Shown here piece after piece: positions 1 through 64,000 of a stretch of 64,000 nt of DNA (its first letter is position 1; each line of letters starts with the position of its first letter). The notes beneath the pieces were generated by a model that was not told the origin of the DNA, searched no databases, and was given only the letters and a program-made list of their open reading frames with translations. The position numbers were made by a program, and so were the translations under genes. This stretch comes from Chelydra serpentina (taxonomy: Eukaryota; Chordata; Testudines; Chelydridae), in contig JBAIAC010000023.1 in assembly GCA_037349315.1 (NCBI GenBank), positions 31,286,501 to 31,350,500 on the forward strand. Direction: 5' to 3'.

Positions 1-3000
1 TTCAAAGGCGTATAAGTGTGTTTAGCTTTTTAGTGCTGGAACTGCAGCAATATGTCACACTTTTGAAAGAGTTTTGTAAACAGTTCCTTCCCCTTTGCAG
101 AAACATTTCTTAAGTTTCTTGTACCCCATGTAAACAGCCTTAATTAACTGGGGTTACAATTTTCATGTACAAATAGATCTATATTAGCAATGATCTCTGC
201 TTTCCGATTGCCCTGCTTTCTCTTTGTGTTTGGGTCCTTCTTTTTTTCTCGAAACCCTTGTAGACTACATACATTTCACTGGTGGAAGCAGACAGAAGGC
301 AGACGAGGTGGAGAAAGGGTGGGGGTTGCTGTGAAAGATGATCTAATTTTAGAAACAGCATCGGGGGGGGAGCAGAAAATTGTTTTCAAATTCAATGAAG
401 TCTATCGACCCCAGTGAGTCTCTGGATGCCCTGGGAAAAAAAATCACACACGCTTTCCATCCTGAAAAGGGTTAATCAAGTGCCTTGTGAAAATGTGCTT
501 GGCATATAATGCGATTGTCTCGCCCCCTATTCCCCACCCCCTTTGCTGTGAGAGAGCCATCCGGGAACACACTACATACTATTTGTATATGGCATTATAT
601 CGAGTGATATGCACACACATGAATCCCAAATCAGTGTCACATGAAAGACAGATGGTAACCTCTGCACCTCCAAAGTTCCAGGCAGTGAAAGTGCTTTCCC
701 CACTAGGACGCGCCCTGCCGCTGCTTTGCCACATTGTAAACGGCAGTGTGAACATTCCAGGGGATCCGCGCAGATTCCGCGCCTAGGTCCTGCGCTACGC
801 AGCTCTTCCCAGATTCATTGCATAGCCCACCCCAGCCCCAGATCTCTTCAGATTCAGCGTCTGGAGCCGCATGGCCCAGGTCTAGACCCCCAGAATCCCC
901 CGGAACACGGACTCAGTGGCCCTGTTGAGCGGGATCTAATCTCCCAGACCTTCCTGGAGAGAGGCTGTTTTGACAAGACTTTTAGATGTAGAGGAATGAG
1001 GGCGATGGTGGTTGTATTCCGTCCTCTCTATTTGGGGGATTGGCTTGGTTAGCTTTGCAGCGGGGTGGGGGGGATTATTCGCCTAGAAGTGGGGAGGAAC
1101 ACATTCAATCCCGCGTGTGCCTTGGGTCGAGATGGGCGTCTTTTGGTTTCTGTGCACCAGAAATGTGAAGAGGGTGGGGGAGCGACAAGAGGCATGCTGG
1201 AGACAATAGCGCTGATCGTACGTGTCCCGGTCCTCCCTTTACCCGGGCCCCCTTTCCTAAAAAGCAGGACTGAGAGTTGAAGAACCCCTCTCTCCTTCTC
1301 TGGAAGGCCACATCAAATCACTCAGCTAAACGGGATTCTTGTCAACTACTCCACATGAATCGCAACTTGTGGGGCGGGGGTGCGGGGGGAAACTAGGAAA
1401 CCCGTTTGTTTCCAAGCCATACAAAATGTGTTATGGTTGGTGTGGATGAGTGGATGGGTGTGTAGTGCATAAGCTAAAGATATCATGTATCATCTGTGAA
1501 ATATACATATCCAGAAATCCATTGAGCTAGGAATTGGCAGAATGCATAGCGATATAGATGTGGAGGGATTTTTTTTACCGTCAAAATAAATGAAGAGAGA
1601 GAATCTCCCTCCATCTTTTCCTTAATGAACCGTCTCTTTCCCCTACTGCACTATTTCAAAATAGAGCGACGCGTTATTAACCTTCCTCTAAACTTAGAGG
1701 GTTTCTTTGATGAAGTATACAGAAATGGTGTAGGAGACTATTTACACAAAGTGCCAAGTGCAATAAAGTACTACGCCAGAGGTAAGGGCAAATAAACAGC
1801 CTTGCTAAAGGGGGCTGAAAGCCTGGACACTGGCAAACATTTCCCTTTTCAAAAACAAATTCCCGGACAGAGGCTTAAACAGGCAAATAAACTTGCCAGG
1901 CTTTTAAGTAGTAGAGAGGCAAGTTACAGGCGCAGGAAAACCTGCTGGAACTCGGCAAAGTGTTATTTTACTCTCTCAGATGGTTAGATAGCTCTGGACC
2001 TACACTAAATTGCCTGTTTTAAAAAAAACGGTGATAAAGTGTAAAAGTAACAAGTGCCCCCTTATTCACGTGCGTTTTCCTAATCTGATCACCTTCTGTC
2101 TCTTTATGAGGCTACTGGGTGGCTAATAGCTACCACTGGTTTAAACTGTACTACTTGTTCGGTGCACGGGGTTGAGTTCTGGGAAGTGTCACTATTCAGG
2201 AGTGATTTTCAGACAGGGATACAGTCGGACTAAAAAAAAAGCCACAGTGTGACACCACTTATAGCACAAATGCTGGTCACTATAAATTACTGTCTCGGTG
2301 CAGGTGCAACCCTGTTACTCTGAAAAGGTGCAACGGTATAGATACGGTCATTGTTCGAGAGCTTTGCCATGTGCACCCTTCTTTTTGCGTATTATATTCA
2401 GACTTCATTTCGAATATGCCTTCAAAAAGAAAAAAAAATGTCTTGCCTCTTTTCCTTTCCTTTATTTTTACAGCTGGAGGTTTAAAATATTCACTAGCTA
2501 TTCATAATGTGGCTTCTTTTGTTTCGTCAGATTGTTCAGGTTAGCAAAACTCCCTAAATTGCTATGTCAATATATAGAGGGAAAATATACGCATCTAATT
2601 CCCCTTGGTTAATTATGGGCAGAACTTTCCCGGCTACTTGTTAGTCACAATTTGGGGGGTGCTATCTCTAGTTTATTTCACACAGAGAGAGGCAAAAGTG
2701 GAATAATAAGAGAATTCCAATTGCATCCAGACTGGGGTGTTTTCCCAAGTAAGTTACAGCCACAAAATGTTTCTTTTTCACAGCTCCGCAATTAAATAGT
2801 GAAGAGAAGGGGTCACGGGATGAAACCAAAAGCTGAAAACTTTTCCTGTTGAATGATTGAATTACAGGGGTCACCACTAATTTCCCCCCACCAACACAGG
2901 CGCGCGCACACCACGCCGTGAAACTCACACGCTATTCGAAGGAGAAATGAAAGGGGTTTCAAAATACAAAAATCTCAACTTTTTAATACGATTTCCTTTA

Positions 3001-3512
3001 TGAGCGTATTGTAACCGAAGGATTATATAATGCAACGCATCTGTCTAGGGAAAGCTGCTCCCGCTGCTGTGACTGCCAAGACAGGCAACCCAAAGAAGAA
3101 AGTTTGAAAGTGGTCAAATTCATTGCAAAGCAGCAGCAGCCCAGAAACGTTAGGGGAAATTTAGTAGACATATGTGCTAGCGAATGTAACACACGATTTT
3201 CACTATTAGCCTAAAAGCAGGGATGATGACCTGGAAGCTTATTTGTTTTCAAATTGTGCTGATGGATCCAGTTTAAAATCAGCTAATCAAATATAGGTTG
3301 TTAAGTTTCACAGAAAAGTCGATAAAGATCCAGAGATCTTTTGCGTTCCCTTTTCTCTCTTCACGTATTTTTTCACTAGTAGACAAAAACCGATTATGAG
3401 TTATTTATTATGTTATGCAACGTTTCATCTACCATTTTCCGGCACATTTTCAGATGGAAATGAAAGTTGCAACTGAGATACATATCAAATGAAACTTGCA
3501 TAAATTATATCC

Positions 3513-3566
<54 letters not shown>

Positions 3567-5262
3567 CAGCTATATTTAAAATAAAACACGAAGGCGGGCT
3601 ACTTTTTTTGTGTGCAACTGTTGCAATTAAAAGATCATTATCACTGTCAAAAAGGAGAAGATGGAGTGCCTATAAAAATAAATAGAGCCGTATTGATGGC
3701 GATTGCTGAGACCCAAGCTAACCCCACACAGACCTAGTGCAGCCGAACTGAATAAACTGCGAGAAAAAGCGCCCGAATTTACAACGTTTAGATCAACTTC
3801 ATCGTGTGGCTGAGAGCTGAGCTAGCGTTTGAACTGCGCTGATGGCCCAATCACTTCTGCCCTCTCTCTCCCCAGCTCCTCGCATCTACTCCATTTACAG
3901 GGAGTCGCGGCAAACCACCGCCACTCTGGGCTAGCGCTGAGACTGGATGTATTATTCGTCTGAAGCAGGCTCCGGGATTTGGTTGGTTTGTTTGTTTGTT
4001 TTTTAAATCGACCAGCGCACTCGGTCCCAAGGAGACATAGTGGAAAGTTGCAGGAAGCCAGTGAAGAACGAAACCGTTTGGCCTGGTTGTGCAGCTAGGA
4101 ATCACCACAACCCTGCTACCCTGCACCTTCACACAGCTCTGGCCCGAGAGTGCCTGAGCCTTTGCCCCACGCAGGACGAGTTTAACTTACACTAAAATCA
4201 AATGCATCAAAATCTGCTCAACAAGCCTTGTCCACTGTCACTCGGGACGCGCTGCGTTTGACAGCGGCTGCAGTGTGGCACACAGGCAAGAACCTGGACA
4301 ATTTCCCCCACAACTATTTCTTTCTGTTTCCGGAGTGTCTAGGGATGGGGCGAGAGGGTCCCCATTAATGCAGAGTTTCCAGGGGGGGGTCCCCATGAAT
4401 ACAGAATTCCCAACTGATCCATTGAGCTAAGATTTTTACTTCCTGCGCCTTCCCATTACCACCGATGCAAGAGGGGAGGGAGCCCCGGCCGGAGCTGCCT
4501 CCCTGGGCGCAGAGATTGCAACCACACACCCCAGTGTGCAGGAAACAGGGAGTCAGAGCCCCAGGCTGGAAGGGCCCCGACCAGCCCCCCTTCGGAGAGC
4601 TCCGCTAGCTCCCTGTGCAAAGCCCTAGCTGGGATGCCCTCCTGGGACAGCTGGGGGGGGGGGGTCTCGCTCCCCACTCCTCCTTGCCCCCCCCCCCACC
4701 TGCCCGGACTCTCCTGCTTTGCCCGCCTGAAGCTCGGAGCGAGACCTGCCGCCCGACTCCCTCCCCCTCCCCTCGCCTGCACCCCTCCCCTCCCGCGCTC
4801 GCAGAGAGCCGACAGCGCCCACTATGGTCTCGGCTACTCCTCGCAGCCCCGGCGGCGGCCACCGCTCAACTTCCAGCGCTCGCCACTGAACTTTTCCTCA
4901 ACTCCTTCTCCGCCTCCGCCGCCAGCCCGAGCGGCCGGGCAGCGCCTCATCAGCGACCCCGCAGCCTCCCCCTCCTCCGAGAGGAGCACCCCCCTCCCCC
5001 CGCAGCACAGCGATCTGCCTGCTGGGGAGACTGCCTGAACCCCCCTCCCCCCAGCCTCCGATCTACACCCCCCCCGCCGCACCCCCAGCCTGACCCCGCG
5101 CCGCTGCGCGGCGCTCGGGGATGCGCTCCCCGCCTGGGCTCCGGCGCAGGGGTGCCGGGATGCTGCACGTTGCGTTGCGCCCCAGACCCCGGCGCATCCG
5201 ACCTTCCACGCAACATGGCAGAGCGCGGGTGAAAAGCCAATGGAAAGGGAGATTGCACCTAC
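1..5262 (-). other. MECOM: MECOM intron 1 (proximal part), noncoding
   Basis: This stretch lies immediately downstream of the splice donor of MECOM coding exon 1 on the minus strand, so it is the 5' part of the very long first intron. No coding frame in it resembles a known protein. Apart from an AC microsatellite, no transposable element could be recognised. The sequence is rich in TAAT-type homeodomain motifs and short CpG patches, for example about 700-1060. That fits a developmental regulatory region, but this is inference from composition only. The intron continues beyond base 1. Confidence 0.75.
3515..3565. repeat. (AC)n microsatellite
   Basis: About 25 uninterrupted AC dinucleotides within MECOM intron 1. 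Likely length-polymorphic. Confidence 0.95.
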
Positions 5263-5690
5263 TTGTGGCCAGTTTCCTTGCCCTGCCTTTGGATCTCATG
5301 CTGCCAGTCCCGCGCCGCGGCTGTGGGGGGTGGGTTCCTCGCGGATCTTTTTCTCCTTTTTCTCCCCCCTCTCTCTCTCTCACACACTCTCTCTCACACT
5401 CTCTCTTTCTCTCAATCCAGGCTCGCTATCTCTCCAGCATTGTCAGTTTGGACACCTTCGCACATGCGCACGGGCGGTTCTCTCCCCCCCCCCCCCCCCT
5501 CCACTCTTCCACATCTCAACGCCGCCAAAAAAAGTTTGGAGCGATCTATCACTTCGATTTCAGGATCTTGTCAGCTGGCGATCGGTGGAGGGGAGGAGGC
5601 GGCCGCCCGGGGAAGGGAGCGGGGACACCTCTTCCTCTCCAATAAAAACAACCTGGCCAGAGCCAACCAGTCGCAAACAGCCAGATGCCC
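4450..5690 (-). promoter_or_regulatory. MECOM: CpG island: MECOM (MDS1) promoter and 5' UTR
   Basis: GC- and CpG-rich block surrounding the MECOM start exon. It contains homopurine/homopyrimidine tracts: runs of G/C near 4650-4700 and 5490-5503, and a CT/CTCTCACA-rich stretch at about 5360-5415. Transcription runs on the minus strand, so the promoter and 5' UTR should lie at higher coordinates than the ATG at 5299, roughly 5300-5700. The part below 5262 is the start of the intron. No TATA box was recognised. Long open frames here on both strands are compositional artefacts. Confidence 0.75.
5263..5299 (-). CDS. MECOM: MECOM (MDS1-EVI1) first coding exon
   Basis: The minus strand reads ATG (5299-5297), then codons for MRSKGRARKLAT plus one base, and then a consensus donor GTAGGT (intron starts at 5262). 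This peptide is the start of the MDS1/PRDM3 N-terminus of MECOM. In the known gene the first coding exon also ends after the Thr codon plus one base, so donor position and phase 1 agree. MECOM is a nuclear zinc-finger transcription regulator. The long isoform that begins here carries a PR/SET domain encoded by later exons outside this window. The short EVI1 isoform starts from a downstream promoter. The reading frame runs on into the intron for many codons without similarity, which supports splicing at this donor. Orientation matches synteny: MECOM minus, then TERC minus, ACTRT3 minus, MYNN plus. Only 37 coding bases lie in the window. Confidence 0.93.
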
Positions 5691-5699
5691 GAATTATTC

Positions 5700-8600
5700 T
5701 TCTTTATTCCGCCATCAACTCCACCCCATTCCCAACAATTATTATTAATTGACTAATAAGCCAGCATCCGGGGTAACACACTCCAGAGCTTCTCCTGTTC
5801 CAATCTGCAGGAGAAGGAATGGATTCTGAGCCACTTCCCATTGACTCGAGGGGCGGCGGTGAGGCAGATTATTTATAACAAAAAAAAGCTCCCTGCTCCT
5901 GATGTTCCAGAGGTTTAGAGTAGAATAAATGACACTGTCTTTCGAGCTGTTTATGTAAGATTAATGATACTCTGTCATCTTTGCAACAGGTCAATAGTTT
6001 ATTCCGACCCACTCGCAATTATCATAGATCGGTGGATAGAAATAGACACACAGATATGATTCAATTATGCGTTTTATGTATGCATATAATTAAATGATAT
6101 ACTCTTCCAAACACACACACTCCCTTTCTCACCTTCATCTTGAGTTCAGCTTTCCCCTGCTGGATTTTAAAAAAGCACTTTAGACATGATAATCCGAATT
6201 GTTTTAATCTGTTGTAATTACAGGGTTTGCCAATCAACAAGGGGACCTGCTGAAACTGGAAATTCCTTTAGGGGAATGGCTCTGTTCAAGGTATGAATCA
6301 GTCCAAACTACATATAGATTTTCCTCTCGCACAACCTCCTTGCATTGAACAGTTTTGTTCAATACCTTCTATGCGCTATTTATGTTCCCATTAATATCTG
6401 TTGCAAATCCTGCCAGACACCATAAAAGAAAATTACAATCTTTCAGACTCGGTGCTGCGCCAGTACATACACGCTGCTCAAGTTTTGGTTTGAATAAAAT
6501 CTTAAGCATCAGTGGCTCTTTTTAAACAAAAATCCTGCTGGTGTTCACTGGCAGAATCAGGGCCATTCTAAGGCGCAAAAGCAGTAAACAGCCACCTCTG
6601 CCATACGGTTACAATAGCCAGCCGAACATCACCATTGCAGAGCGCAGCGAACCCAGTGAAGACGTGTTTGTTTTAGAAGCAACCACTGAACTTTGTGTAG
6701 ATTATGGCCGCAAATTTCCGAAGGCGCTGCGCCTTTGTCCATCCCGCAGAAACGTGTTCCCCCAAGCACCTCCATGATACATGCACACGCACGAAACAAA
6801 TTGAAACGACTGACTAGCAAAGGGAATTTCTCATATGTTTCCTTCCAGCCTCTTCAAATGAGGCACAAGCATTTGAAAACCCACCGGAGGGCGAACTTCT
6901 TGATCCTCACCATTATTTTTAATATGTGAATAGTAATTTAAAAAAAACATGCAGCTGCTTTTTGGGGGGGGGGGGGTTCAGCAATCTAGCGGGAGTGCTA
7001 ATAAAGCCCGAGTCCTCTGCATTACAGAGCCCGGTGTGGGGTGGAGGAGAGAGGTGCTCATGCTTAGGTTACCACACCAAGATGCACCAACGCAGAAGTT
7101 CAGCAAAAGTAGCTGTAAAGTGACCCGACTTCTCCTCTTCTTTCCTCCTCCCTCTGCAATCACCTGTTTCTTTCCATGCCCCCCGATTGTGTGCGCAACC
7201 GAGACAAACTCAAAAGCAATAGCGCACTGACATCCACAGAATCCCGCTTGGGTCTGTGCCCCGCAGCCTGGCCCTTCCATGGGGCACTGCAGACTGGGAA
7301 GCTGGGCTTTTAGGACACTTCTTATCAGCTGGCCCGCAGAGACAGCAACGCACCCACCTGCTCGCAGTGTCGGGGGAGGGGAGGGGGGGACGTGTGCTGC
7401 AATTATTTTCCTCGCCTGCCCTCCTTTTAGAAACGATTGGAAGCATTTTGGTTTCCTGGTGAAAGGATATGAAGTGATATGCAGTGGACTAACTGATCCG
7501 CTCAATTAAATGGTGCCCGTGGAAAGCATTAGACTGGGAGGACAGCACAGCTGGGGGGTGGGGGGGGGGAGAGAGAACAAATTAATTCTGGAAAAGAAGA
7601 AAACTTTAGGAGTGGGCTCTACACCTTGCCGGCACTGAACCTACTTCCTTCTCTATCAGACATTGTTTTCTAGCCGGTTCTTCAAAAGAGTTTCTTATAA
7701 AGATGAATGAACTAGCCCAGGCGATGCCAGCTTTCTAGCCCTAATCGAAAATGTCTGAGAACTTTTACAAACTTTTTTTTAGCAACAGCCTCGAAGTAAT
7801 TGTCCAAGGGGAAGTATATTTCATTAGCTTTTCCCCGAGATCCAAAACACCAACAAGACAACAAAAACACAAGACTTTCGATTGCTTTGCAGACCTACTG
7901 CGGTTATTTAAACAACCCCTTGGCCCCTTGTAGCACCTCTGCACAAGAAAAGCAAGCGTCTGTATGTGTGACAGAAGGGATAAGCGACCGTTTAATATAT
8001 TTAAACAGGGGGATCTGTGCAGATATAGACTCTTCTAAGCAGCCCACTTGGGTCTTTTGACCTTGGAAGGCACCAGCTTTCTCCTCCAGCTTGTCAGTTT
8101 CACCTGTTTAAAGTCCCAAGTGATCACAGGACCCTCGAACAGGTGTCTTTCAGTTCTCCCGAACACCCAGCAAACATCTCGATTTTCATTTCGGTTGCAT
8201 CGAACAGATTTTCCCGATGTCTGATTTCTCTATCAGTCGCGGACAGAAGCTTCATAAAGTTTGCCACCATCCCAAAGAGTTCCCTGCTACACCCACGAGA
8301 AATCCGTTTAATTTCGGTTGGTCACGTTTTTAAGCGTTTCTAGCCCTCAATTCCTTTCAAGTTGGGAAAATTGTTGACTAGTGAACACTGGAAGTGGGGT
8401 GTGTGTGTGTGTGTTTGTAGTAGAATCAGAGCCACGAAAAAAATATTTAAGGGGGGGGGTGAAATCTATTTTAATACATGCTGGGAGTGTGGGGGAAAGC
8501 AACCCTCAGGTTTCAATGCATTCTATATAACAGGAAATTTTCCCTTCCTCGCATTATAAATGAATAAGCCCCGCAGTGTATTCGGAGGCAAGTTGGAATT

Positions 8601-10440
8601 CTTCGTCGAGGTATTTGCTGTGCAGTGAACTTTGCATCGTGTTATTCAGCCTCAACCTATATTCTCCTAGCTACCAGTAAGATTAATTTAATCATTGTAA
8701 TGCAATTATTAATACTGTTTACCCAACGCTTGATGTCGGCTTTGCTGTTAAGAAATTAAACCTCTTGCTGGGTGACCAAAAAGCTATGCAGGGGTTTCCA
8801 GTGCTTGTTGAAATGAAACAGTGCTCTTTATTTAGTCTCAGAACTCAGCTTTCAGCCATGGGCTCAATTAGCCAAAATGGAAACAATTTTCATTCATTGC
8901 AATAACTCACTGTTCGGCAGATCACTTTCAAAATATACACTTTATTATTATATGCTGGCCTCGATGCCGTGAAGTGGCAGAGGGATCTCTAGCCCCCTTG
9001 GGCTGTAATTATTAGAAATTAATTGGGTTCAGGACCCTGGGAAGCATGGGTAAATTAATAGCTTGTCTGGTTGTTTAAATCCGAATTCTCAGTCCACAGG
9101 AGAAAAAGGGAGGGAGACTCTCAAACGTGAAATTCAGACCCAAGAGACATTGAGTTTACTTGCAAGTTCCGTATCTATTAAATAGTGCACAGCATACATT
9201 GGGGGGGGGGGGGGGGAGAGAAAGAGCTGGGTGCGTAATGGAGACTGCGAGAGTTTATTTTCCTACGATTTTCTCCAATGCGTTGTTTTCGGGGGGCTAT
9301 TTAGGGGTTAAAATAAAAAATAAAGATCCTGTATACTTGGAGCTGTCGTGCTGGAGTAAAAGTGAAAAGGGAGCCTAAGGCAAAAGGAAATTACTGCAAG
9401 CCCGCGTGACCTTTCAGAGAGGTAATCAATCAAGTGATCAACAGGGATATTTATCATTGCTAGATGGGGCTACTTTACAAATGCACAGAAAGGGGGGGGG
9501 GGAGAAAGAGAGAGACACACGAAAGTTTGGATCAACCCGATACGCATAAAGACAAATACGTAGACTTTAATCAATGGGAAGAGTGCACTTTTTCCCCCTT
9601 GTCTGGCATTCTCGAAAGAAAGGAAAACACTGGGAAGTTTCCCAGTAGAAAATGCCTCCTCCATTAGATGTTCGCTTTAAGCGGTCTACTTAAAACAGTG
9701 GGAAAGGCTGGCAATGATAGATGCGATTTTAAACCAAATCTAAACACGAGAGAAAAACAACACAAAAGGATTGAGGCTTTGCTACCTGGGCACTGTGTTA
9801 AGAAGGGGATCTTTATTTGTTTGCTTATTACTGTGGGATTGAAGAATTTGCATCGGAGAACGCGAGCCTGTCTGCTTTTAGTCCCCAACCCTTAATGATT
9901 AATTAAAACACACACACACAACCATAGCCCATGTTAAATGAAATCGTCGATCTTGTTCAATTAAGTTTGCTCTCCATGGCATAAAGCATCCAGCACAACA
10001 CAGGCAATGAAAAGCAACAATAAAAGCAAATGCATTTTCTGCACAGTTTCCTTCACCCTTGTAAAACATGCCGCCTTGTAAAGCGCCGGACATTTAATTT
10101 TCCTTCCTATAACTTACCGGATTCCTTAGCAAACCTTTCATTGTCTGTTTATTTGTTTGTTTGTTTAACATTGTGTCCGTCCCCACCCCCCCGTTCTGTG
10201 CTAACCCGGAAGGGGATTTTTTTTTTATTTGATGTTGATTGTTCGCCTCTCTCTTTCAAGGACTTTAAATCAGAGTAACAAAGTGTGGGAGGCCTTCCCG
10301 CAACTGAATGACTATTAGTCTGCTAGTCTTCGGAGAGAAGTTAGAGGCTAATGAGGGCTGCAATCAGGGGGCATGTCAATGGCTGGGAGAAGCAGCACTG
10401 CTAGGTGGACACATCCATAGAGAGGCTGTGTTAAGATGCT
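5700..10440. other. Repeat-poor noncoding region upstream of MECOM
   Basis: No gene is recognised. The region is nearly free of identifiable transposons and contains AT-rich blocks dense in TAATTA/ATTA-type motifs, especially about 8560-9080. It also has several long G homopolymers: about 6965-6977, 7558-7569, 9201-9216 and 9493-9502. The absence of repeats next to a developmental regulator suggests conserved enhancers. That is inference, and cross-species alignment would decide it. Confidence 0.5.
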
Positions 10441-10449
10441 GGGGTTTTG

Positions 10450-10800
10450 CCTCCCAGGTAGTCAAACGATCCTCCTGGGGTGTGGGAATGTGGCGTGCTG
10501 CCAGCCAGCGCCGCTCAGGTTCGCACCAGATGCGGCTCTGCTAACACCGCCCCGCTCTCCCCAGCCTCCCACAAACAGGCGAGGCTCAGCTTCACGAGCC
10601 GCCGGGGGGCAAAGACCGCTCGGTCTGCGCTGCCCCCGTCCGGCGGCGAGGAGGAACTGCAGCGAGCTACTGGAAGCACAAGCAGCGGGGAGTGATTGGC
10701 TTCTCCGCCCTCCTCCCGGGGTGGCCGTGCCCGCTACGAGCAGACTCCTAGCTAAGGTCACTTAACGCGTAGCGAGAGAGAGGAATGAACGCGGTGGGAT
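10450..10800. promoter_or_regulatory. Secondary CpG-rich patch, candidate promoter or enhancer
   Basis: A CpG-dense block about 5.2 kb upstream of the MECOM start exon, in otherwise AT-rich sequence. It contains GCCGCC/GGCGGCG-type motifs, and ends near a GGTCACTTAACGCG stretch. No open frame resembles a known protein. It could be an alternative upstream MECOM promoter, a lncRNA promoter, or a CpG-rich enhancer. The sequence alone does not tell which. Confidence 0.4.
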
Positions 10801-12339
10801 GTGCCCCACGGGGCCTGCACGATGCAAGAAGGGAGCGAACCACGCTGGCAGCTCAAACATTAGCATAGGCACCTTCAGCGCAATGCAAACAGCCCAACCT
10901 GCGGCTCGGCAGCACGCTCCTGCTGCTACCTTTCCGGAGGAGCCCCCTTTCTCTGTCTGGGATCCCCGCAGAAAGCTGGAGCTGGAGGAAAGCAGCAGGA
11001 GCCGGGCTGATGTAGCTTAACAAACCACGTGCGTGGGTCTACATGCGTGAAGGTAAAGTGTATGCAATGCAACTACATACCCAGTGGAGGTTCCAGGCGC
11101 TGCCTGCTCTTTACACGGCTAGATGCCCTATGATTCCTAACAGCTTCTGTAAATAGTCTTTGAATGCACCTTCCCACGTTCAGGTATCACTAGCCTCCGT
11201 TGTATCCCTCTAGACCTGGTTCTGTTCTCCCCAGGTATGCCCCAGCTAGGCACATGTGTCGCTCTATTAAGAATAGATCAGCCAGTTCAGAGTAAAATAA
11301 GTACGTCCAACACACCTCTGCCCAAACTGTTGCCCCCAATACTAATCCATTTCTAAAACCTACCTCCAGCTTCACCTTTCCGTTAAGATTCTGAAAGATC
11401 TTCATGTTTGTAATTTTTGCAGTCCTCCTCTCTTGCCCTTCTGGGTCACAGTGGGAGTGAAACACCAGGAGAGCTGCCCATGCTGCGAGTGGGACCAAAT
11501 GTACAAATCTGAAAAAAATAATATATGGTTCATGGAAGATTTCCACGCTGATCTCATAGATTCACGGATCTGTAGAGTGCACATAAGCATCCAAGCTCTG
11601 AACCTTTTGAAGTTAATCCATTGTGACTATCAGGCATTACACGATGGGCCTGATCCAATGCTGATTGAGGTCAAAGGAAAGACCTCCTCTCCCCCCAGAC
11701 TTCAATGATCATTGAATCAGGTCCAGTATAAGCACAGTGATTATTATTTTTATAGTCACAAGTTTCCGAACACTTTAAGATAAGAGCTAACTAGGGGTAA
11801 AGTCTGAACTTTCTGCTATCCACGCTATTGCTAGATTTGGGCATTACCAATCACCTGATGGTGTACTGAGGTACACCATCAAGGTAATGGGGAAAAGCTT
11901 GCTTCTTTGTTTTCCTCCTCCAAGAAAAACCCTTATCTGGCAGCATTGGGCTTGGCTTGAGAGGATGGTTTAATCCACGTATATAATGTTAGATTGAGAT
12001 ATTTGCAGAAAAGCAAAACCTGCATGATGTTTAAAAGAAGCCTGGGATCGAACCCATACTTGGCATAACCTTTGCTGAAATCTGTGAAATTAACCCAGGG
12101 ATGTATTTGGTCCCTATTGAGGAACAAAATACAAGATGCCAGTAGGCTATACAAAATATTGCCTTGGGGGAATAAAATATGGAACAAAATGATATGGAGG
12201 GTGTATGCCTACTGCATACAACTACAAGCAGGACTGTGAATTTCACAGTACAAACAGGGGAGAAGAAAAACAGGCAGGGGAGAAAATTACCATGTTCCTA
12301 TCTGGAGGAGACAAGAAAAAAGGACTGGAGGTTGAAGAA
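10801..12339. other. Intergenic, no gene seen
   Basis: Transition from the repeat-poor block to repeat-rich DNA. A diverged copy of the short gaaGTCAAtgg-type palindromic MITE is visible at about 11646-11725. Open frames of up to 118 codons here have no recognisable similarity. Confidence 0.5.
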
Positions 12340-12520
12340 AGGATCAGAGGGTGGTTAGGACACTACCTGGGATGCAAGAGATCTGGTTTCAATTCCCTCT
12401 CTGCTAGATGACTCTGGACAAGTCATTTAATCTCTCATCTCTATCCCCCATATGTAAAATGGGGATAATAGTACTTCCCTACCTCAGAGGGGCATTGTCA
12501 GGATAAATACAGTAAAGGCT
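12340..12520 (+). mobile_element. MIR SINE
   Basis: Typical MIR order on the plus strand: a tRNA-derived 5' half, the phrase tggacaagtcatttaatctc, then gtaaaatggggataatagta and a tail with a cctacctcag-like segment. This is an ancient tRNA-headed CORE-SINE, and it is diverged. Confidence 0.85.
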
Positions 12521-14176
12521 GATGTTATGGTGATGGGAGGCATACAGCAAGTAAAATAAAGATGACACAGAAGTCTATCCCCAACATCCATTCTGTAGCT
12601 TTTACCCAGGCAAACCTTTGACCAAAGCTGGGACCAGACACTGGTTGGGTTCACAGTAATCTGAAAGATTCAGATAGATTTTGGGATAACAAAAGTGAAT
12701 CCATAGGATTTACCATTCTAGCCCATCTAGTAGGGTTTTTTGTCTTTAACTGGCCCGTACCAGGTGTTTCAATGTAAGGATTCCCCTAAGGGACAATTAT
12801 GGATAACCTGCTCATTACTATTTATTCAGAGTTCCCATAAGTCAGAATTTAGAGATACACTGTGAACATAGTCTTTCCCCCTCCCCCAGAGTTTACAGCA
12901 TAAGAAGAGATCTGACAAGATAAGGGGTGGTCAAACAGAGGGACAGGTGGGGCAAATGAGGATTAAAGTTACAAATGCAAGGTTATTGCCTAGAGGCATT
13001 ATAGATCTTGTTGCATTTTCAAAATGAATTAAATTATATGGTCAGACTATGCTGAGGAGTTTGTGGGAGACAAGCTCATAGGAAACTGTGAATGGACTGG
13101 GGGTAGAGGGAAAAGGAGAGACAAGGAAGAGACAGGTGAAGAGTGACAGTTATAGGGCTGCAGGTAGCAGTGAGCATTAGGATAATGAGGATCATGGACA
13201 TGGTGAGAGGACCATAAAAACAGGCTGAACATTGAGAGATGCTGCCTAACTTCTATCACTTAACAGCTGCTTTATATATTTTATATTACAATGCAGCATT
13301 TATTGAGGGTGGGGCTCTTGAGGGAAATCTTGGCAAGTGGACTTTGCAACACTAATTACTGCAGCATTTGCACTCTTATTAGCTGACCCACGTAGGTTGG
13401 AGTGGCATCTCTTTCAGTGCATGCTGCAGTGTGAGCCGAGTCTACGGATGTATGGTCTAGCAAAAGGAGTGTGACATATTAGCGAGTCCCTAGCCCTACA
13501 TCCTAAATTTTAAAGACAAAATCCTAGCTTCATTCAAGTCAGTGGGATGGTTTGCCATTGACTACATTGACACTAGAACTTCACTCTCAGAAAGGTGTCT
13601 TTGGCATATGCCCTCTTCAGGGTAAGCAGGAAATCCCAGTGCTCCTGGCTCCTCCACCAAACATAAAAAGTATATAATACAGTCATCTGCACACCAGAGC
13701 CTAAACAGCAGTAGAACTCAAGACCAAACCCCTTTTATTAGCAACAAAAGAAAGCCAGACACCACCAGTACCTTTAAACTTTCAAGGTCTGCAACTCTTT
13801 CCTTTACCAAAGACTGGATTGAGTTCTTACTGCTGACCCTTGTTTTATATCCTGGAGAGGATTCCCAGCCTGCCCTGCTCTTAAAGGGACAGCATAGTGC
13901 AAACACAATATTTTGGAAAATTGAAAAGAAGGGGTGGGGGAACTACAGCAAACAAAAGAAAAAAATATTTGGAATGTAGACAAAACAAACAAATGGGAAT
14001 AATACAGCTCTTCAAAGTGTAAGTGGAAAGATTAAGAGAATGTGAACTTGATGTTAAGTGAAAATGGAATAAAATGTTATCACATAGAGAGAAAACAAAC
14101 AGAGAAAATAATACAGTATGTGAATCTGTGTATGGGCCCAATCCTACATCTCTTTCATAGCCATTTAAGTCAATGG

Positions 14177-14246
14177 GTGAAATCCTGGACCTACTGAAGT
14201 CAATAGGCATTTTGTCATTGACTTCAATGGGGCCAGAATTTCACTC
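14177..14246. mobile_element. Short palindromic MITE (GTGAAATCC...GGAATTTCAC type)
   Basis: About 70 bp imperfect palindrome. The left end reads ggtgaaatcctgg and the right end ccagaatttcactcc, with internal gaagtcaat and attgacttc in inverted orientation. It is one of more than ten related copies in this window, so it is a dispersed family. The family name is not assigned. Confidence 0.65.
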
Positions 14247-16075
14247 CATGAGTGCTTTGCCTGAGTAATAGCAAGATTGGACCCTATATCTGAAAGGAAC
14301 AGGACATGGTACAACAGCAAAATAATGGGTACAGTAAAGGATAATTTCATCGGAAGAAGCAAGGGAAGGGAAAGCCTATTAACACTATAATAATATAGGT
14401 ACATGACACACTATGGACTCAGTCCTGCTTCCACAGAAGTCAATGAGAGTTTTACCATTTGCTGAGGTCTGCTCAGACTTCAATCCCATAAAGTGCAAAA
14501 TCTGTGGTCAGACCTGGTGTCCTCTTGCCTATGCCTCAGCCTCTGAAATGGGGACTGCCTATGGGAAGCATTGCAAATGCAGAGTGGAGGAGGTCCCCAG
14601 TATTGAAGTGAAAGCAATTATAAACGTAATGTACTGAATTCCTGGGGAGGGATGAGGGGAAAAGGAGAGAGACAAAAAGCAGCAATACTAAGGAACCCAA
14701 ACTGATCCGTTTTAATGGGTAAGTAAAATACTTGCTTTAAATAATGTTTCTTGTACTAGAGCCAGTCTTTGAAACAACCTTGTACAATAGTTTGCAAATC
14801 TGGGAAAGCTATTTCTTTGGTTTTTGAGCTATTTAAATAAGATTTTAGTATTACTGAATACAAGAGCTATTACCCTGTAAGGTAAAGTCCCCTTTACACT
14901 GATAAAATCCTCTTTGGGCCTAGTCCTCTTTCTCTGAAGTCAAGAGCAAATCTCCCATTTGCTTTAATGGGAGCAGAATTGGGGCCTCTATCATCAAGAA
15001 TGTTCCCAGTTCCTCTAAGTCAGTGGTTTATTTGCATTTATCTGTAGTATTATTACAAGACAAACAGAATTCTGCTTTTCTTGCTAAGGAGCTACTAAGT
15101 AAGGCCAACTCTAGCACATTTGTAAAACCAACAAACCTGTTTTTTCTTTAAAATGTAAGGAACACATTTATATTTCACTCCTAGTTCATTCCAGTACAAA
15201 AAGCACAGTGTCAGAATTAATGAATAAAGTATTTTTGTGACGTTTTATATTGCATTGTATTGGCATTTATACAGCTTTTTTCACAGGCTTCATGTCAAAA
15301 CCCTTTACAGGGCAATAAATCATATACCTTTCCTGATGAAATTGTATGCAGGCAATTGGGCACCTATCCTGCCCACATTCAAGCCATAGGGCATAACTGT
15401 GTAGGATCCTGCAACGGTATTTCCCAGAAATGGATATAGGTCTTCCCTATTGAATACCCTACAGAATATAATATCTTTAGTACCCACTGGAATGGGCACT
15501 GGAAACAGGTTCACAAGACCTAACATTAACATTTTATGGAAAAGATTTTGTGTATTATGGTATCTGTGTTATCCACCAATCCAAGTCTTATTTTGGATTG
15601 TGCACCGACAGCTTTCTGGCCACCGGCAAAATCATACAAAATGTCTGTCTACACTGACAAGAAGAGATTCTTAAACTTTTTTTTTCCCCATGAAAAATAA
15701 TAATGGTTCCTTACTAGACTAAACCTAATTACAACAATTTTAGATCGAAATTATTAGTATTTAAAATATAACCCCAAATGTAGATTTCAAAATGAAGCAA
15801 GGCATCTCTGTATTTCTGTGGTTTGTTTCTCCTTTGCTGTTTACTCCTATACTTAAAAGAAGTGCCAGAGGATTGACTATATGACTAAATAGATTGTTTC
15901 CCTGTAATCTTCCTTTGAGTCTTCAATTCCTACAGTATTCCCAAAGCAAGTTTTGGGTAATACAGAGTAGGGACTCAGAAGTTATAGTAAAATAATTGTT
16001 AATAAATATTATTTATGTTTACATTGCATGTTTCATCCTGGAGGATCACAAAGTGCTTTACTTACATCATCATCT

Positions 16076-16131
16076 GGGGTGAAATTCTGGCTCCACTGAA
16101 GTCAATGGAAGTTTTGCTCAGATTTCACCCC
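16076..16131. mobile_element. Short palindromic MITE, same family
   Basis: Inverted ends ggggtgaaattctgg and cagatttcaccccg with the gaagtcaatgg core. The central right core is partly deleted compared with the 14177 copy. Confidence 0.6.
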
Positions 16132-18195
16132 GATATACTATATACTAGGATCACACCATCCACCACTGAAATGCAGCCACCTCTAAAATGCAACACAGCA
16201 ATGACTTAAGAGAACATGGCAACACTTTACAACAATTTAATAGAATTAGAAACCATTTTAAAACTACATTTCTACCTAGGCTAGGTCAGAAAACATTTTT
16301 AAAACCAGTATTACCATTCCTTACACCTATTCACACTGGTTGATGGTTACTAGGTTAGCTGGAACTTAATGTATTGGCCAGTTAAGCTGTTAGAGTGGTT
16401 TCTAGCCTGTGACAAAGACACACACAAATTTTGCTCTCCAGAAGACTTTGCTTTTGTCCTTTCTTGGTTTTGATATACTCAATCTAAAACAAAAGTCATT
16501 CAGCTGAAAATACTGTGCTCTTTTTGTGTATGTAAAAACATAGCACTGAGCACCACTAATTTTCATTGACTTCAGTGGAAGTTGAGAGCACTCAGCACCA
16601 CCCAGGAGGCAATCAGCACCTTGCAGGATCAGGCCATTAAGTAAGCAATATAACTATACTAGTATAGCTTTTCCTTTCTTCTTAGTACCAGCTCACACTC
16701 AATTCATAAGAGGTCAAATTCACACATGACCCAAGATCACACTGTTGTACTCTGATCATAACATAGCATAATTTGAACTCTTGATCCCTTGTCTGTATAT
16801 GAGTCGTTAAGTAGTTTCAGGAATAATCTGTAAATAATACACATGCACAGACTTTATTGAGATGGATGACATTGATAATTAAGATAGTCTTTTCACTGGT
16901 GGACACCCTCAGCAGGTCAATAGTTAAAGTGGAATTTTAAGAGTAACCAATGCATTAGAGCTTGTCAATTCTATTCTTTCTGGCAGTAATACATTCTGGA
17001 GATTAAATTAGACCACATTTGTTACAATGGAAATGGATTTATGTTAGCATTCAGGATTATGTTCCCAGTCAATTTTTATTATGTTTTTGTTCATATTTAT
17101 TCTTGAGGTCTCACTTCATCATTTCCATCATTTTTGATCAATTCAGTTTAAACTGGAAAACCATTTGTTTTTCATTTTTAAAAATTACTATTTATTCTCC
17201 TTTAAAACTTTGTGCATTATGGTCTCTGAAGTACAAAAGAAGAGAGAAACAAGAGAAGTGAGAATAATTTACTATATGATACATCTATGGTATTTCTAAG
17301 GTACCTATTACCATGGTATCAAAATGCTGGATCTTTGATAACATGTGATCTTTGATCTTTACATTGGATTCTGTATAGTATTTTTAATTAAACTTTTTCT
17401 TCGATGCCAGCAGTACCTAACATGTGAACAACGCTATAGAAAACACAAAAGCCTATGAGCACAGAGAGTAGAAAATGGTGGCTAGTTATGGCATTTTTAT
17501 TATAACATTACAAATGGTCCAATCCACTAATCCTTGCTGAGTCAAAATTTCCAACTACTTCGGAGGAAGTTTTGCTTGAGTAAGAATTGCAAGATTAAGC
17601 ACATCATAAAGTAATAAATCTACTAAAACTAAATTAATAAAACAAGCTAAAGTATATATTAGAGCCAAATTTAAGGTATTCACTTGCATAAATTATTCAG
17701 AAAAGCTCACACCTTCAGGCATGCATTCTAGGGCAGGATTAGGTCCTACAGTATATGGCAAATATTTTAGTCACTTTGTAGGCTTTAAACAAAAGAGCTT
17801 TGTTTAGGACTCATTTCTATACCAATATTTCAGACATTTTCCTTCATTTTATTTTCTGCTTGAAAAGTTACACCACAAACTCATATAACATTTATTACTA
17901 TTAAAACACACAGAGACATTAAATAATCTTTACACAACAGTTGAACCCATGGTTGATTTAGCAAGATGGCTATTTTAAAGATACAATTAATTATTCCCTT
18001 TTATTTTATCTTCTTTAGAGTATTATCACTATTTCTACTTTCAGATCTATTGAGGCTAATATGGAGACACATTCTGAAGTCTCTTCTTCCACTGATGCAT
18101 GGAAAATATACATAGGTAACGCCCCATTAGTGCTAATGAAAGTGAAGTGTGTATATTTCCTCATTCACCAATAGGAGAATCACTTTCTTTGACCT

Positions 18196-18282
18196 AAACA
18201 ACAAGGAGTCCGGTAGCACTTTAAAGACTAACAGATTTATTTGGGCATAAGCTTTCGTGGGTAAAAATCCCACTTCTTCAGA
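18196..18282 (-). mobile_element. Short Penelope/SINE-like element with 11-bp target duplication
   Basis: About 87-bp element. Read on the minus strand it begins TCTGAAGAAGTGGG and ends CTCCTTGTTGTTT. It is flanked by perfect direct repeats ttctttgacct at 18185-18195 and 18283-18293, an 11-bp target-site duplication. The same sequence family recurs at 54930-55028 and in inverted pairs at 57306-57797. A 5-bp stem (GTGGG/CCCAC) sits between CTGAAGA and GAAA, a layout like a hammerhead ribozyme core. Long variable duplications fit target-primed retrotransposition, as in Penelope-like elements or LINE-mobilised SINEs. The family name is an inference. Confidence 0.75.
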
Positions 18283-18639
18283 TTCTTTGACCTGATATTC
18301 TGCTAGTTATATTCAGCTGTAGAGCCAAATACTGCCATCAGTGTTGAGCCGAACCTACATCATAAGATGTAGGTGATCAAGAAGAAACAAGCACAATCCT
18401 GGAATTGTGGAATCTCAAAAGGTAAGACTAAATTCTGCCACCCTTAATCACACTGACCACCAACCTATTCCACAAGGCCCACTGTTTTCAGTGGGACTCC
18501 TCCTGAAGCATGGTACAACTCAAGGGACATATTATGATACCCTTCTACTGAGTGGTGTCTTCTCTGTCTGTTCCAGCTGTCCCCCTGCTGCATTCCCTTT
18601 TCCCCTCTCCTTTCTGTTGGTCCTGTGTGGCCACCCCTC

Positions 18640-19669
18640 CCGGCCATTGTGCTAACTAAAGTCATAGCCCTATTCATAGGAATGGCTTGTACAGACTGAC
18701 TGGAGCCATTGCTCTGCCTAGGGAGGGGGCTTCTTGCTTCTTGGTTTGGTTCCTTTGTTCAGGCCCGGGCTCGGTGTAGGGGGCGCTGTCCAGGTATGCA
18801 AGACCTAAAGTGGCCACATAGCTGAGCATATGAGTCATACCTGTGGCTCAGAACATGCCCAGGCATGCCTATGCTTACCTGTAGTTTTCCCTGCCTTCTC
18901 TCCTCCCCCGTATTAAGGGGAACCAATCAAAAGTACTGGTGGGAAACTGCCTAAGTTTGCCTTTAAAACCAGACATTTTCTGATCAGACCCTCGGAGAAG
19001 GTCCTTGCTTTGCCACCTGGTCTGATCAGCTAGGGGTCTTTGGGGGTCCCTCTCCCCGCTCTCGTTTGTTTTTGAGCGTACCCCCGTTTTAAACTCCCCT
19101 CCCACGAACAACGAATTTGTGCCTGGAGATCTCCTGATTATTGTAAGCGAATCGAGTCTTCTCTGCGTCCTCTGATGCTGAAACTGCTGCTGCTACTGTC
19201 CTGGGGATTGGTAAGGAAAAACCTCTTGCACACTTCCCTTGTTTTGACTGCTGGCTTTCTTTCCCCAGCAGGCAGACCCAAGCTAACTCCTTGGTTTGTA
19301 TCTGTAATCTGCTTTTAGCTCCACAGCAGCGCTTTTGCTGCTAGAAATAAAACTGCTGCAGCCACCACTAGTTAACCCCCCCCTCCTTGGAGCTGTATCC
19401 TGGGCACACACCACTCTGCCCTCTGGAACTACCCCTAGTATAAGGTGCATCCATTAGGTTTAGTCTTTAGTCTAGATAAATTGTAATTTCATTTTGCATA
19501 GCTGTGGTTAAGTTAGCTTTAAAGAATTGTGCTCTGTAAATTAGGCTTAACAAGTTGTTGCATTGTGTTCTGTTACTTGCTAACTTGTGTAATCTTCGTT
19601 AAGATGGATCATAGATAAGATTTTGCTGTGTTCTGTATAAACCCCCCAACCTCATTCCTCTACCACTGC

Positions 19670-19700
<31 letters not shown>

Positions 19701-20160
19701 TCCCTTCCACCACGTGCTCACCCCCCCTCCCCTCCTATAGCTGCCAAACCTCAATTGCATTACTAAAGTCTAGCATAAAAACCCCATTGGTTACCTTTTT
19801 TCTCTCTAACACACCTCACATTTTACATTTACACCACTGTGACACATTTTTACCTAGAGTTGTTGGTTATTTAACACATTTTACCATAACTGTTAGTTGG
19901 TTATATGCTGCTGTGACACACCCTTTACATAGAAATTGTTAGCTACCTGTTACATTTATACTTCAGTGTTAATTGGTTACCAACTGTATTGTACCCCACT
20001 ATTAAAACCCCCTATCCTGTTTACTAAAAGAAACCCCTCCCCAATTGTCTACCTTAACAAACCCCATACCCCTCACTATTTAATTTTTCCCTGTTTTTAT
20101 ATTTTCTTAATAAAGTTTATTTTGCACCCCACCAGTGCAGTAATTGTCCCCCAAGATCCC
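18640..20160 (+). repeat. Unclassified retroelement-like segment (leader/LTR-like)
   Basis: This segment looks like a transposon-derived transcription unit rather than unique DNA. It has a promoter-like part at 18720-19020 with AACCAATCA and ttaaaacc, and a GC-rich stretch ending in a good splice donor (ggattg/gtaagg at about 19205-19216). A CT-rich segment with a (CT)n tract follows. AATAAA lies at 20109-20114, followed by a T/C-rich tail. Immediately downstream is a retrotransposon ORF end. No boundaries with target duplications were found, so it could be an LTR, a retroelement 5' region or a chimera. Confidence 0.4.
19670..19696. repeat. (CT)n microsatellite
   Basis: About 13 CT repeats inside the retroelement-like segment. 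Confidence 0.9.
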
Positions 20161-20355
20161 CTACCTGCTGGCAGGGACATTCTCCACCAGGAGCCCTACT
20201 AACATCTACACCGCCTTCAAATGCAGCAAATGCAATCGAGACTGCCACTCTCGTGTGGGGCTCCACAGCCACAACAGACACTGCACAACCATCAACTAAA
20301 CATTCCCCATGGCCGCATATCCATCATCTCTCGAGACTAACGGACGCCAACAATA
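20161..20355 (+). mobile_element. Non-LTR retrotransposon 3' end (ORF C-terminus with zinc knuckle)
   Basis: The frame at 20213-20299 reads AFKCSKCNRDCHSRVGLHSH followed by nine further residues and a stop. This is a C-x2-C...H-x4-C-type finger typical of the C-terminus of many LINE-type reverse transcriptase ORFs. A short 3' UTR and a ctctcgagactaacggacgc tail with CAA-type repeats follow. The element is heavily 5' truncated, so only the final 28 codons are legible. Confidence 0.55.
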
Positions 20356-22049
20356 GCTTCTCATACTGCACTCATCACCACAGTATGAATGTCTTCCAGT
20401 AGTGCATTAAGGATCATGACTAACAGCTGTCATGTGTGATTGGTTCTCTCTCTCATCCTCTTCCCAGATGGAGAACTGTGTGGACAGAATAGCATGTTGG
20501 TTTTGGTAGGATTTTTGTTTATTTACTTTGATTTTGATGTGACCCAGTGAATGTACCATTTGATGTGAGTAAGGATATCACAATCTGGTCCCTTTGCGTA
20601 AAGATAGCAGAACCAAACTTATAGTAAGATACAGCTCTTGGGAAGGCTCCTTGAAACTGGTCTCTCTAAAGAAATGGACAGTAAATGTCAGTTTATTCAC
20701 ACCAGTGTGAGATTAGAATCAGACCTTCTGTTTCAGCATCCAGACAGATTAAAAAAGCTTTAAGATTTGATTAAGCTTTGAATAAATCTAGTATTAAGAG
20801 TTATAAAAAGTTATGGCTGCACCAAAAGCAAAAAATGAGTAAATGACATAAGAAATGCTAGGTTGCAGGAAGAACAGCAGATGGCAACATTATTTTCATT
20901 AAAAAATGTAAATAATCAGAATTTTAAATAGATATTTTTAAATAAACCTTATGTATTCCTGGCTGATGATCCAAGTAAATGTGTGGCTTCCCTTAGACTG
21001 AGCAGTTTTCAGTGTTGTCAATTGTCATTGGATCAAACCAATGTTGTCAACACATATTCTTCTCTTTCAGACATTTTGCTGACTCTGCAGTCTGGAGCCA
21101 GTTTAAAAAACTCAGTAAGTTCCTTAGACAGTGTTACCACAGCGATTTTCCATTTTTATTTCAGTTTTGAGCAAGTGCAGATCTCCATCACTGGAAAGCA
21201 CCTGGATCAAGCTACCATCGGTATCAGTGACTTCCTGAATCAGCATTTCAGAAGGATAAATGATAACCACCAAACTGGCCATAAGATTCCAGTGGATGGG
21301 CTGTAGAGCAAAGATCTTTGCTTTTCTCTCTTGCACTTCCAGAGATAGCGCAAGTTTAATCTTTTAGTTTTAATTCTTCAGGAAAGCCTATTAAGCCTAT
21401 TTCACAGCAACATTTATGTCTGAGAGCTCTTTAATCAAAAGCAGAATCACATGCACAAAAACTACATGATGGAGTAATGAGGTATAACCAGTTTGAGTCT
21501 AGGACATCACTGCCACAGATGGATTACAATGATACAAGCCAAAATTCAAACTTGTGTGCTTAAAGCAAGGTGGGGAGATTTTAAAAGCACAAATGGCTTT
21601 TAGGTGGGTTTTACCATAAATACACAAATAATTCTTGGAGATAAAGAACTATCCAGAGTGAAAACTGAAGTAATGCCATGTCCTCCCTACTATTATGGCA
21701 ATTTCATTATATATATATCACTGATGTGTGAGAAGACACTGGTGCTAAATCTTCTCTTCCAAAGATGTTTATTAACTATATAATCTCCTAAAAGATAATA
21801 TAGCTATCTGGGGCATATTCCCAACGATCCCTTCCTATATTCTCCTTTGAGAATTTATTGTATAGATGCAGTTGTGCATGCATTTTTGGTGCCAAGCTAA
21901 TATCTGCCAGTAAAGCAGTGTCAGAGGGTGAAAATAATCAGAATTACGCAACTGATGACCTACAAATTGTGCCTTTCTGTTCAACTCAGTTCATTTTCTT
22001 CCCTCATACTCCCTGTTTATCTGTTTTGACCTCTTATTGTGTTCTGTTA

Positions 22050-22160
22050 TTTAAATTGTAAGCTGCATGGGGCAAGGACTATGTTTTTACATTTGTACAG
22101 TGCCTAATACAATGGGGCCCGATCCATGACTGGGGTTCCTATGTTGCATTGTAATTAAAA
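22050..22160 (+). mobile_element. L3/CR1-type LINE 3' fragment
   Basis: Contains the sequence style of L3 3' ends: gtaagctgcatggggcaagg, then a tttgtacagtgcctaataca block and a tggggttcctatg block, followed by an A-rich tail. Confidence 0.7.
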
Positions 22161-23829
22161 ATCATGCTAAATAATATATACATTTGCCTGGAACGAAATA
22201 TAATTGTCAACAATGATCAATTCACACTATTAATATTGGTTAATAAAGGATCCATTGTGTATTCTATCTTCCTGTGGGGCTGCATTTTCATACTTAACAA
22301 TAACACATGCAAGGCCTGACCATGCAGTGCTCTCACGGGCAAAATTTCAATTAGATAGGCAAAATTCTCCATTGTCTTCAGTGGATGTTTTACTTGCATT
22401 GAAACAGCAAGTCTGGGCCCATCATGTATAACCATGCTGCTCGTTGTCTGTGAGAGCAAACAAAGCAGGGATTTCCTTTTAACAAGGTAATGAACTTTCT
22501 TATGTGAAGTTTAGCAGCTGCTGCTTGTTCATATTATGGAACTGGCTAAAACTGAGAAGTCAGATTTTTGCCCAATGTGTGGTAACAGACATGAGTGTCT
22601 GGCTACTTATTCACATTCCTGGGGGTGAGGGCAACTTGGCATCCTTCAGCTTTTAGGAGATCATCCATTTCTCCCTGCTCTGCAGTTTCTTAAAGCTGTG
22701 AATGTGCTTTTCTGGAGAAGAAATCCTGAAAAGGAGCCTGCTAATGTAGGCCATCTGCAGCTGTGAATCTGATGAAAGGTTTGCTGAAAAGCACAGCAAA
22801 AGGCAAAATGAGTCCCCATATCAGCCCTATACTCTGCTCCTTTTAAATCTGTGCAGCTAGATGTTTTAGAGTGGGTTTGCTTTTCCCACTTTGAGGCAGT
22901 GTCTGTTTTTGAAGACGTGGATACTGATTCAGAGGACACTATTAAAGACCATTGTTGCTCTTTAATTTTCTGCTGCAATACTGAGCGCAGGAAAAGTGGG
23001 GAGTATTTGGAACTTGGGTGGTGTTATCTTCATACTAGGCTTCAGACATACTCTTCGCATTACTAGACTCGGACCATGACAGAGCAGCGATTTGCACTTG
23101 AACACACACTAGCCAATCCACTCTACCTTCATCATCCTTTGAATGCCTTTTGTTTCCCAAGACAGACACTACACACAAAATATGATCACTAAAACAACAA
23201 GTGTTACCAAGGGAGATGAAAACAGGATCCTTGTAATAAAGGCAGGACAGAAGATCACCACTGGCTGGTCTCGCCAAACAGAATGTGGAGGAAGGGCTCA
23301 TCTCTCTGGGGTGGCTTAGACCAAACAGCCAGAGTCTGGAAAATATAGTGGTCTGTTTGAGGCCCAGAAAAAGCAGTGGTAGGAAGAGAGGCCAGGACAC
23401 GACATCTGATTTCTGAGCTGTAGATCACTATGGCCACACTAATAGTTTTACTGATTTAAATTATGTTGCTGCACTCACTGAAGAGAATGGAAACAATCAC
23501 TGACACAGAATTGGGCCCTTAGATTTTTTTTTAGTGATTTTAAAATGGGCAATTCACTCAGGATCAACTTGAATATGCTGAAATATCTAGTATAAGGTTT
23601 AAATAGTTCTATATGCACAGCAGTTTGAGAAGATGTAGTGCTTTGTAAGTGCTTATTTTCATGTCAATATTTATATTGTTCTTCATCCATTGCTTCCCAC
23701 CCCCATTGTTCCTCCCCCCAGGCCCAGGGATCAATTTATAGGCCAAAATAACACAAGGTCTTTTTCTTTTCTTTTTTGCCACATCTAGGAAACTGAAATA
23801 GCGTAAGAAGGCTAGATTTCTCATGGAAG

Positions 23830-23915
23830 GAAAGGGTTAAGGTCATGGGCTTGGCATCAGGAGAAAGTTCTATTCTTGGCTCTACCACACACTTGCTGTA
23901 TGAGCTTGTAGAGCA
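23830..23915 (+). mobile_element. MIR SINE, 5' half
   Basis: tRNA-derived half of MIR: catgggcttggcatcaggag, then ttctattcttggctctacca and a cttgctgtatgagctt segment. The 3' half is missing. Confidence 0.7.
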
Positions 23916-24724
23916 AGATAGAGACCAGGAGTAGAGACTGAAGCCAATAAATTCCTCCTTTGTAACTTTTCCTCCTTCATTATGCATGAAGCAAGTTTTT
24001 CCAGAATTCTAGTGTATGGCAAAGGGTTGGGAAATGCGATTCAACCGAAAGACAGAACAAACAGACGAAAATGTTTGGAAAATGTCATTTAAAAGGTTTT
24101 CTTGGGAGCTTGTAATGTATTAAAATGGAATCTCTGCTCACACAACAAAGACAGAGGGCCAGATTCATCCCTGGTGTAAGCAAGCACAACTCCACTGATC
24201 GCACCAGAGTTGCACATGGACTGAATTTGGCATAGGGTAGCTCTGCTTGCTGCTTTCGGCATCCTTTCTGAAAAAGACAAGAAAAGACTCCGGTCAAGAT
24301 TTTTAAGAATATGAGCCTAAAATTAGGTTCTAAATAAGTAACCTGATTTTAAAGAGCGCCGAGCACCCAACAGTTTCCACTAACATCAAACTGAACTGCT
24401 AAATGTTCCGATATTTGAAAACCAGACCACTGACTTGGCTTTAAGTTCCAATTTTTGAGAATCATGATCCCAAGAATGTAGCTAAGGGTATATCCTGGTA
24501 ATAGAATCTGGGCATTTTTTAAACATTTGGAGGCAGTCTACACTCATCTGTGAATGCTGAGGACAAAATGATTTAAATGACACGTTGCAGGTTCCCAGAT
24601 CTATTGAAAGAAAAAGAAAAGTGAATATAACACAACAGTTCATCAAAACAGACTGCAATCCACTAGTCGGTCATGTGTCATTAAATTAACATTTGCTACT
24701 ACTATTGGATTACATAACACGTTT

Positions 24725-24905
24725 CATCTCATGCTCTCCAAACATTTCACAAATGTGAGTACTATTATCTCCATCCCACAGACAGAAACTGAGGCACATG
24801 CAGGTTAAGTAATTTACCCAAGTCAAAAAGCACAACAACAGAAGCAGGAACAGAATCAAAGTGTCCAATCACCTGTCTCAGACCACTAGATAAAATTGCT
24901 TCCTG
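24725..24905 (-). mobile_element. MIR SINE
   Basis: Reverse-complement MIR hallmark: tattatctccatcccacaga, then actgaggcacatgcaggtta and a loss-decayed tRNA-like head near 24850-24905. Confidence 0.75.
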
Positions 24906-24969
24906 GCACATTATTGCACTACCTCCTGCTTTTCATTGTGACCATTTCAAATCAAAACTCCCTCTAAAA

Positions 24970-27900
24970 GAGGAGGTTACTGATCCGTAACTGGATGTTT
25001 TTTGAGATGTGTGATTCCTATCCATATTCCTCTGAGGGTTACGTATGTGCACCACGTGCCAGGAGTCAGAGAATTTGAAAGTAGTGTCCGGTTTGTCTAT
25101 GCATGCGCCTTGGCTTGCTTCATGCTTCTATCCAAGGTGATAAAGGGCAGGGCAGATCGACTGCATCTCCAGTTCCTTCTCCACTGTGAATGAGACAAAT
25201 CTGTGGCAGAGGAGAAGGAGGGCAGGAAGTGGAATACAAATAGGGACCACGCATCTCAAAGAACCTCCAGTTACAGGTAAGTAACCTCCTTGTCTTCTTC
25301 GAGTGATGGTCCCTATTGTATTCCCCTGAGGGTGATTAACAAGCAGTACTTAAATCGGAGGAGGATGTGAGGGTGAGGATGAGGATGGAATGGTCGTGCA
25401 GAGAACTGCCATACTGAAGGAGGCATCCGCTGCTGAGTCCTGCACTAGGGCATAGTGCACTGCAAAGGTGTGCACAGAACTCCATGTGGCTGCCCTACAT
25501 ATGTCCATAAGTGGCACATCCTGTGGTCAAGGCTTGAGCTCTCATGGAATGAGCTCTATCCCCTCTGTGTGGGAGGTAGGCCTGACAGTTGGTAGAAGAG
25601 TTTAATGCAACCCAAAATCCACTTGGTGATTCTTTGGGTGGAGATGGTGTAACGATGCTGGTTCTGGCGGGACCCAACTGAGAGTGCCAGGTCAGGACAA
25701 ATTGCTTCAAGCAGGGCAGTAACAGCCCAAGGCTGGGGTTCTTCCACCTCTAAGGCAAACCAAACCAGCCAGACAGAGGAGACTTTGGTTTTACCCCACT
25801 GGCTAACCACAAGTCATCCCAAGCAATCCCCTTAGACACTCCAGTTTCCCAGTCTCACCACCAGTGCCACTTGTTATGGGGACAAATGGTCATGAAAACC
25901 AATGCCCCAGTAAAAGAAAACAGATTCTCCCGATCCCAACGGACCAAACCTCAAAGCCGGGTCAATATACAACTCAGATCTTACCCACAAATCACGCTGT
26001 TGCCAATCCTTTAGAATCTAAAATCTAAAGGTTTATTCATAAAAGGAAAAAGGTATAGGTGAGAGCTAGAATTGGTTAACAGGAATCAATTACATACAGT
26101 AATGGCAAAGTTCATGGTTCAGGCTTGCAGCAGCGATGGAATATGCAGGTTCAAATCAAGTCTCTGGAATACATCCACAGCTGGGATGGGTCGTTCAGTC
26201 CTTTGTTAAGAGCTTCCATTTTTAGAAAGGTTCCTCCAGAGGTAAGAAGCAGGAATGAAGACAAAAAGGAGATGAGGCAGCTTCCTTTTATAGTTTCTTC
26301 CAGGTGTAAAGACACCTCTTTGTCCTTACTGTGAAAATCACAGCAAAATGGAGTCGGAAGTCACATAGGCAAGTCCCTGCATACCTTACTGAATCATAAG
26401 GTGTGTCTTCCTCCTCTCAATGGGCCAACTGTATAGTCGATGGTCCTTAATGGGCCATCAAGCAGTCCTGGCAGAGCTGATAGCTTGTCTGGGATCCCAG
26501 AAGCACAGCCCGTTTGAAATACAGACAGTATAAAGCCAATATTCATAACTTCAACCACAAAACTGATACATACATATAAATGGCATAATCATAACCAGCC
26601 AAGCATAATGCGGTCTTAGACACCTCATTTGACCCCCTTTATATAAGATTTGGTGCCACTACAGGACCTTTGTTGCAACAATGATCTATACAGTCCCAGT
26701 TATTGTCAATAATGTCACAGATGGCTTGTCCTGTGAATCTTTCTGCTACCAAAACAAACAGCCTAGGGGCCGTCCTAATAGGTGTTGTTCTCTGCAAGTA
26801 GAAGGCCAGGGCTTGCTGGACATCTAGGGAATGGAGTCAATGTTCCTCGGAGGATGTGTGACGCTTCGGGGGAAAAACAGGTATGTGACTGGATTGATTG
26901 ATGTGAAACTAGAAGACTACCTTTGGTAAAAATTTAGGGTGTAGATGCAGGGAGACACTGTCCTTCTGAAAAACCATGAAAGGTGGGTCTGCCATCAGAG
27001 TGCCAAGCTTGTCAACCCAACTCACAGAAGTGATAACAACAACAAAAGCAACTTTAATGGAAAGGAGGGACATGGAGTATGATGCTAACAGCTCAACAGA
27101 AAGAACTAGATTCAGGTTCCATTGGGGCATGATCGTTTGGACAGGTGGGAAGGTTTTGGCAGACTTTCCAAAAGCTAGCGGTTAGTGGGTGTGTAAATAG
27201 GGACCAACCTTCCACTGGAGGGTGGAATGCACTAATCATCGCCAGATGGACTCTCAAAGAGTTGAGGACAAGAGCTGATGACTTCAAGGACAGAGTAATC
27301 CAGGATGAGGGGGATTCCCGCCAACTCAGGTGAAACTCCTTTTTGTTGGACCGAAGATGAGAAACATTTCCATTTGGCTTGGTAACATTGCGTAGTGGAG
27401 TCCTTCCCACTGCTAGAGAGGATGTCTTGCCCAGCTGGAGAGCATGTGCATTCTAAAGCAGATGCCCATCCAAATACCACACTCTGAGGTGGAGCGCATG
27501 TGGATTGGGATGCTTGATCTCATCGTCATACTGGGTCAGTAGGTTGGGGAAGTCGTGGAGGTAAATCAGTGGGCAGGCTGACATGCGGAGAAGACTGGGA
27601 AACCAGAATTGTCTGGGCCAGCAGGGAGCGATCAGAATGACCATCACTCTGCCTCATCAGATCTCATACAGTACCTGCAGCAGGGGAGGGAAGGCGTAAA
27701 TGAGCTGGTCTGACCAGGAGAGTAGGAGAGCATTGCCCTGAGTATGGTGACCGAGGCCTCCCCTGGAGCAGTATGTGATGCATTTTCTGTTTGTTTGTGA
27801 AGCAAATAGATAACTGGTTGGGGTCCGCCATCGGCTGAAGATGTCATGCACCCTCACTGTGAAGTTCCCACTCATGGTCGATCGCAAAATGACTGCTGAG

Positions 27901-28640
27901 TGAGTCCACAAGTACACTCTGTATCCTTGGAAGACAGGCTACGGACAAGAGGATGTGATGATTGATGCAACTATTCCAGAGACTGGCTGCTTCTGCACAT
28001 GGAGCAGTCAATCTCGTTCCCCTATTTGTTGATACAGAAAACAGTGGTGGCGTTGTCTGACATGATCGGAACGTGATGGGAATGAATGTACAGAAGAAAG
28101 GATTGGCATGCCTTCCTTATGTCTTAGAGTTCCAGGATATTTATGGGTATCCTGGATTCTTGGGGAAACTACGTCATGTGATTGTCCATGTGGGCTCCCC
28201 AGCCCACCAGGGTTACATCGGTGATGATCATCTTGTCATGGAAGGAGGGAAGGACTGAGAGGTTAGAGATTGAGGATTTGTCTCCATCTGCCTTTCTTCT
28301 TTGGTATCAGGAAGTAAGAAGAGTAAAACCCAATTCCCTGGTTTTCTAGTGGAACCTCATACTGATCCTCATAATAAGGAGCTTGTTTCTTGGGTGAGGA
28401 TGCTGTCATGAGAGTGGTCCCTAAAGAGGGACAGGGAGGGGGATCTTGAAGGAGGTAGCATGGTGGGGATTCAGTAACATTTTGGGCCCCTTTGGGGGTA
28501 GCTGTGTATGTGGGAGGGGGATACCATACTGCCCCGGCAGGCTCCAGGATAGTGTCATTAATTGGCAGTCCCATTCTGGCCAGTACCAAGGTATGGAGGA
28601 TATCCAGCAACTTATCCTCTCTCAAAGTGTTTGAACAAAA
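24970..28640 (-). mobile_element. Degenerate DIRS-type tyrosine-recombinase retrotransposon
   Basis: Reading the minus strand from high to low coordinates gives pieces of a DIRS element in order. A gag/RT N-terminal piece at 28625-28263 ends GFYSSYFLIPKKKGRWRQIL. An RNase H piece at about 28230-28020 contains SDNATTVFCINKQG. A linker with WSDQLIYAFPPL lies near 27700. A tyrosine-recombinase region at about 27320-26930 contains VHLAMISAFHPPVEGWSLF and MADPPFMVF. After an LTR insertion, the recombinase end at about 25600-25480 contains RAHSMR, resembling the catalytic HxxR. Inverted terminal-type sequence around a gttacNNgtaactgga motif occurs at about 24970-25010 and 25252-25290. Stops and shifts are frequent. 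Most of the RT domain is missing between 28263 and about 28230. The copy is dead. Confidence 0.85.
25648..26719 (-). mobile_element. Solo LTR of an endogenous retrovirus, nested in the DIRS relic
   Basis: 1072-bp unit starting TGTAACG and ending GTCACA, flanked by perfect 5-bp duplications gatgg at 25643-25647 and 26720-26724. On the minus strand it shows a TATA box (CTATAAAAGG, about 26285-26295) and, about 250 bp downstream, a polyadenylation signal AATAAA (about 26032-26037). These define U3, R and U5 on the minus strand. No retroviral coding sequence flanks it, so it is a recombined solo LTR. It interrupts the tyrosine-recombinase frame of the DIRS copy and is therefore younger. Confidence 0.9.
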
Positions 28641-30614
28641 AAGCCGAGGCTATGGTGTGTGTTATGGAGAAGTACCTTTGTCCTTATTGACCCATAAGAG
28701 AACTGGAATCACCCCTGTGCACCAGCATTGTACATATTTTATGCATCTGAATTTATAAATGACAAATTTTTAACAAACTCCCATTGGTGTCAGTGGGGAA
28801 CTTTCCATTCACTTTAATAGGAGCTGGACTGAGTTAAGAGATATCATTGGCTTAAATATTTGTGTTCTAATAAATAAAGTTATAACCTTTCCTACCATTT
28901 TGAAATCAAATACGGCCATGTATATCCTCATTTAGGCATGCCTCAACATGGACAGCACGTGACTTCTATCTCTTCAGTATGCGAACAATTAAGAGCAAAA
29001 TTGTGCAACCTTGCTTATCTAGTCCTAAAATGAAACTTTGTGAAACTGAACTGTCACCTGTCCTTGCTTATTAAAAAAAAAGTGTTTTTGTACTACCTAC
29101 CCAGTGAATCAATACTATATTCTGCTTTGAGCCATGCTTTAAATATTCTGTGTTAACGGAGCGATACATTCAGGAAGGCCCCATAGCCCAATCCCAAACC
29201 TTTCAGGATGGTAAAGATTGAAAACTAATATAATGTAGAAAATATTCTACAATTGTCTTCTCCAAAATACCTATAATATTTATGTGAATGCTATAGAAGT
29301 AGATTGTTTTAAAGATTAGACTGATAGGAAATAATATAGTGAATATTATGAACTCTTATGAAAGAGGCCTCTTTCCTATACTACAGTCCACTAACAATTG
29401 CAACATCAGTAATATATGAACATACTATTATGCACTGACCAAGATTTTAATAAATGACTAGTGATTTTGAGATTCCTTCAAAGCACCTAATTTTTAGCAA
29501 GTCTGGAACATTGCTAATATTTGTAGAACATTGCATAATATTGGTAGAAAAATGCTCCATATCGTAACTAGCTGGAATATTATGTAGAACTCACTTCAAG
29601 TCTTTAATCTGTAGCAATAAGTATGATGCATACCTGATATATAATAGCAATTATTTCACAATAAAATATAATTACAATAAAAATAAAAGGAGCCTCTGAG
29701 AGAATACGTGACTGAACTGTGAATCCATTCAAGGGATTATTCAAAGATTTATGTATTTTATGCATTATCTAAAACAGGCTCTCTTAGGATATTATCAACA
29801 AAGGAGAAATCGATTTTTTTTAAACGTGAGTTTCACTCATTGCATTATTAAATTCAATTTTATTAGTCTGAATCTTCTGGGAAGGATCTTATTTTAATAA
29901 TGCATAAAAGGTTTGTCTTCTAGTTGGACGGTGGCTTTTGATTGATACTTAATGTAATCTGTAATTACTATAGCAGCTCCGGTGTTGGCCAGTGTGTTAA
30001 GGTCACTGGAAAGCTATACTCTATAGTACTTGGTGTACAAGAACATCCTTCTGGTGATTGATGTCTACACCCTATGGAAGTATTTTAATTTTGTCCTTGA
30101 AGCATGTCTTAAGAAATGCTGTCAACATGTATTCTTCCCTGTCAAGCATTACACAGTATTTAGTTAGGAACCTGTGAACAGCTTAAGAACTATGCCTTTC
30201 TTCCAGTGATAATACGTCTCCTCTGGATTTCAAATTTGGTTCACAAGTCTTCAACTAAGTAGCATACATACCTGTTAACAACTAGAAATAGCTGGTTTAA
30301 AGATATATCTCCAACAATGATGTCCAAAGGGAAAAAACCACCGCATTGGTAAATCACCGAGTTGACTACCAGATTCCAATGAGTAGTGTTTACTCTTCAC
30401 AGTCAAACATGTCATTCAAGAATAATTTCTCAATGGCACAACCAGCTCCAATGTCTGTCCTACATTTTGATACTGATCTGATGCACCAACAAGAGTTTAG
30501 TCAAGCTAAGACGTTGCAAAAGAAAGAGATTATGTGGACAGCAACGGAAAAGTGATTTGTTTTTTCCTAAGCACGTCTTTCCATTTGCCTCAGCATCAAG
30601 ATGGAAAAAAATTT
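28641..30614. other. Intergenic, AT-rich, no gene seen
   Basis: No open frame with recognisable similarity. A diverged gtcagtgg/cacttt MITE fragment lies near 28780-28830. Nothing else is supported. Confidence 0.5.
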
Positions 30615-30893
30615 AGGCCCTCTCTACAGTTTGAAAAATCTACTGTGTTGCAAGAGCTGGTTACAACAAGGTAGAGCTTGACATTGTTATAACATCATTC
30701 AGTCTTGCAGTTATCCTGCTTTAGCCACATTCCTGAACCAGGCAACACTCTGGGCAAGGCTGTAGTATAATTCAGGAATATGGTTAAAACATGTTTTGAA
30801 CCCATCTATGCTGCAAGACTTAACCATATTTCAAACATGTTAGCCATTACAGTTTTGTAACCAAGTCCTACAACACAGTTTCATCATGCAGGG
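30615..30893. mobile_element. MITE with long imperfect terminal inverted repeats
   Basis: The left end contains actgtgttgcaagagctggt, and the right end contains its diverged reverse complement around aaccaagtcctacaacacag. The arms continue for about 40 bp with mismatches. The interior has no coding potential. The superfamily is not assigned and no target duplication was identified. Confidence 0.55.
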
Positions 30894-31980
30894 GTGACCA
30901 TCAATTCAACAGACATCTCTATGGCATTATATCGCATACAGACGCTCCCCAATTTACAGAAATCTGAGTTACGGAAATCCACGCTTACAGAAAAAGCTCC
31001 GTAAGCTAAAAATAGGAGGGGTTTTTGTTTGCCTAATGGTTGGAGATATGTCTGTATACAATGTTGGTACCACTGACTGATAAACTTGAGTGTGGTAGAA
31101 AAACACTTGGAAATATGCCAGTCCTGCAGTATGTTGTGAAGTCCTTTTAAGAGCCTGGAATACCCAGCACTGTGTGTGCTTTATTTTCGGTGTTATGTAC
31201 AATCACGATGCATTAAATAAATATTTCCCAATAAGAATTTACCATAGAATCAATAATTTGACCACTAGTTTATGTATCTGTTCTTGAAGAGGGTATGATG
31301 CTCATTGGCTTTATAGAGGTCATATAAGATTTGTCCTTAAGATGCAGTTATGCTATAGTGAGGAATACCCTTTCCCAAGGGCAAAGAAATTGGCTATTTT
31401 TAAAAGCTTATTAATGTGCATATATTTTAATTGTATTTATTTCATTTTGTTAGGAATAACAATTTCCATTTAAACAGAGATGTTAACTATATATTTTTCA
31501 TCAAATTAATTTGTCATAAAATGTAATTTATGATTAATTACAAGGCATACAATTAATTTTTCATCAATTACTTCCAATGAAAAATGGTTTGTACAATGTG
31601 TTTTTGCACAATGAATCACTCATAGAAAGGCCAACAGAAAAAGCATTTTCATCAAAACGACTGTCCTTACACCCCAGCCAATTATGCATGCAGTGTTTCA
31701 CTGGCTGAGCTATAAGAAAGGATCCTCTCTCAGAACATGCCCCCTGAATGTCAGAAAGTCTGCACAAGGGGAGTTGTTCTCCTCCAGACTTTCTAGGTGC
31801 ACAAAATACCTACATTTTGCATCTCCTAATGTGAGCAAAACAGGATCTTCTCTCCAGACAGCCCCTGAGAAGGCCCCTTTGCCCATTACTCTGGATACAA
31901 TTTTGTCATAGGAAAATTAAGCAAAATTCACCCAACTGTCATGGTAAAAATGTACAAAATCAGGGAAGTGTCATGGCAGG
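30894..31980. other. Intergenic, no gene seen
   Basis: AT-rich. A segment at 30940-31015 (tccccaatttac...ttacggaaatc...cgtaagc) resembles the end of a dispersed DNA element, but it could not be delimited. Confidence 0.4.
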
Positions 31981-32060
31981 GCTGACAGTCCCAGCCCCGC
32001 CACCCGCGGCTGACAGTCCCAGCCCCGCCACCCGCGGCTGACAGTCCCAGCCCCGCCTGC
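31981..32060. repeat. 28-bp tandem repeat, about 2.8 copies
   Basis: The unit starts gctgacagtcccagccccgc and repeats at 31981, 32009 and 32037 with near identity. It is flanked by a diverged inverted-looking context: ggaagtgtcatggcagg on the left, and gtcacagagtg...gaatctgtgacctccatgac on the right. It probably belongs to a dispersed GC-rich element. Confidence 0.85.
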
Positions 32061-33639
32061 AGCTGAAGCCAAAGCAGTCACAGAGTGTTGTTAAAGCCAA
32101 GGAATCTGTGACCTCCATGACCAAATCGTCTCTTTACCCATTACATCCTGACCAGTGATCCTTGAGTCCAACACTCCCCTACTGCTGCTTCCACATCCCT
32201 GCTACTAGACCCTCTCTACTACTGCGTAAAGTTTTCTACTTGTAAATTATAAGCACATGTGTTTTTGATATATACGTTTTATACAGTTATATATTTTCTA
32301 TTATAATTTTTATGTGTCTAATCTTTGCAAGCAGTAGTTATGGCTGACATTTTCAAAACCATCTAGGGATTTTAGGATGTACAATTCCCACTGAAATTAA
32401 AATGAGTTGTGCATCTAAATCCCCTAAGTAGTTTTGAATATCTTAGCCTACACATATAAAAGTTAAGCACTTATAGTCTACCAGGGGAACACTGGGTAAG
32501 TCAGTAAATGGGGAGGCGAAATTATCTGCCTAGAACTTAGAGCATGGGATGGAAACTGGCTGAGGATCTTGGAAGCAGAACTGGCTAGAAAGCAGCGTTA
32601 GGGAAAATGGGGGGCCAGGGAAGCAGTAATATCTGTTCTGTTTAAAACGTTTCTCTCCCAGTGGAGAAAGTTTTAAATGACATTCATTTTTTCTCTGCTC
32701 AGCACTTAAAGTTTTCAGCCTACCAGGCTCCTGCAGCGTCATACGAAAGTGCCAGACTGAGGAAGCTGTAGCATCAATAAAGCTCTTTCCACCAAGCATG
32801 CAAAGTTTTAAAGGGAGATGATACAATAATTTGACAAACTCTGCAGCACACCCATCTAGACCCTCTCACTAGCCCTTCAGCAAGTTTCCACTTCTGGTTC
32901 CCCAGCCTACATATGTATTATTTTAAACACTAGGAAATTCCACCATACAAAAACATCATTAACTTGGAGTTGAGGTTTCCCAAGCATTTTTCCTTACAAC
33001 ATAAGCTCTGAAAAGGAAGGAAATCATAAGTTAAGGCAGCACTCACACCCAGCACAGCACCAGTCTTCAGACATTAGCCCATTACCTTCATGACACTCAA
33101 TCACCCCAATGCACTAACAACCTCTCTCATACATTCACTTTCAGATCACCAATATTATCACACTCAATATACATATCAAAGATCTGAAAACATGTTCATG
33201 TCCTGTTTTTAGAGGAGTGAAATGCTTTTAACATTTAGCCCTCCCGGTTAAGTTTCTTTCTATAAAACAGAGATCCCAATTCAGTAAGCCAGTTTCAGGC
33301 TAATTTTTCACTGAAGTCCATAGGTGTTTGCATGAATAAAGAACGCACGAGCAGGATCCCAGTTTGCATTTCCCGATATTTATCATTCATTCTGATGGCT
33401 CCAGATGTACAGAGATTGATTGTATTATGGGCCTCATCCTGCTCCCATTGAAGTCAATTAGAATTCTGCCACTGACCTCAACTGGCTTGTAGAGTAGAAG
33501 TAGTGGAGTAGAGTAGTGGAGTAGAACTGAACTCCATATTTTAGGATGAAGGAAAGTCAGTCATGCAACTTTTCAAAAGTTTTTAACTTTTACCATCATC
33601 ATCATGGCAAATCCTGAAGGGACATGGCTGCCTTGCAAA
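32061..33639. other. Intergenic, no gene seen
   Basis: Noncoding. A minus-strand open frame of 98 codons at 32530-32826 has no recognisable domain. A short palindromic MITE lies at 33430-33487. Confidence 0.45.
33430..33487. mobile_element. Short palindromic MITE, same family as 14177
   Basis: gggcctcatcctgctcccat, then gaagtcaatt, then actgacctcaactggc. It is a diverged copy of the GAAGTCAATGG palindrome. Confidence 0.5.
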
Positions 33640-34185
33640 TCAAGTATCACCCAGATCGATTTCTGGCAAGGTGCCTAAGATAGTCTGGTTGTGTATTCAG
33701 TGTATTTATGCCCATCAATCACAATCTTGTCACATCACTGAAGCTTTTGATGCCCATGTGATCAGCAGCCATGTAGTAGCATTCCTTGGTACACACACTT
33801 CAGAATTTATTGGTCTTCCAGTCTAATATGTCCATACTAAGAATGCCACTGAAACAGAGCTAGTATTGATGGAGGCAGTTGCTGGGTTTGGCTTCAAATA
33901 TCCTTATTTCTTATCTTGTCCCACAACTTGGCATGGAGCAGCTGACCAAGATAACTAGAATCAAAAACATCAATCCAGTGTTCTTCAGCCCCTCTCAGCA
34001 CACAGAATTCAGTTCCATACAACAGAGTTGGTGCAACCATGGACCTATAGATCTGTGGCTTCATAGAAAGCTTGAAGCCAACAACATCCCCACAGAAGCC
34101 ATTGAAGGGCCTGAAACATGGCAGCAGCTGCTGACACACAAGCATCAACATCTTTCGAGTATCTTCCAGTACTGTCTATGACACT
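33640..34185 (-). mobile_element. LINE reverse-transcriptase C-terminal fragment
   Basis: The minus strand at 34045-33894 reads VAPTLLYGTEFCVLRGAEEH, followed by a segment resembling the FDSSCLRQ...DKIRN.DI end of RTs. This is the typical 'LLYGsE.W' region that follows the thumb in non-LTR retrotransposon pol proteins. Flanking sequence in the same orientation is diverged and broken by stops. Family not assigned. Confidence 0.65.
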
Positions 34186-34759
34186 GCCCAATTATTTGAC
34201 TGCCACATGCTTGATGTTCCACCCAAATTAGTTAATACTACACTGGTTGTAATCTAGAGCTGGAGACTGATGGTAATGGTCAGGGACTTAGTTATAATAC
34301 GATGAAATTGGCAGAAGCAGGCCAATTTAACTTTCACCAACTATTATTAAACATATCTATAAGAACACAGATCCCTAAAACCAGTCTCATTTCAGCTGAA
34401 TATTCTTGATTATTTTTTTTTAGTCTAAAACTCGATTATATGGGAGCGTCTTCCTTTATTCACAAATTGCGAGTTAACTAGGTTCACTGCAACATCCAAA
34501 CATTGATGCTAATCTTACCTCATTTCATATTTATTAAATGAATGGCCCAGCCCAGTGAGAGGCTGAATCCTTTCCGCTCCAATCCTAGACAACTCTGAGT
34601 ACATTTTTATGCACTTCCTAATCCACACTGACAGTGATATACGTGCTTCAAGGGAACAGCTACATTTAAACTGTACATGATAACCAAAAGAATTTATTAT
34701 AATAACAATCAATTCATCTTAGCTCTCATCTTAAACTTGCTGCTACACCAACACAGATG

Positions 34760-35481
34760 TGTCACACTTTCAGGGTAATTGCACCTGTACCCGTCCAGGT
34801 ACCATTCCAGGAGTTCTCAGTGAAGTCTCCTGCCATCATTTGACTCTGGGCAGGAACCCTTGTCCCTTATGATTGGGGATTTTAAAACTTCACAGCCCCC
34901 TGGCATACACTATACCTGCAGCAAGCTAGTCTCCTGACAGCCAGCGCCTGTGTGTTGCTTTCTCTCCAAGTACCATGAACAGTGTGTTGCCACCAATTAC
35001 AAGTTGCTACACAACTCTTTCTAAGCAAGCACATTTATTCTTAAGGTAAAAGCACTACATAGAAAACACACAAAAAAATCAACGTTCCTATATGCATGCT
35101 AAAAGCTGCCAGAGGTCATCCATCAGTTTTATGGGACCACTAGTAGGTAGGACTGGAGCGCTCCCTAGAACAGAAAGTCCTGTCCATTTGCTGGATCCGA
35201 AAGAAGGCCCTGAGCCAGTTTAAACTCAGCCTTTTTTATATCAAAGGCCCTTTCTTTCTCTATTGATCTCTTGAAAACCTAGTTTGAAACAGCATATGCA
35301 AGCCTACCCATGAGACGGTATCTCTCTGAAGTTGTTTACAACCTAAGTGATTCGCCTTAATCACGCCCCACTGTTTTTGGTTCCTGGGGGCACTGCACAC
35401 AATCCCTGGCCCACAGTGATACATCAACTTAATACAATATGGTCCCCAAAGACATTGTTTGTGGTTGCAGTATCTGTCACA
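34760..35481 (-). mobile_element. Second solo LTR of an endogenous retrovirus
   Basis: 722-bp unit starting TGTCACAC and ending CTGTCACA, flanked by perfect 5-bp duplications agatg at 34755-34759 and 35482-35486. On the minus strand it has a TATA-like GATATAAAAAAGG (about 35230) and a downstream AATAAA (about 35033-35038). It is not the same LTR family as the one at 25648, although both lie on the minus strand. No internal retroviral genes remain. Confidence 0.88.
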
Positions 35482-36699
35482 AGATGGAAACTAAACATTC
35501 TTGATCACATCTAATGAAAGAGCAGAGTGTCTTTAAATAATGCTTTGTTTAACTACTAAATAACATTTTAGCACATAGAAGCCAATAAACCTCTGCCCTT
35601 TAATGAGTCTTATGATTGTCTCCACTGGAAAATGAATTTTGTTGTGCATGTCAGCTGTGTTGCATCATTGTCCTCTACAAACTGAAACAGCCACAAAAAG
35701 CCAGGCAGCAAAACAACTACAAACTTTTCTGCTTAATCAGATCAAGATCAGACATGTCCTAGTCTGCAGGTTTACCTTTTAGCTATAAATAAAAACACAC
35801 TAAGATCAACATAAGTACACAACAAAATTGCTATTCAATACTGCAGTGAGTATCCCAGTTTGCCTGTAACACCCCTACTGTAATCTCTGATAATTTCTTG
35901 GGAGCAGAATCAAAGGGCTGCAGTACGTGACTTCAACACTATAAAAAATCCATCCAGAATAAATGGAGAAAACACAAAAACAGCAATTTTCTGGCACTCT
36001 GTTTAAAAGGAGAGTTAAATTAATACATAAAAAGATCTTATCAGCCACAATTCATCTGAGTTATTAATTGAACACCTTCTTGGAAACATGTAGATAAAGA
36101 GGTGTACACCTTAGAGAATTTGAGATAAGAGTGAAAGGAAAAGGAAAGAAATCAGCAGACTTTTGCCAGTTCACTCCCTTAATTGTCATGCTAAGCTTGT
36201 GCAAAGCTTCCCAGAGAAGCATAATGTGAAATTGTAACTAGAACGTAAGCTGATGGTGCAGAAGATAAAAACTTCAGAATTATACTTAAACATACTTATC
36301 TTTAGACACAGAAGAGGACATAAAAGCAGCTGAACAGCATAAAGCTATTCTAAAACAAGACAAATGTATACTCTATGTGTTATAAGCAGTTCAAGCTGCT
36401 TCCTGTGATGAAAAACATGGACTGTATGGTAGACATACTTAGTTAAATATAGTAGATCCCATGATACAGTTGTTTAAAATAATTTACAATAATATTAGTG
36501 TGATGAAAGGAGTGATGTAATTCTGCTCTTTAGAAGGCTCTTAGGCTGAAGGAAACAGAATTTAGCGCAAATATGGTAGCCTGATGGGTTTGTACTGATC
36601 CTGAGAATTTGCTTTTAGAAGATATGTTCACATTATGAAAGGCATGGCCTCAAAAAATAATAGGGGTGTATGGAGTTTTTACCCTGGGTCAGGGGGATT

Positions 36700-36890
36700 A
36701 AGAGAATAATATAATTAGCACTTTTCATCTGTAGATCTCAAAAGAAGGTAAGTATCATTATCCCCATTCTATGGATGGAGACACCAAGAAGTTAAGTGTC
36801 TGAGGGCACAACAGGACTCAACAGAATAGCTGGGACCAAACCCTACATCTCCTAATTCCCTGTCTAAACCCCTATCCTCTGTACCATACT
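36700..36890 (-). mobile_element. MIR SINE
   Basis: Reverse-complement MIR: atcattatccccattctatg, then agttaagtgtctgagggcac and a tRNA-half remnant to about 36890. Confidence 0.75.
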
Positions 36891-37514
36891 TTTCCCCTCA
36901 CAGATCACAGCTAACCATTCAATAGTACAATTCACTTGACCCAGATATGCATCAAAAAGAAACAAAATCTTAAAGAAAAAAATGTCACCAACACAATATT
37001 ATCACTTCTGTGAATGATCCATAATTCAGTATACCACCACCACACAAGAGTCTGGTCATCTTCTCAATAAAACTGCTATTTTTGAGACCTGTTGTCTGCT
37101 CAGAACATTAATTATTACAATAATTCATGAGAACTATTGGAAATTTTATAACTGAAAACCAATGCTGTGAAGTGGTTGTAACTCTGGGCAACAGATATTC
37201 CACAGAATCAAAGAGTGAAATTATTTAAACAGTAAAAGAAATTGAAACATATATATCTGCATTGGCTTAAATATGAAAAAATTGAAAAATTAAGTACTAA
37301 ATAAAATGACCTGATTTTCAGAAATGTTGAGCAATAAACAAAATCACTTAAGTCAATGAGAGCTACAGGTACTCAGCACTTTTTAAAAATCAGGCTATTC
37401 ATATTTAGGTACCTAAACAAAGATTTAGGAGCTTAACTTTGGGTACACAGGTTTGAAAATTTTGGCCATTGTCTATTTAGGTACATGGTATCTGAACAAA
37501 TTATTAATCATATT

Positions 37515-37581
37515 GAGTGAAATCCTGGCCTCTTTGAAGTCAATAGGAGTTTAATTTCAACGGAGCCAGGATTTGAAACTC
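37515..37581. mobile_element. Short palindromic MITE, same family as 14177
   Basis: Good copy: gagtgaaatcctggcc on the left, ggagccaggatttgaaactc on the right, with the gaagtcaatagg core between. Confidence 0.6.
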
Positions 37582-38644
37582 TTACGTCTCAAGGTAAATC
37601 CTAACGTTAAAGGTCTAGAAATCATATTCTCCATATTGGGTGGTAAGCACATTTTGCACATTTTCTAAGCACAATGCAAACTATGCAGTGTAACTGATAT
37701 CTGAGACAAACCTGTTAACCATCTTGCTTGCAATCAGGTGTAGGTGCTCAAACACTGTCTTTTACAAAGTTTAACGGAAGTATATATTAAAATATATGCT
37801 TATTCCATACTTCCATTGCTAAGGAATGGAGGTTTCACAGTGATGTCCTGCTGCAAAGCTTAACAAACATCCATCTAATCAGTATAAAAACTAGGAATCT
37901 GCAACAATTGCAGACTGCAATTTCACTGTAACCCCTTTTTGAGTTGCAAAACAAATAATCACAATCATAGCATATCAGGGCTCATATAAATTGTTTCACT
38001 TTGAATCTACAACTGTAAATGATCATTTTAAGAATGACTCTATTTCACACTATTGATATTTTCAGACGTGTGCATTAGGTTGTGTAATGTGTTGAATATT
38101 TGTGTTGGGTTTTTGCTACAGGTGAATGGATGTTGCCATCTACTGTTCAAAATATATATGATGGATCAGCCAAGACACATACAGTATATCTAGGACAAAC
38201 TTGCTTTGTAGCACTGATTTTAAAAGTGAAAACAAAGACTTAAAAAGTTATAGGAAAGAAACTCATTAAATAGAAATCTGCATAACTGTCCAGGAGAATG
38301 GTTCAAAAGGGAGAAGAAAAATATAGTTCTGCTTCTAAACCATTATTATATTAGGGGCTGATACAACTAGGAGCTGAATGTCCATGGTTGCTTTTTTTGT
38401 GCACATAAAACTGGGTACTCTTAATTACCATTGACTTCAAAAGCTGAAACCCCACTGAAGCAGTTAATTTTTAGATAACGTGTCCTGATCCTGAACTTAT
38501 TATGTTTTGTTAGCAGCAAACAGTGATCCCATAGGAAACAATACATCCCTGTGCTGCCTGTGCAAAGCTTACACACTACTGAAGTCTCACAAACATGCAT
38601 AGACCTTTTTAGTACTCTGTACAGGGATGAATTTCACCCAGAGA

Positions 38645-38890
38645 GGCAACTTGGTCTAGTGGCCTGGGCAATAGGAACTCCTGAGTTTTAATACTCGCTC
38701 TGGGACTGACTTATGTGGCATCAGGAGTCTATGAATTCTCTGGGGACAACATCCAGGCCCCAATGAATTCAATAGGAGTTTTGTGTTGAATTCAATGGAG
38801 CCAGGATTTCACTGAGTTTCAGTTTTCCCTCAGTAGAGCAAGAACAATACTTATGTTTGCAGAGCACTTTGAAGACCGAAGTTGCTAGGT
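38645..38890 (+). mobile_element. MIR SINE interrupted by a MITE
   Basis: The 5' MIR part is at 38645-38740 (aacttggtctagtggcctgg...actcctgagtttt). The 3' part at 38813-38890 begins tgagtttcagttttccctc. Between them, 38747-38813 is a copy of the palindromic MITE (ccaggccccaatgaattcaa...gagccaggatttcact). The MITE is therefore younger than the MIR. Confidence 0.7.
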
Positions 38891-39794
38891 TTTATACAGA
38901 TACAATAGTATTTTTATTTTATTTTACTTAATTTCAATTGGCTAGAGTAAAAGCATTTAAGTCATTTCATTACTTTTTGTTACAAATTCATATTTTTCCA
39001 AATAACACCTAAACAGTAAATCCGGGATTAATGAAAGACAATGTAATTAGGTAATTCAAGGCCCAAAACAGAACAAACAAAAAACCCAGCAATCCACAGA
39101 AAAAAAGATTAATGTGAACTGAGAGAACCTGCACAACTCATAGCATAATGGACCTACTGGGACCAGAGAATTCTTGAGACTTTGAATGACATCCATCCCT
39201 CTGGCTTCAATTTCCTGAATCAAGCATGTTATCTTGAAAATGCAGATCTTTGCAAAGCAAAAAGGGATATATAAATATGAAAAGCCAGTATGTGTTTCAG
39301 TTCCTATTTTTATTAATTATGCAGATTTGATTGAATCACATTTTACATATAAAGATTATTTCCAAAAATTAATACAATGGTTAAGAAAGCTACCTCTCTC
39401 CCACTGCTGATTCATATCTGTATATATGACATCACACCTACATTGTAAAAATTTCCATATACCCTTAGTCTATGAACAGGACTAGGTTAAGTTCTATTAA
39501 TGTTTAGCCAGATTCATCAGTAGTTAAACAATCTTTAAATAAAACAATTATTCATTCTTTCATAACTATTATTCCTCAACAGGACACTTTTTTGTTTGTT
39601 TCACAAGTAACGTCAAGCTGTTTTGTTAGACTTAATATTGTAGTTCAGTTTAAACTCTACCTTCATTTTCTTACACAACCACATAAATATTAGTTTTTTT
39701 AAAAATATATATTTTATTGGAATTTTATTTTACTATAAAAATAAATATTAATAAGAAGCCCTTATATAGTATTTTTAAAGCATAGATCTCACTG

Positions 39795-40073
39795 TTAGGC
39801 AAGGTCTACACAAAAAGTTGTACCAGTTTACCTACTAAAGGTGTGATTTTATACCGATTTTTAACTGGTACAACTTTATGTGTGGACACCACTTTTATAT
39901 GAGTTGAACCTGGCTTATATTGGTTTAGCTTGTGTCAGTAAATTTACAGGCAAACTAAACCAATATAGCTAATTTTAAACTAACAGGAGAGTTCACACAT
40001 GCACACACACAAGTTGCAGTTTACTTGAATTTTAGCTAAACCTGTGCAGCTTCTGCATATAGATAAACCCTTA
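39795..40073. mobile_element. Palindromic non-autonomous DNA transposon
   Basis: The left end ttaggcaaggtctacac...gttgtaccagttta matches in inverted form the right end taaacctgtgcagcttctgc...agataaaccctta. The interior contains further inverted copies (ttttaactggtacaacttta, gtgtggacaccac). No coding capacity. Confidence 0.65.
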
Positions 40074-40084
40074 GATGGTTATGC

Positions 40085-40225
40085 ATTATTATTAATAGTT
40101 TACTGATAGGGGAACTGAGATTATGAGACTTGACTGAAGTCACATAAAGTCAGTGGCAGACCCACGCATAGAACATAGGTCCCGTCTCCAGCCCAGTGTT
40201 CTATCCACTGAACCACAGACAAAAC
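40085..40225 (-). mobile_element. MIR SINE
   Basis: Reverse MIR: ataggggaactgagattatg, then agtcacataaagtcagtggc, then a cagtgttctatccactgaac head. Confidence 0.75.
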
Positions 40226-43017
40226 CAAAATATATTGCAAAACATGCAGCCAAAAGAGCATATTAAAAATAGAGGGGTAAATGTGCATACTTTTGTGTCT
40301 CAAACTAAACAGCACATATAAATTCTTCAGGGCCATCAAGATTCATTTTGTTATAGCATTTTCAGGTCTTCTACAGTCTGAGACATTCCTGCTGTTTTTA
40401 CTGTCCTTTCTATATTATTGCATTGTTATTCCTCTTACCCGATGCACTTCAGCAAATTTACCATTTTTATGCAGGCCAGCTGAGGGGCTGCTTCTAAGAA
40501 ATTAACTGGATTCATGTTTTTACCAGACCCAACAACGCCTCTGGGCAGTGTCTCCTCCAAACTCCCCTCTTTCTACCATTCCCCCCATACTAACCTATTT
40601 AAATAGTAAATTCAATTTTTTTTTAATTGAAAATAAAGGCCCAGTTTGTGCTTGCATGTGACAAACCCACAGAGGGAAAGAAATGCGATGGGGTGCCTAT
40701 CACAGAGTTTTTTCCAAATTCTTTTACTGAGAACTGATGTCTCAATGCCTCAAAACTTCTGCGGCCCGTTCAAGAACCACACAGCTCTTGGGGGATATAT
40801 AGGAGGAGAGGGCCATCTGTGCAGCACTCTGCACTTACAAACTCTCTGATCCCTTTCCTCCTCCAGATCCTTGGCAGCAGCACTGCCACTTCCACTATCC
40901 TGAAAGAGGAAAGGGGTGTCTTGCCACATAGAAGGTCTCTCAAGGAAATTTAACAGCCCCAGGCTGTTCTTTCTTACAGATGCTCCACAGGGCCAGTGGA
41001 GCGATGGGGAACATTTCCCATAGTCTGCCCTCTAGCCACAGCATCTCCCTGCCACTATGGAGAACGCGCCATGGTAAAAAGAGACAATACCAAAGGCAGC
41101 TACCCATCTGCCTGAAGTGGAACCTCCATGCATAAATCACCAGGCACAGTGGGGCCATGTTTTAAAATTAAATCTTAACATGATGCAAACCTTATGAAAG
41201 CAACTTCATAACCTTATTGTATGTAAATCCTTTTCCCCTCCTTGAGTGATGTTCTCTCTCCTTGTATCACATCATGTCATACCTATCCTAGATTATGAGG
41301 TCCTCAAAGCAGGGATCATGTCTTTATTCTTTTTACACACAGCAAGTGTACATATGGCACTGTACACAAGTGTTAAATAAGTCATAAAATAAGTTATGCT
41401 TTAAAAAAAGAATTTAAAACTTGAAACATGTAATGAAGCAAGGGATGACACCATTACAGACCTGCTTCCCCAAGCTGCTCACTCTCACAGGGGCTACTGC
41501 TTGGTACCAGTTGAATTTCATCAAGGGGAGCACTATCAAGTGTGATTTCCTTCACTTTCCGTGGTGGCTGCCACTTACAAATAGTTTTAAGCTCTTAAGA
41601 GGAAAACTTGCTGAGAGCTTCAGTTATTTTGATTCCTGAAAAGCCACAGCAGTGCTCTTTCGAACCATTTCTGTGGTAAAGCACTAGTGCCGCTGGGAAG
41701 GCAGCATAACCGCAATAGCTGAATCTTCCCCCTGATTATTTTTTTGTAGAATCATCAGTAGTAAGGCCCCAAGGCAGCCATCTCACACAAAACTTTGCTT
41801 GCTGCTGTACAAACCAATAGAGGTAAAATTGGAGTCATAGTCCCCAGTTTCATAAAGACCGAAGTTCCCTGAAATTTGTAAATAATTTGTAAATTCCATT
41901 AAAATGAGGTACACAAGGAATAGATTTGCCCCAGTGCTATTTTCACATGCTGGACTGAAGATCTGGAAAACCAAATTAAATATAGTAAGAGTAGGAGCCT
42001 AAGAATTTAAAAAAAAAAGTGGATAACTAACTATGTAAAATTTCCAATATTATTTAATATTGTTGAAACCAGAATGTTATCCTCTTCCCTTCTGTGCTCT
42101 GCAAGGCTCCTTTCTTTCCCTTGCTGTTCAGAATGCCACAGAAGATCCTGGGGTGGTGGATGGTGGTATCAATATGCAGACACACAATTCTAGATCTTTT
42201 TACTGGTCTATATGGACCAGCTCTTAGCTATTAAACTGTCTAGCCAACATATTTATGTTGGTGAGACTGCTGACAAACTCAAACCAAGTACAACAGGTGA
42301 CTTTCAGAGCCAAGTGGGAGTATTTTCAGGGATTTTGAGAGTACCCAGTTATTCAGGGAGCACACCCCTGCTGGCCAGACAGATGCAGCACCTGGGGAAA
42401 GGGAGAAAAGGAATATTCAAGGTTGGTCTCTTGACTGCTCTCTAGAGATGCTGCAAAAGTAGTAGACTCCAGCATGTGTTTGAGGCTCACTCATTTCTCT
42501 TATACAAAGATCTCACCACATTCACTGCCACTGCCATCCCCAGGCTAGCCAACAGCAATGCACACACACAGCTTTCCATGCAACTGATCTGGAAGCTGCG
42601 ATCATTGCAGCACATGGCTGATTTCACTCCTTTGCATAGGAATTACATCTACCTCTGCAAGCTACGACTAACAACATAAAGCCTACCATCACCTAGGCCC
42701 CAAGTACTTGAACAATCATTTCTTGCCCTATTCACTTTCATTTATAAAACATCCAGCCCAACCAGTAAATCAACCCAAGGGTTGATTCTTAGGCATTAGA
42801 TCCTGGCCAGACTGGGACTTCCAGTCAAGTATATTTAATTGTGGACTTTTTTCTCCAATTTCACCTTAGATGGTCCTAGGGCATTTGGCAGAATCCACTT
42901 CTTTCCATCCAGTTTTGCATTTTGGCACTTGCCATCTTCCTTTCCCCTACCTTAACCAATGGCACATCTAGAGGTAATTATTTCATCTAGTCCTAAATTT
43001 GTTTGACAAAAAGGCAT
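40226..43017. other. Intergenic, no gene seen
   Basis: Mixed-composition DNA with an L3/CR1 tail fragment at 41285-41395. No supported gene. Confidence 0.45.
41285..41395 (+). mobile_element. L3/CR1-type LINE 3' fragment
   Basis: Diverged copy of the same 3' end type as 22050-22160: gattatgaggtcctcaaagc, agggatcatgtctttattct, then a gcactgtacacaagtg segment. Confidence 0.55.
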
Positions 43018-43197
43018 GGGGGGAGGGATAGCTCAGTGGTTTGAGCATTGGACTCCTAAACCCAGGATTGAGAGTTCAATCCTTGAGGGGGCCATTTAGG
43101 GATCTGGGGCAAAAATTGGGGATTGGTCCTGCTTTGAGCAGGGGGTTGGACTAGATGAACTCCTAAGGTCCCTTCCAACCCTGATATTCTATGATTT
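43018..43197 (+). mobile_element. Cry-type turtle SINE (tRNA head, CR1-like tail)
   Basis: Full-length tRNA-derived SINE. The head carries a pol III A box (tagctcagtgg, 43029-43039) and B box (agttcaatcc, 43073-43082). A tRNA-unrelated body follows, then a 3' tail ggactagatgaactcctaag with ccttccaaccctgatattct, the shared 3' end of CR1-like LINEs. This SINE type is characteristic of cryptodiran turtles and is the strongest taxonomic marker in the window. It is not a functional tRNA gene. Confidence 0.92.
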
Positions 43198-43973
43198 TTA
43201 AACATAAGACTGAACAGCTGTACCTTGAACTTTTAACTTATAAGAGAATTGAAAGGAGAAAAAAGAAGAGTGAGGGTTTTTTTGCAGAGGGGAGTCCAAC
43301 TATTTAGAGACATGGCAGAGAGACATGTTTAGTTTCTAGGAAAGCATCTTATAGCAATGAACATCGTCAAGCAAGGACTGACACTTGTGTATTTTCAGGT
43401 AGGAACCCCATTCAATTCTATTTAATTGCTGTCAAAGGAAAGGTGAGGGAGGGAGAGCCTTGAAGGACAGAATGGTAGGAACCCTTACTTGAAAATATTT
43501 TACTTTAGGATGTTTTGTTGTGTGAAGTAATCTTGCCTTCTCTTTGGTTAGCAGCAAGTCCCAAAAGCAATATTTGATAGATGTTAAACTAAAGTTATAG
43601 ATGAGAAAACAAAAAAGATGATATTCCAAACTTATCAAGTAAAAATGAGTAAAGCGGTTACTTTGAACTAAGAAATTGGACCACAAGACAATGGTAAAGG
43701 GTTGTAGAGCTTTATATTTTTAGTAAGAACAAATTCATTAGAAGTGTTATACATAACCTCTATCAAAACACGAACATGTGTTTTCTTTTACTAATGCACA
43801 AGACATACACACAGCTTTCTTACTTTTCCTTTGGCAATGGAGCATGCATTTCCCCCACTCACTCCACTCTGCCTTATTCTACCCCCATTTTACATGTAAA
43901 GAAAGAAAACAGCCACTAGGTGGTGCTGGTCAAACATCAATTAAGTTACTAAACTGCAACTATACCATGCAGT
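43198..43973. other. Intergenic, no gene seen
   Basis: AT-rich. No supported feature. Confidence 0.45.
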
Positions 43974-44132
43974 TAGGCCTAGTCTACACTTAAAATGTAG
44001 GTTGAGATAGCTATTCACTTAGGGAGGTGGCGTTCTCACACAAAAAGAAAAACCCCTTCCGTCAGCGTAGGCTGCATATACACTTTGGGGTTATGCCAGC
44101 ACAGTATAGCCCCATAGTGTAAACATGGCCTA
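43974..44132. mobile_element. Non-autonomous DNA transposon, internally deleted
   Basis: Inverted ends ggcctagtctacact and agtgtaaacatggcc, flanked by TA on both sides. An internal segment (cccttccgtcagcgtaggct) is typical of turtle DNA elements whose ends read GGCCTAGTCTACACT. No coding capacity. Confidence 0.6.
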
Positions 44133-44167
44133 AGATACGCATATTCATCCAAAATATGATCTTAAAA

Positions 44168-44425
44168 CTTTAGTTGACCTGGTTATATCACTCATATGGG
44201 TGTGAAAAATTCACAGCCCTGAGATATGTAGTTAATCCAATCTAAGGCCCGGTACAGACACCAGGAGGCTGACAAGAATTTTTCCTTTGACACAGCTACC
44301 CCCTCTTGAGGGGATGGGTTTACTAGTGACAGCAAAACTCCTTCGGTCACTGTAGTGTCTACAGTACAGAAGTACAGCTGCCATGCTGCTTCCAGCGAGG
44401 ACGTAGCCTGGGTTTTGCTTAGGCA
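44168..44425. mobile_element. Fragment of a related DNA transposon
   Basis: Contains gggtgtgaaaaattcacagc, a gtacagacaccagg block and an agctgccatgctgc block. These match, in order, the interior of the same broad family as the element at 43974, but the ends are decayed. Confidence 0.45.
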
Positions 44426-45124
44426 GGGTCTGTACAAAGAGGTAAATTAGACACGCCTGAACACTTTCTCCTACACACTTATCACGCCTCCCATTGCACA
44501 ACCCAGGACATTATTTGCAGACAGTTTTCCTTTGTGCTTGTATAGACAGGATTGTTGTGTTTCTCCCACAATTAGCCTCCATGGCCAAGTATTATTTTAT
44601 CAACTGCAATTGTTTAATAGCATGGTAACAGCAATCTGATAGATTAATAATTTAGATTGCTTCATAATTAAATCAGTGTTTTAATATCACAAGCCTCAGT
44701 CTGAGTATCACTCTGTGTATGAGTTGCAGCACTTAAAAATTAAAAATCTACACAGCAAGATTGATGGGCAAGTGAACTGAAATCAACTCTCGGTCTGACT
44801 TTTTTATTCCTGGACAAAAAGAGGCTTCTCCTCTAAGAGAGGCTGAACATTCAAGGCCCCAGAATCCCTACTTTTGCTTTTACCTGCAGATCTCCTGTTG
44901 GGTCCAGCAAGTCCACAGATAATGAAATTGGGTCTCTGTGAACCTCCCTTCTCCCAACAACCTCTTTACCATGCTTTGACCCTGCTATTCACCAAACTCC
45001 CTCAAACACACACACAGCCAACCTGTGACCCTTCTTGCCATACTCACACACTACCAAGCCTGAAGAGTCAAAGAGCACAGCCCTGTGTTCCTGGCGGGGA
45101 GGGGGCCAGAAGGAGAAGAGTAAC

Positions 45125-46185
45125 TGATCATGGGTGTTTGGGGGGCCACAGAGCAGGACCCTGTGCACGTGTTGGGGTCCCAGAGCAGGGCCCTGGTCAT
45201 GGAGCAGGGTCCCAGGGGACATTTGGGGGGGGGGTCAGAGAGTAGGGCCCCCAACTTGTTTGGGGGGGTCTCACAGAGCAGGGTGGGGCAGGCATCACAG
45301 AGTGGGGTCCCGGCAAGTATTTGGTGGGGCCGGGGTCACAGAGCAAGGCCCCGGGCACAAGTGTCGGGGGGAGGGGGTCACGGAGCGGGGCCCCAAGAGT
45401 GAGTGTCAGGTGGAGGGGGCCCCGAGAGTGAGTGTTGGGGGGGAGGGGGTCACAGAGCGAGGCCCCGAGAGTGAGTGTCGGGGGGCGGAGGAGGGAGTCA
45501 CGGAGCGGGGCCCCGGGCACGAGCGTTGGGGAGGAGGGGCTCACGGAGCGGGGCCCCAGGCACGAGTTTCGGGGGGGGGGGGGGGGAGGAGAGAGTCGCG
45601 GGGCCCCGGGCACGAGTTTCGGGGGGGGTGTCACGGAGCGGGGCCCCGGGCACGAGTTTCGGGGGGGGAGGGGGGTCACGGAGCGGGGCCCCGGGCGCGA
45701 GTTTCGGGGGGGGCAGGGGGGGTCACGGAGCGGGGCCCCGGGCGCGAGTTTCGGGGGGGCAGGGGGGGTCACGGAGCGGGGCCCCGGGCGCGAGTTTCGG
45801 GGGGGCAGGGGGGGTCACGGAGCGGGGCCCCGGGCGCGAGTTTCGGGGGGGGGGGTCACGGAGCGGGGCCCCGGGCGCGAGGAGGGGGGGGGGTCACGGA
45901 GCGGGGCCCCGGGCGCGAGGAGGGGGGGGGGTCACGGAGCGGGGCCCCGGGCGCGAGTTTCGGAGGGGGGAGGGGGGGTCACGGAGCGGAGCCCCGGGCA
46001 CGAGTTTCGGGGGGGGAGGGGGGTCACGGAGCGGGGCCCCGGGCGCGAGTTTCGGAGGGGGGAGGGGGGGTCACGGAGCGGAGCCCCGGGCACGAGTTTC
46101 GGGGGGGGGAGGGGGGTCACGGAGCGGGGCCCCGGGCACGAGTTTCGGGGGGGGGAGGGGGTCATGGAGCGGGGCCCCGGGGTAA
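45125..46185. repeat. GC-rich minisatellite (about 46-bp unit) downstream of TERC
   Basis: About two dozen tandem units built as GGTCACGGAGCGGGGCCCCG, then GGCGCGAGTTTCGG, then a G run with optional CA. Period is 46 bp in the clean part (unit starts near 45726, 45772 and 45818); shorter units of about 37-41 bp lack part of GTTTCGG or of the G run. The array is most uniform at 45640-46185 and decays gradually towards 45125. The plus strand is G-rich with many runs of 5-9 G. It produces three long but meaningless open frames of up to 418 codons. Confidence 0.95.
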
Positions 46186-46380
46186 CAGAGCGGGGTGCTC
46201 AGGAAACCGCTCGCCCGCCCACCGTTGGCCGAGGGCCCCAGCAGCACAGCGGGTCCGTCTCCTCAAGGCGGACGGAGCCCGGCGCAGATTCGCGCGGCCC
46301 CCTCGGGAACGCGGCCAAGCGGCGGCGGCTGCAGGGGACGGGCCACCCTCGGCACTGGGCGGGGCCCCGCCCCCGGCTCG

Positions 46381-46789
46381 GCGTGTCTGAGCGCAGCCCC
46401 GACCGCGGGCCCCACAGCTTAGGGGAGGGCGGTGGCGCAGGGGCTGCCGCTCACGTTTGCTCTCCCGGCCGACGGGCTCGGGACCCGCCCTTCCACCCCG
46501 GCCGCCCCCGAGGCTGACAGAGACGAACTCTTCGCGGCAGCAGTGGCGCGAGCCGGCTGACCGCGGCCTCACCGGGGCGGGGCGGCGGGGACTTCGCTGG
46601 CGGGCCCCACCACAGGCCCAGGTCGGCGTGGGAGGGGAGGGCCCCTCGCTGACGTTTTTTGGTTGGCGTCTCCGCCCGCTCCCCCCGTCCGCTGAAAGTC
46701 AGCGAGTAAAACAGCGGACGGCTGCAGCGGGGAGGGGTCACATTTCGCTTAGGGTTAGAAAGACTGAGCCCCCACCTGCCGCCGCAGCG
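46381..46789 (-). ncRNA. TERC: Telomerase RNA component (TERC)
   Basis: The minus strand carries all the vertebrate telomerase RNA landmarks in order. The template CTAACCCTAA is at 46758-46749. The P2b hairpin has arms CCGTCCGCTG/CAGCGGACGG at 46721-46685. The P3 pseudoknot strand CTCGCTGAC (46706-46698) pairs perfectly with GTCAGCGAG (46653-46645), which is preceded by an A6 run. CR4/CR5 spans about 46570-46502, with CCGCGAAGAG and a P6.1 stem (AGAG/CTCT). The H box AGAGCA is at 46463-46458. A 3' hairpin follows, then the ACA box at 46386-46384 followed by three bases, which sets the 3' end at 46381. The 5' end is placed about 31 nt from the TATA box and is approximate. The RNA is the template subunit of telomerase, stabilised by H/ACA proteins in the nucleus and Cajal bodies. 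Its length of about 409 nt is slightly shorter than human (451). Position beside ACTRT3 agrees with the mammalian locus. Confidence 0.96.
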
Positions 46790-46935
46790 GTCGGACCCGC
46801 CTGGCCGCGGGTCTTATATACCTTCCACCGTCCCGCCCTCCCGCGCATGGATTGGCTAGCGGGAGTCTCCTCTATTCCCATTGGCTCGGCGGGGCACGGA
46901 TGGGGAATGGTGTCACTAGCGGGAGATTGGAAATG
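46790..46935 (-). promoter_or_regulatory. TERC: TERC promoter (TATA, GC box, three CCAAT boxes)
   Basis: On the minus strand upstream of the RNA: TATATAA at 46820-46814, a GC box GGGCGGGAC at 46838-46830, and CCAAT at 46855-46851, 46884-46880 and 46930-46926. A TATA box plus proximal CCAAT and GC boxes is the known pol II architecture of vertebrate TERC promoters. A further GC-rich GGGCGGAGTCA motif lies just upstream (about 46938-46948). Confidence 0.88.
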
Positions 46936-47637
46936 CCTGACTCCGCCCACAAGCAAAAAACGTGGCCTAAGAGTCTCTTTTCTTTCGAGCCCGCCCCAGT
47001 TCTAGCAGAGGCACAAAAGTCACATGGCCAGGAAACCTGTTCTGTTCTCCCCGCAATTGCCCCCACAAAACCCACACACTCCAATGGCACCACATCCCTA
47101 TGGCCAGAGAGGCTAGTGTCTCTTCAACATAGGCATCAAATCCACATGGCCAGAGTTCTCTCCTCTACCCTATTCTAGGGAGAACTTTCCCTAATGAGGC
47201 AGGCCTTTAGTCTGGCCTTACTTCCACACAAAGGAAAACAAAGTGGATCTCTATTTTGTGGTCATACCTCAAAAGAGAGGAGTTTCTGTTCTGTTAATAT
47301 CTCTCTTCCAACTAGGTCTCACTAGAAAAATAATCTACTAAATATGTGCATAATAACATTGCAACGGCATGTGTCCCTCAGTTATTTCCTGCTCGATATT
47401 ACATTTTAGTAACGGAAATGTCTGTTAGAAAGTGTGAGGATATTACACTTATACATACGTTCAGTAATAATGGGATAAGATTTCAAAAGCCGTGTTGTAA
47501 AATTGTCACTTTCATCTACTTCACTTGTTTTCTGCACTGTTTTGTCCTTGTGTAAGGAACTCTCACTAGAAATCCAAAACATTTTATATATATTCATAAA
47601 GATATATTCTAGAACAAGCACACCCAGAGTCATGATT
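46936..47637. other. Spacer between TERC promoter and ACTRT3 3' end
   Basis: No gene is seen. TERC and ACTRT3 are in tandem on the minus strand; the ACTRT3 stop codon is only about 975 bp upstream of the TERC start. ACTRT3 3' UTR and upstream TERC elements must share this interval. Confidence 0.55.
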
Positions 47638-47643
47638 TTTATT
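47638..47643 (-). promoter_or_regulatory. ACTRT3: Candidate ACTRT3 polyadenylation signal
   Basis: AATAAA on the minus strand, about 122 nt after the ACTRT3 stop codon. It is the nearest canonical signal. Confidence 0.5.
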
Positions 47644-47764
47644 AGTCTTTCACCAAACAAATACTACAGGCATAGGCCTCCTAGAGTTTTGGGGTTACTA
47701 TAATTTGAGGTTCTTTTCTTTCCCACAACACTTTCAGTTAGATTATTTTTAAAACAACTGGATT

Positions 47765-48683
47765 TCAGAAGCATTTTCTATGCACTATGTTAGGCCCAAT
47801 TTCCCTGTACTCAGCCATGGTAATCCACATTTGCTGGAAGGCAGAGAGGGAGGCGAGGATGGAGCCCCCCATCCAAACAGAGAGCTTCCTGTCAGGGGGA
47901 GCCATGATCTTCACCTCAGTGTCACTGGGGACCATGCGCATTAACTCTTTGGTCATGCGCTCAGCCAGGCCAGGGAAGAGGCTGGAACCACCAGACAGGA
48001 TTATGTTGGAGTAAAAGTTGGTCCTCAGGTCAATGTCACACTTCATGATGGTATTGAAGCAGAGCTTGTCAATCCCTGGGGCCTCCATGCCAATATTAGA
48101 TGGGCAGAAAAGGGTCTCAGGGCAGCGGAACCTTTGATTCTGGACTTTAATAACCTGCCCATCAGGCAGCCTGTAAGATTTCTCTACTTCACTTGGTTTC
48201 TTAGCCATCTCCTCCTCTGGATACAGACACACATAACACATGTTCTCCTTCATGTCTCGTACAATCTCCCTTTCAGCTGTACTGACCAGGGAAATACCGC
48301 TCTCTTTAAGGATTCTCATCAGGTAGTCTGTAAGGTCACGGCCAGCCAGGTCAAGCCGGAGAACGGCATGGGACAAGCAGTAGCCCTCAAAGATAGGTAC
48401 AGTGTGGGTAACGCCATCACCAGAGTCCATCACACAGCCCGTGGTAAGGCCTGACGCATAGAGTGCCAGTACGGCCTGGATGGCCACATAAAGGGCTGGT
48501 ACCTCAAAGCGCTCAAAGAGAATCTTTGTCATATGTTCTCGATTGACCAGTGGGTTGAGCGGTGCCTCGGTGAACAGGGCTGGCCGCTCACTTGCCTTCA
48601 TCTTCAGGTCATGCTCATAGACATTCTTCCACACAGCCTCCATGTCCGCCCAAGATGTGACAATCCCATGTTCCACTGGGTAC
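47765..48683 (-). CDS. ACTRT3: ACTRT3 (ARPM1) exon 2, actin-related protein T3
   Basis: Terminal coding exon of 919 bp, joined to exon 1 at 52962. The acceptor is ATGTAG/GTACCC, and the split codon AG|G restores the actin phrase [12 protein letters not shown]. The full protein is 373 aa, the length of actin. Actin-fold landmarks are kept: His73, the second phosphate loop [11 protein letters not shown], adenine-pocket [26 protein letters not shown], and the C-terminus IVHRKCF. Features specific to ACTRT3 rather than conventional actin are [22 protein letters not shown] and [12 protein letters not shown]. In mammals ACTRT3 is a testis-enriched protein of the sperm perinuclear theca reported to bind profilin III. 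Human ACTRT3 also has two exons and sits beside TERC and MYNN. The frame is intact. Confidence 0.94.
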
Positions 48684-49191
48684 CTACATGCAGTTCAAAC
48701 AGATGAAAAACAAAGGCAGCATTTTCCTACCGTAGTCACCATGCCCACAACCCCAGCATTCGCCAGGTTCCCCTTGTCTGGTGCTTCCCAAGTATAGCAT
48801 TTCATGAAGTATACTGTATATAAAACTCTAAGTCACAAGTGTTTCCTTGAAAAATAAAAAAATAATGGCCTGGGCTCAAGAAAGTTGTTGATTGCCTCCT
48901 GGAGCTGCTGAACATCCTTAACTCTCAGCACATCTAAGAAGGGATGTAACACATTGCAGGATTAGGATCTACATTTTAAAAAGTATCTAAACATGATTTT
49001 TAAAATATTACTGAAAAGTTCAATATGAATCATTTACAATTTATTAATTTCATTATTGATAATGTATGTTTATTAAACATTATTGTGGGAGTATTTCTTC
49101 TGCCAGACCTCAAAAATGAATCCAGTAGATTAATAGCTAGAAGATTTACCTTACTTTCTGATAGCACTCAACAAATATAGAGAGTGAAAAG

Positions 49192-49600
49192 CCGGGGTGG
49201 CCAACCTGAGCCTGAGAAGGAGCCAGAATTTACCAGTGTACATTGCCAAAGAGCCACATTAATATATCAGCAGCCCCCCAGCAGCTCCCCACACCCACTC
49301 CCAGTGTCTCTCACCTACCAGCAGCCCCGCAATCAGCGCCTCCTCCTCCTTCCTCTCTGCAGCTGTTTTGTGGCTTGCAGGAGGCTGGCGGGGCGGGGAG
49401 GAGGAGTAAGGGCACGGCAGGTTCAGGGGAGGGGGCGAGGTCTGTGGCAGAGCCAGGGGTTGAGCAGTGAGCACCTCCCGGCACATTGGAAAGTTGGCAC
49501 CTATAGCTCCAGCCCCGGATTCGGTGCCTATACAAGGAGCTGCATATTAACTTTTTAAGAGCCGCATATGGCTCCGGAGTCATAGGTTGGCCATCCCTGG
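49192..49600. mobile_element. hAT-like non-autonomous DNA transposon
   Basis: Terminal inverted repeats GGGGTGGCCAACCTGAG (left) and its diverged complement aggttggccatccctgg (right). The CAGGGRTGGCCAACC type is common among hAT (Charlie-like) elements. The GC-rich interior has no conserved frame. The expected 8-bp target duplication is not recognisable. Confidence 0.65.
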
Positions 49601-49875
49601 TGTAATGGGTAGAGAAAAATGATTAAAGATTTTTGGAAGTCCCAGACATTAGCCTTGTCTTCACTAGAGAAATCTTGCAAAAATTCACCTTCAACGTTGG
49701 GGCCGTAGCATACACTGGGTGCTGGCAGTGTTTTAAGCACCATGTTGATTAATTCTGATCTGGACAGGGCTAGATCACTAGGTGTTTAAAACACCGCTGG
49801 TGGCAGTGGTCAATGGTAGTTCTCCCAACATTGCTAATGCCAGTGGAGCATTAGCAGTGGTAGGCAGAAACTGAA

Positions 49876-50038
49876 GACCAGATTCTCTGTTGGTCTGCAT
49901 CTTGTGCAGTCATTTACACCAGAGCTTAGTGAATACAAAGTGGGTGCAAAATGCTACTATTCTAATTTAGTAGAATTTTACACCTATTATGCACTCCTTT
50001 TCAACTGGCACAAGTTGCAGTGCATGGAGAATCTGGCC
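49876..50038. mobile_element. MITE with GACCAGATTCTC ends
   Basis: Inverted ends gaccagattctc and gagaatctggcc. Internally, tcttgtgcagtcatttacacc is mirrored by a diverged ggcacaagttgcagtgcatg. About 163 bp and noncoding. Confidence 0.6.
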
Positions 50039-50519
50039 CTACACAGCCCTTGGTGTTAACACTGAAAAGAAGCACTTTGTAGCTCTCTAAAGTTGTTTCA
50101 GGCTGGCTGGCTGGAGACACAAGAAGGGCTGGTCTACACAGAAATTTGCCTCATAATAATGTTATGCTCTTGGTGAAGCATTGTTATGGGTTGAGTTAAA
50201 AACTCATTGAGATTGATGTGTGAACACTCCCTTCACTTAAGATAGTGGTAAGAGTCATTTAAGAGGCCGCACCCAAAACGAAGCCTCTTCTGCCCAGACT
50301 CTATTAGTCTGGGCAGACTAATAGAGTCTGCCCAGAAACTAGCACCATGTAGGCAAAGGGTTCAACTGGGTATTGTGTGTATTGCATGTGACTGTGTGAG
50401 AGAACAAACAGACCATGTCTACATTACCGAGACTATAGCAGCATAACCCTGTAGTGTAGACTCAGCCTACATCAATTTAAGGTTTTAATTCACATCTTTT
50501 GTTATTCCATGTAAAGAGT

Positions 50520-50574
50520 GAGTGTGTGTGTGTGTGTGTGTGCAAGTGTGTGTGTGCGAGTGTGTGTGTGTGTG
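50520..50574. repeat. (TG)n microsatellite, interrupted
   Basis: Three TG blocks separated by gcaag and gcgag, inside the ACTRT3 intron. Confidence 0.92.
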
Positions 50575-52961
50575 AATTGCATGGAAATAACAAAAGGTAT
50601 TCATTAAAACTAGTTTAATTATATTAGTCCAAGTTTCTGCATAGACCACACTAAAGAGAGCCCAGTCTTCACATTCAGCTTTTCCTTGCAGTAATAAAGT
50701 GCTAGTAACCTTTGTCTTTAAATTCCAATCCTGCAGAGAGAGGTTGTGGATTTGTCTAGTCTAGAGTTTGTAGTCCTGTTTTAATTTGTGGGAATTGGTT
50801 GTTTGTAGTTTACCCTGGGCTAAGTCCTAAAGTAAAGTGTAAACATTTGTATCCAGAAAAAAAATGTCTGTGGAGTATCTAGTTTAGCACTTTACACTCA
50901 CATTTGCTAATTTGAACTAATTGGTAAGCTAGTCTAGACAAGCCCTGAGAGATCTATGTATTTGTCTTTCCTTTTTCTGTCTCCTTTTTAACTCTTCATT
51001 GTGTCCAATTTTCCAGTCTGTTCTTTCTTTTCATTCTCTCCAATTTTTATTTTTCTTCTTTTAGTGCTTCCTTCTCGCCACCAGATCCCTTGAATTCTTC
51101 TTCTCCTAACCCAGAACTTTTCCTATTCTCTCCTCTCATTCCTCTCCCTGCTACTACGCCCTACACAACCTTCCCACCTATTTGTAGGTGCATTGTCAAT
51201 CAATAGCTTTATCTACATCAGAGAAAAGCACCATTATATTTTACAGTGGTTCCTGTGGAACTGTTGTAAATTGTAATAGGGTAGTGTGTCCACAAACTAG
51301 CCATCTTGGCTAATATAAAACTGTTCAGCATGTCACACCACTCCTTACAATCATTGTACTTCTACTGTAAAATGGGTGCAATGTTTCCAGCACAGATCCC
51401 TAAAGCAGTGTTTTGTAGGAGTTATCCATAACTAGAGAAGTGCTATACCATTTAAAAAAAAACTGGAACTGTATAAATCAGTGTATTTCAATATACAAAG
51501 TGGCACATGCTTTATGGAAGCTTTTCTATTTTTTTAAACAAGAAAACTGCGAAAATTGAATGCAGCACACCTTATTAAACAGAAAACTCTAATGTGTAAA
51601 AATAATAGAAGCGTCAGTAATTTATCACAGGAATTATAGTTTGAAATACAAGAAACACTGTACATTGCGACTGCTAGAGAGATTACAAGAGCAGTAGTGT
51701 ATTATTGTGTGTAGCTGCAGTGTAGGCCTATGAAAAGGTGCGGCTGCAATTACAGCATTTTCTGTCACATTAGCACTGCAATGGGGCAGGGTGATGCAGG
51801 ATACAATGGTGCTCGGGAAGGACAACTGCAGCAGTACACTCCTGCAACTGCTTTTGTCTGTGGACATGAGGTGTGTTTCAAGCATAATAGGTGTTTGCAA
51901 TGTCGCTTTCGTACCCAAATGCGCTAATGCAGCTACATGTCAGAAGAGATTGTTTTGCACACATCCCCATGCCCTTTGGAAACCTTCACACTGGCTGCAA
52001 ATGTGCATAAAGCTGCAGCTTCGAACTGCACAGAATTTGGGATGCATCTTTCTCTGTCTCTACCCTCTCTCTCTTTGTTTCTGTGGCCCCCTTCCCTTCT
52101 TTTCCACATTTCCAGCCTCCTCTGTTAGCAGTGATTTCCCTACACCCCCCCTGAATTCCCCCCCCCCAGTTTTGTGAACTAGTTACATGCCAATTTAGTG
52201 ACCCCCCCCCCCAGTAAATTCAGACACTCCCCCCCCCCCATTTCAATTCCTGGGGAGGCCACTGTCTGTTAGTCTCTACTTTCTTCCTTGTTTTGCTCTC
52301 CCTCCCACTTTTTGACCTTGTTTGGCCTTCGCTCGTGTTTGTCTTTGGGATACTCATATCAGTCTGTGCAGAGCAAAAGCCAATAGCAACAGCCTTTCAT
52401 TTGGAAAAGGCCCTTCAGGTTCCTTAACAGTTTCCTTCTGCAGCCCCTTCCATGATCAAACATTTAAGTGACTGATACAAAGGCAAACTCTTCCTCCTGT
52501 ACCAAACTCTCTCCATGAGGAGAGGCCTGCAAAGGAGACTGCTATCTGGGGCAATACTCCCTCCTTGTTCAGATGCCAGCCTTCTTGTCCCAGCTCACCC
52601 TGCATCCACTTAACTGAGGCATCACAACCTTCCCTCCCACAAGGCTAACGGTACCTGATGGCAGGGCCTCCCCAACCCTGCTTGGCATGCTTTTCCTCCA
52701 TGAGCAGGGATGGCTCCTCCTCCCTCCTCAGTACGTGAAGGACACATTCTTCACTAAACCAACCCACCTCTCCACCTTGGGCAGGGGACCCTGTCATCTC
52801 CTTTCCTACCTGGTACACAACGAAGAGGATCCCCCTACTTGGCCTGCTTCCTACCCACTTTCCATCTTTCCACGTCCCCCTCTTTAGACCAGGTGGAGAG
52901 GACCCGCTCCTTGGCCTGCTCTCCTCATTTCACCAGGCCTAGCCCCACCACTCTCTGATAC

Positions 52962-53164
52962 CTGATGGAGAGGATCCCCCGCTTGGCCTGCGCCTCATCA
53001 CCAATGTAGAGGTCCTTCTGGCCTGCCCCCAGCATCACAGACTTGGCTTTAGGCCGGCCTGTTATGTTGCTGTAGATGTAACGTGGTTCCTTGTCCCCAG
53101 CTAAGCCTGCCTTGATCAGGCCCGAGCCATTGTCTATAACCACAGCTGGTAACAGATCCCCCAT
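52962..53164 (-). CDS. ACTRT3: ACTRT3 exon 1 (actin N-terminal subdomain)
   Basis: Encodes residues 1-67 plus two bases of codon 68. It starts [20 protein letters not shown], with the first phosphate loop DNGSG at 11-15 and Lys18 exactly as numbered in actin. It ends KRGILSI before a CAG/GTATCA donor. The DNase-I loop (about 39-50) keeps Met44 but has Ala40, Lys41 and Ala47 where conventional actin has His, Gln and Met. An in-frame ATG lies 26 codons upstream (53242). The start at 53164 is preferred because it gives actin length and has G at -3 and G at +4, whereas the upstream ATG has C at -3. Mammalian ACTRT3 likewise begins close to the VVIDNGSG motif. Confidence 0.9.
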
Positions 53165-54916
53165 CCCAGGAGGTGGCTTTCCACCTGCCACTTCCCACTC
53201 AGACCACTGGGGAGTAGTGGGGGCCAGCAACTTCCCCTTCATGTGATAATCCCCTCCTATTATGACAGAGGCACATACAGGAGTAGTGCCCTGGTTGCTA
53301 AGACACCCCCTCAGCCCTTATCAAGCTAAGAAAAGTCCAGCCTGTTCACTACTGCATGGGAAACTCCCTGAATGTTGGAGGAGCTGGCTTGGAGCCCATG
53401 ATTTAACTTGCTACCTGTCACTGTAGTAGCTGATTGCCTTCCACATGAAAACTAATATCAATAACAACATGCCTGGGGCTCCCTCCTTTTTAGGGTAAAA
53501 TATTTGATTGGTGTAGGGTTTTTGTTTTTTAAATGTTATTAATATACTTTTTAAACAATTAGAATAATCTACTAGGGAGGCCCATGATCTGAAAGTTACC
53601 CCTGGGAATTGATGGTGTTGATTCTGGTGGTGGGACTTTTCCCTCGGATTCAGTAATGAAATCTTCTAAAATGCCCCTGGGGCAGGCAGGACCTTGAGAC
53701 TGGCAAACCTGCCATCATCACGTGGGCAGACCCAAGCTTTGCTCTGGACAGTGGCGGGGAATCTCTCCTTATTCTGTTGCTTGAAAGGGAGGCTGGACAG
53801 ATCCACAGAGTACTGAATTAGTTCTCTGGGTTCCCAATACACAAGTCTCAGTAGATGCCTATTTTGCTTTTGCCTAAGGCAGGTCCTAGAAGCTTAATTT
53901 AACATATGGGATATGAGGTCTTGATGATTTGAGGTCATTAAAGAGTCCAAGACACTTTTTGTAAGAGTCAAGCTGTTAACCATTGTGTCCAAGACAAATT
54001 CCAACTCAGGAATTGCATTTTGCAGTCTAGGTTCCCAATATAGTTTTAACTGGGCACAGTCTTCTTTACTTTCTCTAAAGTTTAACTGAGTGGTATTGTT
54101 AAACAGTGGATGAATTTCATCCCAAAGATGGTTGCATTTCTGAGGTGAATGAAGTGATTCCTATATATAGTTTGAATATCAATTTGTTAAATTTGTAAAG
54201 GGATTTGTTATTTTTTGGGATTAAAGACACTGTATGTATGTTATTGCTAATATAAATACAACCTATTTATTTTTCTTCTTATAGCTCTTTTCAGCTTTTT
54301 ATATGAGAAATTTTGCCCTCTTCAATGTTGCCATAATGTTCTTTTTTTCATGGATCTACAAATTAAGGCCAGGATTTTGTAACTGGGTCTATGTAGGTGG
54401 CTATTGGGGTCGAGCCATGCGCATCCAATTGCAGGATCAGAGCCATAACTTCCACTATTTACTAACACAATGCTGCATTGTTTAGATACAAACATCACCG
54501 GGAGACGGTTTGATTTCTGATTTTAAAAAAAATCCTGCTTTTACTGTCCTTGTTTTTTAAATTAACAGAAATATTTGACTGATTTTTGATTTTGTAAAGT
54601 TATTTACATTGTAGTCCAAAACTGAGCTCCCTTTAATACTACAGTACTAAAAGAATATTGAGTCACTTAATTTACAGGAATAATATTTTATTAGAATTCA
54701 GACAGTAATTTTAATACACTCTAGTTGTTGAAGGAATATCTTCCACCAACCATGCAATCTATAACACGAAAGATTAACCATAAATGGTGGTATGCGGGGG
54801 GGTGTGGGTGGGGGGAAGCATGCTTGTGACTCAAAAGAAAGTCAAATATGTATGTGTACCATGAAAAACACCATGCTGATCACGAAATAAAAGCTCCTCC
54901 CACCCGCACTATGTAT
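53165..54916. other. ACTRT3 upstream flank
   Basis: No gene is recognised. ACTRT3 5' UTR and promoter should lie here (or in the CpG-rich block at 55.15-55.72 kb if there is a noncoding first exon), but no convincing TATA box or donor-acceptor pair was identified. Confidence 0.4.
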
Positions 54917-54929
54917 CTGTTTCAACTAG

Positions 54930-55028
54930 ATACATTCACATTTCCACTGCTTGCATCCGAAGAAGTGGACGAAAGCTTATGCTTCAATACCTCTGTTAGT
55001 CTATAAGGTGCCACAGGACCCTTTGTCG
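54930..55028 (+). mobile_element. Penelope/SINE-like element with 13-bp target duplication
   Basis: Same family as 18196-18282 but on the plus strand and with a longer 5' part (attcacatttccactgcttg). It is flanked by ctgtttcaactag at 54917-54929 and 55029-55041, a perfect 13-bp duplication. The stem between ccgaaga and GAAA is collapsed here (agtggac), so any ribozyme-like fold is lost in this copy. Confidence 0.8.
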
Positions 55029-55149
55029 CTGTTTCAACTAGGTAGCCTTTGAAAATGCCAAGGAAGGAGGATTATGCCCTCCTTGAGCCCTGCCGCTGGT
55101 CTTTGCACCCAGCACAGGAGAAAGTAGCTAGACTGACGCTTGTGGCTGG

Positions 55150-55720
55150 GTAGGTGTCAAAAGGAGGAGCCTGCTGCTTAGCCACAGGCCCGCTGCGGAC
55201 AGTCCCCAAAGGGGGGTATGGCGCACGCTGCGGATGGGCGCACACTGCAGGCCCCTTGAGGGAGCGGGAGGGAACCCGGGGTTATCAAACACGCTCCCGG
55301 GGTGATGCATCGGGCGGGGGAGGGCGGGGGTGCTGCGCACGCCGCGCAGGCGGACTGTGGAACCCAGATACGGGTCTCAGCCCTCTCGCCGGAGGGGCTG
55401 TGCTGCGCCTGCCCCGGAGCTGGGGGGCGAGTGGAGTGGGTCACGTGGGTGCTGTGTTGTGCACGTGCGGGGTGCAGGGTGGGGGGAGATTGATGCCTAC
55501 TCAGTGGCGAATCGATTCATTGCCTCCTCGGTGGCGGGTGCTGAGCAATGCGCTGTTGCAGTCCCCAGGAGAGGGTGCTGCCCCTGCGGGGCGCTAGGGT
55601 GCCATGCCTGATGGGGGAGTGGGGTACAGTGCTTGGACCAGAGGGGCTAATCCATAGTCACAGGGGGACCGTGGACGCTCCGGAAGCGCAGTCGTGTGGA
55701 GCCCTGTTGCGGTGGCGGGG
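55150..55720. promoter_or_regulatory. CpG-rich block between ACTRT3 and the tRNA gene
   Basis: High CpG density in an otherwise AT-rich interval, with loosely repeated ggggctgtgctgcgcctgc-like phrases at 55325-55345 and 55395-55415. It could be an unmethylated promoter island (a distal ACTRT3 first exon or an unknown transcript) or a decayed GC-rich tandem repeat. Open frames on both strands (up to 170 codons at 55548-56060) lack known domains and run into the tRNA neighbourhood. Confidence 0.4.
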
Positions 55721-55948
55721 AGAGCGATCATCCCCCCCACACACACACACAAACTGTTTTCACTGTGATGTTTCAGGCAATTTTTGCGTCAGTCTAACCC
55801 ATATTTGTGTTAGGAGCTCCACTGAGGGCCTGGAGACCTGGTCAGATGCACATGTCCTCCACCTGAATCTAGGCAGGGGTTGCTTCTCCGGCAAATGTGC
55901 CGGTTTCAGGCGTAACGTAAATAAAGATGCTGGAAATGGCAACTCTTA

Positions 55949-56162
55949 TTCGCTCCAAATTGGTGTTTTAAAACTCTTGTTAGAACACTCAGGGTACTCC
56001 AGCACATTCATAAAAGAGAGAGTTTCCGAACTCTTCACCAGGCAAGTTTCCGTAGTGTAGTGGTTATCACGTTCGCCTAACACGCGAAAGGTCCCCGGTT
56101 CGAAACCGGGCGGAAACAGTTTTGTTAAATACACCTTCGCTCTAAATTGGTGTTTTAAAACT
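55949..56162. repeat. 27-bp direct repeats bracketing the tRNA gene
   Basis: A 27-bp sequence at 55949-55975 (starting ttcgctccaaattggtgttt) recurs at 56136-56162 with one C-to-T difference. Start-to-start spacing is 187 bp, and tRNA-Val lies between the copies. This fits either a former tandem duplication of a tRNA unit or a bracketed insertion. Confidence 0.85.
56046..56118 (+). tRNA. tRNA-Val (anticodon AAC)
   Basis: 73-bp cloverleaf. The acceptor stem GTTTCCG pairs with CGGAAAC and the discriminator base is A. The D arm with A box is TAGTGTAGTGGTTATCACG. The anticodon stem TTCGC/GCGAA encloses loop CTAACAC, with anticodon AAC at 56079-56081. The T arm with B box is CCCCGGTTCGAAACCGGG. 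There is no intron. A pol III terminator TTTT follows at 56120-56123. The sequence is essentially that of vertebrate tRNA-Val(AAC), so the gene looks functional. It decodes GUU (and GUC/GUA after A-to-I34). Confidence 0.97.
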
Positions 56163-57292
56163 TTTTAAAAATACATTGTACTTTTACGTTAGAAAAAAAA
56201 GTGTACATTTCCAAAAGGGGCAGTTTACAATCTCTTTGACTGGTACCGTTTTAATCCTTTCATTTTGCCAGGATGAGATCTTCGAAAAAGTAAGTAAAGT
56301 GCTTTATAGCATTGACGAGCCAGCTGTCTGGTTTTTTTTGTTTGTTTGTTTTGTTTTTAAATAATTAATACTTGAATGTACACTAGTGGAATCCTTTCAA
56401 ATTAATAGTTTTGTTAGATTCTTTTAAAATAGCAGTTGAGTCTTGAGCACTGTTGTAGGTTTCAATTATGTGTATTTATCATACTCATATATGAGAAGAG
56501 CCTAAGAGCAATATCAAAGCCCTGAAAGTAATATTAAACAGATTATTATTTTGCTAGTCTTTCTTTGTTAACAATGAAATTTGTCTAACATTAAAGTTGA
56601 CTCTTTCTGTACCATCCTGTGATCTCCATGGATAACATAAAATAAAAATTAGTATAGAGTATTAATTATTATGTGTTATTTTTTATTATTCTGATATTGA
56701 TTAATTATTCAAATAATTCCTTAAGAAACACTTCTTTTGCAAAGCCTTTCAATGTGAAAGAAAGAAAGAAAGAGCTGGTACATTCTTTGTTTGAATTGTA
56801 TTATTTGTCTAATGCATGCTCTGACCATGCAAAACGTTTACACACATAGCTTTATTCCTCTGAGTAGTCCCATTGTGTTCAAGTAAAATTGCTCACGAGC
56901 ATAAATGCTTGCAGGATTGGGGCATTAGCATGTATTCTTTTGGGCAGGGACCATATTTTCCTATGTGTAAAGGAAATGGTGCAAAGTATACTGATGGTCC
57001 TCAGTAAACAACAAATAATAATAGAGCAAGCAATAATACAACTAATGTAGCAAATAGGTTACTTTGCAATGATAATAATGGAAACAATTGTTAAAACATA
57101 TATATTGTTATAATACAATTGGACGTTAGATTTTCAACAAGAAATTGTAATTCTGTGCATATCTTTAAAGTGCAGATAGGGGGTTTACATATCTTGCTAT
57201 CTTTGTCAGACAATTAGCCTGAAATGCACTGTCCGAACCTTTGACAGGCAATATTAGTGCTGATAAATAATTATTGTAATATTGTCACTTTC
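56163..57292. other. Intergenic, AT-rich, no gene seen
   Basis: Includes a possible decayed L3/CR1 tail near 56935-57010 (gggcagggaccatattttcc). Nothing else is supported. Confidence 0.45.
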
Positions 57293-57305
57293 ATTCATAT
57301 TATTG

Positions 57306-57797
57306 TCAAGTATCTGTAGAAGCGACAAAGAGTCCTGTGGCACCTTATAGACTAACAGACGTATTGGAGCATAAGCTTTCGTGGGTGAATAGCCACTTCG
57401 GGTATTCACCCACAAACAGGGCTGGTGCAAGGAAGTTTAGTGCCCTAGGCGAAACTTCCTTGCACCAGCCCTGCGCCCCCCCCTCCCCGCAGCAACCATT
57501 CCCCCTCCCCGGCAGCTCCCGCACCCCTCATGGGCTGGCAGCTCAGCCCCCCGCCTGCGGCAGCCTCCCCCCACCCGCAACTCCCCCCCCCCCCCAGCTC
57601 CCAGCTCAGCCACGGAGCCGGGAGGGTGGGAGGCAGCCACGGCCAGCCGCCCCCGCACACACACCCCCCCCGGCGCTCCGGGCGCCCTAGGCGACTGCCT
57701 AGGGTCGCCTAGTAGACGCGCCGGCCCTGCCCATGAAAGCTTATATGCTCCAATACATCTGTTAGTCTATAAGGTGCCACAGGACTCTTTGTCGCTT
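57306..57797. mobile_element. Inverted pair (fold-back) of the Penelope/SINE-like element
   Basis: The left arm from 57321 (agcgacaaagagtcctgtgg...gcataagctttcgtggg) and the right arm ending 57796 are about 65-bp near-perfect inverted repeats, differing by a CpG change and a 2-bp insertion. The whole unit is flanked by the 13-bp direct repeat attcatattattg at 57293-57305 and 57798-57810. It was therefore inserted as one unit in this palindromic form. It is now split by the hAT-like element at 57417-57729. Confidence 0.8.
57417..57729. mobile_element. hAT-like element nested in the fold-back element
   Basis: Starts CAGGGCTGGTGCAAGGAAG and ends CGCCGGCCCTG. The flanking 8-mers cccacaaa (57409-57416) and cccatgaa (57730-57737) are the two deamination products of a single CCCACGAA target, which matches the intact host sequence. 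The first 57 bp are themselves a hairpin with perfect 22-bp arms. The interior is C-rich (57476-57670) with no conserved frame. Confidence 0.8.
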
Positions 57798-57810
57798 ATT
57801 CATATTATTG

Positions 57811-58539
57811 ATATGTGAAATGTAGGGACATTGGTAACAAAAGCAATGGAACTGAAGAGACATGCCAGGCAGCTCAAAATGTTTAACGGCAAATAAAACT
57901 GAATTTAGTTTAGTTCATCTAGTAAAATGGAACCTTTAAAATGGAGTATTCTACTGGCTTAATTAAATATGTAATTAACTGCATTAACTCTAGACTGTAC
58001 CAATTAAGATTCCCTTAATGGATCTGTGGAAAGCCTTTTCCTGTTTATGGGTCAGCCACAGATGCTGTCGATAAATTATGTAATGATTGGAGAGTGGGGG
58101 GGGCTAGGCAAGCCCATAACTTTGCCTGATACAGTGTTTGTTTCAGTGTTACAAGGGGGTAGGTGGATTTTGAAAAAAACAAAACAAAACAAAACACAAC
58201 CTTATGGACAGACGCTTTTCAGTGTTGCTTGGGAAGAAGTTTAAGCTAACCTGAAAAAGCCACTGGGACAGCAGAATAAGAGTACCTCCGTGGGGGCTAT
58301 ACGGATATGGCTGCATTGTGTTGTGTAATTGGTAAACTATCCCACCTAAGGTCATACGCAGCTTCGACCCCTGTTCCTCTGTAAATCACATGTGAGACTC
58401 ACAGGACGGAGCTGCCCAGACTTTGTAACACGAGCTGCCAGACCTCGGCGTTAGAGGCCCATTTCTGGCAGCCACATGACCCATCACCCGCACTGAGTAG
58501 AGGGGCAGCCTTGCCAGGACTACATCTCCCACCGTGCAC
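57811..58539. other. MYNN upstream flank
   Basis: No gene is seen in this noncoding sequence leading into the MYNN promoter. Confidence 0.45.
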
Positions 58540-58704
58540 TGGGGGAGGCAGGTCCTGTTAGCTACGTAACGTGGAGCCTGGTTGGCTCGAATGTGGTTGG
58601 GGGCAGAGACCGGAAGTGACATGCCAGAAGCGGACAAGCGGTGCGTGTGCTGTCATCATAAAATGGCGGCCTGAGGCGAACGGACTCGGTCTCCCCTTCC
58701 TCAG
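58540..58704 (+). promoter_or_regulatory. MYNN: MYNN promoter and noncoding exon 1
   Basis: CpG-rich and TATA-less, with an ETS/GABP site ACCGGAAGTGAC at 58609-58620 and a YY1 site AAAATGGCGGC at 58660-58670. This is the classic pairing of housekeeping promoters, with initiation near the YY1 motif. A consensus donor TCAG/GTGTGT ends the likely untranslated exon at 58704. It would join the acceptor at 60128, since human MYNN also begins with a noncoding exon. GC-rich sequence continues to about 59340 inside intron 1. Confidence 0.75.
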
Positions 58705-60128
58705 GTGTGTGTACAGTTTCCCCCCACCCCAGCTGGGCCTCACTCAGCTGGCTCCACCGCTTGGGGGATGGGCAGGCGGGACTGACTCGACCAGTCTTGG
58801 GGGGCTGCGGGAGCGGACGGGACTAAATCGCCCAGCTCCCGAGGGGTGGTGGCAGCGGCAGACAGGACGGAACCAACCACCCCGGGGTAGATGTAGACAG
58901 GGCCGCGTCAGCCGCTCCTTCGAAGTGACCGGTTCTGGCCGAGCCAGCCGGCTCGGAGTAGGGCGGGGGCTGACGTGGGGGGAGAGAATTGGGGATGCGA
59001 CCGAACCATTGGCTGGGGGGGACGGGACCGAACCGAACCAAGTAACTGTGGGGGCCGGGCACTGGGCAAAGGAACCGCCCCAGGCAGCTTACTGAGGAGC
59101 GGGGGTAGAGTGGAGTCGCCTGGGAGGGCGGATGGGACGGGGCAGGGGCCCCCTTATTCCTCCCCGCTGCCATAGAATCAAATAGCAGCAGCGCTGGGCC
59201 CTTGCGGCTCGACTGAGCCGCGTCTACGCTGGGCACTTGGCTCTCCTTCCCCACCGCTGGGTCAGGGGCAGCCCTGCCTAGGGCTGCCCGGCCCACGGGG
59301 GGAGGGGGCACTGTCTACTTGAGGTTGAGGCTGCTTGCCAGGAGTAATTAAAAGAGTGAGATGCATCCCCCCTGGCACCTGTGCTGGCTTTATACAGGTG
59401 TTTTCCTTTCGGTCTTGTTGCTGTGTGAGTGACCCACACAAACAGCGGCTACTGACAGCAAAGTAGGAAGAGTGCCTAGCCAGGGCACTCAGGTATAGCC
59501 AGGGAAAGTGATTAAAAAAAAAAGTTGATAAGATCTCTGATCTTCACAGCGCTCCTGCGACATAGCTATAAGTAAACATTTCCCCCCTTGTATACCTGGA
59601 GAAAGTTATGCACAAAGAGGTTGAGTCTTGCCAAAAGCCACATTGTTGCAGATCTGGCACTAGAACTCAATAGGTCCTAGTAACCACTCCCATGATCTGT
59701 CCAATGGGAAAAATCTGTTTCTGTAGGGAGATACTCCACCAATTAGAAACTGTAATGTTATTTTACATGTTACAGGACCATTTCTGTAGAAGCATCAGGC
59801 TGATAGACTTGGACCAATGAATGATTCACCTAGTGTTCAGATTTCAGAGACAGAGGGAAATTTATATATATACACACACATACACACTGTGTCCTTTTCC
59901 TTCCTACACCTTATCTCTGTATGCATTAAGACTAACAGGTCCCACACAGAGGGATCCAATGCTCCGTTTCTCACTGTTTTTTATATTTTGTACAAAGGAC
60001 ACTATATTAAAGTGAGTTGCACTGCAATGATCATCATGCTAACAGTATAGGACACACTGTCCCACTTAACTTACTGTGTTTGAAATACATGAAATTACAG
60101 TTGTAAATAAGTTCCTCTGCTTCTTTAG
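58705..60128 (+). other. MYNN: MYNN intron 1
   Basis: Inferred intron from the GTGTGT donor (58705) to the polypyrimidine/AG acceptor gcttctttag ending at 60128. The first 600 bp continue the CpG island. A MIR lies at 59535-59700. Confidence 0.65.
59535..59700 (-). mobile_element. MIR SINE (diverged)
   Basis: Reverse MIR: agaaagttatgcacaaagag, gttgagtcttgccaaaagcc, then agatctggcactagaactca. Confidence 0.6.
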
Positions 60129-60155
60129 GCCAAGACGCTCCATTCCTCTACCAAA

Positions 60156-60421
60156 ATGCAGTATTCCCATCACTGTGAGCACCTTCTAGAGAGACTGAAC
60201 AAGCAGCGAGAGGCAGGCTTCCTTTGTGACTGCACGGTAGTCATTGGTGAATTCCAGTTCAAAGCTCACAGAAATGTGCTTGCCTCCTTCAGCGAGTACT
60301 TTGGTGCATTTTACAGGGATGCCTCTGACAGTAATGTGGTTTTGGATCAGACACAAGTGAAGGCTGATGGATTTCAGAAACTCCTGGAGTTTATATACAC
60401 GGGAAACTTAAACCTTGACAG
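60156..60421 (+). CDS. MYNN: MYNN (myoneurin) first coding exon, BTB domain N-terminus
   Basis: ATG at 60156, 27 bp after the acceptor at 60128. It encodes 88 codons plus two bases: MQYSHHCEHLLERLNKQREA, then a BTB/POZ core with GFLCDCTVVIGEFQFKAHRN, VLASFSEYFGAFYRD and FQKLLEFIYTGNLNLD, ending at a CAG/GTAACA donor (60422). This is nearly identical to the myoneurin N-terminus. Myoneurin is a nuclear BTB-C2H2 zinc-finger transcription factor; the BTB domain mediates dimerisation and corepressor contact. The C-terminal BTB helices and all zinc fingers are in exons beyond the window. The exon end after LNLD and phase 2 fit the vertebrate gene. The frame runs only one codon past the donor before a stop, supporting splicing. 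Confidence 0.96.
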
Positions 60422-60840
60422 GTAACATAACACCCCCCCCCCCCTTTTTTTAAGGGGACTTATCCAGTACTGATTTCGTTGCCATAAATTATGGAAGAAC
60501 ACATTTAATTTCAGATACAGTACATACCAAAGAATAAAGCTGTCTACATGGCTTTTAAAATACTTCCATGCATATAAACCAACTAGGATTCCTTTATTAT
60601 TTTCTATTCTAAGTGTGTAATAGTGTCTAACCTGTTAAAACTGAAATTGGTTTCCTATTTTCTCTCTTGCTAAGGTATCTAAACTCATTATTAGCTTTTA
60701 TAATTGCTGTCACCTAATTATTTTTCAGATTGAGTTGCTGTCGTTCTCTCTGTCTCCTCACCCATTCATCTAGGCTCAATTTCTACACCAAAGTCTTTCT
60801 TTATATGTGTGCCAGACTCACCTTGGCGACACTGATCTCA

Positions 60841-61155
<315 letters not shown>

Positions 61156-62275
61156 AGGCATGTGTTCTCTAATTACCTTCTCAGGGTAGTAACTAGAATC
61201 AACTTTCCATAGTGTCTATATAAATCTTCTCCAAACTATATTTGGTCAAATGACTTGCTGGTAGGAGTTTTCATATTTGTGACTCTTGCTCTCTGGATTG
61301 AGATTTAAAAAGATATCCTACTTAATTTCTGGGAAGAGAAGGATAACCCCCACAGTAATGTTGATTGTACAGGATCCCATTTTTCCTCATATACATAGAC
61401 AGACCTAGCTGCCTAAGCAGGAAAGGCAAATACCAAAGTTTGAGAGAAGATGTAACAGGGCTTACCACCACTCTCCTGTAACCAACCAAGATGGCTAGTC
61501 TTCCCTCAGTTTCTCCTACAATCTCCAGGGCTGAGTGAGTTGCCCATCTTTGCCTCCATGGATCACCCTGAAGGTCACCTTTCCCCACCCAGGGAAGGAC
61601 TATTGTCCTTCTATGTCTAAGTGAAGCCCTGCTTCTAGGTATAAGTTTATTAATAGAATTTCAACCTTCAGCAAATCCCTCTGAGTAATACAGTTCTCAA
61701 AACCCCCAAAATAAGGCAGGTGGAGGATTGCTGCATTTCAAACTCTACACCTGGCTACCCACCCAAGAGTAAACAGTCCCTCTTCTCCAATTCCTATGCG
61801 CAGGCTGCCACATCTCTGAAGGACTCTCCACAGTGTTTCATTCCCCAGGCTCCTTTGTTTGCAAGTCCTACCCCTTCTTATGGGAACTTCCCTCTTGAAT
61901 CAATTCTCTAGTTCATGGGCTTTGCCTACCCTGACTGAGTTAGTTCTTCCCCTTTACCTTGAGGCTTCTATATGAGTCCTCTGTTTCTCAGGGTTTCCTC
62001 ATCTGGCCAGTTCTTTCCAACAGCTCCCATCTACTTCACTTTCCCAACAGTTTTCTGCATTTCTTTCTTTTCACAAGAAGCTCCCAGCTATCACTGTCTT
62101 ATGTAGCACTTTCCAAGTAACTCTTACATACCCCTTTTCTCAACTGCTGCCATGGTCTATATAGAGGCAAGGTGTCTTCTGTCAGGCCCTGTTGGGAGGC
62201 AGCTAACTAGTCACAGGTGAACTGGATCCATTTCCTCTTAAAGGGGCCATTCACCCTGTGATAGATAGTTTAGGG

Positions 62276-62609
62276 CAGGGATTGGCAACCTTTGGCACGC
62301 AGCCCAGCAGGGTAAGCCCCCTGGCGGGCCAGGTCGGCTTGTTTACCTGAAGTGTCCGCAGGTTCAGCCGATCGCAGCTCCCACTGGCTGTGGTTCACCG
62401 TCCCAGGCCAATTGGGGCTGCGGGAAGCAGCGCAGGCAAAGGATGTGCTGGCCACCGCTTCCCGCAGCCCCCATTGGCCTAGAGAAGCGAACTGCAGCCA
62501 GTGGGAGCCGTGATCGGCCGAACCTGAGGATGTGGCAGGTCAACAAACCGGCCCGTACCGCCAGGGGGCTTACCCTGGCAGGCTGTGGGCCAAAGGTTGC
62601 AAATCCCTG
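62276..62609. mobile_element. hAT MITE with long palindromic interior
   Basis: 334 bp, ends CAGGGATTGGCAACCTTTGG and ccaaaggttgcaaatccctg, flanked by perfect 8-bp duplications gtttaggg at 62268-62275 and 62610-62617. Almost the whole element is an imperfect inverted repeat: taagccccctggcgg versus ccgccagggggctta, and cccactggct versus agccagtggg. It is a typical hAT non-autonomous element. The 8-bp duplication is intact, suggesting moderate age. Confidence 0.93.
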
Positions 62610-64000
62610 GTTTAGGGACACCCATCAATTCAAAAATTGCACTTCTGTATGAATTTGTTTTACCTGTTACTGTTAAAAGTAACACCTCTTATTACTGTAT
62701 CCAAAAGTGATTTGAGAACAAATATTTCTCCATCTTTTTAGTTATTAACTTTGTGCACTTTACATCACTTTGTGTGTAGTCAGTTTTTCCTGTTCATGTG
62801 GGGAAAGAAAATAATTGCTTTCTGCTCTGCTACGCAGAGGTAGTTAAAGGATTGGAGCCATAAACAATTTCACTCTGCAATCAGTGCTTGAGAGGAAAAC
62901 TTGTATAATACACGGTATTCTAATCACTACCTCTGAGTACCAAAAATAGCAGGTTTTAGTTATTTGGGCTCTGATCCTGCAATTGGATCCACTCTGGCAG
63001 AAACTGAATGTAAAACTGTTAGTACAGCATCTTGGTTGCACAAATAAAATGACAAGAAGTCAGGCAATGTAAGAGCATCATTAGTTCTGCCACACTACAC
63101 ATATGCAGTATAGTGGGCGTTACCAAAAATATGTATTTTTTACAGCACCACTGTATTTACTTTTTATACCTTTGTATTTTTGGTAGTCCCTATTAGACCA
63201 GGATATATCTCATGTACCATGATAAATGTCTAGTTTTTAATAGTTTCCATGGTATTTTCTATTCTTTGTGTATCTTTAATACATATTTTTGTGGTAAAAT
63301 CATGTATCTTACGTATAATAAAATTTAATGTTCTATCAGCAATGCAGACAAGTTAACACAATAGGTGGAACCTTAGTTTTGTATTTCCTGGCTTGTTGTG
63401 ATTTGAACTGTGCAACCCTAATGCTGAACTAACTTAGGGGCTTGTGTTGAAGATATTATTCTGTAGTTAATATTTAACTTTCTAAGCTATTAACATCAAT
63501 TATTGCAGTTTTTCTTTAAGAAAGTGCTTTTACAAACCATTGCAACATCCTTAGAATGCTTCTGTAACAGCTGGCCTTGCCCTTAATGAAGAGAGGTAAA
63601 GAGAGAGGAAGAGGAGAAAATAGATGGACAAGAAGAAAGGCAGGAAAGAAAGACAGATAAGAAAGCAGAATGGGAAGGAGATAAGAAAAAAGGGGTTGAA
63701 AGAACACTTGTGGTAAATTCTGTTTTACTCACTTTAGTATTGCATATTATTTCACATGAAGAAATATTCAGAATATCAAAACTTGGGCTGACCTTCTGAA
63801 CGTCACTGCTTTTCTCTTTTTTTAATCATTTTTTCCCTTTTGCATTTATACTGAATCCATATAAGCTTATACCAAGGTGATCTGTATCATTCTTAGTCAT
63901 TTTATTGTACTGAAAGTAATTGCTTTGTATATTGTGTTGATGGAGAATAGCTTTGTTATTTAAAATCTGTTCTTTGGGTAACCTATTACAATAATAAAAT

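Follow-up and report, generated by a model that had tools for sequence, protein, structure and literature searches.

The question raised by this locus is whether a G+C-rich segment of the minus strand, which an earlier note had taken for a reptilian telomerase RNA gene, is indeed the telomerase RNA gene (TERC) of a turtle, and whether it is a working copy. Telomerase RNA supplies the enzyme with an internal template for the renewal of chromosome ends. The evidence consists of the sequence itself, a covariance match, the complementarity of the strands proposed to pair, and the neighbouring genes. The covariance check named in the earlier note was run with Rfam 15 over the whole window (the complete 64,000-base stretch of DNA analysed). 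It returned a very strong match to the vertebrate telomerase RNA family, RF00024, at 46786-46381 of the minus strand (205.9 bits, E 7.7e-52), which spans model positions 1-443 of 443, i.e. the full length, and clears the curated gathering threshold of 70 bits. A tRNA was the only other of the two matches that reached the gathering threshold in the window. The matched segment has a G+C content of 0.72, which gives stable folds by chance, but a fortuitous resemblance is hard to reconcile with such an E-value. Nor would an H/ACA RNA of another kind fit, as we know of no such RNA with a template, a pseudoknot and P6.1. We consider it extremely improbable that either explanation, chance or another H/ACA RNA, is right, and place the probability that a turtle TERC gene lies at this minus-strand locus at about 0.97.

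The coordinates 46381-46789 and the strand proposed earlier were right, with a 5′ end off by a few bases; the 3′ end was placed at 46381 because of the ACA box. The template, the pseudoknot, CR4/CR5 with P6.1, the H box and the ACA box also lay at the positions given for them earlier (Table 1). The statement that the gene has no open frame needs qualifying: stop-to-stop frames of 178 and 120 amino acids, of a sort common in G+C-rich sequence, overlap TERC on the same strand, but the RNA contains a single AUG, at 46743, and this is directly followed by UGA.

Table 1. Features of the TERC locus and its surroundings (window positions)
Feature	Position	Strand	Basis
TERC, telomerase RNA gene	46381..46790	-	RF00024 full-model match; putative 5′ end about 46790-46786
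TATA box, TATATAA	46814..46820	-	motif; about 30 nt upstream of the putative start
CCAAT, proximal	46851..46855	-	motif search
CCAAT, two further	46884-46880 and 46930-46926	-	motif search
P1b 5′ strand, candidate template boundary element	46766..46773	-	pairs with 46644-46637
Template CUAACCCUAA (CTAACCCTAA), for TTAGGG repeats	46758-46749	-	RF00024 alignment and motif search
P2a, J2a/2b and P2b	46679..46734	-	RNA fold
P3 5′ strand, canonical register, GCUGACUUU	46695..46703	-	transfer of human pairs
P3 3′ strand, AAA(C)GUCAGC, C46654 bulged	46648..46657	-	complementarity check
P1b 3′ strand	46637..46644	-	complementarity check
CR4/CR5 three-way junction (P5, P6a/P6b, P6.1)	46509..46571	-	RF00024 alignment, fold
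P6.1 hairpin, AGAG-UUCGU-CUCU	46531-46519	-	RF00024 alignment, fold
H box, AGAGCA(AA)	46456..46463	-	RF00024 alignment, motif
3′ hairpin (P7/P8, CR7)	46388..46453	-	RF00024 alignment, fold
CAB box, UAAG	46421-46418	-	RF00024 alignment, motif
ACA box, three bases before the 3′ end	46384..46386	-	RF00024 alignment, motif
ACTRT3, two coding exons, next gene upstream	47768..53164	-	Pfam, protein alignment
MYNN, BTB-domain exon	60195..60422	+	Pfam PF00651

According to PMC8480181, the template of vertebrate telomerase RNAs comprises 1.5-2 telomeric repeats and lies in the 5′ domain. The turtle template CUAACCCUAA is of this kind, and this ten-base word occurs a single time in the window, both strands counted. 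Taking a start near 46790, the leader preceding the template would be 32 nt long, or 28 nt if the start of the RF00024 match (46786) is used. The earlier note had estimated about 31 nt and contrasted this with the 45 nt it gave for human TERC. By that figure the turtle leader is indeed about 13 to 17 nt shorter, but the Rfam consensus has 32 nt before the template, so the leader of turtle TERC is normal for the family and it is the human one that exceeds the consensus. The idea of a peculiarly short leader was dropped.

P1 is reported to set the template boundary in vertebrates (PMC8480181, PMC4705647). A possible P1b with eight pairs, two of them G-U, was found 7 nt from the template. Its pairing energy was not distinctive for sequence this rich in G+C: when the leader was shuffled against a wide partner segment, 252 of 2000 shuffles reached that of P1 (the best duplex in this test differed from the P1 of the model), and when both strands were shuffled, with the partner confined to the P1 region, 714 of 5000 did so. 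A claim of significance for P1 through its pairing energy thus failed twice and was abandoned. The unconstrained minimum-energy fold was without P1, the leader pairing instead with the P2a region, and the Rfam alignment flags 6 of 19 P1 pairs as non-standard. P1 is plausible, being backed by its position and not proven by energy.

In the predicted pseudoknot, P2a is formed by 46734-46729 with 46684-46679, the J2a/2b bulge by 7 nt (46728-46722), and P2b by 46721-46712 with 46694-46685. P2b had 10 pairs in an unconstrained fold of 46748-46658 and eight in a constrained fold, in which the mask also covered the last two. The earlier note had described a perfect 9-bp P3 between 46706-46698 and 46653-46645. 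The positions and the complementarity (nine of nine) stood, and a 9-bp Watson-Crick match between the P3 regions arose in only 4 of 3000 shuffles; the register, however, was not the canonical one when set against the human pairs. In human TERC, U113-A176, U114-A175 and U115-A174 adjoin the last P2b pair, G98-C116 (PMC4705647). Transferring these pairs gave a canonical P3 that lies 3 nt off the register first proposed and contains a one-base bulge: GCUGAC (46703-46698) pairs with 46648-46653 (6/6), UUU (46697-46695) pairs with AAA (46655-46657; 3/3), and C46654 is bulged between them. The outer CUC/GAG pairs of the first register fall outside this helix.

These CUC and GAG triplets might instead extend P3 to 12 pairs with the bulged C, flush against P1b, which, if true, would mean a stiffer P1b-P3 junction and a J2b/3 (5 nt) shorter than the human one. 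We regard this arrangement as unlikely. The Rfam consensus has CUc in the upstream triplet facing a non-complementary cgc, so that the triplet is conserved even where it has nothing to pair with, and a linker of 5 nt would seem sterically strained in spanning 12 pairs; the complementarity of the two triplets is probably a coincidence. With the canonical P3, the predicted pairing yields a P2b/P3 pseudoknot with a U-rich J2b/3 and an A-rich strand. The consensus J2b/3 reads UUUUuCUc, while that of turtle TERC is UUUUACUC; at 46707 of the minus strand an A stands in J2b/3 where the consensus has u. At 46654 of the same strand, the P3 bulge is C, against u in the consensus and U in human TERC.

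Further downstream, the CR4/CR5 domain with its P6.1 hairpin was recovered, followed by an H box, a 3′ hairpin and, 3 nt before the RNA ends, an ACA box. For the CAB box, described as ugAG in the P8 loop (PMC10811338, PMC4041459), the turtle RNA keeps the A and the G and differs at the second base (UAAG, against UGAG with an upper-case G in the Rfam consensus). The base-specific contacts of TCAB1 reported for the human structure involve A413 and G414 (PMC10811338), and both of these bases are retained in the turtle.

The C at the P3 bulge and the A in the CAB box could speak for a defunct locus, either a pseudogene of TERC or a retrocopy. Yet the Rfam consensus gives the bulge in lower case, its mark of weaker conservation; the changed CAB base lies outside the two reported base-specific contacts (PMC10811338); and a decayed copy does not sit well with a match to the full length of RF00024. 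The surroundings of the gene argue against a retrocopy in particular, as promoter motifs, usually missing from retrocopies, are present: besides the TATA box, three CCAAT and three GGGCGG motifs occur within the 210 bases upstream of 46790. Transcription generally starts about 30 nt from a TATA box, which for the one at 46820-46814 would put the start near 46790. In human TERC, a single CCAAT box has been described in the core promoter, where NF-Y binds it (PMC546012).

The neighbouring genes bear on the same point. ACTRT3 has exons at about 53164-52958 and 48691-47768. Eight proteins, taken from the best 120 of 7990 proteins, were aligned to the window; the large exon showed 96% identity to Caretta caretta and to Emys orbicularis (isoform X2), 91% to a Carettochelys fragment, 85% to Alligator, 84% to Sphenodon and 80% to a skink, and a Gopherus isoform aligned in two pieces (96% and 92%). 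With 96% identity to Caretta and 85% to Alligator, the DNA is that of a turtle. The BTB exon found beyond ACTRT3 had myoneurin (2vpk_A) as its best solved-structure match (E 1.7e-41; next chain, 4.5e-28), and was the one Pfam match in the three plus-strand frames of 53200-63102. Other vertebrates have these same genes next to TERC; in the human genome the order is TERC-ACTRT3-MYNN. Since the turtle TERC has the same two genes beside it, it very probably occupies the orthologous locus and is no retrocopy, and we hold a defunct copy of either kind to be very unlikely. The RF00024 match, these neighbours and the turtle-like ACTRT3 together bear out the original assignment to a reptilian telomerase RNA gene.

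Other elements were noted in the window. A G+C-rich minisatellite (45598-46181; period 46, 13.3 copies, 90% matches), whose plus strand contains long runs of G, ends about 200 bases past the 3′ end of TERC. The tRNA match (56046-56118, plus strand, 65.1 bits) lies between ACTRT3 and the BTB exon of MYNN; its anticodon, read by eye, is AAC, and it is probably a tRNA-Val. A 128-amino-acid stop-to-stop frame on the minus strand (28263-28649) resembles by eye a piece of a retrotransposon polyprotein; no Pfam family was matched at E 0.001 in a scan covering it, nor anywhere in the three minus-strand frames of 1-9900, 19801-29700 and 35000-44900.

The known family serves as the model for predicting that the turtle gene is transcribed, from which start, how its RNA folds in the cell, and that it binds protein and is active. 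With the TATA box at 46820 presumably positioning RNA polymerase II, transcription would begin near 46790 and yield an RNA of about 406 to 410 nt. The 5′ half, the template-pseudoknot domain, would hold CUAACCCUAA in the telomerase reverse transcriptase, and P1b would halt copying at the 5′ edge of the template. Binding of the reverse transcriptase would also involve CR4/CR5 with P6.1. The 3′ half, the H/ACA domain, would fix the 3′ end at 46381, and the CAB box would take the RNA to Cajal bodies.

The vertebrate telomerase RNA set of Chen 2000 reportedly included a turtle. In PMC8480181, 42 vertebrate telomerase RNAs are credited to that study. Among the matches listed in a title search for turtle or reptile telomerase RNA, none dealt with the sequence of a turtle TERC. 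In loggerhead fibroblasts, as described in PMC6010431, human TERT gave no clear telomerase activity before human TERC was supplied as well; turtle TERC was not used, as far as reported there, and telomeres of about 50 kb are cited in the same study. An exact turtle TERC sequence makes a species-matched reconstitution of telomerase possible, and it reveals positions of the pseudoknot and the CAB box that depart from the family consensus.

Compared with RF00024, turtle TERC shares the template, the P2b/P3 pseudoknot, CR4/CR5 with P6.1, the H/ACA 3′ domain, the position of the CAB box and a leader close to the consensus length, and shows gaps relative to the model in outer P1, J2a.1/3 and the P6b loop. 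Human TERC (hTR) has the same architecture, and ACTRT3 upstream on the same strand and then MYNN, but its RNA is 451 nt long, against a predicted 406-410 nt in the turtle. Turtle TERC appears complete and is ordinary in kind, an added member of a known family that opens no new class.
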